Below, in pieces: positions 1-64,000 of a stretch of 64,000 bases of DNA. Every line of letters begins with the position of its first letter. Position 1 is the first letter of the stretch. The notes below the pieces were generated by a model that worked only from the letters and a program-made list of their open reading frames with translations, had not been told where the DNA came from and made no database searches. Where the stretch lies: contig NC_007759.1 of NCBI RefSeq assembly GCF_000013405.1, forward strand, positions 2,729,001-2,793,000. The letters run 5' to 3'. This DNA comes from Syntrophus aciditrophicus SB (lineage in GTDB: Bacteria; Desulfobacterota; Syntrophia; Syntrophales; Syntrophaceae). Both the position numbers and the translations under genes were made by a program.

Positions 1-2
1 AT

Positions 3-299
3 TATCTGGGAGTGAGCCCTGTTTTTGCCACGCCGACAAAAACGGACACCAAAGCCCCCTGGGGCCTGGAAGGGCTGACTCGAATCCGAGCTTACTCCAG
101 TCATCCCCTCGTCGCCATCGGTGGGATTTCCCGGGACAATGCGGCCGATGTCATCCTGGCCGGCGCTGACTGCGCCGCTGTCGTCTCGGCCATCTGCGCC
201 GCTTCCGACCCCCGGATGGCTGCTGCAGATATCCAGGCGGAAATATCATGGGCACTGAAGAAGAAACAGAGAAACAAGCAGCATCTCATCCACCCTTAG
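3..299 (+). CDS. thiE: Thiamine-phosphate synthase, C-terminal part (gene starts before the window)
   Basis: The open frame enters from the left edge, so only the last ~98 residues are visible. ThiE joins the thiazole and pyrimidine halves of thiamine into thiamine phosphate in the cytoplasm. The visible segment carries the family signature PVFATPTKTD, then the phosphate-binding stretch AIGGIS and GADCAAVVSAI, in the order and spacing of the C-terminal half of the TIM barrel. A GTG at 12 lies inside the conserved region and is not a start. The extra charged tail after the barrel (KKKQRNKQ) is not conserved in the family as I know it. The next gene begins 29 bases downstream on the same strand and may be co-transcribed. 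Confidence 0.88.
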   Translation, partial: YLGVSPVFATPTKTDTKAPWGLEGLTRIRAYSSHPLVAIGGISRDNAADVILAGADCAAVVSAICAASDPRMAAADIQAEISWALKKKQRNKQHLIHP

Positions 300-328
300 A
301 TAACACTATCCCGCAGGTTCCGTAATCC

Positions 329-1165
329 ATGAAACCGGACAAGCTGATCATCCTTGACTACTCGGGCACACTCAGTCTTCAGGCCGTACTGTTCGGCCGT
401 CAGGAATCTCTGCAGGCTGCGCTGGAACAAAGCGGGCTTTCCCGTCTGGGCGTAACGCCTTCCCTTTTCTGGAACGAAATCGTCAATCCGACCTGGAGAG
501 AAGGCAGCACGACCCGGGTGGGCTACAAACGGGTCATGATAAAGCGCCTCAGGAAAAGGGCCGCGTTCCGACACCCGGGAGCGACGCCGTTGACCGGGGC
601 CGGTCTGGAAAAGGCGGTGGCGGATTTTGTGGATGCCTATCTGGCCGCCTCCCGCATGGAAAAATCCTGGCGCTCCATCCTGCGGATTCTCGCCGATCGA
701 CGGGATGTCTGTACGATCATTGCCACGGATCATTATGCGGAAGCCACCCCGGCCATCCTGAATTTTCTGGCGGAATGGAACATCCCGGCCCTTCCTGCTG
801 AAAAGGCCTTCAGCTCCCGACGGCCGGCGGTGATCATCGTGGCCAATTCCGCCGATCTGGGGATGCACAAAACCACTCCCTACTTCTGGCTTACCTTGAA
901 GTCAGGGCTTGAACTTCAGAATTTACGGGAGATTCTGCTTCTGGATGATTTCGGATACAACGAGCAGGCGGGCGACGCCTACGGTGAGAAAACATGCGTT
1001 GAAATACGGCAGGAGCAGACGTCCCGACTGCTCAGAGACGTGTTTTCCGCCAAGCTTGACGTTTTCCCCTTTTTCCTGGACAGGCGGAACAATCCTGAGG
1101 CTTACGAACGCCTTATGATTCAGGTCGGCCTCTGTATCGATCGCTTTCTGGGTAAAAAAATCTGA
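329..1165 (+). CDS. HAD-like hypothetical protein
   Basis: A 278-residue soluble protein. The N-terminus reads IILDYSGTLS, which looks like haloacid dehalogenase motif I (DxDGT), but the second, catalytic acid/base Asp is replaced by Ser. Near residue 205 the segment ILLLDDFGYNEQAGD resembles the acidic motif IV. Between them lies a helical cap-like region. I infer a HAD-fold protein whose phosphatase activity is uncertain because of the motif I change. No signal peptide or membrane segment is visible. It lies just downstream of thiE, so a role linked to phosphate ester metabolism is possible but unproven. The ribosome site before the ATG is weak (GCAGG). Confidence 0.72.
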   Translation: MKPDKLIILDYSGTLSLQAVLFGRQESLQAALEQSGLSRLGVTPSLFWNEIVNPTWREGSTTRVGYKRVMIKRLRKRAAFRHPGATPLTGAGLEKAVADFVDAYLAASRMEKSWRSILRILADRRDVCTIIATDHYAEATPAILNFLAEWNIPALPAEKAFSSRRPAVIIVANSADLGMHKTTPYFWLTLKSGLELQNLREILLLDDFGYNEQAGDAYGEKTCVEIRQEQTSRLLRDVFSAKLDVFPFFLDRRNNPEAYERLMIQVGLCIDRFLGKKI

Positions 1166-1176
1166 CGATGGGTTTT

Positions 1177-2070
1177 TTAAAAAATCCAGAGCAACCCGGA
1201 AGGTTCCTCGTAGAAATTCATGTACGCCAGAAAACCGGATGCGAGCACAGATGGCGCCATCATTGCCCGATCACCGCCCCCCGGCTTCACGGGAAAAACC
1301 ACGAAGTCTCCGCTCGGCTCACCGGGCGTCCGCGCACTGACGATGGGATTTACCCCCCCACCGACCCTCAGCGGCAAACCGGCCTCGATTTGACCAGCCT
1401 GAACCGGCTTTCCACTGAAATCCGCTTCCTCAGGAACGAGGAGGGCATACTGAATCTTCTGTTCCGGAACGGACGTATGACGAAGATCGCTGTAAAGGTC
1501 CATCCCGAGGGTCTTCCCGTTTTCGGCCGTAATACGGGCCTCTGAGGTCAGAACGGTTTCAATCCTCTTGGATTTCTTTTTCACACAAAGTCGACCCCTG
1601 GCCGTCAGCATAGCAATCTCATTGAGATCCGAAACCGACCCCGGAAAAATCCCGTCCCGTACATGATCCAGAAGCGCCTTGAAGGCATGGCAATAAATCA
1701 ACGGTTCGATGAAAAACATCTCGGCAGCAAGCAATTGCAGGCCCGAGTCCTCCCAGAGCTCATAGAGCACCTGCTTTGGACTGAGCCGCTGTCCATGGCT
1801 GGCCACCATGATTCTAGGTTCCCGGGGAATTTTATAATAGCCGGAGCCGGAAAGGTCGAATCCCGCGTTCCGCGCCGCCATCCCGATCAGACCATCCGGA
1901 TCGGGGCATACATAAGGATCTTCCACTTCCAGCATATCGGGTCCAAAGCGGAACAGAGAATCACTGACAACCTGGACAGCGCTTCGCAGGACGCACCGCC
2001 CTGTTTTCCATTCATCTTCCCGTAAGCAGCCAACTTCCCACACAACCTCGAAGAAATACAAATCCGCCAT
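1177..2070 (-). CDS. Conserved-looking hypothetical protein
   Basis: A 297-residue protein that I do not recognise. It starts at an ATG preceded by GTGAGG and has even codon use typical of neighbours, so it is very likely real. It has no signal peptide and no clear membrane helix. The middle part is rich in hydrophobic and acidic residues (around LWEDSGLQLLAAEMFF), followed by a basic patch (KKKSKR). The C-terminal third contains GGGVNPIVSARTPGEPSGD and ends in an aromatic tail. It converges with the HAD-like gene, with only 11 bases between the stop codons. No function is proposed. Confidence 0.7.
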   Translation of the reverse strand: MADLYFFEVVWEVGCLREDEWKTGRCVLRSAVQVVSDSLFRFGPDMLEVEDPYVCPDPDGLIGMAARNAGFDLSGSGYYKIPREPRIMVASHGQRLSPKQVLYELWEDSGLQLLAAEMFFIEPLIYCHAFKALLDHVRDGIFPGSVSDLNEIAMLTARGRLCVKKKSKRIETVLTSEARITAENGKTLGMDLYSDLRHTSVPEQKIQYALLVPEEADFSGKPVQAGQIEAGLPLRVGGGVNPIVSARTPGEPSGDFVVFPVKPGGGDRAMMAPSVLASGFLAYMNFYEEPSGLLWIF

Positions 2071-2293
2071 AATCGCCTCACCCTAAAGACCTTGAAGAAC
2101 ATCACAGGATTATTCAGTTGGAAAAATGCGCAGCCTCAATTTCAGCGTTCCTTTTTCAAGGATCTCTGATTACGGCCATATTACAACTTTTCAGAGGAAG
2201 CAATCATCCTTTTCCTGATTTTTCACAGGGGAAACCCTTAGATCGTCTGCATTGCGAAAAGCATCGTTTCCCGTTGCCGTCTTTCTGAAATAT

Positions 2294-4426
2294 TCACACG
2301 TTTTTCAAAGCTTTTCGATAAAATTTATCCCGATATTCCTTCACCATGCGCCGTGTCGAAAAACGCGGGGCATTGCTCCGGATGCTTTCCTTCATCACTC
2401 TCACCCAGTCTTTCGGCGTACCTGCTGCATCCGTCATATAAAAGAGCGGCACGATAGTCTCTTCCAGAATCCGGTAGAAATCTTCGGCATCCGCCTGATC
2501 ACGACTTCCCTCCATTTCTTCCTTTCCGAATGTCCAGCCGTTATGGCCGTTCCATCCCTCAAGCCACCAGCCGTCGGGGATGCTCAGATGAGGTACGCCG
2601 TTCAGTGCGGCCTTCATCCCGCTTGTTCCGCTCGCCTCCATCGGTGGAAGGGGATTGTTCAGCCAGACATCGACTCCGTGCACCATATACTGGGCCGTCT
2701 GCTCCCCATAATCCTCCACGAAGGCAATTCTGCCGTACAGTTCCGGATCACGCGCCGCATTGAAAATCCTCTGGAGAACCTGCTTGCCGGCATCGTCGTC
2801 GGGATGGGCCTTCCCCGCAAAGATAATCTGCACGGGACGCCAGCGGTTTCCGAGAGTCTTCTTTAAGCGCTCCAGCGAATGGAAGATCAGATCGGCCCGC
2901 TTATAGGTCGCGAAGCGTCGCGCAAAACCCAGGGTCAGAACGTAAGGATCCAGCAATGTGCCGCCGGCCAGCACGAGGGAAGAATGAATCCGGTCTCTGA
3001 CCCAGCGCCGCCGGATCTGTTCCCGGATCGTATTGATCAGTTTCACTTTCAGCCAATAGTGTGTTTGCCACAACTCCGAATCGGGAATGTCCGCAATTTT
3101 TTTCCAGACTTCCTCCTGATCATGCTCCGCCAGCCAGTCCTTCCCAAGATATCGGTTAAAGAGCAGTTCCATCTTGGGTTCGATCCACGTGGGAACATGA
3201 ATGCCGTTTGTGATATGATCGATGGGCGCCTGTTCAACGGGCAATTCGGGCCAGAGACTCTGCCACATCCGGCGGGTGACTTCGCCGTGGCGGCGGCTCA
3301 CCGCGTTGTGAAAATCCGTCAGCCGCAACGCGAGCACCGTCATATTGAACCCTTCAGCAGGTTGCTCCGGATGCATCCCCAACCTCATGAAGGAATCATG
3401 ATCCATTCCCAGGGCCGGCCAATATCGGGAAAAATATTTTTCCATGAGATGAAAGGGAAAGACATCATGCCCGGCGGGCACTGGTGTGTGGGTGGTGAAA
3501 ATCGAGGTGCTCCGGACTGATCGGAAAGCCTCTTCCTGAGTCATTCCCCTCTCCATCCGCTGCCGGATCAGTTCAAGAAGGGCAAAGGCCGGATGTCCCT
3601 CGTTCAGATGGACCACAGTCTGATGAATCCCCAGGGTATTGAGGACTTCCGCTCCTCCTATGCCGAGCACGATTTCCTGACGGAGCCGCTCTTCCAGCCC
3701 CCCGATATAAAGACGGCAGGAGATCTTGCGATTCCAGGGGTCATTGATCTCGATATCCGTATCCATCAGGTAGAGGGGAATCCGTCCGACGGCAACCTTC
3801 CAGACAGCCACATAAATCGGCGGGTCCATGAAGGGAATGCGAACAACCAGCTGTTCCCCGCTGTTCTTCAAGACCCTGGAAATGGAGGCGGCGTCCCGGT
3901 CCAGAACTTCGTCCATGCTCTCCTGCCAGCCGTCTTCGCGAATCCGCTGATGGACATATCCTTCAGGATACATGAACCCGATGGCCACCAGCGGCACTTT
4001 CAGGTCGCTGCACTCCTTGAGATAATCCCCGGCAAGAAATCCCAGGCCGCCGGCATAGAAGGGAAGGGAATGATGGAGGGCATATTCCGCGGAGAAAAAG
4101 GCGACAGCCTCCCCGCATAATCCGGAAAAGTTCTCGGAAAAACAATGATCTTCCGAATCCTTCTCCCGGTGAAACTGATCGAGAACCCGGTCATAAAGAG
4201 CAAGATATTCGGGATTGCGCATCGCCGTTTCACAGAGACTGCGCGGAAATTCCCGCAGCATCCGGACCGGGTTGTGTCCGCTTTCCTTCCAAGCGATCCG
4301 GTTCAACGCTTTATAGAGATTGCGGGCAGCCGGATGCCAGCTCCACCACATGTTGTTAGCCATCTCCTCAAGCCCTTTCAGGCGTTCGGGCAGATTGGGG
4401 AACACATCTTCTCTGATCGTGATCAT
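2294..4426 (-). CDS. glgP: Alpha-glucan (glycogen) phosphorylase
   Basis: This enzyme phosphorolyses alpha-1,4-glucans to glucose-1-phosphate. At 710 residues it belongs to the shorter alpha-glucan phosphorylase family (TIGR02094/DUF3417 type), not the ~820-residue animal/E. coli type. The N-terminus has the typical NMWWSWHPAARNLY segment. The PLP-binding region EASGTSGMKAALNG lies near residue 605, with the Lys of GMK as the expected cofactor lysine. The segment NPLPPMEAS and a glycine-rich PDGWWLEG stretch follow the family pattern. The ATG at 4424-4426 follows AAGGAGG at good distance. With the debranching-enzyme fusion at 5,824 it makes a glycogen breakdown set, although the two are on opposite strands. 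Confidence 0.93.
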   Translation of the reverse strand: MITIREDVFPNLPERLKGLEEMANNMWWSWHPAARNLYKALNRIAWKESGHNPVRMLREFPRSLCETAMRNPEYLALYDRVLDQFHREKDSEDHCFSENFSGLCGEAVAFFSAEYALHHSLPFYAGGLGFLAGDYLKECSDLKVPLVAIGFMYPEGYVHQRIREDGWQESMDEVLDRDAASISRVLKNSGEQLVVRIPFMDPPIYVAVWKVAVGRIPLYLMDTDIEINDPWNRKISCRLYIGGLEERLRQEIVLGIGGAEVLNTLGIHQTVVHLNEGHPAFALLELIRQRMERGMTQEEAFRSVRSTSIFTTHTPVPAGHDVFPFHLMEKYFSRYWPALGMDHDSFMRLGMHPEQPAEGFNMTVLALRLTDFHNAVSRRHGEVTRRMWQSLWPELPVEQAPIDHITNGIHVPTWIEPKMELLFNRYLGKDWLAEHDQEEVWKKIADIPDSELWQTHYWLKVKLINTIREQIRRRWVRDRIHSSLVLAGGTLLDPYVLTLGFARRFATYKRADLIFHSLERLKKTLGNRWRPVQIIFAGKAHPDDDAGKQVLQRIFNAARDPELYGRIAFVEDYGEQTAQYMVHGVDVWLNNPLPPMEASGTSGMKAALNGVPHLSIPDGWWLEGWNGHNGWTFGKEEMEGSRDQADAEDFYRILEETIVPLFYMTDAAGTPKDWVRVMKESIRSNAPRFSTRRMVKEYRDKFYRKALKNV

Positions 4427-4681
4427 GACACGACCTCCTTGCCGTCACATCAATCCTTCGGCGCTCCCAACAGGAACGAAAGCCGATTCATGCGTCATGG
4501 ATGATCTCCTCCCGCTCAGAATTTGCAGCCGGCAGAAGAAAATTTTCAGAAGTATAGATATAAGTATAGAATTTATCTTAGAAATGCAATGCCTGAAACA
4601 TAGGTGATCAGCTTTTTTTCGGAGATCCCAGCCGCTTGGTTCTTAATCCGGCAAAGCAATGATCGATGTGAAGCCTCAGGC

Positions 4682-5437
4682 TCATTGACCTTTCCGGCCG
4701 ACGTAAAGCCGGGTAATGCCCAGAGTCAGGGGATAATTCCGGACATCCGCGAAGCCGGCATCGCGCATCATCCCGGAAAAACGATCCGAAGAAGGAAAGT
4801 GGAGAATGGAATCGGCAAGATAGAGATAAGCCGCAGGATTGCGGGTAAACCGGCGGGCCAGCCGAGGAAGGACATGGCGGAGATAGAAGGTGCACAGAGG
4901 ACGCAACATTTTCTGCTCCGGAGACTGCATCTCCAGAACGACCACCTGGCCGCCGTCAACCAGGACACGGGAGAACTCCCGCAGCGCCCCGAGACGGCCC
5001 GGAATATTGCGGATTCCGAAGGCAATCCCCACGACATCGAAAGACGCATCGGCAAAGGGAAGCGCGAGGGCATCCGCCTGAACGAAATGCACCCGATCCC
5101 GGATCTTATCCCGGCGTGCGCTTTTCTCCACCGCCTTTTCCAGCATCTCCAGGACAAAATCGACACCGATGACCTGAACCTCAGGATAGCGGCGCGCCAC
5201 CTCCAGAGCCAGGTCCGCCGTGCCGGTGGCGACATCCAGATAGCGGCGGGTTACGGAAAAATGCATTTTCCGGGCGGCAAAACGCCGCCAGGCCACATCC
5301 CGGCGAAAGCTGAGCAGATGATTGAGGAAATCATACTTCCCTGTAATCGTTGAAAAAATATCCTGAACCATTTTGATGTGATCATCCGGTTTCAGGTCTT
5401 TGACCGGGGCGTATTCTCTCCTGAGGCTTTCTTTCAC
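4682..5437 (-). CDS. ubiE/menG: Demethylmenaquinone methyltransferase
   Basis: A 251-residue class I SAM methyltransferase that completes menaquinone (or ubiquinone) synthesis. The N-terminal HIKMVQDIFSTITGKYDFLN segment, the SAM site LDVATGTADLALE, the downstream DVVGIAFGIRNI motif and the C-terminal YPLTLGITRLYVGRK are all hallmarks of UbiE/MenE-locus MenG proteins, so the assignment is firm at family level. In an anaerobe, menaquinone is the likelier product. Its stop is ~255 bases upstream of glgP, which is on the same strand; the gap is AT-rich and may hold the glgP promoter. Confidence 0.93.
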   Translation of the reverse strand: MKESLRREYAPVKDLKPDDHIKMVQDIFSTITGKYDFLNHLLSFRRDVAWRRFAARKMHFSVTRRYLDVATGTADLALEVARRYPEVQVIGVDFVLEMLEKAVEKSARRDKIRDRVHFVQADALALPFADASFDVVGIAFGIRNIPGRLGALREFSRVLVDGGQVVVLEMQSPEQKMLRPLCTFYLRHVLPRLARRFTRNPAAYLYLADSILHFPSSDRFSGMMRDAGFADVRNYPLTLGITRLYVGRKGQ

Positions 5438-5823
5438 CGACAGAAATCCTTTCCAGTGTCCGCAGCGACCGACGGCGCCACCACTCCAGACTGAAATCAG
5501 AAAAGCACATCTACCACACCCCCTGCAGGATCACAACAGGATATGTCAGCCTGCGGGAATTGCTGCAATTCGAGGCATGCCATTACACTTTTTATGCGGC
5601 ATTCGCTGAAAACAAATTGACGGCCTTTCCATTCCCCGTTATTCTTCAAAACACCATGATGAAGACACAGGTTTCTTTGGACATCTAATTTCATTCCCGA
5701 TTCAAGAGGAGCTCAAGGCAGAGGGGCAGAGGCGGCGGCGTTCAGCGGAAGCCGCCGAGACGCCGACAGCGAAGCCGGGGCAAAAATCTCTTTGACAGGG
5801 GATGACAGAACAAACGGACGATC
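5438..5823. other. Intergenic region between divergent menG and the debranching-enzyme fusion
   Basis: This 386-base stretch separates two divergently transcribed genes and should contain both promoters. I see no convincing gene: the one small open frame on the minus strand (5497-5694) has no ribosome site or recognisable content. Just before the plus-strand gene there is a GC-rich block near 5,729-5,752 with a GGCGGC/GCCGCC stem around an 11-base loop, which could form a weak hairpin in the leader. Confidence 0.4.
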
Positions 5824-8800
5824 ATGAACGCGATTCTTACCCAATCCCCAGCGCCGGGGAAGCACCTGCTGCGCTTCTGCGGCGACCTCGTTAGTTTTTC
5901 ACTCAGTGTACCGGCAGAGATGGAAGGGACGGCTTTTGTCCGCACCAACCTGGGACACGCCCATATCACCCGCAGGGAAATCATTCGCCAGGTGGAATAC
6001 AATGAGCCCCTTCTGGGACGCGACTGGTTCGACATCCCCATGAAGGCCGTGGGGCCCGGACGTTTCGAAGCCGTTCTGGCACTCACGGAAGTCGGCCATT
6101 TCGAAGCCAAGTGCCTGTTTATCCCCGCAGGTCGACCGGAACCGCTCTGGCCTCCCGGGAACAATACGGTCATCAACTCGGAGCCGGCTGACACCTGCTG
6201 CGGAAATATCATCTATAACGCCTTCATCCGCCAGTTCGGCCCTTACAAGACGATGGCCAGGGCCGAGGCCGGCCCCGTCGATACGATCAAAACCCTGGAC
6301 CATGCCGGATACACCGTTATCCCGCCGTCGGGAACCTTCCGGGATCTGATCGCGGAACTGGATTTTATCCTCAATCGGCTGGGCTGCCGCATTCTCCAGC
6401 TTCTGCCTATTCACCCCACTCCCACGACGTATGCGCGAATGGGACGATATGGCAGTCCCTATGCGTCCCTGAGTTTCACCGCCGTGGATGCCGCGCTGGC
6501 GGTTTTTGATCCGTCAGCCACGCCCGTGGAGCAGTTTCTGGAACTGGTGGACGGGGTCCACGCCCGCCACGGCAAAGTGATCATCGATATCGCGATCAAT
6601 CACACCGGCTGGGCGGCCAGCCTGCATGAAAGCCATCCCCAGTGGCTTGCCCGCAACGAGAAGGGGGAAATTGAAGCCCCCGGCGCCTGGGGAGTGGTCT
6701 GGGAGGACCTGACCCGCCTGGATTACAGCCATAAGGACATGTGGGCTTACATGGCGGATGTCTTTCTGACATGGTGCCGCAGAGGGGTGGACGGCTTCCG
6801 TTGCGACGCGGGCTACATGGTTCCCGTACCGGCCTGGCGGTACATCATCGCCAAGGTGCGGGAGCAGTTTCCCGACACCGTCTTTTTCCTGGAGGGTCTG
6901 GGTGGGAAAATTTCGGTTACGCGAGAACTGCTCAGCCAGGGCAATTTCAACTGGACGTACTCCGAGCTGTTTCAGAATTATGAGCGCAATCAGATCGAGT
7001 GGTATCTTCCCGAAACGATCGAGGTGTCGGCCGGTGAAGGGATCACGGTCCATTTCGCCGAAACCCACGACAACCCGCGCCTGGCCGCCACATCTCTCAC
7101 CTACGCGCGCATGCGCACGGCCCTGTGCGCCCTGCTGGCGCCTCACGGGGCCTTCGGCTTCGCCAACGGCGTGGAATGGTTCGCCGCGGAAAAAATCAAT
7201 GTCCACGAGCCCTGCGCCCTGAACTGGGGAGCGGAAGAAAACCAGGTGGATGCCATTGCCCGGCTGAATGTCATCCTGAAAACTCATCCTGCCTTTGGCC
7301 CCTCCGTGGATCTGTCGCTGATCGGCCGAGGCCAGGGAAACTTCATCGCCCTGCTGCGCGACCATCGAAATTCCGGGCGGAAGGTTATCATTGTAGCCAA
7401 TCTGAATTGCAGCGCTACGGTCACCGCTCAATGGCACAGAAGCCATGCCTCCTTTGCCGGAAATTCAGCGGTGGATCTGCTCACCGAAGAGAATATTCCT
7501 TTGCAGAGTTCCGACAGCCAGACCTCCGGCATCGACCTGGCCCCCGGTCAGGTTCGCTGCCTGACTTCGCCGGACGATCCCTGGCTGGCTCAGTCCCATC
7601 TCGATCCCGGCGTCATCCCCCCCCGGGTGATCCGCCAGCGCCTGCGTGCCAAGGCACTGGAAGCGATGGCGGGTTTCAGCACGGAACTTACCATGGAGCC
7701 CGATGCTGCGGCGGAGCTCCTGACGGCTGACCCGTCAGATTTCTGCCGTCGTCTCAATCGGGAAAGCGACGCTTCGCGGGTCGTGAACTGGCAGTTTCCC
7801 TCCGATCTGCGACGGCAGGTGATGATCCCCCCCGGTCACTTCATCCTCTTCCGCGCCGATCATCCCTTCCGCATCCGCATTATCGAAAACGGACGCATTC
7901 GGGCCACCGAACAGAGCCTCAACGATAAAAACGACCGTCCGTTTATTCTGCTCGCTCCCCTGAAAGCACAGAACGGCCACAAGCTGCTGACCGTGGAAAT
8001 CACCCGTCACACTCCTCAAGGCAGCGTCCACAACACCGGCACGCTTCTTTTTCTCGCCGACGGTCTCGATGCGCGCGTCCGCACATCCTTTTCGCGCAAT
8101 GACTGCCATCGAATGCCCCTGCTGGCTCTGGATACCAACGGCCGCGGCGCCATGATGCGGGTGCATGCCGACTGGTGGAACCTGCGAAGCCGCTACGACG
8201 CCCTGCTGGCCGCCAATCTGAATCCCGATTTTCCGGAAGACCGGCGAATCCTGCTGACCCGCTGCCGGGCCTGGGTCGTCTTTCAGGGATATTCCGCGGA
8301 CGTCAATCTGGATTGTCTGGCCCGCTTCGGTTTTGATTTTCAAAAAGGGGCCTGGTGGAGGTATCGCATCCCCACGGGGCAGGGCGAGCATATCGTTCTG
8401 CAGATCACCCTCTCCATGGCCGATGACGCGGCCAACACCGTCCGGTTGACCGCCCGGCGACTGGCCCGCATCGAAGCTCAGCAGGAGCTGGACGACTCAA
8501 AGCCGGTTACCCTGATTATCCGGCCGGACATCGAGGACCGTAATTTCCACTTCACCACCAAAGCCTTCACCGGCCCGGAACAGAGCTGGCCGAAAGCGGT
8601 CAGCGCCGGCACAGACGGACTCACCTTTGCCCCCTGTCCGGATTACGGCCTTACTATGCGGATCGACTCGGGCCGTTTCGTCAGCGAACCGGAATGGTAC
8701 TATATGGTCCACCGCTCCCTGGAGGCCGAGCGGGGTCTGGACCCGGACAGCGACCTCTTCGGCCCCGGCTACTTCACCTGCGAATTGCGGGGCGGCGCTC

Positions 8801-10095
8801 ATGTCACCCTGACCGCCCGGGCACAAACCGGCCGGGCAGTTTCAGAATCGTCCCCGAAAGTGCCCGCCTTCACCGTCTGGACGCCCGACGAAGGCGGATT
8901 GTCTCTGGAGCAGGCGCTGAACTCCGCCCTGGAACACTATGTGGTGCGCCGGGGAAACTTCCGCACGGTAATCGCCGGATATCCCTGGTTTCTCGACTGG
9001 GGACGGGACACCCTGATCGTTGTTCGCGGCCTGGTGGCTGCGGGACAGATCGAAACGGTCAAGGACGTTTTACTCCAGTTCGCCCGTTTTGAGGCCGACG
9101 GGACCCTTCCCAACATGATTCGCGGCAGGGATGCAGGCAACCGCGACACCTCGGACGCCCCCTTGTGGTTTTTCACTGCCTGCGCGGACCTGGTTGCGGC
9201 CGAAGGCCATGATCATTTCCTGGAAAGCGACTGCAACGGACGAACCGTCCGTCAGGTCCTGGCGGACATGGCGACGTCCATCATGACGGGAACGCCCAAC
9301 GGCATCATCATGGATCCCGCCTCGGGCCTGCTTTTCAGCCCAGCGCACTTTACCTGGATGGATACCAATTTCCCGGCCGGCACCCCCCGGCAGGGCTATC
9401 CCATTGAGATTCAGGCCCTCTGGTTTGCGGCCCTGAAATTTCTTTCCCGCGTTCATCAGGAAAAACGGCGCTGGCAGGATCTGGCCGATAAAGTTCAGGC
9501 CGGCATTCAAGCCCTCTTCTGGAATCCCGAAGCAGGTTATCTGGCGGACTGCCGTCACGCCGTTCCCGGACAGAGCGCGCTTCTGGCCGAACCCGACGAC
9601 GCCCTGCGCCCCAATCAGCTGCTGGCCCTCACCCTGGGGGCGGTCAGCGACCCGGAAATCCGCCGCTCGGTCCTGAAAGCCTGCGGGGAGCTGCTCGTTC
9701 CCGGAGCCATCCGCAGCCTGGCCGACCGTCCCGTGCGGCTGCCCCTGGAAATCCGCCATCAGGGGCAGCTTCTCAACGATCCCTGGCGCCCCTACTGGGG
9801 CCGCTACTCCGGTGACGAAGATACGCGCCGCAAACCGGCCTATCACAACGGCACAGCCTGGACATGGCTCTTCCCTTCCTTCTGCGAAGCCTGGCTGGAC
9901 TGCTACGGTCCCGCCGAAAAGGCGACCGCCCGATCCTGGCTGTCCAGCAGCCTTCTGCTGATCAACAGCGGCTGCGTGGGTCACGTCCCGGAAATCGCGG
10001 ACGGCGACGCCCCCCATACCCAGCGAGGCTGCGATGCCCAGGCCTGGGGAGTCAGTGAACTGCTGCGGGTTTGGAAAAAACTGGATTCGGCTTGA
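5824..10095 (+). CDS. GH13 alpha-amylase-family domain fused to glycogen debranching enzyme (amylo-alpha-1,6-glucosidase)
   Basis: A 1,423-residue protein with two enzymatic halves. The N-terminal half has all four GH13 motifs: DIAINH (~255), FRCDAGY with the nucleophile Asp (~327), FFLEGLGG with the acid/base Glu (~357) and ETHDNPR (~414). The C-terminal half, from about residue 960, has the debranching glucosidase motifs GYPWFLDWGRDTLI (~1052), LPNMIRGRDAGNRDTSDAP, AYHNGTAWTW and RGCDAQAWG near the end. I infer a bifunctional glucan transferase/hydrolase plus alpha-1,6-glucosidase, functionally like eukaryotic debranching enzyme. No signal peptide is visible, so it probably acts on cytoplasmic glycogen together with GlgP. 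The ATG at 5,824 lacks a strong ribosome site. Confidence 0.9.
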   Translation: MNAILTQSPAPGKHLLRFCGDLVSFSLSVPAEMEGTAFVRTNLGHAHITRREIIRQVEYNEPLLGRDWFDIPMKAVGPGRFEAVLALTEVGHFEAKCLFIPAGRPEPLWPPGNNTVINSEPADTCCGNIIYNAFIRQFGPYKTMARAEAGPVDTIKTLDHAGYTVIPPSGTFRDLIAELDFILNRLGCRILQLLPIHPTPTTYARMGRYGSPYASLSFTAVDAALAVFDPSATPVEQFLELVDGVHARHGKVIIDIAINHTGWAASLHESHPQWLARNEKGEIEAPGAWGVVWEDLTRLDYSHKDMWAYMADVFLTWCRRGVDGFRCDAGYMVPVPAWRYIIAKVREQFPDTVFFLEGLGGKISVTRELLSQGNFNWTYSELFQNYERNQIEWYLPETIEVSAGEGITVHFAETHDNPRLAATSLTYARMRTALCALLAPHGAFGFANGVEWFAAEKINVHEPCALNWGAEENQVDAIARLNVILKTHPAFGPSVDLSLIGRGQGNFIALLRDHRNSGRKVIIVANLNCSATVTAQWHRSHASFAGNSAVDLLTEENIPLQSSDSQTSGIDLAPGQVRCLTSPDDPWLAQSHLDPGVIPPRVIRQRLRAKALEAMAGFSTELTMEPDAAAELLTADPSDFCRRLNRESDASRVVNWQFPSDLRRQVMIPPGHFILFRADHPFRIRIIENGRIRATEQSLNDKNDRPFILLAPLKAQNGHKLLTVEITRHTPQGSVHNTGTLLFLADGLDARVRTSFSRNDCHRMPLLALDTNGRGAMMRVHADWWNLRSRYDALLAANLNPDFPEDRRILLTRCRAWVVFQGYSADVNLDCLARFGFDFQKGAWWRYRIPTGQGEHIVLQITLSMADDAANTVRLTARRLARIEAQQELDDSKPVTLIIRPDIEDRNFHFTTKAFTGPEQSWPKAVSAGTDGLTFAPCPDYGLTMRIDSGRFVSEPEWYYMVHRSLEAERGLDPDSDLFGPGYFTCELRGGAHVTLTARAQTGRAVSESSPKVPAFTVWTPDEGGLSLEQALNSALEHYVVRRGNFRTVIAGYPWFLDWGRDTLIVVRGLVAAGQIETVKDVLLQFARFEADGTLPNMIRGRDAGNRDTSDAPLWFFTACADLVAAEGHDHFLESDCNGRTVRQVLADMATSIMTGTPNGIIMDPASGLLFSPAHFTWMDTNFPAGTPRQGYPIEIQALWFAALKFLSRVHQEKRRWQDLADKVQAGIQALFWNPEAGYLADCRHAVPGQSALLAEPDDALRPNQLLALTLGAVSDPEIRRSVLKACGELLVPGAIRSLADRPVRLPLEIRHQGQLLNDPWRPYWGRYSGDEDTRRKPAYHNGTAWTWLFPSFCEAWLDCYGPAEKATARSWLSSSLLLINSGCVGHVPEIADGDAPHTQRGCDAQAWGVSELLRVWKKLDSA

Positions 10096-10128
10096 AAGTG
10101 GACTGTCAGGAAGGAGAGAACCGGTTCC

Positions 10129-10959
10129 TTATCGGACTCCGGATGCCTTCATCTCCAGCAGCCGTTCGATCCGTTTCTCGATCGGCGGGTGTGTACTGAA
10201 GAGATTCATGATGAAATCGCCTGATAGTGGATTGACGATAAACATGTGGGCGGTTGAGGGGTTTGCATCCATCGGTTTCGCCTTTGAAGCGAGGGACAAT
10301 TTGCGGAGAGCGCCGGCCAGGGCCTCCGGTTTTCCCGTCACCCGGGCGCTTCCCGCGTCGGCCTCGTATTCCCTCGATCGGGAAATCGCCATCTGAATCA
10401 CCGTGGCCGCGATGGGCGCGACAATCGCCGTGGCAATCGCGGGAATCATGCCTCCTCCCTCATCATTCCCGAAAAAAACGGCCCAGCGGGACAACAGCAC
10501 AACGGCGCTCGCCACCGTCGCCGCCATCGTGCTGATCAGGATATCCCTGTGCTTGATGTGGGCCAGTTCATGGGCAAGAACGCCTTCCAGTTCGTCCCTG
10601 TTCAGGATTTTCATAATTCCGGAAGTGACGGCAACGGCGGCATGATCTTCATTCCTCCCCGTGGCGAAGGCATTGGGCGTTTCACCGGCAATGACGTAAA
10701 GCCGGGGCTTCGGTATCCCGGCCTTCGCGGAGAGGGACTCCACGGCCTTATGGAGCACCGGCGCCTCCTGAGAGCTGACCTCCCGTGCGGAATACATCTT
10801 CAGGACGATGCTGTCCGAGTACCAGTAACTCCCGAAATTCATGAGGACGGAGAGGACCAGGGCGATCACGACGCCGGCGCCTCTGGCGACAAAATAGCCG
10901 ACCAGCACCAGCAGACCGGACAGGGAGGCCAGCAGGAGAATGACTTTGAGTGTGTTCAT
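10129..10959 (-). CDS. htpX: Zinc membrane protease HtpX
   Basis: A 276-residue M48-family membrane metalloprotease involved in quality control of inner-membrane proteins. Two N-terminal hydrophobic segments (residues ~5-25 and ~27-45) are followed by the zinc motif HELAHIKHRD (His130, Glu131, His134) and the third ligand region REYEADAGSARVTG. Two more hydrophobic stretches lie between them. Length and order match the family. It is on the same strand as, and 98 bases downstream of, a PspC-domain gene, suggesting a small envelope-stress operon. It converges with the debranching-enzyme gene. Confidence 0.95.
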   Translation of the reverse strand: MNTLKVILLLASLSGLLVLVGYFVARGAGVVIALVLSVLMNFGSYWYSDSIVLKMYSAREVSSQEAPVLHKAVESLSAKAGIPKPRLYVIAGETPNAFATGRNEDHAAVAVTSGIMKILNRDELEGVLAHELAHIKHRDILISTMAATVASAVVLLSRWAVFFGNDEGGGMIPAIATAIVAPIAATVIQMAISRSREYEADAGSARVTGKPEALAGALRKLSLASKAKPMDANPSTAHMFIVNPLSGDFIMNLFSTHPPIEKRIERLLEMKASGVR

Positions 10960-11057
10960 GACTTCTTTTTCCTTTACGTTTTTTCCGCGCCGGTCTGTCC
11001 TCCGGCACAGCCTGCTTTAATCATCGGCGCCCCATCTTTCAGGGGGAATCAGCGCAT

Positions 11058-11264
11058 TCAGACGTTTTCGCCTTTCGGAACGAATATCCAGAGAAGAATA
11101 TACAGCAGGAGTCCAAAACCGTAGAACAAGAACAGAAACGCGAACAGCAATCTCCAGCACCAGGACGGAATGGGCGTATGCTCTCCCAGTCCGCCGCAAA
11201 CCCCGCCGATCCATTTGTCCGTTTGCGATTTCCTGAATCGCTGAAGCCAGTTTTTTTCATCCAT
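11058..11264 (-). CDS. PspC-domain small membrane protein
   Basis: A 68-residue protein with the PspC fold: KWIGGVCGGLGEH, then a long hydrophobic stretch LLFAFLFLFYGFGLLLYILLWIFVP. PspC-like proteins sit in the inner membrane and take part in envelope stress responses. The start ATG follows a reasonable AGGAGGCTGCGAT ribosome site. The gene lies upstream of htpX on the same strand, which supports a common envelope-stress role. Confidence 0.85.
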   Translation of the reverse strand: MDEKNWLQRFRKSQTDKWIGGVCGGLGEHTPIPSWCWRLLFAFLFLFYGFGLLLYILLWIFVPKGENV

Positions 11265-11413
11265 ATCGCAGCCTCCTGTCGGATTTCCGGACTTTCTTTA
11301 TACGGATACGCTATGAGATATCAAAACCGGCTGTATTGTAAAGGGGTTTCTGCATATAGCCAGTTTCATCTTGATGAAAATCGACTGAAGTGTGATTGAC
11401 GGAACATCCCGAG

Positions 11414-11441
11414 ACGGAATAATTTATACGGAATAATTTAT
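11414..11441. repeat. 14-bp perfect tandem repeat upstream of rnhA
   Basis: The unit ACGGAATAATTTAT occurs twice head to tail, 60 bases before the rnhA start. It lies in the promoter-sized gap between the divergent pspC and rnhA genes. It could be a duplicated -10-like/AT element or a binding site; nothing more can be said from sequence alone. Confidence 0.85.
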
Positions 11442-11501
11442 TGGGAAGGGGGCCCTGCTCATGATATATGCCCTTTTCAAAAGAAAGGCGTCCCGAAATA
11501 C

Positions 11502-12023
11502 ATGAAAGCAACCAGCAAAGCGAAAACACATCCCCCCGGGGCAACCGCTGCGAAGGATCCTCAAAAACAGGTCATCATATACACCGACGGGGCCTGCCTG
11601 GGAAATCCAGGACCGGGAGGGTACGGGGTTGTTCTTCTTTATGGGGAGCACCGGAAAGAACTCTCCGGCGGCTATCGGCTCACTACGAACAACCGGATGG
11701 AGATCCTCGCGGCCATCAAGGGGCTGGAGGCCCTGAAGAGCGCCTGCTCGGTCACCCTTTATTCGGATTCACAATATCTGGTCAATGCCATCAACAAGGG
11801 ATGGGCGCAACGCTGGAAGGCGAACGGCTGGAAACGGAACGCCCGGGAAAAGGCGCTCAATCCCGATCTCTGGGAACGGCTGCTGGAACTCTGCTCCCGC
11901 CATGATATCACTTTTGTCTGGGTGCGTGGGCACGCGAACAACAAGGAAAACGAACGCTGCGATGTCCTGTCCAAGGAGGCCGCGGGACGGGCCGACCTGA
12001 AAGCCGATCCGGGCTACCCCTGA
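11502..12023 (+). CDS. rnhA: Ribonuclease HI
   Basis: RNase HI removes RNA from RNA-DNA hybrids, such as primers and R-loops. The 173-residue protein has the catalytic carboxylates in their motifs: [12 protein letters not shown] (Asp), [15 protein letters not shown] (Glu), [12 protein letters not shown] (Asp) and the late [15 protein letters not shown] (His and Asp). The handle region [14 protein letters not shown] is present, as in E. coli RNase HI. A basic N-terminal extension of about 23 residues precedes the core. The ribosome site is weak. It converges with the hypothetical gene at 12,057. Confidence 0.95.
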
Positions 12024-12056
12024 GTTTGCCTGAAACCGGAATGACTATACAACCGT

Positions 12057-12431
12057 TTATTCCTTTTCCCCTTCGGCCTTCCCGTTTTTTTCCAGCTTTT
12101 TTGCCGCCTTCTTGTCCTGTTTCGCCTGCGCCTTGAGTGCTTTTTTCTGCAGCTTGGCCTGGGTTTTTTCTTCCGCCTCGACCGGGGTCGTCACGGCTTC
12201 CACTTGTCCGCTTTCAGAAGAATCCCCACCGGACGGCAATGCCGGCAATTGCCGTTGCGGAACCGGTCCGGCGCCGGCTTCCGGCTCCATTTTTTCCGTT
12301 GCTCTTCCCGCCCGAACTTTCTCCATGACATATTTGGCAAGGGACTTTCCGAACTGGGCGATAAAGCCGGTGACGAGAACAATGAGCACCCACTTCAGGA
12401 TTCTTTCAAAATCGATGCTTTCCATATTCAT
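12057..12431 (-). CDS. Single-pass membrane protein with a charged Lys/Ala/Glu tail
   Basis: A 124-residue protein of unknown function. Residues ~10-28 (LKWVLIVLVTGFIAQFG) form one membrane helix close to the N-terminus. A Pro/Gly/Glu-rich linker follows, and the last ~45 residues are highly charged and helical (KKALKAQAKQDKKAAKKL), which may form a coiled coil or bind nucleic acid or a partner in the cytoplasm. It lies downstream of mobB on the same strand with a 64-base gap. Confidence 0.65.
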   Translation of the reverse strand: MNMESIDFERILKWVLIVLVTGFIAQFGKSLAKYVMEKVRAGRATEKMEPEAGAGPVPQRQLPALPSGGDSSESGQVEAVTTPVEAEEKTQAKLQKKALKAQAKQDKKAAKKLEKNGKAEGEKE

Positions 12432-12495
12432 CAGTCCCGGGAAATCCGATCAGGAAAAGGAAGGATGCTCCGTGCCTCTGTTGTCGGAACGAGCC

Positions 12496-13005
12496 TCATT
12501 TCAGGACCGCCGCTTCGATAAGATCCACCAGCCCCTGGACATCGTTGATATCCAGACAGGGCGCCTCAATGGACAGGGGCACATCACTGGCCACGGCCAG
12601 CAGATTGTCCTCCGGAGCGCAGAGCAGTTCCCTTTTGAGGACAGCCCGAGACACTTCGATCTTCGGGTGGGGATTGCCCTTGAACCCCTCCGTCAGAATC
12701 AGATCCACATCGTGGATATAGCGTTCCCGCAGGGCTTCGATGCTGAGATCTTCCTCCACATCTTCGATCAGGGCCACCTTTTGGGGTGTCGCAACAACCG
12801 TCGCCCGGGAGCCTGCCTGCCGGTGCCGCCAACTGTCCTTGCCTTCCTTATCGATCTCGAAGTCATGGAGATGATGCTTGATGGTCGCCACCCGATATCC
12901 CCGACGAACCAGTTCCTGGATCAGTTTTTCGATCAGGGTTGTCTTTCCCGAGTTGGATTTGCCAACGATGGAAATGATCGGAATGAGAGATTTCTTTTTC
13001 ACCAT
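12496..13005 (-). CDS. mobB: Molybdopterin-guanine dinucleotide biosynthesis adaptor MobB
   Basis: A 169-residue GTP-binding protein that assists MobA in attaching the guanine nucleotide to molybdopterin. The Walker A loop GKSNSGKTTLIEKL is near residue 15, followed by GYRVATIKHHLHDFEID, DSWRHRQAGS and DLILTEGFKG, all typical MobB features. It is divergent from the formate dehydrogenase maturation gene fdhE, so the two probably serve the same molybdenum or tungsten enzymes. Confidence 0.93.
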   Translation of the reverse strand: MVKKKSLIPIISIVGKSNSGKTTLIEKLIQELVRRGYRVATIKHHLHDFEIDKEGKDSWRHRQAGSRATVVATPQKVALIEDVEEDLSIEALRERYIHDVDLILTEGFKGNPHPKIEVSRAVLKRELLCAPEDNLLAVASDVPLSIEAPCLDINDVQGLVDLIEAAVLK

Positions 13006-13165
13006 TTCTTCTTCTGCCGCCTTTCTTCAGCGCCATGCGGTTCAGACCTGATACAGAACGGCCGCCTGCATGCGTTTTCGATTAATCTCAAAGATTCTTA
13101 AGGTTTATAGATGAAGCGCCCGTTTCTTTCAAGGAATATATCCATAAAAAAATAGTATTAATTGC

Positions 13166-13193
13166 TTGCACTTTCCCTGTGAAAGGTTATATA
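13166..13193 (+). promoter_or_regulatory. Possible sigma-70-type promoter for fdhE
   Basis: TTGCAC (13166-13171) and TATATA (13188-13193) are separated by 16 bases, about 60 bases before the fdhE start, inside the AT-rich gap between divergent mobB and fdhE. The match is by eye only. Confidence 0.35.
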
Positions 13194-13254
13194 CGTAGCC
13201 AGCGTTTTGAACAGGATTTAAAGCGCAAGTACAAAGACGGGAGGCTTAAATTGC

Positions 13255-14085
13255 ATGGCGAACATGCTGGGCGCCTTAAAAACCATTGAACAGTACAAGT
13301 CCGACAGCCCGCACTACAGCGAACTGCTGGATATCCTGGCGGAGTTGCTCATTCTGCGGGAAGAGTATCGCAAGACCGCCGATAAGACAATCTTTCAGGT
13401 GGATGACCATCTGATCCCCCAGAAGGTGGCGGGCGGATTGCCCCTCATCGATTTTTTTTCCGGGAAATTCGATGTCTCCGTGCCGCAGAACTATTTTCTC
13501 CGGCTGCTGGATATCGCGGAAAAGCGCTCTCCGGAGAAAGCGCAGGAAATGGTGGCACAGCTTCATGACGGGGTTCTGGATTTCGAAAAGATGGTCCGTC
13601 ATACCTTCGATCCCCTTTCTGAAGAGGAGTTCCCGGACGAAAAGGATGACGATTTTTTCGATCTCGTGGAACTGTTTCTCGAGGAAAGCCTGAGGCCGGA
13701 GCTGGAAAAAGTCGCCCATCAATATGGTGACAGGATCTCGAAGCTCGGATGGAACGAAGGATATTGCCCCATCTGCGGCAAGGAACCGAAGATCGGAGAA
13801 ATCAAGGCCAGCGACGGACGCAGGTATCTCTTCTGCAACCAGTGCGGTTTCGAATGGCATTATCGAAGGGTGAAATGCCCCTTCTGCGGCAACGAAGAAC
13901 AGCAGGCCCTTGCCTACTTCACGATTGAAGGGGACGAGCGGTACCGGGTTGATGTATGCAACGTCTGCAAGCGCTACATCAAGATCGTCGATCTGCGGGA
14001 TACGGAGCAGGAAGCCAATCTCGACGTGGAAGACATTGCTACCCTTCATCTGGACATGCTGGCCTACGAAGAAGGATACAGTTAG
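13255..14085 (+). CDS. fdhE: Formate dehydrogenase accessory protein FdhE
   Basis: A 276-residue FdhE-family protein, needed to make active membrane or periplasmic formate dehydrogenase. The C-terminal half contains four CxxC pairs (CPICG, CNQCG, CPFCG, CNVCK), which bind a metal or iron in the family. The N-terminal half is helical and acidic (EEEFPDEKDDD). The ATG at 13,255 follows GGGAGG. An endonuclease III gene starts 24 bases after the stop. Together with MobB this indicates molybdenum/tungsten formate metabolism, common in syntrophic bacteria. Confidence 0.9.
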   Translation: MANMLGALKTIEQYKSDSPHYSELLDILAELLILREEYRKTADKTIFQVDDHLIPQKVAGGLPLIDFFSGKFDVSVPQNYFLRLLDIAEKRSPEKAQEMVAQLHDGVLDFEKMVRHTFDPLSEEEFPDEKDDDFFDLVELFLEESLRPELEKVAHQYGDRISKLGWNEGYCPICGKEPKIGEIKASDGRRYLFCNQCGFEWHYRRVKCPFCGNEEQQALAYFTIEGDERYRVDVCNVCKRYIKIVDLRDTEQEANLDVEDIATLHLDMLAYEEGYS

Positions 14086-14109
14086 CCTGAAGAGCTGCCG
14101 GCCTGGCTC

Positions 14110-14767
14110 ATGGAAAAAGAACGGATCGCCCTTCTGATTCAAAAGCTTGAAGACAGCGCGGGAGCCGCGGAGTTCCCCATCGTCACCCAGCTGGCGGAAA
14201 CCCGCCGCGATCCTTTTCTGATTCTGATTTCCACAGTACTCAGTCTCCGGACAAAGGATGAAGTCACGGCCACCGCTACGGAGCGGCTCTTCAGCCTGGC
14301 CTCAACACCGGAAACCATGCTGGAGCTGAGTGAAGAGGAAATACGCCAGGCCATCTATCCCGTCGGCTTTTACCGAAACAAATCCCGGCAGATTCGCGAA
14401 ATCTGCCGGGATCTTATTGAGCGATTTTCCTCCCGTGTTCCCGATTCCCTGGAAGACCTGCTTTCCCTCAAAGGCGTTGGACAGAAAACAGCCAATCTGG
14501 TCCTTTCCCTCGGCTTCGAGAAAGACGCCATCTGTGTGGACACCCATGTACACCGGATTTCCAACCGCCTCGGCCTGGTGAGCACGAAAACGCCGGAACA
14601 GACGGAATCGGCCTTACAGAACGTCCTGCCGCGCCGTTACTGGTCCCGGTACAACACCCTCCTGGTCTCCTTCGGTCAGCGCGTCTGCCGCCCTCTTTCT
14701 CCCCTCTGCAGTTCCTGTCCCCTTTGCTGAACTCTGTCCACGCATCAACGTCACCCGGCATCGATGA
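14110..14767 (+). CDS. nth: Endonuclease III with an apparent 3'-terminal frameshift
   Basis: This DNA glycosylase/AP lyase removes oxidised pyrimidines. The helix-hairpin-helix LKGVGQKTANL carries the catalytic Lys126, and VDTHVHR carries the catalytic Asp144. In the raw sequence the frame stops at 14,730 right after CPLC, leaving an abnormal iron-sulfur motif. Dropping one T from the TTT at 14,723-14,725 gives CPLAELCPRINVTRHR and a stop at 14,765-14,767, and restores the canonical C-x6-C-x2-C-x5-C cluster motif. I therefore extend the gene to 14,767 and read the break as a one-base indel (sequencing error or recent mutation). Confidence 0.88.
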
Positions 14768-14871
14768 ATTCTGCCCGGTCGCCTCTGTTTCTCTCGCTTC
14801 GCGCTTCTTTCGGCGGTTCCCGGCACATGATTCACCGTAAATGACTGGAGCGACTTTTCCGCAGCCCGCAA

Positions 14872-16614
14872 TCATCCAGTCCGGCGGTAGGCTTCGTCCC
14901 GCTTCAGGTAAGACAGGACCTCCCCAAGCGGCCGGCAGTTCAGGATATGGGCAGGCCGGCACCAGCCGCGCCGGGCCATGGCGATCCCGAAGCGCACCAA
15001 ATCGAAGTGTTCGGGACGATGGGCATCCGTGTCGATGGCCAGCAGAACGCCCAGTTCCCTGGCCCGGTAGATGGAAATGTCCTGAAGATCCAGCCGGTCC
15101 GGCATGGAATTGATCTCCAGAATCTTGCGGTGCTGCGCCGCCGCCTGAAAGACGGCCTCCAGATCCACGGCGATGGGCTCCCGCTGACCGATGAGGCGGC
15201 AGGTCGGATGGGCAAGAATATCCACATGAGGGTTTTCCAGGGCCTTCAGAATCCTCCGGGTCATTTTTGCCTCGCTCTGATTCAGGGCGGAATGCACCGA
15301 CGCCACGACCACATCGAGACGGGAAAGAATCCCGTCCGGCAGATCCAGTCGCCCGTCGGCCAGGATATTGACTTCAATCCCGGCCAGCAGGCGAATCCCC
15401 TCGAGCCGTTCATCGAGCTGTCGGATAGCCTGCATCTGTTTGAGCAGCCGCTCTTCATTCAACCCTCCGGCAATCCCCAATCCGCCGGAATGATCCGTAA
15501 TGGCCAGATACTGATACCCCAAGGCCTTCGCCGCCCGGGCCATGTCCTCAAGAGATGCCGTGCCGTCGCTCCAGTTGGTATGCACATGGAGATCGCCACG
15601 GATATCGGAGCGCTCAACCAGCCTGGGGATGGCTTTTCTCTCTGCCAGATCGATCTCGCCCCGATCCTCCCGGATTTCCGGCGGGATGTACTGCAGACCC
15701 AGGCGCTCGTAAAAGGCCTCTTCCGTGGAGAACTTTTCCAACCTGTCCGTGGCGGTATCCGTAATGCCGTATTCGCTCAGCTTCAGCCCTTTTTTCTGCA
15801 TGCGGGTCCTCAGGGCGATATTGTGCTGCCGGCTTCCCGTAAAATACTGGAGGAGCGAACCGAAGGCCTCGTGCTCCACCATCCGCAGATCGGCCTGAAG
15901 TCCGCCGGACAGGATCACGCTGGCCTTGGTCGGTCCTTGAGCAAGAACCTCCCGGACCTGAGGCAGGGACACAAATGACCGGATGACCGCCTCCGGATTA
16001 TCCGCCGTTCCCATGAGGTCGATGTCGCCGAGGGTTTCCCGGAACCGGCGGAGACTCCCGGCCGGCACCAGATTTCTCACCCCCGGCAGAGGACGGAGCG
16101 CGGACAGAATCTCCTCGACGATGGGAAGGGCCTGCCCCAGCGGAATGCGCTGATCCTTGCGCCGCATGGAGCGGATCGAATGCAGGATATTCTGCGCCGT
16201 CCGGTCTCCGAGCCGGAAGAGATGGGCCACCTTGCCCTCCAGAATGGCCTGCTCCAGTTCATCGACAGACGAAATTCCCAGTTCGGTCGCCAGTCGATAG
16301 GCGGTTTTGGGACCGATCCCGGGAATTTCCAGCAGGGTGGAAAGTCCTTCCGGAAGGGAATCCCGCAGGGTTTCCCAGGCGACCAGATGCCCGGTTCGGA
16401 CCAGTTCAGCCATCTTGGAGGCTATCGCCTCACCGATCCCGGGGAGGGCTTTCAGATCCTCACCCTCCGCCAGCATCGTCGCAACTTCCCGGGGCAGGTG
16501 TTCGATCACCTGTGCGGCCCGGCGGTACGCCCGGATCTTGAACGGATTTTCACCCCTGATCTCCAGAAAATCGGCCATCTGCTCGAAAATTCCGGCCATG
16601 TCGGCATTTTTCAT
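14872..16614 (-). CDS. polX: PolX: DNA polymerase beta-like with PHP domain
   Basis: A ~580-residue family X DNA polymerase/3'-5' exonuclease for gap-filling repair. It starts with helix-hairpin-helix segments (ALPGIGEAIASKMAEL and EIPGIGPKTAYRLA), followed by the polymerase nucleotidyl-transferase motif LRRFRETLGDIDLMG with the catalytic DxD pair. The C-terminal PHP domain begins at DLHVHTNWSDGTA and keeps its metal ligands (ITDHSG, GIEVNI, DILAHP, IDTDAH). I chose the ATG at 16,612-16,614 because a GGGAGGGG ribosome site precedes it; a GTG four codons upstream is the alternative. Confidence 0.93.
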   Translation of the reverse strand: MKNADMAGIFEQMADFLEIRGENPFKIRAYRRAAQVIEHLPREVATMLAEGEDLKALPGIGEAIASKMAELVRTGHLVAWETLRDSLPEGLSTLLEIPGIGPKTAYRLATELGISSVDELEQAILEGKVAHLFRLGDRTAQNILHSIRSMRRKDQRIPLGQALPIVEEILSALRPLPGVRNLVPAGSLRRFRETLGDIDLMGTADNPEAVIRSFVSLPQVREVLAQGPTKASVILSGGLQADLRMVEHEAFGSLLQYFTGSRQHNIALRTRMQKKGLKLSEYGITDTATDRLEKFSTEEAFYERLGLQYIPPEIREDRGEIDLAERKAIPRLVERSDIRGDLHVHTNWSDGTASLEDMARAAKALGYQYLAITDHSGGLGIAGGLNEERLLKQMQAIRQLDERLEGIRLLAGIEVNILADGRLDLPDGILSRLDVVVASVHSALNQSEAKMTRRILKALENPHVDILAHPTCRLIGQREPIAVDLEAVFQAAAQHRKILEINSMPDRLDLQDISIYRARELGVLLAIDTDAHRPEHFDLVRFGIAMARRGWCRPAHILNCRPLGEVLSYLKRDEAYRRTG

Positions 16615-16838
16615 AACCCCTCCCACGCCCCGCGATTCTTCGGTCCGGGCATACCGGGACCGAACCGGGACGACACAGAAAATCGCATCATAACAATCGT
16701 CGCAACTATCTTATATCGCATCACAAGACTTCAGCAACAGGAGAAAATGATTGACCGGCCGGTTATTAACCGTTATGCTCCCCATGTTTTGTGCTGCCCG
16801 GAGCACCCATTTTTGATCATCGAGGAGGTAAGCATGAC

Positions 16839-17589
16839 ATGATCAGACCGCTCATTGCCGGAAACTGGAAAATGTTCAAAACCGTTCAGGAATCTCTTGA
16901 TTTTGTCACTCAGATCAAGAAGGAGCTGCCCTTATCCCTGGACAGGGATGTCCTGGTCGCTCCCCCCTTTCCCAGCCTTTACCCCGTTTCGGAGATTTTA
17001 AAAGACAGCCCCATCCGTCTCGCGCCCAGAACCTCCATGACGCGAAAGAAGGCGCCTTCACAGGCGAAGTTTCCGCGGCCATGCTTCTGGCTGCCGGCTG
17101 CGACTCGGTCATCATCGGTCATTCAGAAAGGCGCACCCTTTTCGGAGAAACCGACGCGATCATCAATAAAAAAATCCGGGCGGCCTGCGAAGCGGCTTGA
17201 AGCCGATTTTCTGCATCGGTGAAACCCTGGCCGAGAGGGAATCCGGCCAGACCTTCAGTGTCCTGGAAAGACAGATAAAACAGGGGTTGAATTCTTTTAA
17301 CGTCAGTGATATACGGCACCTCGTCGTTGCCTATGAACCCGTGTGGGCCATCGGCACGGGCAAGACCGCAACGCCGGATCAGGCACAGGAGGCCCATGCC
17401 TTCATCCGCTCGACGATCGGCGGTGTTTTTGGAGCGGAATTCGCCTCCGAACACGCCATCCTGTATGGAGGCAGCGTGAATCCCGAGAACATCGCGTCGC
17501 TGATGAGCCGGCCGGATATCAACGGGGCGCTGGTCGGCGGGGCAAGCCTGAAGGTTGATTCCTTTCTCAGGATCATCCTGTACCCGTAA
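16839..17589 (+). pseudogene. tpiA: Triosephosphate isomerase interrupted by two single-base frameshifts
   Basis: TpiA interconverts dihydroxyacetone phosphate and glyceraldehyde-3-phosphate and is normally single-copy and essential. The three pieces together give a full protein: AGNWKMF (catalytic Lys) in the first frame, GHSERR (catalytic His) in the second, and YEPVWAIGTGKTA (catalytic Glu) with YGGSVNPEN in the third. Breaks lie near 17,022 (CTCG-CGCC where CTCGGCGCC would keep frame) and near 17,195 (GCGG-CTT where GCGGGCTT would). Both are one-G losses in G runs, suggesting sequencing or assembly error more than decay. The GAGGAGG site precedes an ATGACATGA start-stop that overlaps the true ATG. 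Confidence 0.9.
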
Positions 17590-17622
17590 GAGGGTTGATA
17601 AAAAATTTAAAGAGGCAAAATC

Positions 17623-18015
17623 GTGCACATTCTGATTAACATTTTACATATTCTGTCCTGTTTCGTTCTTGTCCTGGTCGTTCTTCTCCAGGCCGGCAAG
17701 GGCGCCAATATGGGAGCGGCTTTCGGCGGCTCCAGTCAGACCGTCTTCGGCAGCAGCGGAGCAGGAACCTTTCTCGGCAAAATGACGACTGCAGTCGCCA
17801 TCGTCTTCATGCTGACATCGCTTTCGCTGTCGTATACGTCGGTAAACAAAACTTCCTCGCTCATGGAAGGGGCATCCCGACCCGCTGCCGAAAAACCGGT
17901 GTCCGCGCCTGCGCCATTACCGTCAGCTCCGGCTGCAACTGCTCCGGCTTCCAGCAGCGCTCCGGCTTCCAGCAGCGCTCCGGCTTCGCCGACAACGACT
18001 CAACCGGCGAAATGA
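17623..18015 (+). CDS. secG: Preprotein translocase subunit SecG
   Basis: A 130-residue small inner-membrane subunit of the SecYEG channel. It begins at a GTG preceded by GAGG. Two membrane helices flank the conserved loop VLLQAGKGANMGAAFGGSSQTVFG and GTFLGKMT. The C-terminal ~45 residues are an Ala/Pro/Ser tail encoded by repeated 18-base units (SAPAS repeats), a low-complexity extension often seen in delta-proteobacterial SecG. The tpiA-secG order with 33 bases between is a classic bacterial arrangement. Confidence 0.93.
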   Translation: MHILINILHILSCFVLVLVVLLQAGKGANMGAAFGGSSQTVFGSSGAGTFLGKMTTAVAIVFMLTSLSLSYTSVNKTSSLMEGASRPAAEKPVSAPAPLPSAPAATAPASSSAPASSSAPASPTTTQPAK

Positions 18016-18059
18016 GGAAAGACGCTTTGAGAAAAAGCACCCAAAACCATCTTTTCGTA

Positions 18060-18088
18060 TTGACAAAATCATCGGAGTTAAGTTAGCC
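18060..18088 (+). promoter_or_regulatory. Possible promoter for tRNA-Leu
   Basis: A TTGACA at 18060-18065 is followed after 17 bases by a weak TTAGCC, about 90 bases before the tRNA. The -35 box is perfect but the -10 box is poor, so this is only a candidate. Confidence 0.25.
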
Positions 18089-18174
18089 TACGCTCCGATT
18101 GCAGGTTGCTCCATAAAACAGGATTCCGGAAGTACGCAGGACTTTTCAGGAAACGTCTGGAATTCCAGTAACAT

Positions 18175-18261
18175 GCCGAAGTGGTGGAATCTGGTAGACA
18201 CGCTATCTTGAGGGGGTAGTGGTTCATGACCGTGCCGGTTCAAGTCCGGCCTTCGGCACCA
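18175..18261 (+). tRNA. tRNA-Leu (anticodon GAG)
   Basis: A class II tRNA of 87 bases. The acceptor arms GCCGAAG and CTTCGGC pair fully and are followed by encoded ACCA. The anticodon stem CTATC/GGTAG encloses the loop TTGAGGG, giving anticodon GAG. A long variable arm lies between the anticodon and T arms, and the T arm has GGTTCAAGTCC. Confidence 0.95.
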
Positions 18262-18290
18262 TAATTTGAGCATTCGCTTTCCTTCATGAA

Positions 18291-18332
18291 AAAGGGGGTT
18301 GGTTCTTTCGGGAATCAACCCCCTTTGTTTTT
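18291..18332 (+). terminator. Rho-independent terminator after tRNA-Leu
   Basis: A 15-bp stem (AAAGGGGGTTGGTTC with GAATCAACCCCCTTT, one G-T pair) with a 6-base loop is followed by GTTTTT. It would end the tRNA transcript. On the other strand it lies just past the distal end of the CRISPR array and could stop array transcription too. Confidence 0.85.
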
Positions 18333-18385
18333 CTGGAGGCTGGCTGATGTGGACCGGGCTGATCTTAACCGTCCCTTGGGCAGAA

Positions 18386-23983
<5,598 letters not shown>

Positions 23984-24164
23984 TGTTTACATTTAAATTG
24001 AGATTTTAAGGATGCTTTTCAAGGACTTTCCGCGAATGGTAAGAGGATAGACTTATTTAGTGTACAATAAGATTAATGATCCTTTTTAATATCCGTAATA
24101 TCAATTACTTATTTCATCCGCGAACTCCCATGCAAGATTATGACAGCTTGATGTTCGCGCCGGC
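23984..24164 (-). promoter_or_regulatory. CRISPR leader
   Basis: This AT-rich 181-base stretch lies between the cas2 stop and the first, newest repeat, the normal position of a leader that promotes transcription and directs spacer insertion. It contains an inverted repeat CTTATT-8-AATAAG at 24,052-24,071 and, on the minus strand, a TTGAAA followed after 17 bases by AATTTA close to the array. No gene is present. Confidence 0.75.
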
Positions 24165-24455
24165 TTAAATAACAAGGGGACCTTCCTGATCAATGGTTTT
24201 CTTCGCGCCAACATGTTCAACACGCCGTCGCCAATTCGATCCCAAAAAATAAAATCTCAAACTGTCTTCCTCGGGATTTATTTCATCAATCAAACTCTTC
24301 CGAAATAGTGTCCATTGTGCGGGATCAACAATGCACTCAAAAACAGAATATTGAACTCTTTGGCCATAATTCTGGCAGGTCTTTGCTATACGGCGCAATC
24401 GCCTGGCTCCACCAGTATCCAACTTAGCCACATCATAACTGACAACAACCATCAT
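24165..24455 (-). CDS. cas2: CRISPR-associated endonuclease Cas2
   Basis: A 96-residue Cas2 of the type I-C kind; with Cas1 it captures and inserts new spacers. The N-terminal VVSYDV strand carries the conserved Asp. RLRRIAKTCQNYGQRVQYSVFEC is the typical middle segment and LRFYFLG precedes the variable tail. It lies 45 bases after cas1 and directly before the leader. Confidence 0.97.
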   Translation of the reverse strand: MMVVVSYDVAKLDTGGARRLRRIAKTCQNYGQRVQYSVFECIVDPAQWTLFRKSLIDEINPEEDSLRFYFLGSNWRRRVEHVGAKKTIDQEGPLVI

Positions 24456-24500
24456 TTTTCGTTACCTGTTTGTTAAGTAATGTTCAAAATCGGTATTCTT

Positions 24501-25532
24501 TTATCTATAAATGAATGGCGGATACCCGTCCAGATCACCACGTAAGTACCTCGCAAGCAGCATCGCCTGAACGTGAAATAACAACCCAAAGGTTGTCCTT
24601 TCACCAAGAAAAGGATGAAGCATCTCCTCCTGCTTACGTTCCTGATATGAAACCAGCAATGTCCGGCGTGTATCATCATCCATCTGAACCGCGCCGGATT
24701 CGGATTTCTTAAAACCTTTTGCCTGTACTTTCCGGAGATTAACGAGAGACAATACCAGCCTGTCCACGATAAAAGGACGGAATTCTTCCATGATATCCAG
24801 CGCAAGCCCCGGTCTGCCGGGCCGATCCCGATGGAGATAACCTACAGCCGGATCTAGTCCAACCGCTTCCAAAGCTGAACGGATGTCGTGCACCAACAGG
24901 GTATAAGCAAAGGAAAGAAGGCAATTCATCGGATCAAGCGGGGGTCGACGGTTCCGTTCGTCAAATATGAATGCATCCTTCTGCATCAATATCAACTCAT
25001 TGAACACACTGAAATATCGATGCGCAGCATCTCCCTCGATTCCTCTCAGGTTATCCAACGATTTTTCCCGCCCGAGCGAGGTCAGGCATCGTCCCAGATG
25101 ATCCACCGCCTGCCGCACAGAATCGGCATTGATTTTCTCCTGATGATCTCTAAGCGCCCGCTGCAAGACGGTGCGACAATTGGCAATTTTTCCGGTGAGC
25201 ACATACCTGGCCATGATCGCCGAAAATTCAGGATCATCGGCGCGTCGGTATTGTTCCCTGCGAAGCAAGACATTGCCGGAAACAGGCCCCTGAACCCTCG
25301 CCAGGAATCGGCCACGTTCAGACAAGAAACTGATGCAGACACTTTTTTCAGCGCAAAATCCCATCAGATAAGGGCTGCAACCAATATTGCCAAAGCAGAC
25401 GATTCCTCCTAAAGTATGCACCGGAACGCGAAGGCGGACTTCCCGGTCCACCTTGACAACCACCGTTTCTCCTTCTTTAGATAGGTAAGCACCCTGGGTT
25501 GTCACAAAAAGAGTATTGAGATGTTTTTTCAT
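24501..25532 (-). CDS. cas1: CRISPR-associated integrase Cas1 (type I-C)
   Basis: A 343-residue Cas1. Metal ligands are in LRGIEGDAAHRYF (Glu), VGYLHRDRPGRPGLALD (His) and DIMEEFRP (acidic residues). The N-terminal domain begins LNTLFVTTQGAYLSKEGE, typical of the I-C subfamily. Its ATG overlaps the end of cas4 (ATGA-type overlap), indicating translational coupling of the adaptation genes. Confidence 0.97.
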   Translation of the reverse strand: MKKHLNTLFVTTQGAYLSKEGETVVVKVDREVRLRVPVHTLGGIVCFGNIGCSPYLMGFCAEKSVCISFLSERGRFLARVQGPVSGNVLLRREQYRRADDPEFSAIMARYVLTGKIANCRTVLQRALRDHQEKINADSVRQAVDHLGRCLTSLGREKSLDNLRGIEGDAAHRYFSVFNELILMQKDAFIFDERNRRPPLDPMNCLLSFAYTLLVHDIRSALEAVGLDPAVGYLHRDRPGRPGLALDIMEEFRPFIVDRLVLSLVNLRKVQAKGFKKSESGAVQMDDDTRRTLLVSYQERKQEEMLHPFLGERTTFGLLFHVQAMLLARYLRGDLDGYPPFIYR

Positions 25533-26161
25533 GGATCACTCAGCATCCTGGACAAATAAGCCTTGACCGGACGTTTTTTCTGCATTTTTTTGGGCAGACA
25601 TCCTTCAATAAGCGAACAGCTTTCGCAGTATTTTCCATAGGCCGGAGGGGGTGTCCTTCCTGATGCGATCAGTTCATGAGTCTGCCGCGCTATCGCTTCT
25701 GTTTTCCGACGCAGGTCTGCATCAAAGGCGACATCCAGACGGCGGCGTGTTTTGCCGTAAAACAGCGCCCCGCCCGGAATTTCCACACTCAACATCTCCT
25801 CCAGACAAATCGCCTGGGCGCAGAGTTGCACCTTATCGCAGTCGTCCATTTTGGGTTTGCCACGCTTGTATTCCACCGGGAAAGGCTGCCATCGGCCGTC
25901 TTCCATCCGATGAAATTCCACCACGTCAGCCATGCCGATCAGACCTAAACGAAAGGATCTCAACATCACGGCTCGCGCGATGCGTAGATCCCCGCGTGAT
26001 TCCTCACCCTCCTCATGCGCCCGCTCATGCATCAACCGCCCTTCGGCAGTCAGACGGTTTTCCGACCAGGCCTGTTCAATATGGATCAGAGCACACTGGC
26101 GAGGGCAGAAGCAGTAATGCTGAAGAGCGGAAATCATGATTAAGTCATCTTCGTCGAACAT
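25529..26161 (-). CDS. cas4: CRISPR-associated exonuclease Cas4
   Basis: A RecB-like iron-sulfur nuclease that trims prespacers and selects the PAM during adaptation. CFCPRQCAL near the start and KYCESCSLIEGC near the end supply the cluster cysteines; the nuclease core motif FPVEYKRGKP is in between. I chose the ATG at 26,159-26,161 (MFDEDDLIMIS), giving 210 residues, close to the family's usual length; the longer frame to 26,203 would use a TTG. It overlaps cas1 by four bases. Confidence 0.95.
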   Translation of the reverse strand: MFDEDDLIMISALQHYCFCPRQCALIHIEQAWSENRLTAEGRLMHERAHEEGEESRGDLRIARAVMLRSFRLGLIGMADVVEFHRMEDGRWQPFPVEYKRGKPKMDDCDKVQLCAQAICLEEMLSVEIPGGALFYGKTRRRLDVAFDADLRRKTEAIARQTHELIASGRTPPPAYGKYCESCSLIEGCLPKKMQKKRPVKAYLSRMLSDP

Positions 26162-26236
26162 GGCATCACATTCCCGGATTCGGAACCCAACTGATGACCT
26201 CAAGTGATAGAGCGGCCTTTACGGTACCTTGCCAAA

Positions 26237-27112
26237 TTAAAATCCAGCAATCTCTTCAGGAACCAAACCGTTAAGAGGTTCAATGATGTAAGATCCATCA
26301 GGATTAACCTTCAGAGATCTGTGAACCTTTGCGGACGAATAGTCTCCGGATTTGCTGTTGTGTTGCCACCAAAGCACTTTAACCACTTCCATCGAGCCTT
26401 CCGGGCGTGCCGAGGAGGCATCATTTTCGAAAATCTTTGGAAGAATCGCTTTAATAACTGCGGCATCTTTATCTGAAAACCCAGTGCGTTCAGCAAGTTG
26501 AGGGTTCATAGTTCCGTAAGTAACATAAATTCCTCTGTCAACGCGATGCTTCATGCCCATGGTGTCGGAACTTCTCTTCTTTCCATCACCTTCACCGCTT
26601 ACGCTTTTTGTTATTTGAGTGCTTGAAATACTTACAAGATCTCTGCTAAATGCAGACTGAATTGTAACAGGTCCACGAACGGGAATAGACACGCCATCAG
26701 CATCATTTCCTTTGCCAAAAGCGAATACCTGTCCGAATGCACGAACGTCAAACCACTTCTCACAGGCTGATTTTGCTGTCTCATCTTTTTTCGCATTAGC
26801 TCCAAAAGCCTTCTTACCCAAGCCATTTTTCTCTGATTCTGCACGATTTCGAAGACTGGTCTCTCCGTCAATTTTTCGATCATCGGATTGCACAAAGATA
26901 GCTTGCCCCTTCTTTTCTTCTTCATTTTTCAGTGAGACGTACTGCTCAACCAAACGATCACGGATTTTACGTTTGAGACATACATCAGTAATCTCGCCGA
27001 GCCCTTCATAATCGGTACGGGGACGGTTTCCATTTAACGGATCTCCATTAGGATTGGCATTTTTTACACTCATTATGATTGCGAAATCGATTTTCTTGCT
27101 TAACGTAGCCAT
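26237..27112 (-). CDS. cas7: Cas7 (Csd2), backbone subunit of type I-C Cascade
   Basis: A 291-residue Csd2/Cas7 protein that polymerises along the crRNA. The start segment IDFAIIMSVKNANPNGDPLNG followed by RPRTDYEGLGEITDVCLKRKIRD is diagnostic. Further on, VRAFGQVFA and MGMKHRVDRGIYVTYGTM match the family. It lies 23 bases after cas8c, with a clear GGAG ribosome site. Confidence 0.96.
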   Translation of the reverse strand: MATLSKKIDFAIIMSVKNANPNGDPLNGNRPRTDYEGLGEITDVCLKRKIRDRLVEQYVSLKNEEEKKGQAIFVQSDDRKIDGETSLRNRAESEKNGLGKKAFGANAKKDETAKSACEKWFDVRAFGQVFAFGKGNDADGVSIPVRGPVTIQSAFSRDLVSISSTQITKSVSGEGDGKKRSSDTMGMKHRVDRGIYVTYGTMNPQLAERTGFSDKDAAVIKAILPKIFENDASSARPEGSMEVVKVLWWQHNSKSGDYSSAKVHRSLKVNPDGSYIIEPLNGLVPEEIAGF

Positions 27113-27135
27113 ATGTATTTCTCCTTTTGTCTTTA

Positions 27136-27570
27136 TTATTCTTCGAAATCCGCTTCCTGATTTTCCACATCGTCAGCCGATTTTAATATCCATTGACCTT
27201 TCTCCCGCTTATGATCACGGAACCATTGTCTTTGACAGTGATAACCAAGCAAGTATTCGCCTGTAAGTCTCGTGTCAGTAATGTAATTGGCAGATAGAAT
27301 TTTAGAATGAATTGCATCAAGCAGCTCTTCATAGCCATCAAGCAAGCCAGGATACTTTGCACGTATCCTATCCTTGTATGGCTTTAGAGCTTCCTCAATA
27401 TTTTTCCATGTTGAAAACGGTCTGTCAGAAAAACGCTGCATAAGCCGCGATGCTGTAGTTCCCCTCTTTTCGTTAGCAAGTCGTAGAGCCCGCCACTCAA
27501 TTTGATCCGCCAACGCGAGCAATCGGCCATAAAGGTAATCCCGCGAAGTTCTTTCTTCTTCAAGAGCCAT
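27136..27570 (-). CDS. cas11c: Cas11c, small Cascade subunit from an internal start in cas8c
   Basis: In type I-C systems a small subunit is known to be made from an internal start in cas8c. Here an in-frame ATG at 27,568-27,570 is preceded by a perfect AGGAGG six bases away, unusual inside a coding region. The product would be 144 residues, starting MALEEERTSRDYLYGRLL, helical and close to the size known for Cas11c. The ribosome site is seen in sequence; expression is inferred. Confidence 0.8.
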   Translation of the reverse strand: MALEEERTSRDYLYGRLLALADQIEWRALRLANEKRGTTASRLMQRFSDRPFSTWKNIEEALKPYKDRIRAKYPGLLDGYEELLDAIHSKILSANYITDTRLTGEYLLGYHCQRQWFRDHKREKGQWILKSADDVENQEADFEE

Positions 27571-29061
27571 GCTGTACCTCCTATCGTTGTAAAATCCTTT
27601 AAATAATGAGCATGCTATGCCAAGACATTTTTCGAACTCCCATGGTTCGAGACCGGCCCGGTTCGAAACGCGGCGGACACTCTGCTCAATAAGATCACGA
27701 GGAACCGGTCTACCATCAACTATCGAAGGCAGTAAACGCTCCACGGTGGCATTGAGAAGCTTGATGTCAACCCTTAATTCCGAGTTTTCACCAATTCTTT
27801 TAGCATATGAACACCATGCGATATCTTTTGGGGACGGAGCCCCTAAAAATCTTTTATCCCTACCGTAATTTTGAAACCAAGAAAAATCAGAATGCCATTT
27901 CTCTATACGTTCAAGGAATTCAGAACCGGTTAATTCCCGATAATAGGTAATTGCCATGCGTCCCGGTGTAGCGGAATCCAAGCCCATTACGACGATGTCT
28001 TCCGTGTCGGAAATATTGGCCTTGTACCCGGCAAGTTTTTTATTAAAGCGAAGCGCGAAAGATTGCCCGACATCTCCATCTTGCGGGGTCGCGGTATCGT
28101 TTATTTTGAATTCATCACCAAGAAAATCCAAGGAGTTGGCACATGGATCAGGGATAGGCTTACATCTAACGGCCCACGTCACAAAACATCTCACAAATTC
28201 ATCTTCAATTTTATGGTATTTTTGCCTTGCAATGAGCCATCTTAAAGCATTGTGTGCTTTTTGACTTTCAACATATCCGACGGTACAAGCCTGCTTTCCC
28301 GAATCATTTTTCACGTCAGTAAAACGTCCCCGAAAAGTGAATCCTTCTAAATCATTTGATGAAAGGAGTTTTGCTCCATCATCTGGCGTTCGCAAAAAGC
28401 GATGATGTCCTTTTGCAATGCGGACACTTGCCCCTGAAAGCATGCACAGTGATTGATTTTCTTTATTGGGCATATTTTGACTTGCATCGAAATTAATCCA
28501 TGATTCAATCAGGCTTTCGTCTTCCCATGTCCCCGAGTGAGGTTTCCCTGACTCTTCAATACACCACCTGACAAACACCTTTTTATCTTCTACAGGCGTT
28601 TTCTTCCCTTTTGGATTTACAGTTTTAAAAGGCAGCAAGTTATTTTTACAAAGAACCGTATATAACTTCCCATCATTCTTGAGATAATTCCGAACAGCCT
28701 TAACTTTTGGGTGTGAGAATTCTTCAGATTCCGCCCACTGGTCCATTAATTCAATAAATTCCTTGAATCTTTTTTCTTTTCTGTTGGGAAGATCGGCAGC
28801 ACAATAGCTTAATTCCTCACAAAGAGGATGTGGTGCGTCATTGCTCGTTCGATTTGCTGAAGATTCAGTTACGGGAATAATTGTTAAGGATTCATCGAAA
28901 CTTAAAGCACGGATTCGTCTGAAATCGCCCTTACTTCCAAGTGTAACTTCAACATGAGCCTTTTTTGCCACGTGGGAAACTGGCCAGGGCCGATCAGGAC
29001 CACTTAATTGCATTTTGCCAATTTCCACACTAGTTTCATACAGCTTCTCTATCCAACTCAT
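27136..29061 (-). CDS. cas8c: Cas8c (Csd1), large subunit of type I-C Cascade
   Basis: A 641-residue Csd1 family protein, the large subunit that recognises the PAM in I-C Cascade. It lies between cas5 and cas7, has the family N-terminus (LYETSVEIGKMQLSG) and the typical middle IVVMGLDSATPGRMAITYYREL. The start overlaps the cas5 stop by four bases. The C-terminal 144 codons also carry a separate internal start for Cas11c (see 27,136-27,570). Confidence 0.95.
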   Translation of the reverse strand: MSWIEKLYETSVEIGKMQLSGPDRPWPVSHVAKKAHVEVTLGSKGDFRRIRALSFDESLTIIPVTESSANRTSNDAPHPLCEELSYCAADLPNRKEKRFKEFIELMDQWAESEEFSHPKVKAVRNYLKNDGKLYTVLCKNNLLPFKTVNPKGKKTPVEDKKVFVRWCIEESGKPHSGTWEDESLIESWINFDASQNMPNKENQSLCMLSGASVRIAKGHHRFLRTPDDGAKLLSSNDLEGFTFRGRFTDVKNDSGKQACTVGYVESQKAHNALRWLIARQKYHKIEDEFVRCFVTWAVRCKPIPDPCANSLDFLGDEFKINDTATPQDGDVGQSFALRFNKKLAGYKANISDTEDIVVMGLDSATPGRMAITYYRELTGSEFLERIEKWHSDFSWFQNYGRDKRFLGAPSPKDIAWCSYAKRIGENSELRVDIKLLNATVERLLPSIVDGRPVPRDLIEQSVRRVSNRAGLEPWEFEKCLGIACSLFKGFYNDRRYSMALEEERTSRDYLYGRLLALADQIEWRALRLANEKRGTTASRLMQRFSDRPFSTWKNIEEALKPYKDRIRAKYPGLLDGYEELLDAIHSKILSANYITDTRLTGEYLLGYHCQRQWFRDHKREKGQWILKSADDVENQEADFEE

Positions 29062-29828
29062 TCCAACACCCCCAGCTCCTCAGTTTCCACATCAACCGAT
29101 TTGATATTTTCGGTGCCAAAGGTCTTTGGGACCATCTCTCGCACAAATTTCTTAAGCTCTGGCTTACAATTTTCCGGTCTTTCAAAAGTCAGCACCCCTT
29201 TTTTTAGCTTCGGATACCAGAACCGGGCATACAGGTTATTTATTCCTGTTTCATCTGGATAATCAAAACCATGAAACATCAACCCATAACCGATTTCATC
29301 AATCGCATCATAAGCTCCTTCACCTTCACCGAAGATACATGGCTCCACATATCCCTGACAGTCGCGGGTACCTAGGAAGACGTCCTGCCGCCCACCCAAC
29401 TCAAGCATCCGCTTGGCGATGGCAAAGTGCTTGCCGTCAACTCGATCTTTTTCCAATAATTTATTGCACTTATTCCATTCAAAATGAGCCCGGACCTGAT
29501 ATTCCACACCATGCTTCCTATTTACATCTTTTTCATTTTCATCAAATCCTGTTAGAAATGTGTAGATCGCAAGTGTGTTTCTACCGTTGTACTCAAGAGG
29601 CTTTGTTCCTTTGGTCTGCGTGCGAATCCGCCTTATCACCCGTACCGCATCAATCACCCAGATGATCGTAGGTTTCCAATAGATCGATTTACAGACACCC
29701 TTCAGAGCTTCATAGGTCGGCACATGGTAAGAACACTTCTCACCGCCGATTTTGGTAAGTGGATCAGTAAAAAGTGCAAACCGCCCCCATAGCTTGAATT
29801 CAATAGTGTTTTTTGCCGTTTCATGCAT
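29058..29828 (-). CDS. cas5: Cas5c (Cas5d), crRNA-processing subunit of type I-C Cascade
   Basis: A 256-residue Cas5d-type protein. In type I-C it replaces Cas6 as the endonuclease that cuts pre-crRNA at the repeat. The signature FALFTDPLTKIGGEKCSYHV followed by PTYEALKG is clear near the N-terminus, with YWKPTIIWVIDAVRVI next. No cas6 gene is present in the locus, as expected. It overlaps the end of cas3 by eight bases and cas8c by four. Confidence 0.96.
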   Translation of the reverse strand: MHETAKNTIEFKLWGRFALFTDPLTKIGGEKCSYHVPTYEALKGVCKSIYWKPTIIWVIDAVRVIRRIRTQTKGTKPLEYNGRNTLAIYTFLTGFDENEKDVNRKHGVEYQVRAHFEWNKCNKLLEKDRVDGKHFAIAKRMLELGGRQDVFLGTRDCQGYVEPCIFGEGEGAYDAIDEIGYGLMFHGFDYPDETGINNLYARFWYPKLKKGVLTFERPENCKPELKKFVREMVPKTFGTENIKSVDVETEELGVLE

Positions 29829-32277
29829 TCAGAAAAACCTCCTTATTGATTATATCCATGGAAATTCCAAATGTTTCACTGTAATACCTGTCATCAAGGT
29901 AGAATATCTGCGTGTCTTCCTGTACTCGATACAGGGCATCCTGCACTGCCAGTTTTTCAAATTCGTATGGAAACAGATTTACGGAATATTGCTGCGCTTT
30001 TTTAATAAGCGCGTATTGCTTATCCACTTCAAAGGCGGCACAAAGCTGATTTACCAATTCTTTCCCTTCATCGCCATAGCGGACAAGAACACTTCGTGTT
30101 GGGGCATCAATCGATTTAAACAGTTTTGCCGCGGTCATAAAGGATTGACGAAGGAATATTTCCGGTAGAATTTTTTGAACTCGTCCGTATTCGCTTACGA
30201 CATTGCTATTGGAGGAAAGTAGGTTCAAAAGGGAATCATTGCGACCTGCATAAACAGGATAATCCATGGCATCTTTTCGTTCATAAAAGTAATTTTGATA
30301 GTACCATTCGAGCATCTTGGGACCGATGACATCGCTGTCATATTTCGATGGATTATCTCTGTAATCATCAAGAACGCGATTTGACTTTTCTTTGCCGACA
30401 GCTATGTCCTTCAGAAACTCAAGGTTCTCCTCAGCCGGATTCACGATAAACACACTGCCAAGTTCCGAACTGCCGTGGCGATTACACCGTCCCGCCGCTT
30501 GGGTAATGGAATCGAGTCCGGCGAGCATTCTGATAACTGACCGAAAATCTATGTTGACGCCTGCTTCAATCAGCTGTGTGCTGATACATAGAACAGGTTC
30601 TTTCTCCGCAAGTTTCCGGTGTATAGCTTTTAGAGTTTTCTTCCGATGAGTAGGACACATCCCCGTGCTCAGATGAAATGCTTCAAAGTCGGGATTTTGC
30701 ACTTCCTCAAAAATCAGCCGGGCAGCCTTCTTTATATTGACCACGACGAGGCAGCTGCCGTCCTTCTTGACCTGCTCAATGGCAAGCGCGGCTATCTCCG
30801 GATAACTCCAACCAGCAGATTTGCGATAGTCATGAACATAAACCCGTTTCAAATCAGCAAAGAGTTTGTCAACATCCGGCATAAGCTCATTCTCTTCCGT
30901 CAGCTTGAGAGTACCTTTCTTTACATCGACTGAACCCAAAAGTGGCTGGGTGGCCGTGCAGAGAACAACGGTGCTTCCACACTGATTAACCAGGAAATTT
31001 ATGACGTTGTTAAACATATGGACGCATTTTATTGGCAGTGTTTGAATTTCGTCGAATACAATCACGGCTTTTGCGAGCTGGTGCATGCGCCTTGCACCAC
31101 GGGTACCAGCTCCGAACACAGTTTCCAGGAATTGAACCATCGTAGTGAAGACAACCGGCGCATCCCAATTTTCTGTTATAAGTTTTTCTTTCCAGCTCTG
31201 CACATCCGCTCCGATGTTCGAATGGTGTTCGAGAACAATCTTACCGGCATCTTCGGGGCACTCTTTCGGTTCAAGGATTTCCCGCACATCCTGAGCATTT
31301 TGATCGATAATTGTCGTGAATGGAATGACATAGATGATTCTATCCATACTATGCTCTTTTGCATGATGTAACGCGAAACGAAGACTAGCGAGGGTCTTCC
31401 CCCCGCCGGTCGGCACTGTAAGAGTAAACAATCCCTCTGGACGCTTCGCGGCACGAAGACAATGTTCCGATACTTCTTTGCGGATTTTATCCACATGGTT
31501 TTTGGTCACAAAAGTCTTGTATTTGCTTTCTATCCGCTCAATCAAAGTATCCCACGAACGATACATCCCCTGTTGACGATGCTGTACGCTTTTTGACCTT
31601 TCTGAATCCGCCGTATCCTGTCGATCGGCATCGATAAGCGTGCTGAAGAGAATCCTCGTCAGTAAACCCAATTGAAATTGGATAACTGTTGAAAAAGGAT
31701 TCTTATCTGGAGAGGAAAGCAAGATTTCCCGGCACATTTCTTCAAAAGGTTTCGTGAACAATGTGTCTGCAAGAATCCCATCTATCCGTTCAAGGATGCA
31801 ATGATCAGCATTAGTGGCGCATTCCTCAAGATGCGTTTTATGGTCATTCTTCGACAGCCGTTTCGAATAGGAATCCCAAGTCCCGTCATTATCGGTGGTC
31901 AAACAATTGATTAGCCCCGAGTGATGTGAAACCAGGCAAAGGGAAAGAAATTGCCCGAGCAGCTTATGTGCATTGGAGGAACCATTCTTGCGGCCAAGAA
32001 ACTGGGCGCCGGCAGTAGAATGGTCGATCTTGCCTTTTTTTACTGTCGGATCTTCAAAATCTTCGTCTTCGTCTGGATTAAACTGTGGGTCATTCTTCCT
32101 GATTGCATCTTTAATGTACTTTTGAAATTCACTGCTGTATTTCCCAAAATCATGCAGAAGTCCCATCAGTTCTCCGTAATTTCCCATGCTGATTTTTTCG
32201 GCATGCGCTTTAGCCAGTTCAGCAACTCCCCAAAGATGCTCTTCTAATGTTTGTCCAGCATGTGCAATATTTTCCAT
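29821..32277 (-). CDS. cas3: Cas3 helicase-nuclease (type I-C)
   Basis: About 818 residues. An N-terminal HD nuclease domain (LLHDFGKYSSEF) is followed by an SF2 helicase with Walker A VPTGGGKTLAS, Walker B VIVFDEIQTLP, and later motifs STQLIEAGVNIDF and AAGRCNRHGS. It unwinds and degrades DNA marked by Cascade. I prefer the ATG at 32,275-32,277 (MENIAHAGQ); the frame can extend 17 codons to a TTG at 32,328. It is the first gene of the cas operon; a truncated exonuclease gene lies just upstream. Confidence 0.96.
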   Translation of the reverse strand: MENIAHAGQTLEEHLWGVAELAKAHAEKISMGNYGELMGLLHDFGKYSSEFQKYIKDAIRKNDPQFNPDEDEDFEDPTVKKGKIDHSTAGAQFLGRKNGSSNAHKLLGQFLSLCLVSHHSGLINCLTTDNDGTWDSYSKRLSKNDHKTHLEECATNADHCILERIDGILADTLFTKPFEEMCREILLSSPDKNPFSTVIQFQLGLLTRILFSTLIDADRQDTADSERSKSVQHRQQGMYRSWDTLIERIESKYKTFVTKNHVDKIRKEVSEHCLRAAKRPEGLFTLTVPTGGGKTLASLRFALHHAKEHSMDRIIYVIPFTTIIDQNAQDVREILEPKECPEDAGKIVLEHHSNIGADVQSWKEKLITENWDAPVVFTTMVQFLETVFGAGTRGARRMHQLAKAVIVFDEIQTLPIKCVHMFNNVINFLVNQCGSTVVLCTATQPLLGSVDVKKGTLKLTEENELMPDVDKLFADLKRVYVHDYRKSAGWSYPEIAALAIEQVKKDGSCLVVVNIKKAARLIFEEVQNPDFEAFHLSTGMCPTHRKKTLKAIHRKLAEKEPVLCISTQLIEAGVNIDFRSVIRMLAGLDSITQAAGRCNRHGSSELGSVFIVNPAEENLEFLKDIAVGKEKSNRVLDDYRDNPSKYDSDVIGPKMLEWYYQNYFYERKDAMDYPVYAGRNDSLLNLLSSNSNVVSEYGRVQKILPEIFLRQSFMTAAKLFKSIDAPTRSVLVRYGDEGKELVNQLCAAFEVDKQYALIKKAQQYSVNLFPYEFEKLAVQDALYRVQEDTQIFYLDDRYYSETFGISMDIINKEVFLNA

Positions 32278-32346
32278 TATTGTTGTCTTTCGATAATTTT
32301 CTATGTTGTCTACATCACCTTTTGCCAAATATTTTCGTTAAATTTT

Positions 32347-32613
32347 CTATATTTGTAAGTTAAGCTCAATTATTCTGGAAGTGCAACGTTGGATCAGGAT
32401 AAGATTTTGAAATTTAGAACTAATTTCATTATTTTTAAGTGCCACTGCACCGATTTTAATGATGCAGTGGCCCCGCTTCGGGATAAGCCCCGTGGTTTCG
32501 ATGTCCAGAACAACGATACGTTGATCCGATTCTTTCCGAATTATCGGCTTCCCATGCAATTTCAAGAAATTTTCCTCATTGTGATATCGGATAACAGAGT
32601 TTTCAATTTTCAT
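32347..32613 (-). pseudogene. Truncated DnaQ-like (DEDD) 3'-5' exonuclease
   Basis: Eighty-eight residues with exonuclease motif I, RIVVLDIETTGLIPKRG, and the following CIIKIGAVALKNNEISSKF, as in the epsilon subunit and RNase T family. The frame stops shortly after, so motifs II and III (needed for activity) are missing; the usual length is about 180 residues or more. It is on the cas strand, directly before cas3, and an IS256 element is inserted three bases before its ATG. I read it as a dead gene fragment. Confidence 0.7.
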
Positions 32614-32616
32614 ACT

Positions 32617-32625
32617 ATTTTATGC
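32617..32625. repeat. Target-site duplication, left copy
   Basis: ATTTTATGC directly adjoins the left inverted repeat of the IS256 element and recurs at 33,992-34,000, consistent with the 8-9 bp duplications made by this family. Confidence 0.9.
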
Positions 32626-33991
32626 GGTACTGTCAATTTTTTTGTGTGAAATTTTCATAGGCCAGCTCTTTGAAGAAAGGCAGGTTCTTGCGCACTTTTC
32701 CTACGGGATTCGACCTCCAATGCAATTCCATTTTTAAAGATATGTAGGCCAGGATGCGATAGCATGCTGTTTCTCCAGCCACAATTTCCATGACCTTGGT
32801 CCGACGTCGAAACTCTTTGTTTAACCGTTCGATGATGTTTGTTGTTCTTAACGAAATCCATTCCTCGGAAGGAAAATTGAAAAAGGTTAAACAGGCGTCG
32901 ATGCTGCGCTTCAGGCATTCAACTGCTGACGGAAGCGTCTTTTCCCATCTTTTTATAAAGGCTTCAAAACATGCCCATGCCGTCTCCCGTGAAGGTGCAT
33001 AGAAGATGGAACGCAGATCATTCGCCACATCCTTTTTGAACTTTTTCGATACCTTGGCCAGGACATTCCGGGCTACATGGACTTGGCAACGCTGTGTTTT
33101 CGCCTGCGGAAACTCTTCTCTGAAAACGGCCTCCAAACCCGGCAATCCATCCATTATCCCCAAGGTGACGTTTCCTCCTTTCATTCCACGGGATTTCAAG
33201 TCTTTGAAAAACTCCCGCCAGGAGGTTGCAGATTCTTTGTCCCCGGCCTGGAGACTCAGTACCAGTTTCTGCCCGGTCTCCGTCACACCGATGGCCACCA
33301 AGACTGGAATACTCTCGATGGTTCTTCCCATACGCATATGGAAGTGGACGCCATCAATAAACAGGTACTTGACCGGTTCCTCTGATAAATCCCGCCGACG
33401 CCACGTTTCGACGGCCTCATTGAGATCGCTGCTTGCGCTGCTGATTTCCGCCGGAGAAATCTTCCGTCCTATAAGCCTCTCGGATAGCATGGACAGGGTC
33501 CTGGTGCTGACGCCGGCTAGAAATAAAATGCTGAAGTCCCTGGCCACCTCCTCTTCATACTGTTTGCTCCGAGGAATAACGGTTGTCTTGAACTCACCGT
33601 TACGATCCCTGGGAATATCCACATGGACTTCACCAATCCCTTTGAGGGTAAAACCACGGCCATAGGAACCATTGCGATGATTTGCTCTCTTTCCCTCCAC
33701 CCGGACATACGGCTCTCTTCCCAGATAATGGGTCAACTCCGCATTCATCATCTCTGTAAGATAGTTGCCAACAACCTCTCTGATATCCAAGCGAATCATC
33801 TCAAACAATTTCCCCGGCTGCTCTTGAATCTCCTTGAATATATCCGTAATCTCAGATACCGTTACTTCCAGTTTCATGGCGCTTTCTCCTTTCATTCAGG
33901 TTTGTGGGGACAAACCCTTGTAAAGGAAAAGCGCCTTTTTTACTACCCTTCACCGGCACCTGAAATTTCACACAAAATGTTTTACACTACC
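32626..33991 (-). mobile_element. IS256-family insertion sequence, complete
   Basis: The 1,366-bp element has imperfect terminal inverted repeats: GGTACTGTCAA on the left against GGTAGTGTAAA on the right (read inward), both followed by a shared TTTTGTGTGAAATTT. It carries one transposase gene and is flanked by a 9-bp duplication, ATTTTATGC, at both ends. The intact ends and perfect duplication point to a recent insertion. It separates the WYL regulator from the truncated exonuclease and the cas operon. Confidence 0.95.
32633..33895 (-). CDS. IS256-family (mutator-type) transposase
   Basis: Up to 420 residues, full length for the family; the longer frame starts MKGESAMKLE and an inner ATG follows. 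The DDE residues are in KYLFIDGVHF, LGIMDGLPGLE and the late NIIERLNKEFRRRTKVM segment. The IS256 signature RCQVHVARN is intact. The start lies ~96 bases inside the right end and the stop is seven bases from the left end. Confidence 0.96.
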   Translation of the reverse strand: MKGESAMKLEVTVSEITDIFKEIQEQPGKLFEMIRLDIREVVGNYLTEMMNAELTHYLGREPYVRVEGKRANHRNGSYGRGFTLKGIGEVHVDIPRDRNGEFKTTVIPRSKQYEEEVARDFSILFLAGVSTRTLSMLSERLIGRKISPAEISSASSDLNEAVETWRRRDLSEEPVKYLFIDGVHFHMRMGRTIESIPVLVAIGVTETGQKLVLSLQAGDKESATSWREFFKDLKSRGMKGGNVTLGIMDGLPGLEAVFREEFPQAKTQRCQVHVARNVLAKVSKKFKKDVANDLRSIFYAPSRETAWACFEAFIKRWEKTLPSAVECLKRSIDACLTFFNFPSEEWISLRTTNIIERLNKEFRRRTKVMEIVAGETACYRILAYISLKMELHWRSNPVGKVRKNLPFFKELAYENFTQKN

Positions 33992-34000
33992 ATTTTATGC
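33992..34000. repeat. Target-site duplication, right copy
   Basis: Second copy of ATTTTATGC, adjoining the right inverted repeat of the IS256 element. Confidence 0.9.
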
Positions 34001-34040
34001 TCACAGCCCATCATCATGACTGTCTCATTGCTCTTCCAGA

Positions 34041-35018
34041 TCAACCACTCCCGCTTCCCCTCCCATACATCCCCGCCATCTTCTCCACTTCGCATTTCGC
34101 CTTCTCCCGGAGCCAGGCCGGTTCAAGGATTTCCGCGCCGGCGCCCCAGCGGAAGGCCCACCAGAGAACCTCGCGGGGTTCGGCGACCTGCACCTCGAAG
34201 CGGATGAATCCGCCATTTTCTATAGTGACGACCTGGCTGTGATGCCAGAGGGTTTCTTCGATATAGGGCCGGATGTGGGCGGTGAAACGCACCACGACCC
34301 TCTGGGTTGTCGTTCCCCCGAACACGGAAAAGGCATTCCGGTAACGTTTACCGAAGTCGTAATCATCGGGAATGGAAAATCGAATGGGAGTGAAGGCAAT
34401 GTCTCTGATCCGGTTCAGTCGGAACATCCGGACATCCCGGCGAAGGCAGGCATAGCCCTCCACATAGAGGGAGCGGTCCTGAAAAAAGAGATGATAGGGG
34501 TCCAGTTCTTCCCGTTCAGGTTGCGAATCCAGGGGTTTTTTGTACGTGAGGATAATGCGGCGTTTTTCGAAAATGGCCATACTGATCTTGTTCATGACCT
34601 CTTTCCGGCAGCCGTACCCTTCCCTCAGTACCAGATCATTGAAGAGGGAAACCGCCGTTTCCCTTATGGGGTCGGACAAACCGGCAGCCAGTTTGCGGGC
34701 GGCGTTAAGAACCTCAAAGCTGAGGCTATAATCTCCCGAAGCCGACAACTGCCGGGCAGCCATCAACAGAGCCCAACGCTCGCTCAACGTGAGGTTTTCA
34801 ACGGGGCAATAGGCAACCCGGGAAATGACGAACCGTCGCCGGCGGCGGTCCCAGGAAAATTCGAATCCGAGTTCCGCGAGCGCCGCCTTGTCCTTGTAAA
34901 ACTGCGCCCTGCTGATCCGGTGGATCTTAACGAGCTGCTCCACCGTGAGATAGGGTTCGCTTTTGATGTTCGAAATGAGCCGGATCAACCGGTGGGATTT
35001 TTTCAATCGTGATTTCAT
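34041..35018 (-). CDS. WYL-domain transcriptional regulator
   Basis: A 325-residue DNA-binding regulator. An N-terminal helix-turn-helix (YLTVEQLVKIHRISRAQFYKDK) precedes the WYL domain with LDPYHLFFQDRSLYVEGYA and MFRLNRIRDIAFTP, then a C-terminal WCX-like part. WYL proteins bind nucleic acid ligands and often control CRISPR-Cas or other defence genes. It is upstream of, and on the same strand as, the cas operon, but a recent IS256 copy now lies between. Regulation of cas genes is an inference from position. Confidence 0.88.
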   Translation of the reverse strand: MKSRLKKSHRLIRLISNIKSEPYLTVEQLVKIHRISRAQFYKDKAALAELGFEFSWDRRRRRFVISRVAYCPVENLTLSERWALLMAARQLSASGDYSLSFEVLNAARKLAAGLSDPIRETAVSLFNDLVLREGYGCRKEVMNKISMAIFEKRRIILTYKKPLDSQPEREELDPYHLFFQDRSLYVEGYACLRRDVRMFRLNRIRDIAFTPIRFSIPDDYDFGKRYRNAFSVFGGTTTQRVVVRFTAHIRPYIEETLWHHSQVVTIENGGFIRFEVQVAEPREVLWWAFRWGAGAEILEPAWLREKAKCEVEKMAGMYGRGSGSG

Positions 35019-35020
35019 TA

Positions 35021-35127
35021 TTAAAGTATCAACTTTCGCAGGAATAAGAGAATGGCAATGACAATGAGCACAGGAACTGCGAAGAGATACAGGACAAAAT
35101 CCGTATTATCAAGCCCTTTTAACTGCT
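35021..35127 (-). pseudogene. Fragment of a small membrane protein gene
   Basis: Read on the minus strand, the frame gives a C-terminal piece of ~34 residues, EQLKGLDNTDF followed by a hydrophobic helix (YLFAVPVLIVIAILLFL) and RKLIL, ending in TAA at 35,021. It has no start codon and a TAG lies in frame just upstream. It looks like the end of a broken gene directly before the WYL regulator; family unknown. Confidence 0.4.
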
Positions 35128-35433
35128 CCGCCTACAGCTGGGTAGACCGAGGCGGCAAAGCTATCTCAGGTATCTCAGGCGGATTGAAAGAAAGGTAAGG
35201 ATCGAGGGCAGGCTGAAAATCAGTGCGCGATGGCGGAATTCGGCTGCTCTGCTTGAAACGCCACGCACTTTATTCTATGATGATTTAAGAGGGATATCGG
35301 TGGGAGACACTTCCCCTGTGTCAGGCCGGCCTGAGTCGGAGACGGGTTATGCCGAGCAGAACGACTGCTTTCAGGCCGTACACTGGATCCCGGAATCATG
35401 GTCATCGGCGCTCAGCCGTGGAGGGAGATAAAG
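35128..35433. other. Non-coding interval before the archaemetzincin gene
   Basis: About 300 bases with no convincing gene. It should hold the promoters of the divergent WYL regulator and archaemetzincin genes. A short direct repeat (TATCTCAGG twice, near 35,161-35,180) is the only structure I see. Confidence 0.4.
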
Positions 35434-35970
35434 ATGATGGAGAACATTCTGCTGATTCCCATAGGCGCTGTCGATTCGGGCATTCTCGATTCGACGGCCG
35501 GCGCGTTACGGGAAATCTTCGGTTGCGAAGCCATGTCAGGAAAATCGCAGCCTGTCCCACCCGAAACATACGATGCGCGGAGACGCCAATACGCGTCCCA
35601 CAGAATTCTGAAAATTCTGGAGCCCCTGAAACCGGACAGGCACACAATCCTCCTTGGGGTGATCGATTTGGATCTTTATGTTCCGCAACTCAACTTTGTC
35701 TTCGGGGAGGCGGATCCGGCGGCGGGTGTCGCGATCATCGCCCTGCCCCGTCTTCGGCAGGAGTTCTATGGCCTCAAACCCGACAGGGTGATTTTCCTCC
35801 TGCGCGCGGCAAAAGAGGCGATCCACGAACTGGGGCATCTCCAGGGCCTCGACCATTGCCCCGATCCCGGATGCGTCATGCATTTCTCGAACAGTCTCAG
35901 GGACACGGATGTGAAAGAGGCGCGTTTCTGTGCCGCATGCAGGGAAAGCCTCATGAAGCCGGGATCATGA
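35434..35970 (+). CDS. Archaemetzincin-family zinc protease
   Basis: A 178-residue protein with the full archaemetzincin zinc signature: HELGHLQGLDHC, then CVMHFSNSL and FCAAC, so both the catalytic zinc (HExxHxxGxxH) and the four-cysteine structural site are present. The family is best known from archaea and vertebrates, with scattered bacterial members. No signal peptide is visible, so it is probably cytoplasmic. The ATG at 35,434 follows GGAGGG. Substrate unknown. It converges with the MBL-rhodanese gene, 24 bases apart. Confidence 0.9.
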   Translation: MMENILLIPIGAVDSGILDSTAGALREIFGCEAMSGKSQPVPPETYDARRRQYASHRILKILEPLKPDRHTILLGVIDLDLYVPQLNFVFGEADPAAGVAIIALPRLRQEFYGLKPDRVIFLLRAAKEAIHELGHLQGLDHCPDPGCVMHFSNSLRDTDVKEARFCAACRESLMKPGS

Positions 35971-35994
35971 CGGATTCGGAATGGCGTTTCGAAA

Positions 35995-37353
35995 TCAGAC
36001 AATCTTACAGGTGGTGGAATTCCAGCCTATGAGTCCACCCAGAACGACCGCCATGTTTTCCCACCCGGCCCGTTCCAGCAGACTGGCGGCGATCATGGAA
36101 CGCAGGTCGCTGGCGCAGAAGATATAAACAGTCCCGTCTTTCGGCACTTCGTCCATGCGCCCCGGCAGCAGGGTAAGATGAATATTGAGGGCGCCGGATA
36201 TGGCCCCATAGGTCTCCCGTTCTTCTTCGCTGCGGACATCAAGAATATATGCCTTCTCTCCCGCGTCCAGGAGCCTGCACAGATCGGTAACCGGAACCAT
36301 CCGCACCGTCCGGTTCTCGTATCCCGCCGTGTGCCAGGACAGCATTCCACCGGCCAGATACCCTGCCGGACATTCATAGCCCATTCGGATCAGATAGCGG
36401 ACAACCGGGCTCAGATCATCGCAATCGTGTATGAGAAGAAGAGGCCGGTCATAGGGAAGAAACCAGCCGGCATATCCCGGAAGGCCGCCCAGCCAGATCG
36501 AAAGCGCGCCGGGCACGTGGGCCGCCCCGAAACCGAGCTCCATGCGGGTATCCACGACGAGGGACGATTCGAGCCGGGAGGCGAAGGCTGCCGCCGTCAG
36601 GGGTGTCGGGACAGGAAGAGCCCCCAGCAGAGGCGGGCCTTCGAGGTTCAGCCGTTCCATCTCCCGGAAATAAGGAGCGTATTCCAGCTTCCGCGCCACA
36701 CCCCGGATGAAGGCGTCGCGGTCGGGAAACTGAAGTTTCGGATTATAGCGGCGCTCCAGGCCGATCGTGGTCCAGAGACGGTCCGAAATGTCGCCCGCGC
36801 AGACGGACCCCGCGCCATGACCCGCACAGACGATCACCTCATCGCCCAGAGGCAGGAGACGGCGGTGCAGGGTATCATACAGGAGCCAGGCCATCTTCTT
36901 CATCCGGTCTTCCCCGAGAAAATCCACCCGTCCCACATCCCCGGCAAAGAGGGCGTCTCCCGTAAAAACCATCCAGGGATTGCCGTCGGCGTCGTAGAGC
37001 AGGTAACTCATGCTGCCCGGAGTATGACCCGGCGAATGAATCGCTTCCAGTTTCAACCGGCCGATTTTCCAGGTCTGCCCATCCCCGACCGCTTCTCCGT
37101 ATTGATAATCCCACTGGCCGTCGGCATGCCAGATCTCCGCCCCGGTACGGGCCGCCAGTTCCACCGAACCCAGGACAAAATCCTCGTGCCGGTGAGTCTC
37201 CAGGACGGCAACAATACGATACCCCTGAAATGTCGCCGCTTCCAGATAGACATCGATGTCACGGCGCGGATCGATCACCACGGCCTCGCGACTGTCGCCG
37301 ACCAGATAGGAATACTGGGCCAGTCCTTCAGATTCGATTCGCTGAAAAAGCAT
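35995..37353 (-). CDS. MBL-fold hydrolase with two rhodanese domains
   Basis: A 452-residue three-domain protein. The N-terminal metallo-beta-lactamase fold has THRHEDFVLGS, HSPGHTPGS, VFTGDALFAGDVGR and CAGHGAGS as metal ligands, close to persulfide dioxygenases (ETHE1 type). Two rhodanese domains follow, each with a Cys in the active loop: HDCDDLSPVVRYL and FCASDLRSM. I infer sulfur-transfer or persulfide metabolism. The start at 37,353 is supported by AAGGAGG; the longer upstream frame is not needed. Confidence 0.88.
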   Translation of the reverse strand: MLFQRIESEGLAQYSYLVGDSREAVVIDPRRDIDVYLEAATFQGYRIVAVLETHRHEDFVLGSVELAARTGAEIWHADGQWDYQYGEAVGDGQTWKIGRLKLEAIHSPGHTPGSMSYLLYDADGNPWMVFTGDALFAGDVGRVDFLGEDRMKKMAWLLYDTLHRRLLPLGDEVIVCAGHGAGSVCAGDISDRLWTTIGLERRYNPKLQFPDRDAFIRGVARKLEYAPYFREMERLNLEGPPLLGALPVPTPLTAAAFASRLESSLVVDTRMELGFGAAHVPGALSIWLGGLPGYAGWFLPYDRPLLLIHDCDDLSPVVRYLIRMGYECPAGYLAGGMLSWHTAGYENRTVRMVPVTDLCRLLDAGEKAYILDVRSEEERETYGAISGALNIHLTLLPGRMDEVPKDGTVYIFCASDLRSMIAASLLERAGWENMAVVLGGLIGWNSTTCKIV

Positions 37354-37664
37354 GGACAACCTCCTTGATGAGAAAACCGGGACCATCACCCGGGCGAAAA
37401 CGACCAGGTATGATCTGCAAACGCTTTGTTCAAAATGGGCATGACCGCACAATTCAAGGTGGATTATAGATTAAAGTCAGAGGTAGTTGCCAGAAAAAAG
37501 TAGCGGAGAAAAAGTGACCGACGGTGCTTTCCGCTCCTCTTCAATCCGTTGCATCCTCCCTGTTCCTGTGGTAAAAATAGCAATGATTTCCTGTTCTTTT
37601 TATCTTCACTTTTCTCTATGCGATCCATGAAATATGGGTAAGGAGAAACGAAAGGAGCCACGTC
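37354..37664. other. Divergent intergenic region before copZ
   Basis: About 310 bases between the divergent MBL-rhodanese and copZ genes. No gene is seen. A good ribosome site (AAAGGAG) precedes copZ. I do not recognise a copper-regulator operator by eye. Confidence 0.4.
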
Positions 37665-37865
37665 ATGAAGAAGATCAAGATTTCGGGCATGAGCTGCAAT
37701 CACTGCGTGATGGCGGTCACCAGGGCGTTGCACGGCATCGAGGGGATCAGGGATGTCTCGGTTGATCTGAAGACCGGTGAAGCGACCTTCGAGGAAACGA
37801 TCCCTGTGGATCCGGAAATCATCCGAAAGAGAATCTCTGAAGCGGGGTACGAAGTTGTCGGATAA
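37665..37865 (+). CDS. copZ: Copper chaperone (heavy-metal-associated domain)
   Basis: A 66-residue ferredoxin-like metal chaperone with the copper motif GMSCNHC near residue 10. It would carry Cu(I) to the ATPase encoded next. Its end overlaps the proposed start of copA by 11 bases, so the two are translationally coupled. Confidence 0.93.
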
Positions 37866-40335
37866 GGCGATCCTTCATATCTCGGGGATGACCTGCGCTT
37901 CCTGTGTGCGCCGCGTGGAGGAGGGACTGCGGGAAATGGCCGGCGTGGAGAAGGCCGCGGTCAATTTCGCCACCGAGCAGGCCGTCGTGGACTTCGATCC
38001 CGCTGCGGTCAAGCCTGAGCAGCTCGGTAAAAAGGTCCGGGAACTGGGGTACGAGGTCGTCAGGATCGATCAGCCCGTTTCCGGGGGGCTGGATAAAACG
38101 ACGATCTCCGTCGGCGGAATGACCTGCGCCGCCTGCGTGCGCCGCGTGGAGAACGCCCTGAAAACCGTCGGCGGCGTGAAGGATGTGTCGGTCAATCTGG
38201 CTACAGCCCGGGCCACCGTTCTCCATGAACAAACCTGGAATGGCGTGGCGGGCCTGAAGCAGGCCGTCACCGATCAGGGCTACGAATTTCTCGGCGTTCT
38301 CGACGAGCTTCAGGAAGACCCCATCGCCGCCGCCCGAATCCGGGAAATCCGGGACCTGAGACTCCGGTTTACCGTGGGGGCCGTCCTCAGCGTCATCATC
38401 TTCATGGGCTCCATGCAGCACTGGTTTCCCTTTCTCCATGCCATCCCGCCGCGCCCCCTGCAAATGGTTCTCTTTGTTCTCACTGCCCCTGTCGTCTTCT
38501 GGGTGGGCAGCCGCTTTTTTGTCGGCGCGCTCAAGGCGGCCCGGCAGAAGACCAGCGACATGAACACCCTCGTGGCCATCGGCGCGTTATCCGCCTATCT
38601 CTATTCCGCCCTGGCCACCTTTTTTCCCCGGTTCTTTGCCGAAGCGGGCATTATGCCTCATGTCTACTATGACGGGGCGGCGGTCATCGTAACCCTGATC
38701 CTCCTCGGGCGGCTGCTGGAAGCGGGGGCCAAGGGCCGGACTTCCCAGGCGATCCGGCGGCTCGTCGGGCTCAAACCGAAGACCGCCCGCGTCGTGCGCG
38801 ACGGCCGGGAACAGGACATCCCCGTGGAGGAACTGCTCAAAGGCGATCTCATCGTGGTCCGGCCGGGGGAAAAGATCCCCACGGACGGCATCGTCCGGTC
38901 CGGCGCTTCTGCAGTGGACGAATCCATGCTGACGGGGGAAAGCGTGCCAGTCAACAAGGAGCCGGGCAACGAGGTTTTCGGCGCCACGTTGAACCGGAGC
39001 GGGAGTTTCACCTTCGAAGCGACGAAGATCGGGGCGGAAACGGCCCTGGCCCAGATCATCCGGCTGGTGGAAGAGGCCCAGGGTTCTAAGGCCCCCATTC
39101 AGAGGCTGGCTGACCGTGTGGCGGCGGTCTTTGTCCCCACCGTTCTGGCCATCGGGTTGGTGACCTTTATCGTCTGGTATTTCTTCATCCCCGAACCTGT
39201 TTTCAGCCGCGCCCTTCTGAATTTCGTCTCCGTTCTGGTCATTGCCTGTCCCTGCGCCCTCGGACTGGCCACTCCTACGGCGGTCATGGTGGGAACGGGT
39301 CTGGGGGCGGAACACGGCATCCTGATCAAGGGCGGAGAAAGTCTGGAAAAGGCCTATCGGCTGACTATCGTGGTTTTTGACAAGACGGGCACCCTGACCC
39401 GGGGGGAGCCGGAGGTGACGGATATCGTTCCGGCGGAGGGATTCACACCGCAAAATGTCCTTCAAACGGCGCTTTCCATCGAATCCCTGTCAGAGCATCC
39501 CCTGGCCCAGGCCATCGTGAAACGGGGAAAAGCGGAGGGACTGTCTCCCCTGCCCGTGGAAAACTTTGAAGCGCTGTCCGGATTGGGAACGAGGGCAAAA
39601 ATTGCAGGCAGATCCTGCCTGCTGGGAAATCCCCGTCTTATGGTCCAGGAAGGCATGGCCCTGCAGGGGTTGGATCGGCAGGCTGCCGACCTCGCCGGCC
39701 AGGGAAAGACCTGCGTTCTGGTCGCCGAAGAGGGGCTGGTCATTGGCCTGATTGCCCTGTCCGATGTGCCGCGGGAATCGGCCGGAGCGGCCATCGCCGC
39801 TCTCAAGGTTGCGGGGCTCCGGGTGGCCATGATCACCGGCGACAACGCCAGCACCGGTCAGGCGATCGCACGGCAGCTGGAGATCGATCAGGTTCTGGCG
39901 GAGGTGCTGCCCGGCGACAAGGCCAGAGAAATCCGGCGTCTGCAGCAGGAGGGACAGATCGTGGCCATGGTCGGCGACGGCATCAACGACGCGCCGGCCC
40001 TGACGGCGGCGGATATCGGCATCGCCATCGGCGCCGGAACGGATGTAGCCATCGAGGCCAGCGACATCACCCTGATGACCGGCGATCTCCAGGCCGTTCC
40101 CCGGGCCATCCGACTTTCTTTCGAAACCATGAAGGTCATCCGTCAGAACCTCTTCTGGGCCTTCATTTACAACATCATCGGCATTCCCATCGCTGCCGGG
40201 GTGCTCTACCCCTTCTTCGGCATCCTGCTTAATCCGGAGTTCGCCGCAGCCGCCATGGCTCTGAGTTCTGTCTCCGTCGTCAGTAATTCTCTGCGTCTCC
40301 GCCACACGGGGTTAAAGAAAGATAAAAACGGATAA
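37855..40335 (+). CDS. copA: Copper-exporting P1B-type ATPase
   Basis: About 826 residues. Two N-terminal metal-binding domains each have a GMTCxxC motif (GMTCASC and GMTCAAC). The membrane CPC motif ([13 protein letters not shown]), the phosphorylation site [10 protein letters not shown], the TGES loop ([11 protein letters not shown]) and the hinge [10 protein letters not shown] are all intact, giving a Cu(I) exporter. I chose a TTG at 37,855, overlapping copZ; the open frame extends upstream to 37,777, but that part is inside copZ in another frame. A terminator follows. Confidence 0.94.
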
Positions 40336-40384
40336 TTTATGTATTTTTCTCATTTTCTGTTTTATATTAGCCTGTCTCTTTTTT

Positions 40385-40412
40385 AAAAACCGGTTTTCCG
40401 GTTTTTCCTTTT
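40385..40412 (+). terminator. Rho-independent terminator after copA
   Basis: A perfect 9-bp stem AAAAACCGG/CCGGTTTTT with a TTTT loop followed by CCTTTTC, 50 bases after the copA stop. Confidence 0.7.
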
Positions 40413-40599
40413 CTCCCATGCCCTTAAACCAGCGGGAGGAAAAGATGAATCGCCCGCTTATTGTTTATTGTTCTCTGCAACCTGATAACCGGCAGACTTT
40501 CAGAGCGTTTCCCGAAGTTCTGAGATTTTGCACCCCCTGATAAAACTGTCTGTTGACCCGAAGGGATGTGCCCCTGATTTCTGTGGCGGATGGATAAAG

Positions 40600-43011
40600 A
40601 TGACGGATACGAAACAGGATATGATGGAGGATAAAAGAGAACATCCGAAGGCGGAAAATTTACCAAAGATCGAAGTGGGGTGTGGCGCTGCAAAGGGCGA
40701 TGATTCCTACGCAGCCGGATTCAAGGCGGCCGGCAAGGCACTGGCGGGCATCACTTCTTATCGTTTGTCAGCGGTCATTGTGTTTGCTTCAGCATCCTAC
40801 CATCTCGATGAGGTTCTCTCGGGCATCCGCGCTGCGGTGGGCCGGGTGCCGATATTCGGCGCCAGTTCCGCGGGAGAAATCTGCAACGGGACTCTCTCGG
40901 AAAGTGTGTCGGTGACGGCGCTGGCCTCGCCCTTTCTTTCGGTCGGGGTCGGGATCGGGAAAGAGGTGTCGACAGACTGGCGGAAGGCCATACATGCGGC
41001 CATAGATTCCGGCGGTTTGAATCGCTACTTCACTCCCCAGGACGGCTCTTACTATAACTCGATGACTCTTGAAGGCCGCTCGGCGTTCGCCATATTGTTC
41101 TCGCCGGCAAGCACTTCCCATTCCGATTCCTACAGTCCCGAAATCCTGGAAGAACTCAAACGTCTTTCCCTGGGGCGCCTCCTGTTTTTCGGTGGGGCGG
41201 CAGTCGACGCGGAAAAGACGAGCGGCCACGAAAATTTCATCTTTTATAACGATCAGGTCTGCTCTGACAGCATGATCCTGGCGGTCTTTGAAACCACCCT
41301 CAGATTCGGAATCGCCATGGGTCACGGGCTCCATCCAACAGCAAAAAGAGCGAGAATCACCCGGGTCCGGGATTACGAAGTTCTGGAACTCGACGGAAGA
41401 CGCGCTGCCGATGTTTTCGCGGAGTTTCACGATCTTAAAAAAGCAGATCTGGAAAGCAAACCCCTTTTCGAGCAGAATTTGAACCATTTGGGCATGCGCG
41501 ATGCTCTGGGACATTACACGATTTTTACCCCTCGCTGCTTTACTCCGGAAGGAGGCATCCTCCTCGCGCATCCGGCTCCGGAAGGGGCTTTTCTGGTTCT
41601 GATGGAAGCCGTCGAGGACGACATGATCGCCGCGGGAAAGAACACCCTGCGCCAGGCAATGATGCAGTCCGGAATCAACAGGCCCGCCGCGATCCTGGTC
41701 TGCTCCTGTTTCCTGAGAATGCTTCTTCTGGGAAACCGCATTGATGAGGAAATCGCGGCGATCACCGATATCATGCCCGGCACCCCCGTTACGGGTTTCT
41801 ATTCAGCCGGTGAACAGGGAAGCAATGACGATCACATCAGCCGCCATAACAACGAGTCCATCGTCATTCTGCTTCTGGGCAACGAACTTTCTTACGCCGC
41901 ACAGGTGGCCGGCGAAAATCGGATCATGCAGAGGGCTCTTGAATTTCGCATCTCCGAGCAGAAAAGACTGGAAAAGGAATTGGCTGATCAGGTCAGATTT
42001 CTCCAGACTTTGATCAAAACCATTCCCAGTCCTGTGTTTTACAAGGATCAGCAGGGAAGATATCTGGGCTGCAACAGGGCCTTCGAGGAATATAATCATA
42101 TCAGCCGGACATATCTTCTGGGAAAATCCAACTGGGATTTCCTGCCCAGGGACCAGGCGGAACTGCACTGTAAGGTTGACGCCGACCTGGCTGAAAAAGG
42201 CGGAAAAGCGGTTTATGAATGCTCCATCGCCGGCAAGGACGGTGAACTCTTTCATTTCCTGAACAACAAAGCTGTTTTCCACCGGGCCGACGGCTCATTG
42301 GGCGGCATTATCGGAGTCCTGGTCGACATAACGGATCGTAAAAACACAGAAGAAGCTCTACGAGCCAGCGAGGAAAAGTTTCTCAAAGCTTTTCACAACA
42401 ATCCCACCATGATGATTATCTGTACGGCCGATGAGGGACGGGTAATTGAGGTCAACGACAGCTGTCTGCGGATCATGGGTTTTACGCGCCTGGAGATGAT
42501 GGGGAAAACATCGGGGCAGCTGAATATTCATGCCTGCCTGGAACAACGGGACACTCTGTTGAGGATGATGGAAGAAAAGGGCAGCGTGAGGAACATGGAA
42601 ATCTCTTTGCGTACAAAAAGCGGAGAAATCCGCCATTGCCTTTTTTCAGCGGAACAGATTCAGTTGCAGAAAGGGAATCACATTCTGCTGCTTCTGCAGG
42701 ACGTCACGGATCAGAAACGTTCAGAGGAAGAACGGCTGCAGCGAATACGATTGCAGAGCATTCTGAACATGGCGGGTACGATCTGCCATGAATTCAACCA
42801 GCCGATGCAGGTTCTCTCCGGATACATCGATCTCCTGCTGTCCCGTGCGTGGGAGGATTCGAAAGTCCACGGAAGCCTGCTTAAAATCAAAGAACAGACG
42901 GCACGGATGACGCAGATTACGCGGAAGCTCATGACTCTTAACGACCCTTCTGTTCAGGATTACGCCGGGATAGGCAAGATTGTGAATCTGAATGGAGACC
43001 AGGGGAAATAA
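40600..43011 (+). CDS. FIST-PAS-PAS sensor with a HisKA-like domain but no ATPase domain
   Basis: About 803 residues and cytoplasmic. FIST ligand-sensing domains fill the first half (VPIFGASSAGEIC; LLGNRIDEEIAAI; TGFYSAGEQG). A coiled linker and two PAS domains follow (VFYKDQQGRYLGCNRAF; IICTADEGRVIEVNDSCLRI). The C-terminus has an H-box, ICHEFNQPMQVLSGY, with His near residue 730, then stops ~70 residues later. The N, G1 and G2 boxes of the ATPase domain are absent, so it cannot phosphorylate itself without a partner. A single-domain response regulator follows 33 bases later. The ATG at 40,600 is preferred; a TTG at 40,528 is an alternative. Confidence 0.85.
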   Translation: MTDTKQDMMEDKREHPKAENLPKIEVGCGAAKGDDSYAAGFKAAGKALAGITSYRLSAVIVFASASYHLDEVLSGIRAAVGRVPIFGASSAGEICNGTLSESVSVTALASPFLSVGVGIGKEVSTDWRKAIHAAIDSGGLNRYFTPQDGSYYNSMTLEGRSAFAILFSPASTSHSDSYSPEILEELKRLSLGRLLFFGGAAVDAEKTSGHENFIFYNDQVCSDSMILAVFETTLRFGIAMGHGLHPTAKRARITRVRDYEVLELDGRRAADVFAEFHDLKKADLESKPLFEQNLNHLGMRDALGHYTIFTPRCFTPEGGILLAHPAPEGAFLVLMEAVEDDMIAAGKNTLRQAMMQSGINRPAAILVCSCFLRMLLLGNRIDEEIAAITDIMPGTPVTGFYSAGEQGSNDDHISRHNNESIVILLLGNELSYAAQVAGENRIMQRALEFRISEQKRLEKELADQVRFLQTLIKTIPSPVFYKDQQGRYLGCNRAFEEYNHISRTYLLGKSNWDFLPRDQAELHCKVDADLAEKGGKAVYECSIAGKDGELFHFLNNKAVFHRADGSLGGIIGVLVDITDRKNTEEALRASEEKFLKAFHNNPTMMIICTADEGRVIEVNDSCLRIMGFTRLEMMGKTSGQLNIHACLEQRDTLLRMMEEKGSVRNMEISLRTKSGEIRHCLFSAEQIQLQKGNHILLLLQDVTDQKRSEEERLQRIRLQSILNMAGTICHEFNQPMQVLSGYIDLLLSRAWEDSKVHGSLLKIKEQTARMTQITRKLMTLNDPSVQDYAGIGKIVNLNGDQGK

Positions 43012-43044
43012 CGGAATCTATTTTTCAGAAAGGAAAATTTTACT

Positions 43045-43446
43045 GTGGGCGATAAAAAAATTCTTCTTGTAGATGATGAAGATCAAATCCTTCAGATGCT
43101 GAAAGAGGCGTTCAGCCTTTACGGCTATAAGGTCAAGACTGCATCAAGCGCGGAGGAGGCCCTGGACGTTCTCGCGAAGGAAAGCATCATGGTCATGTTC
43201 CTGGATCTCAAACTCCCCGGCATGAGTGGCCTCGATCTTTGCCGGCAGATCAGAAAAGACAATCAGATCGCCGTTATCCACGCTCTGACCGGCTACAGCA
43301 ACTTTTTCGGGTTTCTGGAATGCCGGAGTGCCGGTTTTGACGATTTCTTCACGAAACCGGTCGCGCTGAAGGCGCTTTTCAAGGCTGCCGAGGAGGCCTT
43401 TGAAAAACTCGAGCGCTGGAAAGTTTTTGTATACGACCTGGCATGA
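43045..43446 (+). CDS. Single-domain response regulator
   Basis: A 133-residue receiver domain with acidic pocket LLVDDEDQ, phospho-acceptor Asp54 in MFLDLKLPGMSG, the Thr of HALTGYS and the Lys of FFTKPVALKAL. No output domain. It starts with GTG after GGAAAA and most likely partners with the FIST-PAS sensor upstream. Confidence 0.9.
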   Translation: MGDKKILLVDDEDQILQMLKEAFSLYGYKVKTASSAEEALDVLAKESIMVMFLDLKLPGMSGLDLCRQIRKDNQIAVIHALTGYSNFFGFLECRSAGFDDFFTKPVALKALFKAAEEAFEKLERWKVFVYDLA

Positions 43447-43533
43447 CCTCATCCACGCGCCCCCATCACGCCCCGCGTGACGAGACAAAGTCCCGTTCCG
43501 CCCGCCGCCTGTTAAACCGAACTCCTGATCCGT

Positions 43534-44103
43534 TCAGAGAATCACGTCGTCGAGCGACCGTTTGGGCACGTGATGGCCTCCGTTTTCATCTCTCCAGTAC
43601 CGGATGTCGCCCCCGGATTTAAGAGATTCAATCGTAACGGATTCACGAGGCCTGCCCAGAGCCAGCACGAGAAGGATTTCATACTGATCGGAGATGTTGA
43701 GGACCGTCCGCAGAGATTCTTTTTTGATCGAAGCGATCATGCAGCCGCCCAGCCCCCGTTCCACCGCGCCCAGCATCACGCTCTGGGCGGCGATGCCGGA
43801 GTCGCAGCCGAAGTTGCGGGTCACGGTCGTATCCCCCAGCATCACGATATACCCGGAGGGACGCTCTCCCTCGGAAGGACCAGGCCAGTCCTTCAGATAG
43901 CCGGCCCAGGCAAGACAGGGAAAAATCCGGGCGTTCTTTCGGGAATCGGCGGAAAGAACATACCGGAGCGGCTGCAGATTGGCCGCCGACGGAGAGAGCC
44001 GGGCAAGATCCACCAGCTCCCTCAGCAACTCTTCGGAGAGAGGTTCCTTTTCATCAAAGCGGCGGTAACTCCTGTTTTTTAAAACCAGTTCCCGGATCGT
44101 CAT
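43534..44103 (-). CDS. Nitroreductase-family protein
   Basis: A 189-residue flavin (FMN)-binding oxidoreductase. The N-terminal NRSYRRFDEKEPLS with LARLSPSAANLQPLRY binds FMN, and GAVERGLGGCMIASI is the second conserved segment. ILLVLALGRPRE matches the C-terminal pattern. GGAGAAAATC precedes the ATG. It lies 36 bases downstream of the isochorismatase-like gene on the same strand, a likely operon. Confidence 0.9.
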   Translation of the reverse strand: MTIRELVLKNRSYRRFDEKEPLSEELLRELVDLARLSPSAANLQPLRYVLSADSRKNARIFPCLAWAGYLKDWPGPSEGERPSGYIVMLGDTTVTRNFGCDSGIAAQSVMLGAVERGLGGCMIASIKKESLRTVLNISDQYEILLVLALGRPRESVTIESLKSGGDIRYWRDENGGHHVPKRSLDDVIL

Positions 44104-44139
44104 GATTTTCTCCTTTCCCTTATTCCAACCCAGCAGGGC

Positions 44140-44700
44140 TCAGTCCAGTTTCTGCAGAAACTCGTCCACGGTCATGACCTGAAGCAGAGGATCCAGAGGA
44201 TTCCTGCGGAAGCAGTTCAGGACGTTCTCATGAATTTCCGCCTTATGGGATGCGCACCCGTCCTCGATAAAGAAGGCCGCAAAATCATTGGCCAGCGCGT
44301 CAAGAACGGTCGACAATACGCACCAGTGGGTGGTGATCCCCGTTACGGCCACGGTATCCACACCGTAAAGGCGCAGCGTCTGATCGAGATCGGTCTTGAA
44401 AAAAGCGCTGAAACGGCGTTTGGGCAACCAGATATCCGTAGGAGCCTGAACCAGCAGATCGGTCACTTCGGCGCCTTCAGTGCCGCGGATGCTGCGTTCC
44501 TTCATTCTTCCCTTAAAGATGAAATCCCCTTCCAGAAAACTGTCCGTAGAAAAGATGACGGGAATCGAACGCTTCCGGGCCTCCTCGGTAAGACGGTTGA
44601 TGGCGGGCACGATGGCCCGGGCAAAAGGCGTAATAAGCTCCGGATGAGAGGAATCCAGTGATTCCTTGACCATATCGATGACAATGACAGCTGGTTTCAT
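44140..44700 (-). CDS. Isochorismatase-family cysteine hydrolase
   Basis: A 186-residue hydrolase of the isochorismatase/nicotinamidase family. VIVIDMVKESL holds the catalytic Asp, KRRFSAFFKTDL the Lys region, and TGITTHWCVLSTVLDA the nucleophilic Cys. Substrate cannot be told from the motifs. The ATG at 44,698-44,700 is preceded by AGGAG and is preferred over a GTG three codons earlier. Confidence 0.9.
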   Translation of the reverse strand: MKPAVIVIDMVKESLDSSHPELITPFARAIVPAINRLTEEARKRSIPVIFSTDSFLEGDFIFKGRMKERSIRGTEGAEVTDLLVQAPTDIWLPKRRFSAFFKTDLDQTLRLYGVDTVAVTGITTHWCVLSTVLDALANDFAAFFIEDGCASHKAEIHENVLNCFRRNPLDPLLQVMTVDEFLQKLD

Positions 44701-44815
44701 AGAGCACACTCCTGAGAATGACGTATTGTTTTTAAAACCAGCAGCAACATAAAAGGAGGCCGGCCCTCAAGTCAAGCTCAAAAGGAAGTCGTCCTCCCGA
44801 AAATGCTCGTTATCA

Positions 44816-44835
44816 CGGGTTATCATACTTTGCCT
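44816..44835. promoter_or_regulatory. Direct repeat in the divergent promoter region of the ModE-like gene
   Basis: GTTATCA occurs twice, separated by CGG, in the ~200-base gap between the divergent isochorismatase and ModE-like genes. It could be a regulator site, possibly autoregulatory. Evidence is position and repetition only. Confidence 0.25.
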
Positions 44836-44910
44836 TGATTTTTTTCCGGTCATCTGACATAAATAGCATATAAAATCGAGCTCAAATTACTCAATAAAGG
44901 AATCAGATCG

Positions 44911-45276
44911 TTGAACATCCAATACAAGATATGGCTGGAAAAGGATGGCCGCGTCCTTTTCGGCAAGGGCCGCGACGAACTGCTTAAGGCTATCGCGGAG
45001 TGCCGGAGTCTGAATGCAGCCGCCAAAAAACTGAATATGTCTTATCGGGCCGCCTGGGGCAGGTTGAAGGCTTCCGAGAAACGACTGGGCATCCCCCTCG
45101 TGGAAATCGAATCGCAGAAGCAGGGGATGCATCTGACCGAGCAGGCTGAAGCGCTGCTCAAGGCTTTCGATCAGCTCGATGAGGAAGTCTCTTCCCTGAT
45201 CGCTCAAAGGACTCAGCAATTGTCCTTTATCTGTAACCCCGACAACAGGAAAAAGGATTCTCCCAATAGCCCGTAA
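44911..45276 (+). CDS. ModE-like winged-helix DNA-binding protein (no molybdate domain)
   Basis: A 121-residue protein corresponding to the N-terminal DNA-binding half of ModE: IWLEKDGRVLFGKGRDELLKAI, then the helix-turn-helix SLNAAAKKLNMSYRAAWGRL. The C-terminal TOBE domains that bind molybdate in ModE are missing, so it may sense metal otherwise or act with a separate partner. The frame starts with TTG after GGAA. It is just upstream of an IS3 remnant and close to the metal-handling gene cluster. Confidence 0.82.
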   Translation: MNIQYKIWLEKDGRVLFGKGRDELLKAIAECRSLNAAAKKLNMSYRAAWGRLKASEKRLGIPLVEIESQKQGMHLTEQAEALLKAFDQLDEEVSSLIAQRTQQLSFICNPDNRKKDSPNSP

Positions 45277-45347
45277 AGCTAAGCATCGATTTAAAATTAC
45301 AATCCTTTCCTGAGATCAGAATTTTCTCCTTTCCCCTGAACGAGTTT

Positions 45348-45385
45348 TTTTGCTTGACATTATGCCCTTAATGACATAAGCAAAA
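45348..45385 (+). promoter_or_regulatory. Palindromic promoter-like element, copy A
   Basis: Perfect 8-bp arms TTTTGCTT/AAGCAAAA enclose 22 bases beginning GACATTATG; the left arm end and core form a perfect TTGACA -35 box. The same design, with different but again self-complementary outer arms and the same 22-base spacing, occurs before the metal-cluster operon at 62,947-62,980. Probably a regulator-bound promoter. Confidence 0.45.
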
Positions 45386-45460
45386 TTCTCATCCTGATGA
45401 ATCCGGATTTTGGAATTCATTGCAACACATTTTTAAACTCGTTTTAAAGGAGAAAATAAC

Positions 45461-45898
45461 ATGGAACCGAAAAGAAAGACGTACTCCCCATCCTTTAAAG
45501 CCAAAGTTGTTCTGGAAGCTATCCGAGAGCAGAAGACTTCAACGGAAATCGCCAACCGGTATCAGGTTCACCCGGGGCAGATCAGGAATTGGAAGTCCAT
45601 AGCAACCCGGGGGTTGACGGAACTTTTCTCCACTCGGAAGAAAGAAAGTGATTTGCAAAAAGAAAAACAGATTCACGATCTTTGCCGTCAGGTTGATCAG
45701 CTGCAACGGGAACTGAACTGGCTACGGGGCAATCTGGACTTGAACCACAAGGACCGCGTATCACTCATCGACAGGCAATCTCTGGGAATCGCCGTATGTC
45801 GTCAAGCTGAATTGCTGGGTGTTTCCAGATCCAGCGTTTACTATCAGCGGACAGGAAGTAAGCGGGAACATCTGTTGAAGCGCCAGGTCGGTGTGTAA
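45461..45898 (+). pseudogene. IS3-family transposase remnant (OrfA fused to start of OrfB)
   Basis: The first ~95 residues are an OrfA helix-turn-helix and leucine-zipper protein (TYSPSFKAKVVLEAIREQKT; ELNWLRGNLD). The frame then runs straight into an OrfB start (LGIAVCRQAELLGVSRSSVYYQ), normally reached by frameshifting, and ends after ~20 residues more. The DDE integrase domain is absent. GGAGAAAATAAC precedes the ATG. A dead fragment. Confidence 0.82.
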
Positions 45899-46005
45899 AT
45901 TCATTTCGTAAGGCAGCTTTTTCACCAGTGCAGTACCTCGGACATTGCTTTACATTTCAGCCAAGGGTTGATTTTTAATTACCGGCAGGGCGGTCCCTTC
46001 TTCTC

Positions 46006-46812
46006 TCAACTCTCCTCGATCTTAAACAGCTCATCATCGGCAAGTGATTCAATACGGTCCGGATCGACATTTCCCCGTACGGTCAGGGAGATTCGTCCGT
46101 CCTTTTTCCTCCAGGTGCTGGACAGAAACTCCCGGGAGCGTTGAAACAGGAACCGCGGGGGATTTGCCAATCGGGCACGGGACAGCCCCTGCAGCACATC
46201 GGCGAGACAGCCGGATCCGGTCACTTCCACAAACAGCTCGTCATCGTTCAGTTTTCCCCATCTCTCCTGGACAATCAATGCCATCCGCACGGCAATCCGC
46301 AGGTCGGCACAGAGCTCCCAGTGGTGGGCAAGGGCTTCCTTTTCCAGGAGCTCTTTCTTCATCTGCCGGGTTGCCGGCACGATTTCGGGTGTCCGAGGGG
46401 AAAATACAATGTCATGCTCGTAGTAAGGTTTGATATCCAGAACGGCGGTTCCGTTCACGGCATCCATCCCGCTGACGAACAGGCGGTTTTCTACAACCTT
46501 TTCCAATCGGACGAGGGTCAGGGCAACAGGATTCGGCCGGATCGGAGTCCTCAGGGCAAAAACGCCATACTTGGGCACGCTGGGATTCACCCTTGAGGGA
46601 GAGGCGGTAAGGACATTCCGTCTAGACTCGTGAAACCAGCACAAAATCCAGAGGTGAGAATTTTTGTCTATCTTATCGAGGGCTGCCGCATAGTCCGGAA
46701 AGATTTCAATGATTGCATCACTCCCCTGCGGCGACATTTTCGCCGTGGAGACGTCTGCCGAAATCACGGTCCCGATCGGCCGCAGTTCCATGGAATTTCT
46801 TGTGGCATTCAT
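46006..46812 (-). CDS. TrmO/TsaA-type domain fused to an FmdE-like domain
   Basis: A 268-residue two-domain protein. Residues ~8-140 are TrmO/TsaA-like, a SAM-dependent N-methyltransferase fold, with LWILCWFHESRR, VFALRTPIRPNPVALTLVRL and DIKPYYEHDI. Residues ~150-245 match the FmdE domain (ELCADLRIAVRMAL; VTGSGCLADVLQGLSRAR), a metal-linked domain named after molybdenum formylmethanofuran dehydrogenase operons, though the usual HGHxCPG ligands read HHWELCAD. A role in tRNA modification is less likely than one in metal or metallophore chemistry, given the gene cluster. GGGAGG precedes the ATG. Confidence 0.78.
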   Translation of the reverse strand: MNATRNSMELRPIGTVISADVSTAKMSPQGSDAIIEIFPDYAAALDKIDKNSHLWILCWFHESRRNVLTASPSRVNPSVPKYGVFALRTPIRPNPVALTLVRLEKVVENRLFVSGMDAVNGTAVLDIKPYYEHDIVFSPRTPEIVPATRQMKKELLEKEALAHHWELCADLRIAVRMALIVQERWGKLNDDELFVEVTGSGCLADVLQGLSRARLANPPRFLFQRSREFLSSTWRKKDGRISLTVRGNVDPDRIESLADDELFKIEES

Positions 46813-46924
46813 GCTTTTCCTCCCTTATCCGTGCTGGAAATGACTGCCGTTCGCAGCAACTGCTTTAATGGATTTCTTTCGTGAACAGGATATGTCATGG
46901 AGAAGACCCTGAGCGGGGAGAATC

Positions 46925-47740
46925 TCAGGCCGCTGTCCAGTTACGGCGCAGGTGAGTCAGATTGCCGCCGCGGCAGAGGAGAATGATTTCGGCCAGTATC
47001 GACAGAGCAATCTCCTGAGGCTGATTACGGCCGATAGACAGCCCGACCGGACAATAGAGCCGATCATCAATTTCTCCACCGCGGCTTCTGATGTTCTCGA
47101 TCAGCACGCGCGCCTTGTTCGGACTGCCCACCATGCCGATATAGGGGAGATCCCTGTCAGGAAGCAGTTGCTCCAGCACGATCTCGTCATGATCGTGTCC
47201 GTAAGTCATGATCACGCAGTAACTCAAGGCCGAGAGTTCAATATTCTCGGAAATCCTGTCAAAGGGGGCGCATATGAGGGCCGCCGCCCCGGGAAAATTT
47301 CCGGGGGTCAGGATCTCCGGTCGGTCATCATAGACCCGACAGGGCATTTCAATGGCCGCGCACAGACGCGCCAGGCACTGACCGATATGGCCGCCGCCGA
47401 AGATTACCAATTCGGGCTCCGGCACAATCGGCTCAATAAAGACCGTCAGTGAGCCGCCGCAGGCCCCCAGCGGGCGATCCTCGGCTACCCACTCTTCCCC
47501 CTCGGCCAGGGAGACAAAGCGCTGGGTGATGCAGGTCCGCTCTGCGATAGCCTTGCGGGCCAGTTCGATGCACTGTCGCTCGGCCGTGCCTCCCCCCACC
47601 GATCCGGCGCTCCGGCCGTCTTTATCCACCACCATCTTGGCCCCGGTCTTACGGGGTGTGAATCCCTGGGCGGCGATAACCGTCACGATCGCGCAGGGCA
47701 TACCCTTTGCCTTCCATTCAACCAGGCGTTTCAGCCACAT
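46925..47740 (-). CDS. XdhC/CoxI-family protein
   Basis: A 271-residue protein of the family that prepares molybdenum cofactor (sulfuration/insertion) for xanthine dehydrogenase-type hydroxylases. The N-terminal XdhC part has GSVGGGTAERQCIE and LGACGGSLTVFIEPI. The C-terminal Rossmann part begins ELVIFGGGHIGQCLA and ends with the YIGMVGSPNKARVL and GLSIGRNQPQEIALSILAEI segments. No xanthine dehydrogenase gene is in the window. The ATG at 47,738-47,740 follows GGAGAAAAAGG; the longer upstream frame is not supported. Confidence 0.9.
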   Translation of the reverse strand: MWLKRLVEWKAKGMPCAIVTVIAAQGFTPRKTGAKMVVDKDGRSAGSVGGGTAERQCIELARKAIAERTCITQRFVSLAEGEEWVAEDRPLGACGGSLTVFIEPIVPEPELVIFGGGHIGQCLARLCAAIEMPCRVYDDRPEILTPGNFPGAAALICAPFDRISENIELSALSYCVIMTYGHDHDEIVLEQLLPDRDLPYIGMVGSPNKARVLIENIRSRGGEIDDRLYCPVGLSIGRNQPQEIALSILAEIILLCRGGNLTHLRRNWTAA

Positions 47741-47957
47741 CCTTTTTCTCCTTTCCTGTCCCGTTGCCACGATCAAGGGGCATGCTGTGTTTTTTAGTTG
47801 TCGGCTCCTCGAAGTAAGTTTCAGCAAGCCGGCTTTACCGCTGCCCTGCCGCCATGATGTCATTTGTGATAAACAGCAGTCGAGTTAATCCATTCTGCAT
47901 GCGGAAATGCCTTCGGCCGTGCTGAATCGCCGACATCACCTTGAATGATCGGAATAT

Positions 47958-48746
47958 TCAGCGGGCCAGGGCGGAAATCCGTTCCTGCAATGCACGCAGG
48001 TCTCTGGCCATGTTGAGGCTCCGGAGAGCCCCGGCCGGGGCATTGGCGATACTGCCTCCTCCCAGCAGCGCATAATTCGACATAAGCTCTACATCGTCAA
48101 TCTGGGTAATGCCCAGCATATCGATGCCGTAATCGAAGAGCACAGGGCTGGCGGGTACGGTGGGCCCCATGATAATCCGCATTCTGGCCGATGGGGTCCG
48201 GCGGATTACCGCCTCCAGAGTTTCATTGACTACGGTAAGCCCGGTCATGAGCACCAGTTCGGCCTTCTCCAGCACTTCGTCGGCCTCGTTCCAGTGGATA
48301 TCACCCGGACGCGGGAATAACTCCACAATGGTTACCGGGTAGCCTTTTTCACGCCACGCCGCCGCTGTCTTAAAGTAGCCGATAAAGCAGGTCGGTATGC
48401 GGCACGCGGCCGGCTCGACGAGTTCGATGGCTCCCCCGGCGATCGTCGCGGGTGGATCGGGCAGCAGAGATTTGAGGCACGCCATCCCGACGCTGCGTTT
48501 GAGGATCTCCCGGCTGACCAGAAGTTCGAGGGCGGCCGCCCGCGCGGGCCGACCGATCCAATCCCCCATCCAGGTCCCCATTCCTGCAGGATCGGTAAAA
48601 CCGGGCATGCCGTGAAAGTAAGTCGAGATTGACCATTTCCCCGTCTTGACCAGGACCCAGTTGGCATAAATGCGAATCTCCTCGACGCACGCCGCCGGAT
48701 CGGCATCGGCAGCGATGCGCCGGATCATTTCTTCGTAGAATCCCAT
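47958..48746 (-). CDS. DUF364-family protein (putative heavy-metal chelation domain)
   Basis: A 262-residue protein with the DUF364 Rossmann-like domain: CFIGYFKTAAAWREKGYP, IVELFPRPGDIHW, DEVLEKAELVLMTGLTVVNETLE and IIMGPTVPASPVLFDYGIDMLG. DUF364 proteins are described as putative heavy-metal chelators; biochemical function is unknown. A second, longer DUF364 protein lies at the far end of the same cluster. GGGAGG lies before the ATG. Confidence 0.85.
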   Translation of the reverse strand: MGFYEEMIRRIAADADPAACVEEIRIYANWVLVKTGKWSISTYFHGMPGFTDPAGMGTWMGDWIGRPARAAALELLVSREILKRSVGMACLKSLLPDPPATIAGGAIELVEPAACRIPTCFIGYFKTAAAWREKGYPVTIVELFPRPGDIHWNEADEVLEKAELVLMTGLTVVNETLEAVIRRTPSARMRIIMGPTVPASPVLFDYGIDMLGITQIDDVELMSNYALLGGGSIANAPAGALRSLNMARDLRALQERISALAR

Positions 48747-49155
48747 GGTTCAGACTGAGCCTCCCTGTATTTTGCCCGTCTTCTTTGTCTGTCCGACGGA
48801 AACCTGACTATACATTAAATTTCCTGTCTCTGTAACAGTAAACGGGAGTTTTTCCTGGAACAGCCATCCCTGTTTCCAAGGAGCCTCAGCTCTCGGCGTT
48901 TGTCCTCCTGATAAACCACAGCCATTGTCCCGTCCTTAAGCACGAGAATGCCTGGGAGAGTATTGCTGATAAGCGTCGTACTCGAGATGACAGCGATGTC
49001 CATCCGCGCCCACCTGGCCGAAGACGATCTGCTCGTCGCCTTCGGCCGCATGGAAGCTGTAAGCCCCTGTTTCCGTAACATACCGTCTAAGTGCGGATGT
49101 TCGCCGCGATGGGGGATTAATATTTAAGAATTAAGAAGTTCAAAGAAATTCCTTA
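48747..49155. other. Gap between DUF364 gene and TonB receptor with possible gene remains
   Basis: About 409 bases with no complete gene. On the minus strand, two frames show short protein-like stretches (ETGAYSFHAAEGDEQIVFG near 49,025-49,080, then PGILVLKDGTMAVVYQED near 48,870-48,960 in another frame), which may be remains of a decayed gene. I cannot name a family. Confidence 0.3.
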
Positions 49156-51180
49156 CTAAAACCGATAAGTCAGATTGGTGAAGAAAGTACGCCCGGCCTG
49201 GGGATATCCTTCATCGAAGGCGTAATCCTCATCCATAAGATTCATCACGCCTCCTTCAATCTGCAGCCCTTTCAAAATCTCATATGTGGCTTTGGCATTC
49301 ACCACGGTATAGTCACCCGCTACACGGACTCCATCCGAGGAACTGTACCGTTTCGAATCGGTTTCCATATCAATAAGAAAACTTAAAAATTTTACGGGAG
49401 TATATTTCACGTAGGCGAAAAATTTGTGTTCGGGCACGTTGGTGATCTTGTCGGAGTTGGTGCGGTTGTCGTCATAAATGTAGGTGTAGTTGATCCCGGC
49501 ATCCAGCGTCGTGGTCAACGGGGCGGATAAATCGATCTCAAAACCGTACTGATTGACATCGCCGATATTCTGATTCTGTAAGGTCGTTTTACCCGCATTA
49601 TTCGGGTCGGGGACGGTCACACCAAGGATATAGTCTTCGATGTCACGATAGAAGAGGGCTGTCTTGAGAGCAATCCGCTGAAAAAGGACATCCTGATAGC
49701 CCAGTTCGTAATTTGTCCCTTTCTCCGGATCGAGATCGGGATTGGGAATGGCCCTCCCCAGCTTGTAGGAATATTTATCCTTGATACTGGGAAAGCGGGT
49801 CTTTTGAGAGACGCTGAGGTTAATCTTTCTCGTGTCGGTGAACGAATAGAAAAGGCCGGCCTGAGGATTCCACGCGTCGGCATCTGAATCCGGAAAATCA
49901 CGGTGATCAGCATAGTTCCAGTCCTCGGCCTGGACGGTTTCCTGCCTGTCATAACTCAGGCCGAGAATGGCATGAAGTTTGTCGGTAATCGTGATCGTAT
50001 CCTCAGCGCCGATGGAATAGATCCTTTCCTCGAACCTCTGGAAGGGATCCGGCAGGTTGTGTTCCTTATGCACATCCATTTTGTAGTGGCCGGCTACTTT
50101 GAGCAGGTTGCGCGGCACAAGGGAAGTGCCCAGTTCCAAAGATCCCCCGTAGGTATAATCGTCATACTGGCTCATGAAGGATGATTTCTTCTTCATGGTC
50201 GAATAGGTGGCATCGTCATAGCTGTTGAGGGAATTCTGATATTGATCATAGTACACCCGCGCTTTTGCATAGCTTTTGTCCCCCAGGGGCGTGCGGGAGT
50301 TGAAGTGAATCCCTTCCATGTCCCAGTAGGGCCACTGCCAGTACCTGATCGTCTCGGTGGATGCCGTTCCGGCGTAAGGCGGCGTCTCTTTTTTTCCTTT
50401 CTGTTTATAGTAGCTCAGGGCATATTCATGACCGTCCGCCGGGGTGAAACCTAACTTCAGATTATATGTCCAGTCCCGCCTGTAGGAGTTTTCCCGGCGG
50501 TCTCCATCCTCTGCCGGGGTCGGATCGAAATCATCGGACAGATAGAAAAAATCACTGCGAAGAAATGAAATGCCGCCCTGGGCATACCATAGTTTCTGCC
50601 TGGTGCCTACATTCGCGTATCCTCTATAGCCTTCCCCGCTGAACATGCCGATTCCGGCATCACCTTCCAAAGCCTTCTCGGGACGCTTCGACACGAGATT
50701 GATCGCCCCACCCATGGTGTTTGGTCCGTACAGAACCGAAGTGAAGCCCTTGGAAACAACGATTTCCGAGAGGCCGAAGGTGGTAAATCGGTTCAAGTCC
50801 GGATAGCCGTCATAGGGCACATAAATCGGTACGCCGTCGAGAAAGATAGGCACATGCTTTTGATCGAGGCCCCGGACATAAACCATCTGTTCGTTCCTGG
50901 CGCCCACTGTCGAAAGGGTAATGCCGGGCACGAGATTCAAAGCGCTGCCAAGCGTATCCCGGTTGAATTGCTTCATCTCCTGGTCGGTTATCTTTTCTAT
51001 GGTGGTATTCTTGCTTTCTTCTCCTTTCGCGGTTATTTCGATCTCTCCGAGGGTGAAAACTCCATCTCCATCCTTCACTTCGGCAGCCTGCGACTTCGCC
51101 CCGATTATAAGGCACAACATCAGAACGCCTGAAAGAATGAAGAACCAACTGCTGTTTCTGCTGCACCTGAATTCCATCAT
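49156..51180 (-). CDS. TonB-dependent outer-membrane receptor 1
   Basis: A 674-residue receptor with signal peptide (residues ~10-33), plug domain (TLGEIEITAKGEESKNTT; LNLVPGITLSTVG; VYVRGLDQKHVPIFLDGVPIY; SVLYGPNTMGGAINLVSKRP) and a 22-strand-type barrel ending in FFTNLTYRF, with the terminal Phe of outer-membrane proteins. It imports a scarce chelate using TonB energy. GGAGG lies six bases before the ATG. The upstream gap contains a perfect 18-bp hairpin. It is at the end of the uptake part of the cluster. Confidence 0.95.
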   Translation of the reverse strand: MMEFRCSRNSSWFFILSGVLMLCLIIGAKSQAAEVKDGDGVFTLGEIEITAKGEESKNTTIEKITDQEMKQFNRDTLGSALNLVPGITLSTVGARNEQMVYVRGLDQKHVPIFLDGVPIYVPYDGYPDLNRFTTFGLSEIVVSKGFTSVLYGPNTMGGAINLVSKRPEKALEGDAGIGMFSGEGYRGYANVGTRQKLWYAQGGISFLRSDFFYLSDDFDPTPAEDGDRRENSYRRDWTYNLKLGFTPADGHEYALSYYKQKGKKETPPYAGTASTETIRYWQWPYWDMEGIHFNSRTPLGDKSYAKARVYYDQYQNSLNSYDDATYSTMKKKSSFMSQYDDYTYGGSLELGTSLVPRNLLKVAGHYKMDVHKEHNLPDPFQRFEERIYSIGAEDTITITDKLHAILGLSYDRQETVQAEDWNYADHRDFPDSDADAWNPQAGLFYSFTDTRKINLSVSQKTRFPSIKDKYSYKLGRAIPNPDLDPEKGTNYELGYQDVLFQRIALKTALFYRDIEDYILGVTVPDPNNAGKTTLQNQNIGDVNQYGFEIDLSAPLTTTLDAGINYTYIYDDNRTNSDKITNVPEHKFFAYVKYTPVKFLSFLIDMETDSKRYSSSDGVRVAGDYTVVNAKATYEILKGLQIEGGVMNLMDEDYAFDEGYPQAGRTFFTNLTYRF

Positions 51181-51238
51181 GAAACCTCCACTCTTATTTT
51201 TTCATCCCGACCCGTCTCAACGATCCGTCTCTTCCTGT

Positions 51239-51282
51239 CCGTCAAAAGGCACGCTCTGCGCGTCGAGCGTGCCTTTTGACGG
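51239..51282 (-). repeat. Perfect 18-bp inverted repeat with an 8-base loop
   Basis: CCGTCAAAAGGCACGCTC and its exact complement flank TGCGCGTC, between the decayed binding-protein gene and TonB receptor 1. There is no U-run after it on the minus strand, so it may be an mRNA stability or regulatory hairpin, or a small repeat element. Confidence 0.9.
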
Positions 51283-51336
51283 AAACGGTCTCAGGCGATG
51301 AATGAGTCCGGGCAGGCTTGAACGACAAATCTTACG

Positions 51337-51809
51337 TCACCTCCGTAGGATCTCCCTCGCCTCCCGCGGCCCAAGGTTGACCTGGAGAAAGAGTCTGAAA
51401 AAATCCTGAGTTTCTTTGACCATGTCTACTCTGTATTTGTCGGGGTGCAGAGTGCCGGCGAGCCATCTGGCTCCCAGCAGACGCATGAAGGATGGCGGGC
51501 GGTCGAACCAGTTGAAAGGCTGGCTGGGGATGAGATAGACCCTTTTATTCCGCTTTCCCATTCCCGGATCGGGAAATTGAGACCGGCCAGCATGGTGGGA
51601 TCAAGGGCGTAAAGCATGTAGGTTACCGGCGGCGTGGTGCTGTATACCTTCCGGGGACGATCGGGCACGTTTACCTTTTCCCCGAACATATCGGGAATTT
51701 CCCTGCCCTGCGATTGCCCTGATGGAGCCAGGACTGCCAGCAGGAAAATCGCCAGCGCCCACAATATGCAGCAGAACCTGCCTTCCATTGCTGCCGTGCG
51801 ATGTTTCAT
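51337..51809 (-). pseudogene. Decayed ABC substrate-binding protein with internal deletion
   Basis: The N-terminus (signal peptide; VPDRPRKVYSTTPPVTYMLY; MLAGLNFPIRE) and the C-terminus (RVYLIPSQPFNWFDRPPSF; FFRLFLQVNL) both match the intact binding protein at 56,477. About 200 residues between them are missing and the two pieces are in different frames. It overlaps the preceding methyltransferase stop by four bases (ATGA), the trace of an old operon. It cannot make a working protein. Confidence 0.88.
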
Positions 51810-52588
51810 GATCCGATCTCTCTGTCTTTCGTCCAATACAGAACCGCCCAGTAATAATTCCTTGAATAAGGCAACTGCCAATGACCCTTGACCCACACGA
51901 GATGCTCTCTCAGGTAGGCCCGAACTTTCTCTTCCTCTTCGCCCGTCATTCCTTGAAACATCCACAGCTGATCTTCAAACGCCTCTTCATGGCTTTCCCA
52001 CGAATTGCGGTAAGACTCAGGAATGAAGGAGACATTTGCCGGAATGCCCATCTCATAAAGCAGGTTGTAGTAGAAGATATAATCCGGCCTCGTGTTGCGT
52101 TCCCTGTCCGCTGCTTCGAGAAGTCGCCAGTCGAAAGGACCGGAACCAACAGCCACGGAGATATAGACCGCCTTTGTTGCAGCCCTGTTCAGCTTGGCTA
52201 TGGAATCCATTGCCGTCTCGCTGAGAAGCGACCGGGAGGCGATGGCCACGTCATGAACACCGATCCCCAGATCGTCCCAGTCATCTTCCCAACGCCCCTG
52301 AAGGGTTTTCACATTCGTGATTTTCCCTGCCAGACAACGCTGTTCGACAATCTCCAGCATCCGCATGGAGAAATCCACAGCGGTGATGAATTTCACCCTG
52401 TTTGCCAGAGGAATGGCGATTGTCCCGCCGCCGCAGGCCATATCAAGCACTGTCCAGCTTTTGCGGGGCTTTAGAATCCGGAGAAAGGCCCTGGGATATC
52501 CGGTGGAGGCGGCGTGTTCCGAAAACTCGCGGGCCCTTCCATCCCAGAAATCCCGCCTGTCTGAAGATACAGATGTTTTCTCATTCAT
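51806..52588 (-). CDS. Class I SAM-dependent methyltransferase
   Basis: A 260-residue soluble methyltransferase. The SAM site is VLDMACGGGTIAIPLA with the acidic AVDFSMRMLEIVE after it. YNLLYEMGIPANVSFIP and LWMFQGMTGEEEEKVRAYL are seen downstream. It is coupled to the decayed binding protein and lies inside the TonB/ABC cluster, so its substrate may be the transported chelator. A second such gene lies at 57,553. Confidence 0.88.
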   Translation of the reverse strand: MNEKTSVSSDRRDFWDGRAREFSEHAASTGYPRAFLRILKPRKSWTVLDMACGGGTIAIPLANRVKFITAVDFSMRMLEIVEQRCLAGKITNVKTLQGRWEDDWDDLGIGVHDVAIASRSLLSETAMDSIAKLNRAATKAVYISVAVGSGPFDWRLLEAADRERNTRPDYIFYYNLLYEMGIPANVSFIPESYRNSWESHEEAFEDQLWMFQGMTGEEEEKVRAYLREHLVWVKGHWQLPYSRNYYWAVLYWTKDREIGS

Positions 52589-52628
52589 TTCGCTGATAAT
52601 TCCCGCTTCTTGTCTCTCATCATGTAAC

Positions 52629-53684
52629 TCACAACGGCGGAAGGCATTTCAGTATCCTTTCCGCGTCCTGATCCGTTATTGTTTTGCCGTACACCTCGGA
52701 ATAGAAGGTTTTCATTTCCTTAATCATGTCCCATTCCTTAAACAGGTCTGGGTGGAATATCCCGGCCATGTGGATCATCAGCAGCACGCCTTCACCGCTG
52801 GCGTGATCCCAGGTGTAAATGCCTCTGGGAAGACGATAAACCCTCCCGCTCTTCACAGCCTTCAGCTCAGCCCACTCCGGATTATTCCTTGGATCGTCGG
52901 AAGAATCATAATATCCACTCAGGAGAATGATATCCGGATTCCATGACAATACCTGCTGCAGGGTAGCCGTGGCATGGTTGCCATCGAGGGCCTGAGGCAG
53001 ATAATTGCCGCCGGACACTTCGGTGTTCCAGTGCATGACGCTGCCTTTTCCCTGGCTTCCCAAAAGGCTGGTGTGCAGACCGCCGTAGTAGACGGAAGGC
53101 CTGTTATTCTTGTCGATCTTTGAGGTAATGGAGAGAATCCGTTTGACTTGCCGGTCGAAATACGCGTTGTATTTATCCGCCCTGGCCTTCGCATCCGGGC
53201 CTAAAAGATCGCCGAACAGGGAGATTTCCCTTTTAAAGTTTTCCTGAAATTCATCGAGATTTCGCGGTCCTTTATCGGGCGAAAAGGCACAGACCGTTTT
53301 CAAGCCTGCCGCGATGTACGGTTCCTCTTTCGTCATTCCAGGAGAATAGAGCACAAAATCAATGTTCATTTCCCGCATCTGTTCCGGCGTAACCCCCTTA
53401 TTGGATTTAGCTTTCTTTATCTCCGGATAGAGCCTGTAAGCCCACGGAGACTGCTCCGCCATCAGGCTGATGGAATCGCCCCCGCCAAGGGTCATGATCT
53501 TTTCCGGAGAAACGCAATGCATGCAGGCGATTCTCTTTGGATTGACCGGCACCTCAACTTTTTTGTCGCACATGTCGGTTATGACTTTATTTTCATCGGC
53601 ATAAAGTGGAACCGTGTGCGAAACAGTCCCGAACAACACGGTTGACAGGATACCCAGCATAAAAAGAACCCTCCTCTTTTTCAT
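52629..53684 (-). CDS. ABC transporter periplasmic binding protein (FecB/BtuF type)
   Basis: A 351-residue class III binding protein with signal peptide (MKKRRVLFMLGILSTVLF). ITDMCDKKVEVPVNPKRIAC is the typical first strand, EQMREMNIDFVLYSPG and LSWNPDIILLSGYYD follow, and RVYRLPRGIYTWDH is a late segment. It likely binds a metal chelate in the periplasm. It is a different sequence from the 56,477 protein, so the one permease may serve two binding proteins. Confidence 0.9.
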   Translation of the reverse strand: MKKRRVLFMLGILSTVLFGTVSHTVPLYADENKVITDMCDKKVEVPVNPKRIACMHCVSPEKIMTLGGGDSISLMAEQSPWAYRLYPEIKKAKSNKGVTPEQMREMNIDFVLYSPGMTKEEPYIAAGLKTVCAFSPDKGPRNLDEFQENFKREISLFGDLLGPDAKARADKYNAYFDRQVKRILSITSKIDKNNRPSVYYGGLHTSLLGSQGKGSVMHWNTEVSGGNYLPQALDGNHATATLQQVLSWNPDIILLSGYYDSSDDPRNNPEWAELKAVKSGRVYRLPRGIYTWDHASGEGVLLMIHMAGIFHPDLFKEWDMIKEMKTFYSEVYGKTITDQDAERILKCLPPL

Positions 53685-53773
53685 TTGTAACCCTTCATTA
53701 CTGTCTTTTAAGACGACCTTTGCTATTTAAGGAAAACGATATTCCGTGTGTGTGGATGCCTCAACCGCTTGTT

Positions 53774-54154
53774 TCATCCTTTCGATTCCGTCTGGAGGCT
53801 TACCTGCCTGAATCCGGCATTTTTCACGACATCGAGGACATCCACGAAATTCTGCAGGGGGATGTCCCGGTCCGCTCGAATCATGAACGGGTTGTTCCGG
53901 TCCAGGGGCCGGAGCCTGTCCAGCAGTTCTTCCAGCGTGACCGATTGTCCGGAAAAATAGATCAAGCCGTTCCTGTCGATCTCGACAGTTCGAACTTTCA
54001 GCGTCTCAATCCTGTTCTGAGACGCCTTGGGCAGGCTCACCGGAATACCGCCGGTCGCGATGAACGTCGAAGTGGTCAGAACGATCGTCAACAGGACCAG
54101 CATCACGTCCACCAGCGGGATGACGTTGATGTAATCAAACTCCTTCTCTTCCAT
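53774..54154 (-). CDS. exbD: ExbD-type energy-transducing protein
   Basis: A 126-residue ExbD/TolR protein. The N-terminal cytoplasmic DYINVIPLVDVMLVLLTIVL has the membrane helix with the proton-path Asp. The periplasmic part contains IEIDRNG-like (VEIDRNGLIYFSG) and MIRADRDIPLQNFVDVLDV segments. With ExbB it powers TonB. It overlaps the end of exbB by 20 bases. Confidence 0.94.
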   Translation of the reverse strand: MEEKEFDYINVIPLVDVMLVLLTIVLTTSTFIATGGIPVSLPKASQNRIETLKVRTVEIDRNGLIYFSGQSVTLEELLDRLRPLDRNNPFMIRADRDIPLQNFVDVLDVVKNAGFRQVSLQTESKG

Positions 54155-54569
54155 TTCGAATCTCCCAGTTCATCATGAGAACCTTGACGCGGCGGAGCAG
54201 CAGGTTGTAAAGCACAATGGACGGAATGGCCACGCAAAGCCCCACAGCGGTTGCCTTCAGGGCCAGGGCAAGGCCGACCATGATTTTCCCCGTATCCATG
54301 AACCCATCTCTGCCCATGCTGTAAAATGTCAGCATAATTCCGCAAACGGTGCCGAGCAGACCGATATAGGGGGCATTGCTGCCGATCGTCGCAATGAGGT
54401 GAAGCTTTCTGGTAAGCACCATTTCGAGGCTTTTCCTGTCGGAAAATTTTTCAAGATTGATGTGCCTGTAGAGTAAGTGTCGCTCAATCGCGATGCCCAC
54501 GGAAATAAAACTCAGGAAAACGAGCCCCCAGATGATTCCGTAATCCACCGCCTCCTTCAGCCAGTCCAT
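54135..54569 (-). CDS. exbB: ExbB/TolQ/MotA-type proton channel
   Basis: A 144-residue ExbB, shorter than E. coli ExbB (244). IIWGLVFLSFISVGIAIE is helix 1; IATIGSNAPYIGLLGTVCGIMLTF and MVGLALALKATAVGLCVAIPSIVLYN are the two conserved helices with their Thr/Gly channel residues. Together with ExbD and the TonB at 60,424 it makes one energising complex for the two receptors. Confidence 0.94.
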   Translation of the reverse strand: MDWLKEAVDYGIIWGLVFLSFISVGIAIERHLLYRHINLEKFSDRKSLEMVLTRKLHLIATIGSNAPYIGLLGTVCGIMLTFYSMGRDGFMDTGKIMVGLALALKATAVGLCVAIPSIVLYNLLLRRVKVLMMNWEIRNGREGV

Positions 54570-54609
54570 TTTCTATTTTCTCCTCTTCATGCCTTGAATT
54601 CTGTATGCC

Positions 54610-55476
54610 TTATCCACCCCGAACCGCTGAACATGAAATGGGCTCCCCCAGTTCACACGGCGGCAGCGGTGAATGAGCGAACTCCGTACAGCCGCAGATC
54701 GTCTGGGGGACGCACACCCGCAGGGACCTGTTGAGCTTCAGCACATTGACCCTGGCGTTATAGAGGTGGAAGAGATTTTTGCTGCTGATGACCTCATCAC
54801 ATTTTCCGTCCGCCATGAGAGCGCCGTTTTTTATCATGATGGCACGGTCCGCGATCCAGAGGGCGTGCTCGGGGGAATGGGTCGATTTGATGAAGGTGTA
54901 TCCTTCCCGGGAAAGCTTGATAATCTGATCGAGGAGTCTCATCTGGTTCCCGTAATCGAGGCCGCTTGCCGGTTCGTCCATGATGAAGGTCTTCGCCCCC
55001 TGGGCAAGCGCCCGGGCAATGAGGGTGAGCTGCCGCTCGCCGCCGCTGATTTCCGTGTAGGCCCTGTCCGCAAGGTGGGAAATGGAGAGTCTCCCGAGCG
55101 CATCGGCGGCAATCTCCATGTCGGCCTTCGAGTATTGGAAAAAGAAGGCCTTGTGCGGAATTCGTCCCATCAGCACGACATCCCTTACTGTATACGGAAA
55201 GGAACTTTTGTGGAGCTGCGGGACATAGGCGACTTCCCTGGCAAGGGATTTGGAGCTCATCTGCTGAATATTTTTCCCGTTGAAGAAAATATCGCCCCCT
55301 GCCGGACGGAGGAGGCCAAGCATGATCTTGATGAGGGTGCTTTTCCCGCAGCCGTTGGGTCCGAGCAGGGTAACGATCTCACCTTTCTTTATGGTAAAAC
55401 TGATATCGCTCAGCACGTTCTCCTCCGTATAGCCGAACGATATCTCTTCCACTTGAATCAACGGTTTCAGTTCCAT
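54610..55476 (-). CDS. ABC transporter ATPase (FecE/BtuD type)
   Basis: A 288-residue ATPase of an iron-chelate/B12-type importer. Walker A LLGPNGCGKSTLIKI, signature ISGGERQLTLIA, Walker B TFIMDEPASGLD and switch His STHSPEHAL are all intact. The start at 55,474-55,476 overlaps the permease end by 10 bases; the longer frame is inside the permease. The C-terminal ~40 residues, after the core, are rich in Cys/Pro. Confidence 0.93.
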   Translation of the reverse strand: MELKPLIQVEEISFGYTEENVLSDISFTIKKGEIVTLLGPNGCGKSTLIKIMLGLLRPAGGDIFFNGKNIQQMSSKSLAREVAYVPQLHKSSFPYTVRDVVLMGRIPHKAFFFQYSKADMEIAADALGRLSISHLADRAYTEISGGERQLTLIARALAQGAKTFIMDEPASGLDYGNQMRLLDQIIKLSREGYTFIKSTHSPEHALWIADRAIMIKNGALMADGKCDEVISSKNLFHLYNARVNVLKLNRSLRVCVPQTICGCTEFAHSPLPPCELGEPISCSAVRGG

Positions 55477-56480
55477 CCTTTTTTTGCCTTCCTCAAGATG
55501 ATCGCGAAAAACGGGATGCCGATGAGCGAAGTGGTTATCCCGATGGGGATCTCCACATTGAAGAGCATCCGCGAAACATCGTCGACAACGATCAGGTAAA
55601 TGGCCCCGATGAGGGCGCTGGCCGGGATCACCACCTTGTTGTTGGGACCCACGAGCATCCGCGTGATATGGGGGATGATGAGACCCACCCAGCCGATCAT
55701 CCCTGCCAGAACGACGGTCAGCGCGCTCATCAGCGTCGCCAGGAAGATAAGCAGCATACGGATCCACTCGACGGAGATGCCGAGCGCCCGCGCTTCCTCG
55801 TCGCCCATGCTCAGGGCGTTGAGATACCCGGAAAACAGGCAGACAAGGAAAATGCTGGCCGCTTGGGGAATGCCGGCGGTCAAAAGTATTTTTCCATCTA
55901 CAAGGGATAATCCGCCCATGAGCCACTGGGTAATGGCAGGCAACTGGTTGTATGGATCGGCGATATATTTGATGACTGACAAAAGAGACGTGAAAAGCGC
56001 GCTGCTGATGACGCCGCCCAGCACGAGGAGAAGCAGAGTATTCCCTTTGTGCATCCTGGCGATGCCTACGGAGACGAGTACGGCAAGAAAGCCGAAAAGA
56101 AACGTGGCCACCTGCACGGCAACCCAGCTTTTGAAAAAGACCATGCCCAGCGCGGCGCCGAATGAGGCCCCCGCAAGCACACCCAGAAGTGACGGGGAAA
56201 CGAGCGGGTTGACAAACATGGCCTGAAAGGCGCTCCCCGCCACGGCAAGTGACGCGCCGATCAGGATGGCGGCCAGAATGCGGGGCATGCGGATGTCGAG
56301 AAGCAGGCTCCCCAGCAGGTTGTACCGTTCGAATTCCATACTTCCGGCACCGAAAATCTTAAACAGGAAGAAACCGGCAATGTCACTCAGCGCAAGTGGA
56401 TATCTGCCGAGCGTCATCGAAAATGCCACGGTCAGAACGAGCAGAAAAATCAATGCCGGAAAAAGCAGGTTGCGTTTCAT
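55467..56480 (-). CDS. ABC transporter permease (FecCD family)
   Basis: A 337-residue integral membrane permease, one of a homodimer in this family. RMPRILAAILIGASLAVAGSAFQ is the typical first conserved segment and GWVGLIIPHITRMLVGPNN the coupling region. About ten helices are visible. It overlaps the binding protein (ATGA) upstream and the ATPase downstream. Confidence 0.94.
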   Translation of the reverse strand: MKRNLLFPALIFLLVLTVAFSMTLGRYPLALSDIAGFFLFKIFGAGSMEFERYNLLGSLLLDIRMPRILAAILIGASLAVAGSAFQAMFVNPLVSPSLLGVLAGASFGAALGMVFFKSWVAVQVATFLFGFLAVLVSVGIARMHKGNTLLLLVLGGVISSALFTSLLSVIKYIADPYNQLPAITQWLMGGLSLVDGKILLTAGIPQAASIFLVCLFSGYLNALSMGDEEARALGISVEWIRMLLIFLATLMSALTVVLAGMIGWVGLIIPHITRMLVGPNNKVVIPASALIGAIYLIVVDDVSRMLFNVEIPIGITTSLIGIPFFAIILRKAKKGWN

Positions 56481-57526
56481 GGATAGAGAATCTTTTTCAT
56501 ATCCTGGGTTGAGAGTTCGACGCCGAGAAACAGGCGGTAGAACTCCCTCGCTTCCTTAATGATGTCTATTCTGTATTCCGCGGGATAAAGGATATGGGTC
56601 AGCCATTTAAGACCGAGGATGCGCATGAAGGAAGGGGGACGGTCAAACCAGTTGAAGGGGTGCCTGGGGATCAGGTAGACGCGCCCTTCCCGCACGGCTT
56701 TGATATTCCGCCAGACGGGATCTTTGAAGACCTTGTCGTAGAAGACCTTTTCCTGCGCGATAATGACATCCGGGTTATAGAGCATGACCTGCTCCATCGA
56801 GACCTTTTCAAATCCCTTGTGACACGACGTGTGGCAGCGGTGGACGTCCGTATCGCCGGCAAGTTTAAGAAGTTCCACATGGATCGAGTCGTCGCATTCC
56901 GTGCTCAAGCCGTCCACGCCTTCCGCATAGTATACGGAGGGTCTTTTTTTGGCGGGAATCCTGCTGACGACGTCCTTGATTTCATTCAGCGTCTTTCTGC
57001 TGTAGCTGCTGAGTTGTTTTGTCCTCTTTTCTTTTTTAAGGACTTTGCCGAGAAATTGATAGACATCGGGATAATCGGCAAGGCTCTCAGCGACAGCATA
57101 AACATACGGAGTATTGAGTTTTTTCAATGTCTCTTCCGCCTTGTCATTGATGGCGGACCTGCTTGCCGACCACATGATCAGCAGGTCCGGTTTCGCCTTC
57201 AAAAGCACCTCGATATTGGCCGTCCGGCCCTGGCCGCCGATGGAGCCGATCAACGGCAGGTTCCGTACCGCTTTCGGGAAGTACTTCATGTCCTCGTCCC
57301 TGATCGGGAGATTAAGCCCCGCCAGCATCGATGGATCGATGGAATACATGATATAGGAACCGTAAGGGGAAGGTGCGTATACCTTCCGGATGGAATCGGG
57401 CACGGTCACTTTGCGCCCGGCCATATCGGTTACGGTCAGAGCCTTTGCGGCATCTACACCGAAAACAGACACCGCAAGAAACACGGCAATCGCCGTGATA
57501 ATCCGGATACGTCTTTTATTGAACAT
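56477..57526 (-). CDS. ABC transporter periplasmic binding protein (FecB/BtuF type)
   Basis: A 349-residue binding protein with signal peptide (IRIITAIAVFLAVSVFG). VTDMAGRKVTVPDSIRKVYA, SMLAGLNLPIRDEDMKYFP and LLKAKPDLLIMWSA are typical. The late segment RVYLIPRHPFNWFDRPPSF is shared with the decayed gene at 51,337. The ATG at 57,524-57,526 follows GGAGG; 18 further codons upstream are open but lack a ribosome site. It overlaps the permease by four bases. Confidence 0.92.
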   Translation of the reverse strand: MFNKRRIRIITAIAVFLAVSVFGVDAAKALTVTDMAGRKVTVPDSIRKVYAPSPYGSYIMYSIDPSMLAGLNLPIRDEDMKYFPKAVRNLPLIGSIGGQGRTANIEVLLKAKPDLLIMWSASRSAINDKAEETLKKLNTPYVYAVAESLADYPDVYQFLGKVLKKEKRTKQLSSYSRKTLNEIKDVVSRIPAKKRPSVYYAEGVDGLSTECDDSIHVELLKLAGDTDVHRCHTSCHKGFEKVSMEQVMLYNPDVIIAQEKVFYDKVFKDPVWRNIKAVREGRVYLIPRHPFNWFDRPPSFMRILGLKWLTHILYPAEYRIDIIKEAREFYRLFLGVELSTQDMKKILYP

Positions 57527-57552
57527 TCCGCACAAACCTCCTCTTTTCTTCT

Positions 57553-58188
57553 TTAAATCTGTTTCCATAAATGTATCCACATGCCGTCATCGCCTCTTGT
57601 CGCTTTGCAGGCAGGAATGCCGGTCTGTTTCAGAATCGCACGATAGTCTCTCTGCGGAGGATGTCCGGAACCGCCTTCTCCTGATCCTCCGGTGTGCCCC
57701 GGCATTTCAGGCCATTCGATGCCGAGTCTGGCCATTTCTTGCCTGATGAGGGCCTGCATTTCCGGAGCACCCCTGCCGCCGCCCACGTAAGCCGCCCCAC
57801 CCGGCGTCAGGACTCGATATATCTCGCTGAGCGCTTTTGCAGGCTCCTGCCAGAAAGGGATGGAGCCCCGGCTGATGACGAGGTTGACCGATCCGTCGGC
57901 CAATGGAATGCAGTGAACATCGGCAAGCAGGGTTTTCGCCCTTTCCTGGAGGCCATCCTCGATAATGTGCAGCTTTGCGCTCTCCAGGGCATCCGCCGAT
58001 ACATCAAGGAATATGAACTCCAGATCCGTGATCCGGGCAAGGGCGAGCCCCAGGTATCCGCCGCTTGACCCGACATCCAGGCAAACACCTTCTACAACGG
58101 CGGTTTCTTTCTTGATCTTCCGGGCGTAGTATTCGTAAATAGGGGCGTTAACGCCGCGGGCAATTTCGTCGTACCTGGATATCTTCAT
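57553..58188 (-). CDS. Class I SAM-dependent methyltransferase
   Basis: A 211-residue methyltransferase with SAM loop GVCLDVGSSGGYLGLALARI, then IFLDVSADALESAK and VNLVISRGSIPFWQEPAKALSEIYRVLTPGG. It lies between TonB receptor 2 and the binding-protein gene, mirroring the second methyltransferase near receptor 1. I infer it methylates the chelator or a related small molecule; nothing in the sequence names the substrate. Confidence 0.9.
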   Translation of the reverse strand: MKISRYDEIARGVNAPIYEYYARKIKKETAVVEGVCLDVGSSGGYLGLALARITDLEFIFLDVSADALESAKLHIIEDGLQERAKTLLADVHCIPLADGSVNLVISRGSIPFWQEPAKALSEIYRVLTPGGAAYVGGGRGAPEMQALIRQEMARLGIEWPEMPGHTGGSGEGGSGHPPQRDYRAILKQTGIPACKATRGDDGMWIHLWKQI

Positions 58189-58252
58189 GTTTCACTCAGT
58201 GGCGTGGTAAGGCAGGGAAATTTTTCCTCCAAGCGCCGGGGAATAATCACCG

Positions 58253-60352
58253 CTAATAGGCCAGTGACAGTTCCATTCCGACGGTGCGTCCGCGATCATA
58301 GTAGTATCCTGTTGAATATCGCGTCGCATACCGCTCGTCTCCTAAATTGCGCCCGTAAAGCGTGGCGGTCAACAGGCATGGTTTCAAGTGAAAGAGTCTC
58401 TTGATATTGGCATCAACCCGGGTGTAATCGCCAAGATCCGCTTCGGCCGTCCCCATCGCACTGGTTGACGAATACCATGAATCGACTTTTTTAATGGAAA
58501 GATTGGCCCTGTAGTCACGCCACTTATGGCTGATCTCCAAGGTGTAAAGATTTTTTGGTTTTGATACACCGTTATTGTCGGTGGTTACGCCGTTCTTTGT
58601 GTCTTCGTTTTTCAGCATCCGCGTCCAACTCACGCTGTAAGAGGTGTTTTTCAAGATGTCGCCTTTAATCATCAGTTCCACGCCTCTTCTCAGGTTGTCC
58701 GCTTCGGTGTAGTAGTAATAGGTGCCACTGTCCAGCGTATAGGTTGTATTTGTTGCCGTTTTTTGATTGTCGGTTTTGATATTGAACCAGGTCAGCATTG
58801 GTCTGAAATAGGCTTTGAAATCAGATTCAATCGCAAATTCCATCCGGTCCTGCTTTTCAGGATGCAGTTCACCGGTTTGCGATCTCATATCGAAATCGCC
58901 ACTTGTTCCCTGTTCGCCGTGATAGTAGCGTCCGTTCAAGGCGACGATGTCCATGATCCGCCAGCGGGCGCCCAAGGCGTAAATCTTCGCCGGATCCATA
59001 TCGACATCATTATTGGCGCTGTCTTTTGCCGCCGATGTACTTGAATTATCGATATGCTTTTGATCCTGGCGATAGCCGGCATCCAAAACGAGTCTGTCGT
59101 TAAAAAGCTTTTGCTCCACGGATGCGGACCAACCCATGACCGACGTGTCATATCTGTTGTAGTTGCTGCTGAGATTAGGACCTAACCCCTCGCTTTCCGA
59201 CATCTGTCCACCCAGTTGAATCAGCGTGTTCCAGAAGCGGGCATTATGGCGAAGGCCGATACCGCGAGTTTCTTCCTTATATTTTCGCATCGATGAGGAA
59301 GAATTAATGAAACTTTCGACGTATTCTTTCTGATCATAGGTTGTCTTGAATACATTGAGAAGCGTCGTCTGGTTCGGGCTCCACCGCATCGTCATATCCG
59401 TTGATAAAACGGTCGATTGTAAAGGATCATAATACCACTTCATATTATCGAGCGTGCCGTCATACTTGACACCGCGCTGCATTTCAAAATTTCCCGAAGA
59501 AGTCCATCCCATAAAGTTCATATTAAATTTGCCAATCGTAAAACCCGCATTTCCCATTCCATTATCCGCGTTTCGCCCATCGAACCAGCTATCCTGGCTG
59601 GGACGATCCATCATTGACGCCATACCGCCGACATATCCATTAATTTTTGGAGAATCCCCAAGACGGGTCCCGAGATATAAATTCACATCTGTTGCAATCG
59701 GATGACCGCCTATGGACTTTTCAACAGAGCCGGTGAGGACGGCCTCCGTCTTTCTCGGCTGTTTGGTTCTGATGATAATAAAGCCCGTATTAAGGCCTGA
59801 TCCCGAACCGGATGCGCCGATGGGAATGGAAGGACCTAAGGTCAGAGATGTGGAGCCGCGGACGATTTGCAGTTCTTCAATAGCAGCCAGCGGCAATTTA
59901 TATAAAATTCGATTAACGGACGGAGGCAGTACCGCACCGTCGATAATGTAGGTAAAGCTTCCGCCGCCTCGCGTTTCAATGAAAAAAGGACTTCTGCGCC
60001 CCTGATAAGTCACGTTCATGCCGGTTGCCTTGTCAAGCAGGTCATTTACATCGCCGGGTTTCAGATTTTGAATATCTTCCTGGGTAAAGACCTCCGTGCC
60101 GAATCGGGCGCTGGATTCAACACGATACGGATTAGTGGGACTATCGGGCATAAGATCCTCCCGCGGGTGAGCATCAGTCACTTTTATCGACTCCAATTCC
60201 GTCGGCGAGGTTTGACTGCTAACAGATTCCTTTTGTGTTGGTGATTTGATGTTTTTCTGGTCTGCCTTTTCTTCCGCAAAAGCCGCCTGGGACAAAAAGA
60301 TCACCCCGGGAATCAACAAAAAAAATAACGACCGCTTGTAGAGACCAATCAC
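58253..60352 (-). CDS. TonB-dependent outer-membrane receptor 2
   Basis: About 699 residues. Signal peptide LFFLLIPGVIFLSQAAFA; a short N-terminal linker with EKADQKNIKSPTQKES; a plug domain with TGMNVTYQGRRSPFFIETRG, GGSFTYIIDGAVLPPS and IEELQIVRGSTSLTLGP; and a barrel ending GRTVGMELSLAY. The start is taken as the GTG at 60,350-60,352, which follows GAGGAGGAAGG; the longer frame to 60,415 is not needed. It is directly downstream of tonB. Confidence 0.93.
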   Translation of the reverse strand: MIGLYKRSLFFLLIPGVIFLSQAAFAEEKADQKNIKSPTQKESVSSQTSPTELESIKVTDAHPREDLMPDSPTNPYRVESSARFGTEVFTQEDIQNLKPGDVNDLLDKATGMNVTYQGRRSPFFIETRGGGSFTYIIDGAVLPPSVNRILYKLPLAAIEELQIVRGSTSLTLGPSIPIGASGSGSGLNTGFIIIRTKQPRKTEAVLTGSVEKSIGGHPIATDVNLYLGTRLGDSPKINGYVGGMASMMDRPSQDSWFDGRNADNGMGNAGFTIGKFNMNFMGWTSSGNFEMQRGVKYDGTLDNMKWYYDPLQSTVLSTDMTMRWSPNQTTLLNVFKTTYDQKEYVESFINSSSSMRKYKEETRGIGLRHNARFWNTLIQLGGQMSESEGLGPNLSSNYNRYDTSVMGWSASVEQKLFNDRLVLDAGYRQDQKHIDNSSTSAAKDSANNDVDMDPAKIYALGARWRIMDIVALNGRYYHGEQGTSGDFDMRSQTGELHPEKQDRMEFAIESDFKAYFRPMLTWFNIKTDNQKTATNTTYTLDSGTYYYYTEADNLRRGVELMIKGDILKNTSYSVSWTRMLKNEDTKNGVTTDNNGVSKPKNLYTLEISHKWRDYRANLSIKKVDSWYSSTSAMGTAEADLGDYTRVDANIKRLFHLKPCLLTATLYGRNLGDERYATRYSTGYYYDRGRTVGMELSLAY

Positions 60353-60423
60353 TGCACCTTCCTCCTCATAAGAATGAAATAAACGCCTCCGATACTTATT
60401 TATCTTCAGCACCACATATCGAT

Positions 60424-61239
60424 TTAGAGCTTCAGCATATAGACGACGGGGATCACCAGTTCCGCTCTGACCGGCGGCTTCGGAAAGGGCTGAACCTGAC
60501 GGATTGTCTCCACCACGTTTTTATCCAGAATTCCGTGGCCCGAACTCTCCACCACCTTCAAGGCCTCGACCCGGCCGTCCTTTCGAATGACGAATGAAAC
60601 CCTGACCTTTCCCTGCCAGCCTACCTTCCTGGCCATGGGAGGATAAGTGAGGTTGTTCATGATGAGGTCGCGAATATAGGCGAAATGTTCCTGTAAATAG
60701 CGGGTTTTCAGGCTCTCAAGTGAATCGCGGCTCTGTCCTGACCCTTCATCACGTCCCGCACCGCTGCCTATGCCGGTACCGCTGCCGGTTCCGGTTCCAC
60801 TGCCCAGACCGGAACCGCTGCCGGCACCTTTCCCTCCCCCGGACGCAGCCATGACCGGTGCTGCGATATTCGCCAACGGGGACATTTCCTCAACAGGTTT
60901 CTCTGTCAAAATCGGCGGAACGTCAGGCATCGATTCAACGGGTGTTCTCTCCATGACTGGGGGAAAATCGGCTGTGTTAAGCTGCCGGGTCGGGTGCTCT
61001 CTGCGATGGGTTTGTCTCGCCGGGGGACTCGGAACTTTCTTTTCCGGAACCTTCATCTGGTTGATTTCTCCACCGCCCCCGCCACCGGGCGGTTCCAGTG
61101 TCAATAACACCCGCACTGTTTCCGGATGCTGGGCGGAGAACGTCATGAAAAACAGAGTGCTTGCGACGCAAAAAATATGAATGGCAAGGGACAGGAGCAT
61201 CCCTTTATGCAGGCGAATCTGTTCTTCCGTAATTGTCAT
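60424..61239 (-). CDS. tonB: TonB-family energy transducer
   Basis: About 271 residues. An N-terminal membrane helix (MLLSLAIHIFCVASTLFFM) is followed by a periplasmic linker. Instead of the usual long Pro-rich rod, it has a Gly/Ser/Thr repeat (GSGSGLGSGTGTGSGTG) near the middle, after a Pro-rich start. The C-terminal domain carries MARKVGWQGKVRVSFVIRKD and VEALKVVESSGHGILD. It would transmit proton-motive energy to receptors 1 and 2. The start could be the ATG at 61,239 or a TTG nine codons earlier. Confidence 0.92.
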   Translation of the reverse strand: MTITEEQIRLHKGMLLSLAIHIFCVASTLFFMTFSAQHPETVRVLLTLEPPGGGGGGEINQMKVPEKKVPSPPARQTHRREHPTRQLNTADFPPVMERTPVESMPDVPPILTEKPVEEMSPLANIAAPVMAASGGGKGAGSGSGLGSGTGTGSGTGIGSGAGRDEGSGQSRDSLESLKTRYLQEHFAYIRDLIMNNLTYPPMARKVGWQGKVRVSFVIRKDGRVEALKVVESSGHGILDKNVVETIRQVQPFPKPPVRAELVIPVVYMLKL

Positions 61240-61318
61240 TGCCGCTTCAGCCTCCGCGCAGCTCAATCTTCCTCATCACCATGGCGAAGAAAGCGGCTGC
61301 GACTTGTCCCTTCCACAG

Positions 61319-61885
61319 TCAAGCGGAAACCTGATAATAATTTTTTCGCTCAAAGCAGGGTTTGCACAGTGTTTCTCCCTGCGACTCAACCTCCCGCCCA
61401 TCCATGATATTTTCCCCGCAGCGCGTGCACTGGCAGCGACGCAGCGGTTTTCCCGGCAGATCTTCTGGCCGCAACGGAACGTTCACCTCGGTGATGGAAA
61501 AAAGTTCTTCTTCGCTGAGAGTTCCGAAGTCCGGGTTATCTCCCTCTTCCTTTTTCCTGTTGATCGCCACCCGGACGGCTTTTTCCGTTTCCAGGTTGAC
61601 AAAGGTGGCCGCCATCTTCCCGTAATCGAGGACTTTCATCGTTCTTTTTCCCGGCCTGCATCCGGTCAGGGCCATGATCGCATCCGTGGCGCAGCGGTCG
61701 ATTTCCACAAACACCATCAGCTTTTTCCTGTCGGCGCCTTTTGGATCCAGGATGCCCACTTTCCGCAAACCGCACATAGTCATCCGGGTGCCGATCTCGA
61801 TGCCTGCGCAGACATCGCCGTGAAAAGCCCCCGCTTCCGCCAGCAGCGTTGCGTACTGGTCCTTGTTATTTTGTTCTTGCAACAT
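61319..61885 (-). CDS. FmdE-family protein with C-terminal zinc ribbon
   Basis: A 188-residue protein. The FmdE domain has AGAFHGDVCAGIEIGTRM and EIDRCATDAIMALTGCRPGKRTM, typical of proteins named after the Mo formylmethanofuran dehydrogenase operon. A zinc ribbon (CQCTRCGENIMD and CKPCF) forms the C-terminus. A metal-handling role is inferred. GAGGAGG precedes the ATG. It lies 17 bases after the DUF364/DUF4213 gene, so the two start the operon together. Confidence 0.9.
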   Translation of the reverse strand: MLQEQNNKDQYATLLAEAGAFHGDVCAGIEIGTRMTMCGLRKVGILDPKGADRKKLMVFVEIDRCATDAIMALTGCRPGKRTMKVLDYGKMAATFVNLETEKAVRVAINRKKEEGDNPDFGTLSEEELFSITEVNVPLRPEDLPGKPLRRCQCTRCGENIMDGREVESQGETLCKPCFERKNYYQVSA

Positions 61886-61902
61886 CGCACCTCCTCAGGA
61901 AA

Positions 61903-62832
61903 TTACGCAGTTTTGCTCCCCGGTTTTAATTGTTCGATTCGCTTCCGGTTCAGAATATTGATCTTTTTCACGCAACGGCCGAACAACGGATAGGCGCCGC
62001 CGCCCTCGGCAATGATATCCAGGGCGGCGGCGATATCCGTCACCATCGCGGTACCCACCAGGGCTACATTGCGCCGAAAGAGCGGATCCGGAATGAACCC
62101 CGCTGTGGGACCCACGACGGCAACGGCGGCCTCCTTCGGAACGAGACGGAGAAGATGTTCGATTGTACCGTTGGCAACGGCCGCCCCGGTGAATACGGCA
62201 GTCTCGCACTGCGCAATGGTTTCCGCCGTCTGTTCCGGGGACAGAAATTCACCGCAGGCCAACTCAACTTCAATTTGACTGTCCTTCTTCCGGTCAATGA
62301 CCTTGATTTCGCTGACCCCCATTTTTTTAAAACGTTTCAGGAGAGGCACGATCGCCCCCACCATGCATACCCGCCGACCAGTAAACAGATGCGACACATC
62401 CGACAGGTCATCGCTCTTCTCAAAGTCATAGCGCCCATCCTGGAAAAACGGCACGGAAAGCGCATTGATCGCGGCCAGGCGAATGACATCGGCAAAGGGA
62501 CTGGGTATTTTACCGGAGATGACCACGTCGGCACTTTTTCCGCGAATGGCAGACGGGCTTCCTCTCAGGATGCGCCGGCTCGCATTCCTGATCGTTTCAG
62601 GCGGGGTGTAGGCCACGCCTCCGCAGCCATTGGAAAGTTTGACGCCTGTAAAAAAAACGCCGACCACCAGTCTTTCGATGAACAGAGACTCGATGGCGCC
62701 GCCATAATAATCCCGGAGAATATTTTCGGCTTCATTAAGGATCGATGCGGAATTTCCTCCGCCGGAAGGACCCCGCATGGCATCCCCTGCCGCGGTCTCG
62801 TCATGATTGTTCAACGGTTCCAATGATTTCAT
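61903..62832 (-). CDS. DUF4213/DUF364 protein (putative heavy-metal chelation)
   Basis: About 309 residues. N-terminal DUF4213 part (IERLVVGVFFTGVKLSNGCG; GVAYTP) and C-terminal DUF364 part (VCMVGAIVPLLKRFKKMG; IKVIDRKKD; AVFTGAAVANGTIEHLL; VAVVGPTAGFIPD). The ATG at 62,830-62,832 follows AGAGGA and is preferred over an upstream TTG. It is the first gene of the long minus-strand metal cluster and has the palindromic promoter-like element 115 bases upstream. Confidence 0.88.
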   Translation of the reverse strand: MKSLEPLNNHDETAAGDAMRGPSGGGNSASILNEAENILRDYYGGAIESLFIERLVVGVFFTGVKLSNGCGGVAYTPPETIRNASRRILRGSPSAIRGKSADVVISGKIPSPFADVIRLAAINALSVPFFQDGRYDFEKSDDLSDVSHLFTGRRVCMVGAIVPLLKRFKKMGVSEIKVIDRKKDSQIEVELACGEFLSPEQTAETIAQCETAVFTGAAVANGTIEHLLRLVPKEAAVAVVGPTAGFIPDPLFRRNVALVGTAMVTDIAAALDIIAEGGGAYPLFGRCVKKINILNRKRIEQLKPGSKTA

Positions 62833-63250
62833 AAACTTCAATCCTCTGATTTCGAGCAGAATTTGCGTATTGATTCCGGCCTTCTCGACCGGACCCGCCG
62901 GTCATGCCTGATCCAGACATATGTTAATTTTTATATATGTTGCGGAAGGCTTATATCACAAAATACATAATGTCAAGCCTGTACCTTGATTTTTTCATCA
63001 AGAAAAAAGTCGTCGTCCCGAACAAACTGGATCGCCGGGGATTGATTCTCTAATAAATCAGCAGCATTCAAGTTGATGGATATGTACAGGGAGCGCCGTC
63101 CGGAGGGCATAAACCAAACCGATGAAATCACAGCAGGGCAAAACATCCATATCGCGCCACTTCCGTCCAAATTTGGACCTTCACCATTCACCATGGGTAG
63201 GACGTACGGCGGTAAAACTCACGGAACCGGCTGCGTCCACAGCTGTCAGG
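62833..63250. other. Promoter region of the metal cluster, no clear gene
   Basis: The left part holds the palindromic promoter-like element (62,947-62,980). Short open frames exist on both strands (63,194-62,973 minus; 63,073-63,276 plus) but without ribosome sites or recognisable domains. Confidence 0.4.
62947..62980 (-). promoter_or_regulatory. Palindromic promoter-like element, copy B
   Basis: On the minus strand 6-bp arms AGGCTT/AAGCCT enclose 22 bases starting GACATTATG. TTGACA is formed at the arm-core junction, and TATAAG or TAAGCC could act as the -10. It sits ~115 bases before the first gene of the metal cluster. The core matches copy A at 45,348-45,385 at most positions, while the outer arms differ but stay complementary. 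Confidence 0.5.
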
Positions 63251-63631
63251 ATGAACAGCTCAGTGCTCTTAATTAATGGCAGCAATGGTTGTCATGATTT
63301 GTTTCAGATTATTGGTCTGAAAGACAAGGACTTCGAATTATCGATCGATTACCGCGGCGGATGCTGGTTGGATGAAGATTATAAATCTACAGACGATAGT
63401 GTGAATGTTTGTATTGCGGATACTGGAGCTATAGGGGAAATTTTGCGAAAAAAAGAAGACTGCGTGTATTTTAACTCCCCGAAGGCTCCAGTCGGCAAAG
63501 TGGGAATGTCCTGGAAGATCGTGGGCTTTTACCTCCCTCCGTACGATATGATGGGAAAATGGAATGAGAAAGGGGGGGGGAATTCGGGGATAAAAAAAGC
63601 CTCCGGATTTCCGGAGGCTTTTATCGTTTGA
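63251..63631 (+). CDS. Weakly supported hypothetical protein running into a terminator
   Basis: From an ATG at 63,251 (MNSSVLLINGSNG) the frame gives a plausible acidic protein (LKDKDFELSIDYRGG; WLDEDYKSTDDS) of ~126 residues. A run of nine Gs (63,572-63,580) lies near the end. Losing one G would end the frame at a TAA just before the terminator stem, while the raw frame reads through the stem. Either the run is miscounted or the ORF is decayed. No ribosome site is clear; the function is unknown. Confidence 0.4.
   Translation: MNSSVLLINGSNGCHDLFQIIGLKDKDFELSIDYRGGCWLDEDYKSTDDSVNVCIADTGAIGEILRKKEDCVYFNSPKAPVGKVGMSWKIVGFYLPPYDMMGKWNEKGGGNSGIKKASGFPEAFIV
63588..63627. terminator. Strong bidirectional terminator hairpin
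   Basis: GCCTCCGGATTTCCGGAGGC forms an 8-bp GC-rich stem with AAAAAAA on the left and TTTTATCG on the right, so it can work both ways. It lies ~105 bases after the OmpA-family stop on the minus strand. Confidence 0.88.
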
Positions 63632-63732
63632 GATGAGCGGTCTGAAACAGGCTGCCGCTGTCGCTGAATTTGCGGATGCTCTTTCAGAATCCTGAAGGCT
63701 CCAGCCCGGCTTCCTTTTCTGCCTTATCGACG

Positions 63733-63999
63733 CTAACGGACGATTACTTCAACCCGTCTGTTCCTCGGTTCCGCAACCCCTTCCGCGGTTTTCACGAGGG
63801 GATTGGCTTCCCCGTGATAATCCAACTCGATGGCATCAGGATGTACACCTTTCACAACAAGGTATTTCTTGACACTCAAGGCTCGTTTTCGGGAAAGAAT
63901 ATAGTTTTTCTCGTCCGTCCCCACCCTGTCCGTATGGCCGATAACGCTGATATCCTCTGATTGCCGGGAACTGATGGCTTCATGAGCGGAATTGAGAAC
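63733..63999 (-). CDS. OmpA-family protein, C-terminal part (gene starts beyond the window)
   Basis: The last ~88 residues of an OmpA peptidoglycan-binding domain: ISVIGHTDRVGTDEKNY with the Asp of the D-x-x-G loop, LSRKRALSVKKYLVV, then EANPLVK and EPRNRRVEVIVR. This is the domain that anchors outer-membrane proteins to the wall. The gene runs off the right edge. The terminator at 63,588 lies downstream. Confidence 0.9.
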   Translation of the reverse strand, partial: VLNSAHEAISSRQSEDISVIGHTDRVGTDEKNYILSRKRALSVKKYLVVKGVHPDAIELDYHGEANPLVKTAEGVAEPRNRRVEVIVR

Positions 64000-64000
64000 C

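Follow-up and report, generated by a model that had tools for sequence, protein, structure and literature searches.

A fused TrmO- and FmdE-like protein of anaerobes and its molybdenum and tungsten gene context

What would a protein that matches a model for tRNA methyltransferases be doing at the end of a metal-uptake gene cluster? The question is raised by a 64,000-nucleotide stretch of the Syntrophus aciditrophicus SB genome (the window), in which a minus-strand cluster at 46.0 to 62.8 kb has as its last gene a fusion of a TrmO-like and an FmdE-like domain (Table 1). Judging from sequence and gene context, we conclude that this protein and its relatives of the same type (type I) very probably work in the acquisition of molybdenum or tungsten (Mo/W) or in the assembly of the cofactor, and not in tRNA modification.

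The fusion architecture itself is already known. The combination of PF02663 and UPF0066 was listed in 2010 (PMC2954224), and fusions of FmdE with a tRNA methyltransferase were reported for seven archaea in 2024 (PMC11237513). Both share with the present case the presence of the two domains in one protein; as far as we searched, however, neither includes a bacterial family, an altered ligand set, a Mo/W riboswitch, or a context of MoeA or FdhA genes. In the open-access literature we came across no description of the bacterial family, the altered metal site, riboswitch control, or molybdenum cofactor (Moco) gene context, and none of metal-uptake loci with standalone TrmO genes. What is new is the biology, that is, the Mo/W riboswitch and gene context, by which proteins matching the NCBI tRNA methyltransferase model TIGR00104 are placed in Mo/W metabolism.

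Two domains and their conserved sites

A preliminary description of the gene, made from the sequence alone, had proposed a TrmO-type N-terminal half and an FmdE-like C-terminal half with altered His/Cys ligands, and had pointed to domain searches and structure prediction as checks. All three features stand. The N-terminal half matches Pfam TrmO_N over residues 31 to 132 (E = 1.8e-29) and exceeds the cutoff of NCBIfam TIGR00104 (107.8 bits versus 93.25). The AlphaFold model (mean pLDDT 81.6, mostly 88 to 98 for residues 151 to 268) combines a TrmO barrel with an FmdE fold; its N-terminal domain matches 2nv4 (AF0241; Z = 15.6), the nearest solved structure being AF_0241, and 7bu1 (Z = 13.8). Taken alone, the C-terminal half falls under the Pfam FmdE gathering threshold (17.3 bits versus 22.9; E = 0.0051). 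FmdE matches at E ≤ 0.01 are found in 17 of the 31 aligned relatives (best, 9e-8), and an archaeal relative (L223) exceeds the threshold at 40.9 bits. A profile of the fusion C-terminal halves aligns with ten standalone FmdE proteins (hhalign, 97.3%, E = 1.8e-11, 113 columns), and the modeled domain resembles the FmdE structures 2glz (Z = 12.4; 2.6 Å rmsd over 112 residues), 3d00 (Z = 11.1), and 2gvi (Z = 10.6). Because of the relatives' matches, the profile comparison, and the fold match, we conclude that the C-terminal half is a real FmdE-type domain despite its weak Pfam score. A lack of FmdE similarity in this half would have overturned the preliminary description, and it was not what the searches showed.

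In Escherichia coli TrmO, SAM is contacted by Gln25, Arg92, Asp125, and Lys136 (Kimura et al., PMC4132733). All four are kept in the window protein, as Q29, R88, D117, and K128; the preliminary description was right that SAM-site residues are present, although they lie around the segment that it quoted (TPIRPNPVALT) and not within it. Among 35 bacterial relatives, R88 is found in 33 and D117 and K128 in all, the RPN motif is nearly invariant across bacterial and archaeal relatives alike, and nearly all archaeal relatives have all four residues. Of the 35 bacterial relatives just 3, the window protein included, have the SAM-contacting Gln, and because this residue helps to bind SAM, its loss from 32 of them suggests that SAM handling may differ in most. 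The DPRxxY motif, which E. coli TrmO needs for tRNA methylation (PMC4132733), is absent from all relatives and, among 84 proteins, occurs in E. coli TrmO only. Compared with TrmO/YaeB (TsaA, UPF0066, COG1720; the tRNA m6t6A37 methyltransferase), the fusion family thus shares the beta-barrel domain and, in the window protein, the four SAM residues, but it has an FmdE-like domain in place of DPRxxY, a Mo/W context, and, in most members, no Gln.

FmdE has as its metal ligands the two His and the Cys of the FHGHxC motif, together with a more distal Cys (PMC2954224). The window protein reads HHWELC at this motif: it keeps H164, C168, and the distal C202 but has Glu166 at the position of the second His. 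This exact H-E-C-C set occurs in 28 of the 35 bacterial relatives. The other seven (L031-L035, L120, and L124), which cluster on the tree with modest support (88/82), have lost both C168 and C202, the distal Cys always giving way to Glu. Eleven archaeal proteins (L221-L231) have HGExC, in one case HGDxC, with the distal Cys, and five more (L232-L236) have H-E-C-H, the distal Cys being replaced by His. D205, Q208, G209, P218, and R220 are invariant among the bacterial relatives and R214 is found in 34 of 35; that the arginines R214 and R220 have an oxyanion role is only a guess. Seen against the FmdE family (PF02663; 2glz, 2gvi, and 3d00), the fusion shares the fold (Z = 10.6 to 12.4), the first His, the first Cys, the distal Cys, the Asp, and the Gln, as well as the metal-transporter neighborhood described for FmdE (PMC2954224). 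It differs in having Glu for the second His ligand and Arg for a conserved Thr, in having no treble-clef zinc finger, and in scoring under the Pfam threshold.

Distribution and origins of the fusion

A distribution survey, of the kind that the preliminary description had suggested, in which each species was represented by one genome, returned 31 full-length relatives that are 41 to 59% identical to the window protein and come nearly all from anaerobic Bacillota (Syntrophomonas, Desulfotomaculaceae, Pelotomaculum, Petroclostridium, and Dethiobacter). The closest, at 59% identity, is from a MAG labeled Desulfuromonadales (L006), and the 395 genomes scanned from the phylum to which the window belongs yielded no further full-length member of the subfamily. 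The fusion occurs in about eleven of 299 genomes of Pelotomaculum's phylum and, in full or near-full form, in about two dozen of 295 archaeal genomes. Two genomes encode three fusion paralogues each, and four of the eight genomes checked have no other TrmO match. The source genome also encodes a separate TrmO of 163 amino acids (L001:592-2203), flanked, as read from the sequence, by a DUF364-like gene on one side and a zinc-ribbon gene of the FmdB type on the other.

In a tree of the TrmO half, the 35 bacterial fusions form one group (support 100/100) that joins the 16 archaeal type-I fusions (SH-aLRT 84, in a quick tree of few columns). A second type of archaeal fusion (L237-L240; Archaeoglobales-like), which has a canonical FmdE domain with a zinc finger and adjoins FecBCD genes, nests among TrmO genes that stand alone within FecBCD loci; it is of separate origin from type I. 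A Halanaerobiales-like fusion (L126) has a tree position separate from both. These separate positions imply that TrmO and FmdE fused independently no fewer than two times, and probably three. In L125, L136, L137, L141, and L142, separate genes for the two lie side by side. Two more TrmO proteins (L127:7563-8423 and L128:7231-8097), whose C-terminal halves are FmdE-like but have no Cys ligands left, lie on long branches, in unrelated contexts.

Molybdenum and tungsten in the gene context

The surroundings of the fusion gene had been described as a metal cluster, and the cluster does contain XdhC, FmdE, DUF364, and TonB/FecBCD genes (Table 1); for the family as a whole, the metal can be narrowed to Mo/W. 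The best NCBIfam match of the XdhC/CoxI-type protein is XdhC_rel_AOR, under its cutoff. A ModE-like helix-turn-helix gene lies 730 bp from the fusion gene, its product having no recognized molybdate-binding domain. The FecCD permease, the ABC ATPase, the second binding protein, and the standalone FmdE are 36 to 47% identical to their counterparts in L122, a locus with two Mo/W riboswitches, and the L006 operon, whose FecCD is 45% identical to that of the window, starts with one. Because of the resemblance to these two loci and the nearby ModE-like gene, the most likely cargo of the window's uptake system would be Mo/W. Solved structures were set aside as a guide to its substrate: no ligand is stated for 4pag, the best match, and the match to HI_1472, a molybdate/tungstate binding protein, is much weaker.

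Table 1. Features of the fusion gene and its surrounding cluster in the window
Feature	Position	Strand	Basis
TrmO-FmdE type-I fusion protein	46006..46812	-	ORF, ATG start, 268 aa; last gene of the cluster
TrmO/UPF0066 beta-barrel domain, residues 6-133	46414..46797	-	TIGR00104 107.8 bits; 2nv4 Z 15.6; SAM residues aligned with E. coli TrmO
FmdE-like domain, residues 149-268, without treble-clef zinc finger	46009..46368	-	2glz Z 12.4; hhalign E 1.8e-11
Metal-site motif HHWELC, residues 163-168 (H164, E166, C168 replacing FHGHxC)	46309..46326	-	Alignment
C202...D205..Q208.....R214.....R220, distal Cys ligand and family-specific arginines	46153..46209	-	Conservation in 35 bacterial relatives
XdhC/CoxI-type protein (Mo-enzyme maturation)	46925..47863	-	PF13478 2.8e-34, PF02625; 112 bp upstream of fusion
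DUF4213/DUF364 protein	47958..48746	-	PF04016 5e-33
TonB-dependent receptor	49156..51180	-	PF00593 3.3e-45, PF07715
Class I methyltransferase	51806..52588	-	PF13649 3e-9
Periplasmic binding protein (Peripla_BP_2)	52629..53684	-	PF01497 8.7e-11
ExbD and ExbB	53774..54569	-	PF02472 1.4e-26, PF01618 2.8e-29
FecE-type ABC ATPase	54610..55476	-	PF00005 2.7e-33
FecCD permease	55467..56480	-	PF01032 1.6e-75; 44-45% identical to L122 and L006 permeases
Periplasmic binding protein (second)	56477..57580	-	PF01497 2.7e-18; best PDB match 4pag 3e-80
Class I methyltransferase (second)	57553..58188	-	PF08241 1.4e-16
Second TonB-dependent receptor (58253-60415) and TonB (60424-61266)	58253..61266	-	PF07715 9.3e-10, PF03544 2e-19
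Standalone FmdE with zinc finger	61319..61885	-	PF02663 7.6e-30; 44% identical to L122 FmdE
Second DUF4213/DUF364 protein	61903..62841	-	PF04016 2e-39
ModE-type helix-turn-helix regulator	44911..45276	+	TIGR00637 9.4e-14, under cutoff; PF00126

Other features of the window include the remnant of a periplasmic binding protein, its middle missing, between the TonB receptor and the methyltransferase (51350-51830), and a long CRISPR array followed by apparent type I-C cas genes, as read from translated ORFs (18400-32330). Transposase-like ORFs lie at 45461-45898 and 32633-33895, one of them ending about 100 bp from the 3' end of the fusion gene, and are compatible with horizontal arrival of the cluster.

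Among the bacterial relatives, fusions adjoin ModA (L013) and WtpA (L009) genes that score above the NCBIfam cutoffs, and their loci further include TupA-like proteins (L009 and L121), a WtpA-like protein (L012), a molybdenum storage protein (L006; PDB 2ogx, E = 1.7e-54), MOT1 molybdate transporters (L033 and L034), and proteins with an Oxidored_molyb domain (L007 and L016). The independent fusion L126 adjoins TupA (PDB tungstate-binding protein, 8.5e-82). FecBCD genes are paired with the fusion in the window, L006, L025, L034, L122, and L124. DUF364/DUF4213 (PF04016; putative heavy-metal chelation) neighbors it in the window, L009, L013, L025, L120, L122, and L230; this protein has an unrelated fold and is a partner, not a homologue. 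Its published context includes molybdate and tungstate transport (PMC2954201).

Neighbors within 6 kb were counted with phmmer, the controls being 20 short-TrmO loci of Desulfobacterota and 20 arbitrary loci of the fusion's phylum. Mo/W genes are present at 15 of the 35 fusion loci (12 with their own exemplars excluded) versus none in either control set, and any metal-uptake or FmdE/DUF364 gene at 22 of 35 versus 0 of 20 short-TrmO and 1 of 20 arbitrary loci; 13 bacterial fusion loci have no metal neighbors. The p-values of these counts (3e-4 to 1e-6) are only indicative, because the families were chosen after some loci had been inspected. Short TrmO genes of the fusions' own phylum were rejected as a neutral control, since 16 of 20 adjoin FecBCD, Opp/Nik-type, CooC-like, or FmdE genes.

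Two further arrangements recur at bacterial loci. The fusion gene ends an operon for an NMT1-type ABC importer in L020, L024, L026, L028, and L114, and in L024, L028, and L114 this operon is headed by a Mo/W riboswitch. In L014, L016, L017, L034-L036, and L124, the fusion is flanked by genes for very large secreted proteins that contain Oxidored_molyb-like domains and repeat domains; parts of some resemble, by eye only, the alpha/alpha barrels of transcobalamin, and a possible role for them is as extracellular cofactor binders.

The riboswitch test (Rfam RF01055, Mo/W = Moco) was not tuned to the protein. The motif is present at 10 of the 30 bacterial type-I loci scanned and also at L126. The 30 loci hold 11 motifs versus 1.26 expected from a genome-wide rate of 3.0 per Mb (164 in 54 Mb), with P of about 1e-7; none was found at eleven short-TrmO loci or at eleven arbitrary loci. 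In L013 and L118 it immediately precedes the fusion gene, at 217 and 169 nt, respectively, making 2 in the 400 nt before the gene versus 0.018 expected, and it heads the fusion's operon in L006, L009, L016, L024, L028, and L114. Of the seven aptamers displayed, six (L006, L009, L013, L028, L118, and L122(-)) have no P3 stem, and L122(+) keeps it; the P3-less form correlates with the tungsten cofactor (Regulski et al., PMC2408646). For the window itself, regulation by a Mo/W riboswitch is ruled out, as RF01055 is found neither there nor elsewhere in the source genome, and its link to Mo/W therefore rests on orthology and on its own neighbors.

In archaea, 11 of the 16 fusions adjoin genes for formate dehydrogenase, MoeA, FdhD, or FmdE. 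The neighbors in L221-L231 are a molybdopterin formate dehydrogenase (FdhA, 861 bits versus a cutoff of 666), MoeA, FdhD, an FwdD-like protein, a standalone FmdE, or DUF364, each family having been verified in at least one locus and the remainder read from sequence. The other branch, L232-L236, has no neighbors of metal or Mo/W type. We saw no outer-membrane uptake system near the fusions of L221-L231, and because of this the archaeal context favors a role at the level of the cofactor over one in metallophore metabolism.

A possible role in molybdenum or tungsten supply

We infer that the TrmO barrel would dimerize, with SAM at the subunit interface, as in crystallized relatives. The neighboring uptake or cofactor-assembly proteins would deliver a Mo/W ligand, be it a pterin, chelate, or oxyanion complex, and the FmdE half would hold it through H164, E166, C168, C202, and nearby invariant arginines. 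The SAM half would then modify this ligand, most simply by methylation, so that the metal is released, trapped, or inserted. SAM-dependent catalysis is argued for because the SAM residues are near-invariant, and the most economical substrate would be a small Mo/W ligand handled together with DUF364, MoeA, or a transporter. The proposal as a whole, including modification by the SAM half of a ligand held by the FmdE half, has in our view a little less than an even chance of being right, and the chemical step, a SAM-dependent modification of a Mo/W ligand, is put forward more tentatively still. That this branch of the TrmO fold comprises SAM-dependent Mo/W cofactor enzymes that modify a pterin or chelate ligand held by the FmdE domain, a step not known in any Mo/W pathway, is speculative, and we consider it rather unlikely.

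The main rival is a Mo/W chaperone or sensor, in which the FmdE half would deliver Mo/W or the cofactor to a recipient enzyme or transporter, while SAM would be bound by the TrmO barrel only as a regulatory or structural ligand, with no catalysis. It draws on the same Mo/W context, and the large dimer groove of the FmdE structures, which suits a big ligand (PMC2954224), the cofactor-insertion proteins MoeA and FdhD next to the archaeal fusions, and the loss in 32 of 35 relatives of the Gln that contacts the SAM amino group would all fit it. However, near invariance of R88, D117, K128, and the RPN motif is seemingly more than a structural ligand would need, and the window cluster also encodes class I methyltransferases; on balance we think a noncatalytic role rather unlikely.

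Catalysis on a ligand not tied to Mo/W is less probable again. The protein could be a metallophore enzyme serving several metals, making or altering a small chelator that is exported and then reimported through TonB/FecBCD, as the six loci with FecBCD pairing, the metal loci of related standalone TrmO genes (16 of 20), and the proposal that DUF364 acts in pterin or siderophore synthesis (PMC2954201) might suggest. We regard this as improbable, since the archaeal fusions adjoin formate dehydrogenase and MoeA genes with no such uptake genes nearby, and Mo/W riboswitches occur at fusion loci and at none of the short-TrmO loci scanned.

A genuine tRNA methyltransferase (for m6t6A or another modification), in which FmdE would replace the tRNA-binding C-terminal domain and couple decoding to Mo/W status, has in its favor the TIGR00104 equivalog match, the four SAM residues of the window protein, and the four of eight genomes with no other TrmO match, but it is very unlikely given the restriction of DPRxxY to E. 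coli TrmO among 84 proteins (PMC4132733), the genomes with three fusions, the separate TrmO of the source genome, and a Mo/W riboswitch control that it can hardly explain. A job other than tRNA methylation, as the preliminary description had suggested, is thus favored by the missing motif, the paralogues, and the Mo/W transport, riboswitch, and enzyme context of the family, although the window's own cluster has no riboswitch.

To our knowledge, neither archaeal-type YaeB nor FmdE has been assigned a function since it was first described. The fusion, co-conserved and controlled by riboswitches, offers a direct handle on the functions of its YaeB and FmdE halves, as well as on Mo/W supply to formate dehydrogenase in syntrophs and methanogens. 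If this branch of the TrmO fold has indeed given rise to Mo/W cofactor enzymes, then the TrmO-like and FmdE genes that stand alone in the FecBCD, Nik-type, and CooC-like loci of further anaerobes would form sister systems, each serving some other metal.

The short standalone TrmO genes of Pelotomaculum's phylum (L129-L148) deserve mention in their own right. Sixteen of the 20 lie within 3 kb of FecBCD, an Opp/Nik-type ABC transporter, a CooC-like ATPase, or FmdE, and these "tRNA methyltransferases" may have a part in metal uptake. Cobalamin riboswitches near the short-TrmO/FecBCD loci L131 and L138 point to a cargo unlike that of the Mo/W-linked fusions. The gene order FecB-FecC-ABC-TrmO-FmdE recurs in L136, L137, L141, and L142.
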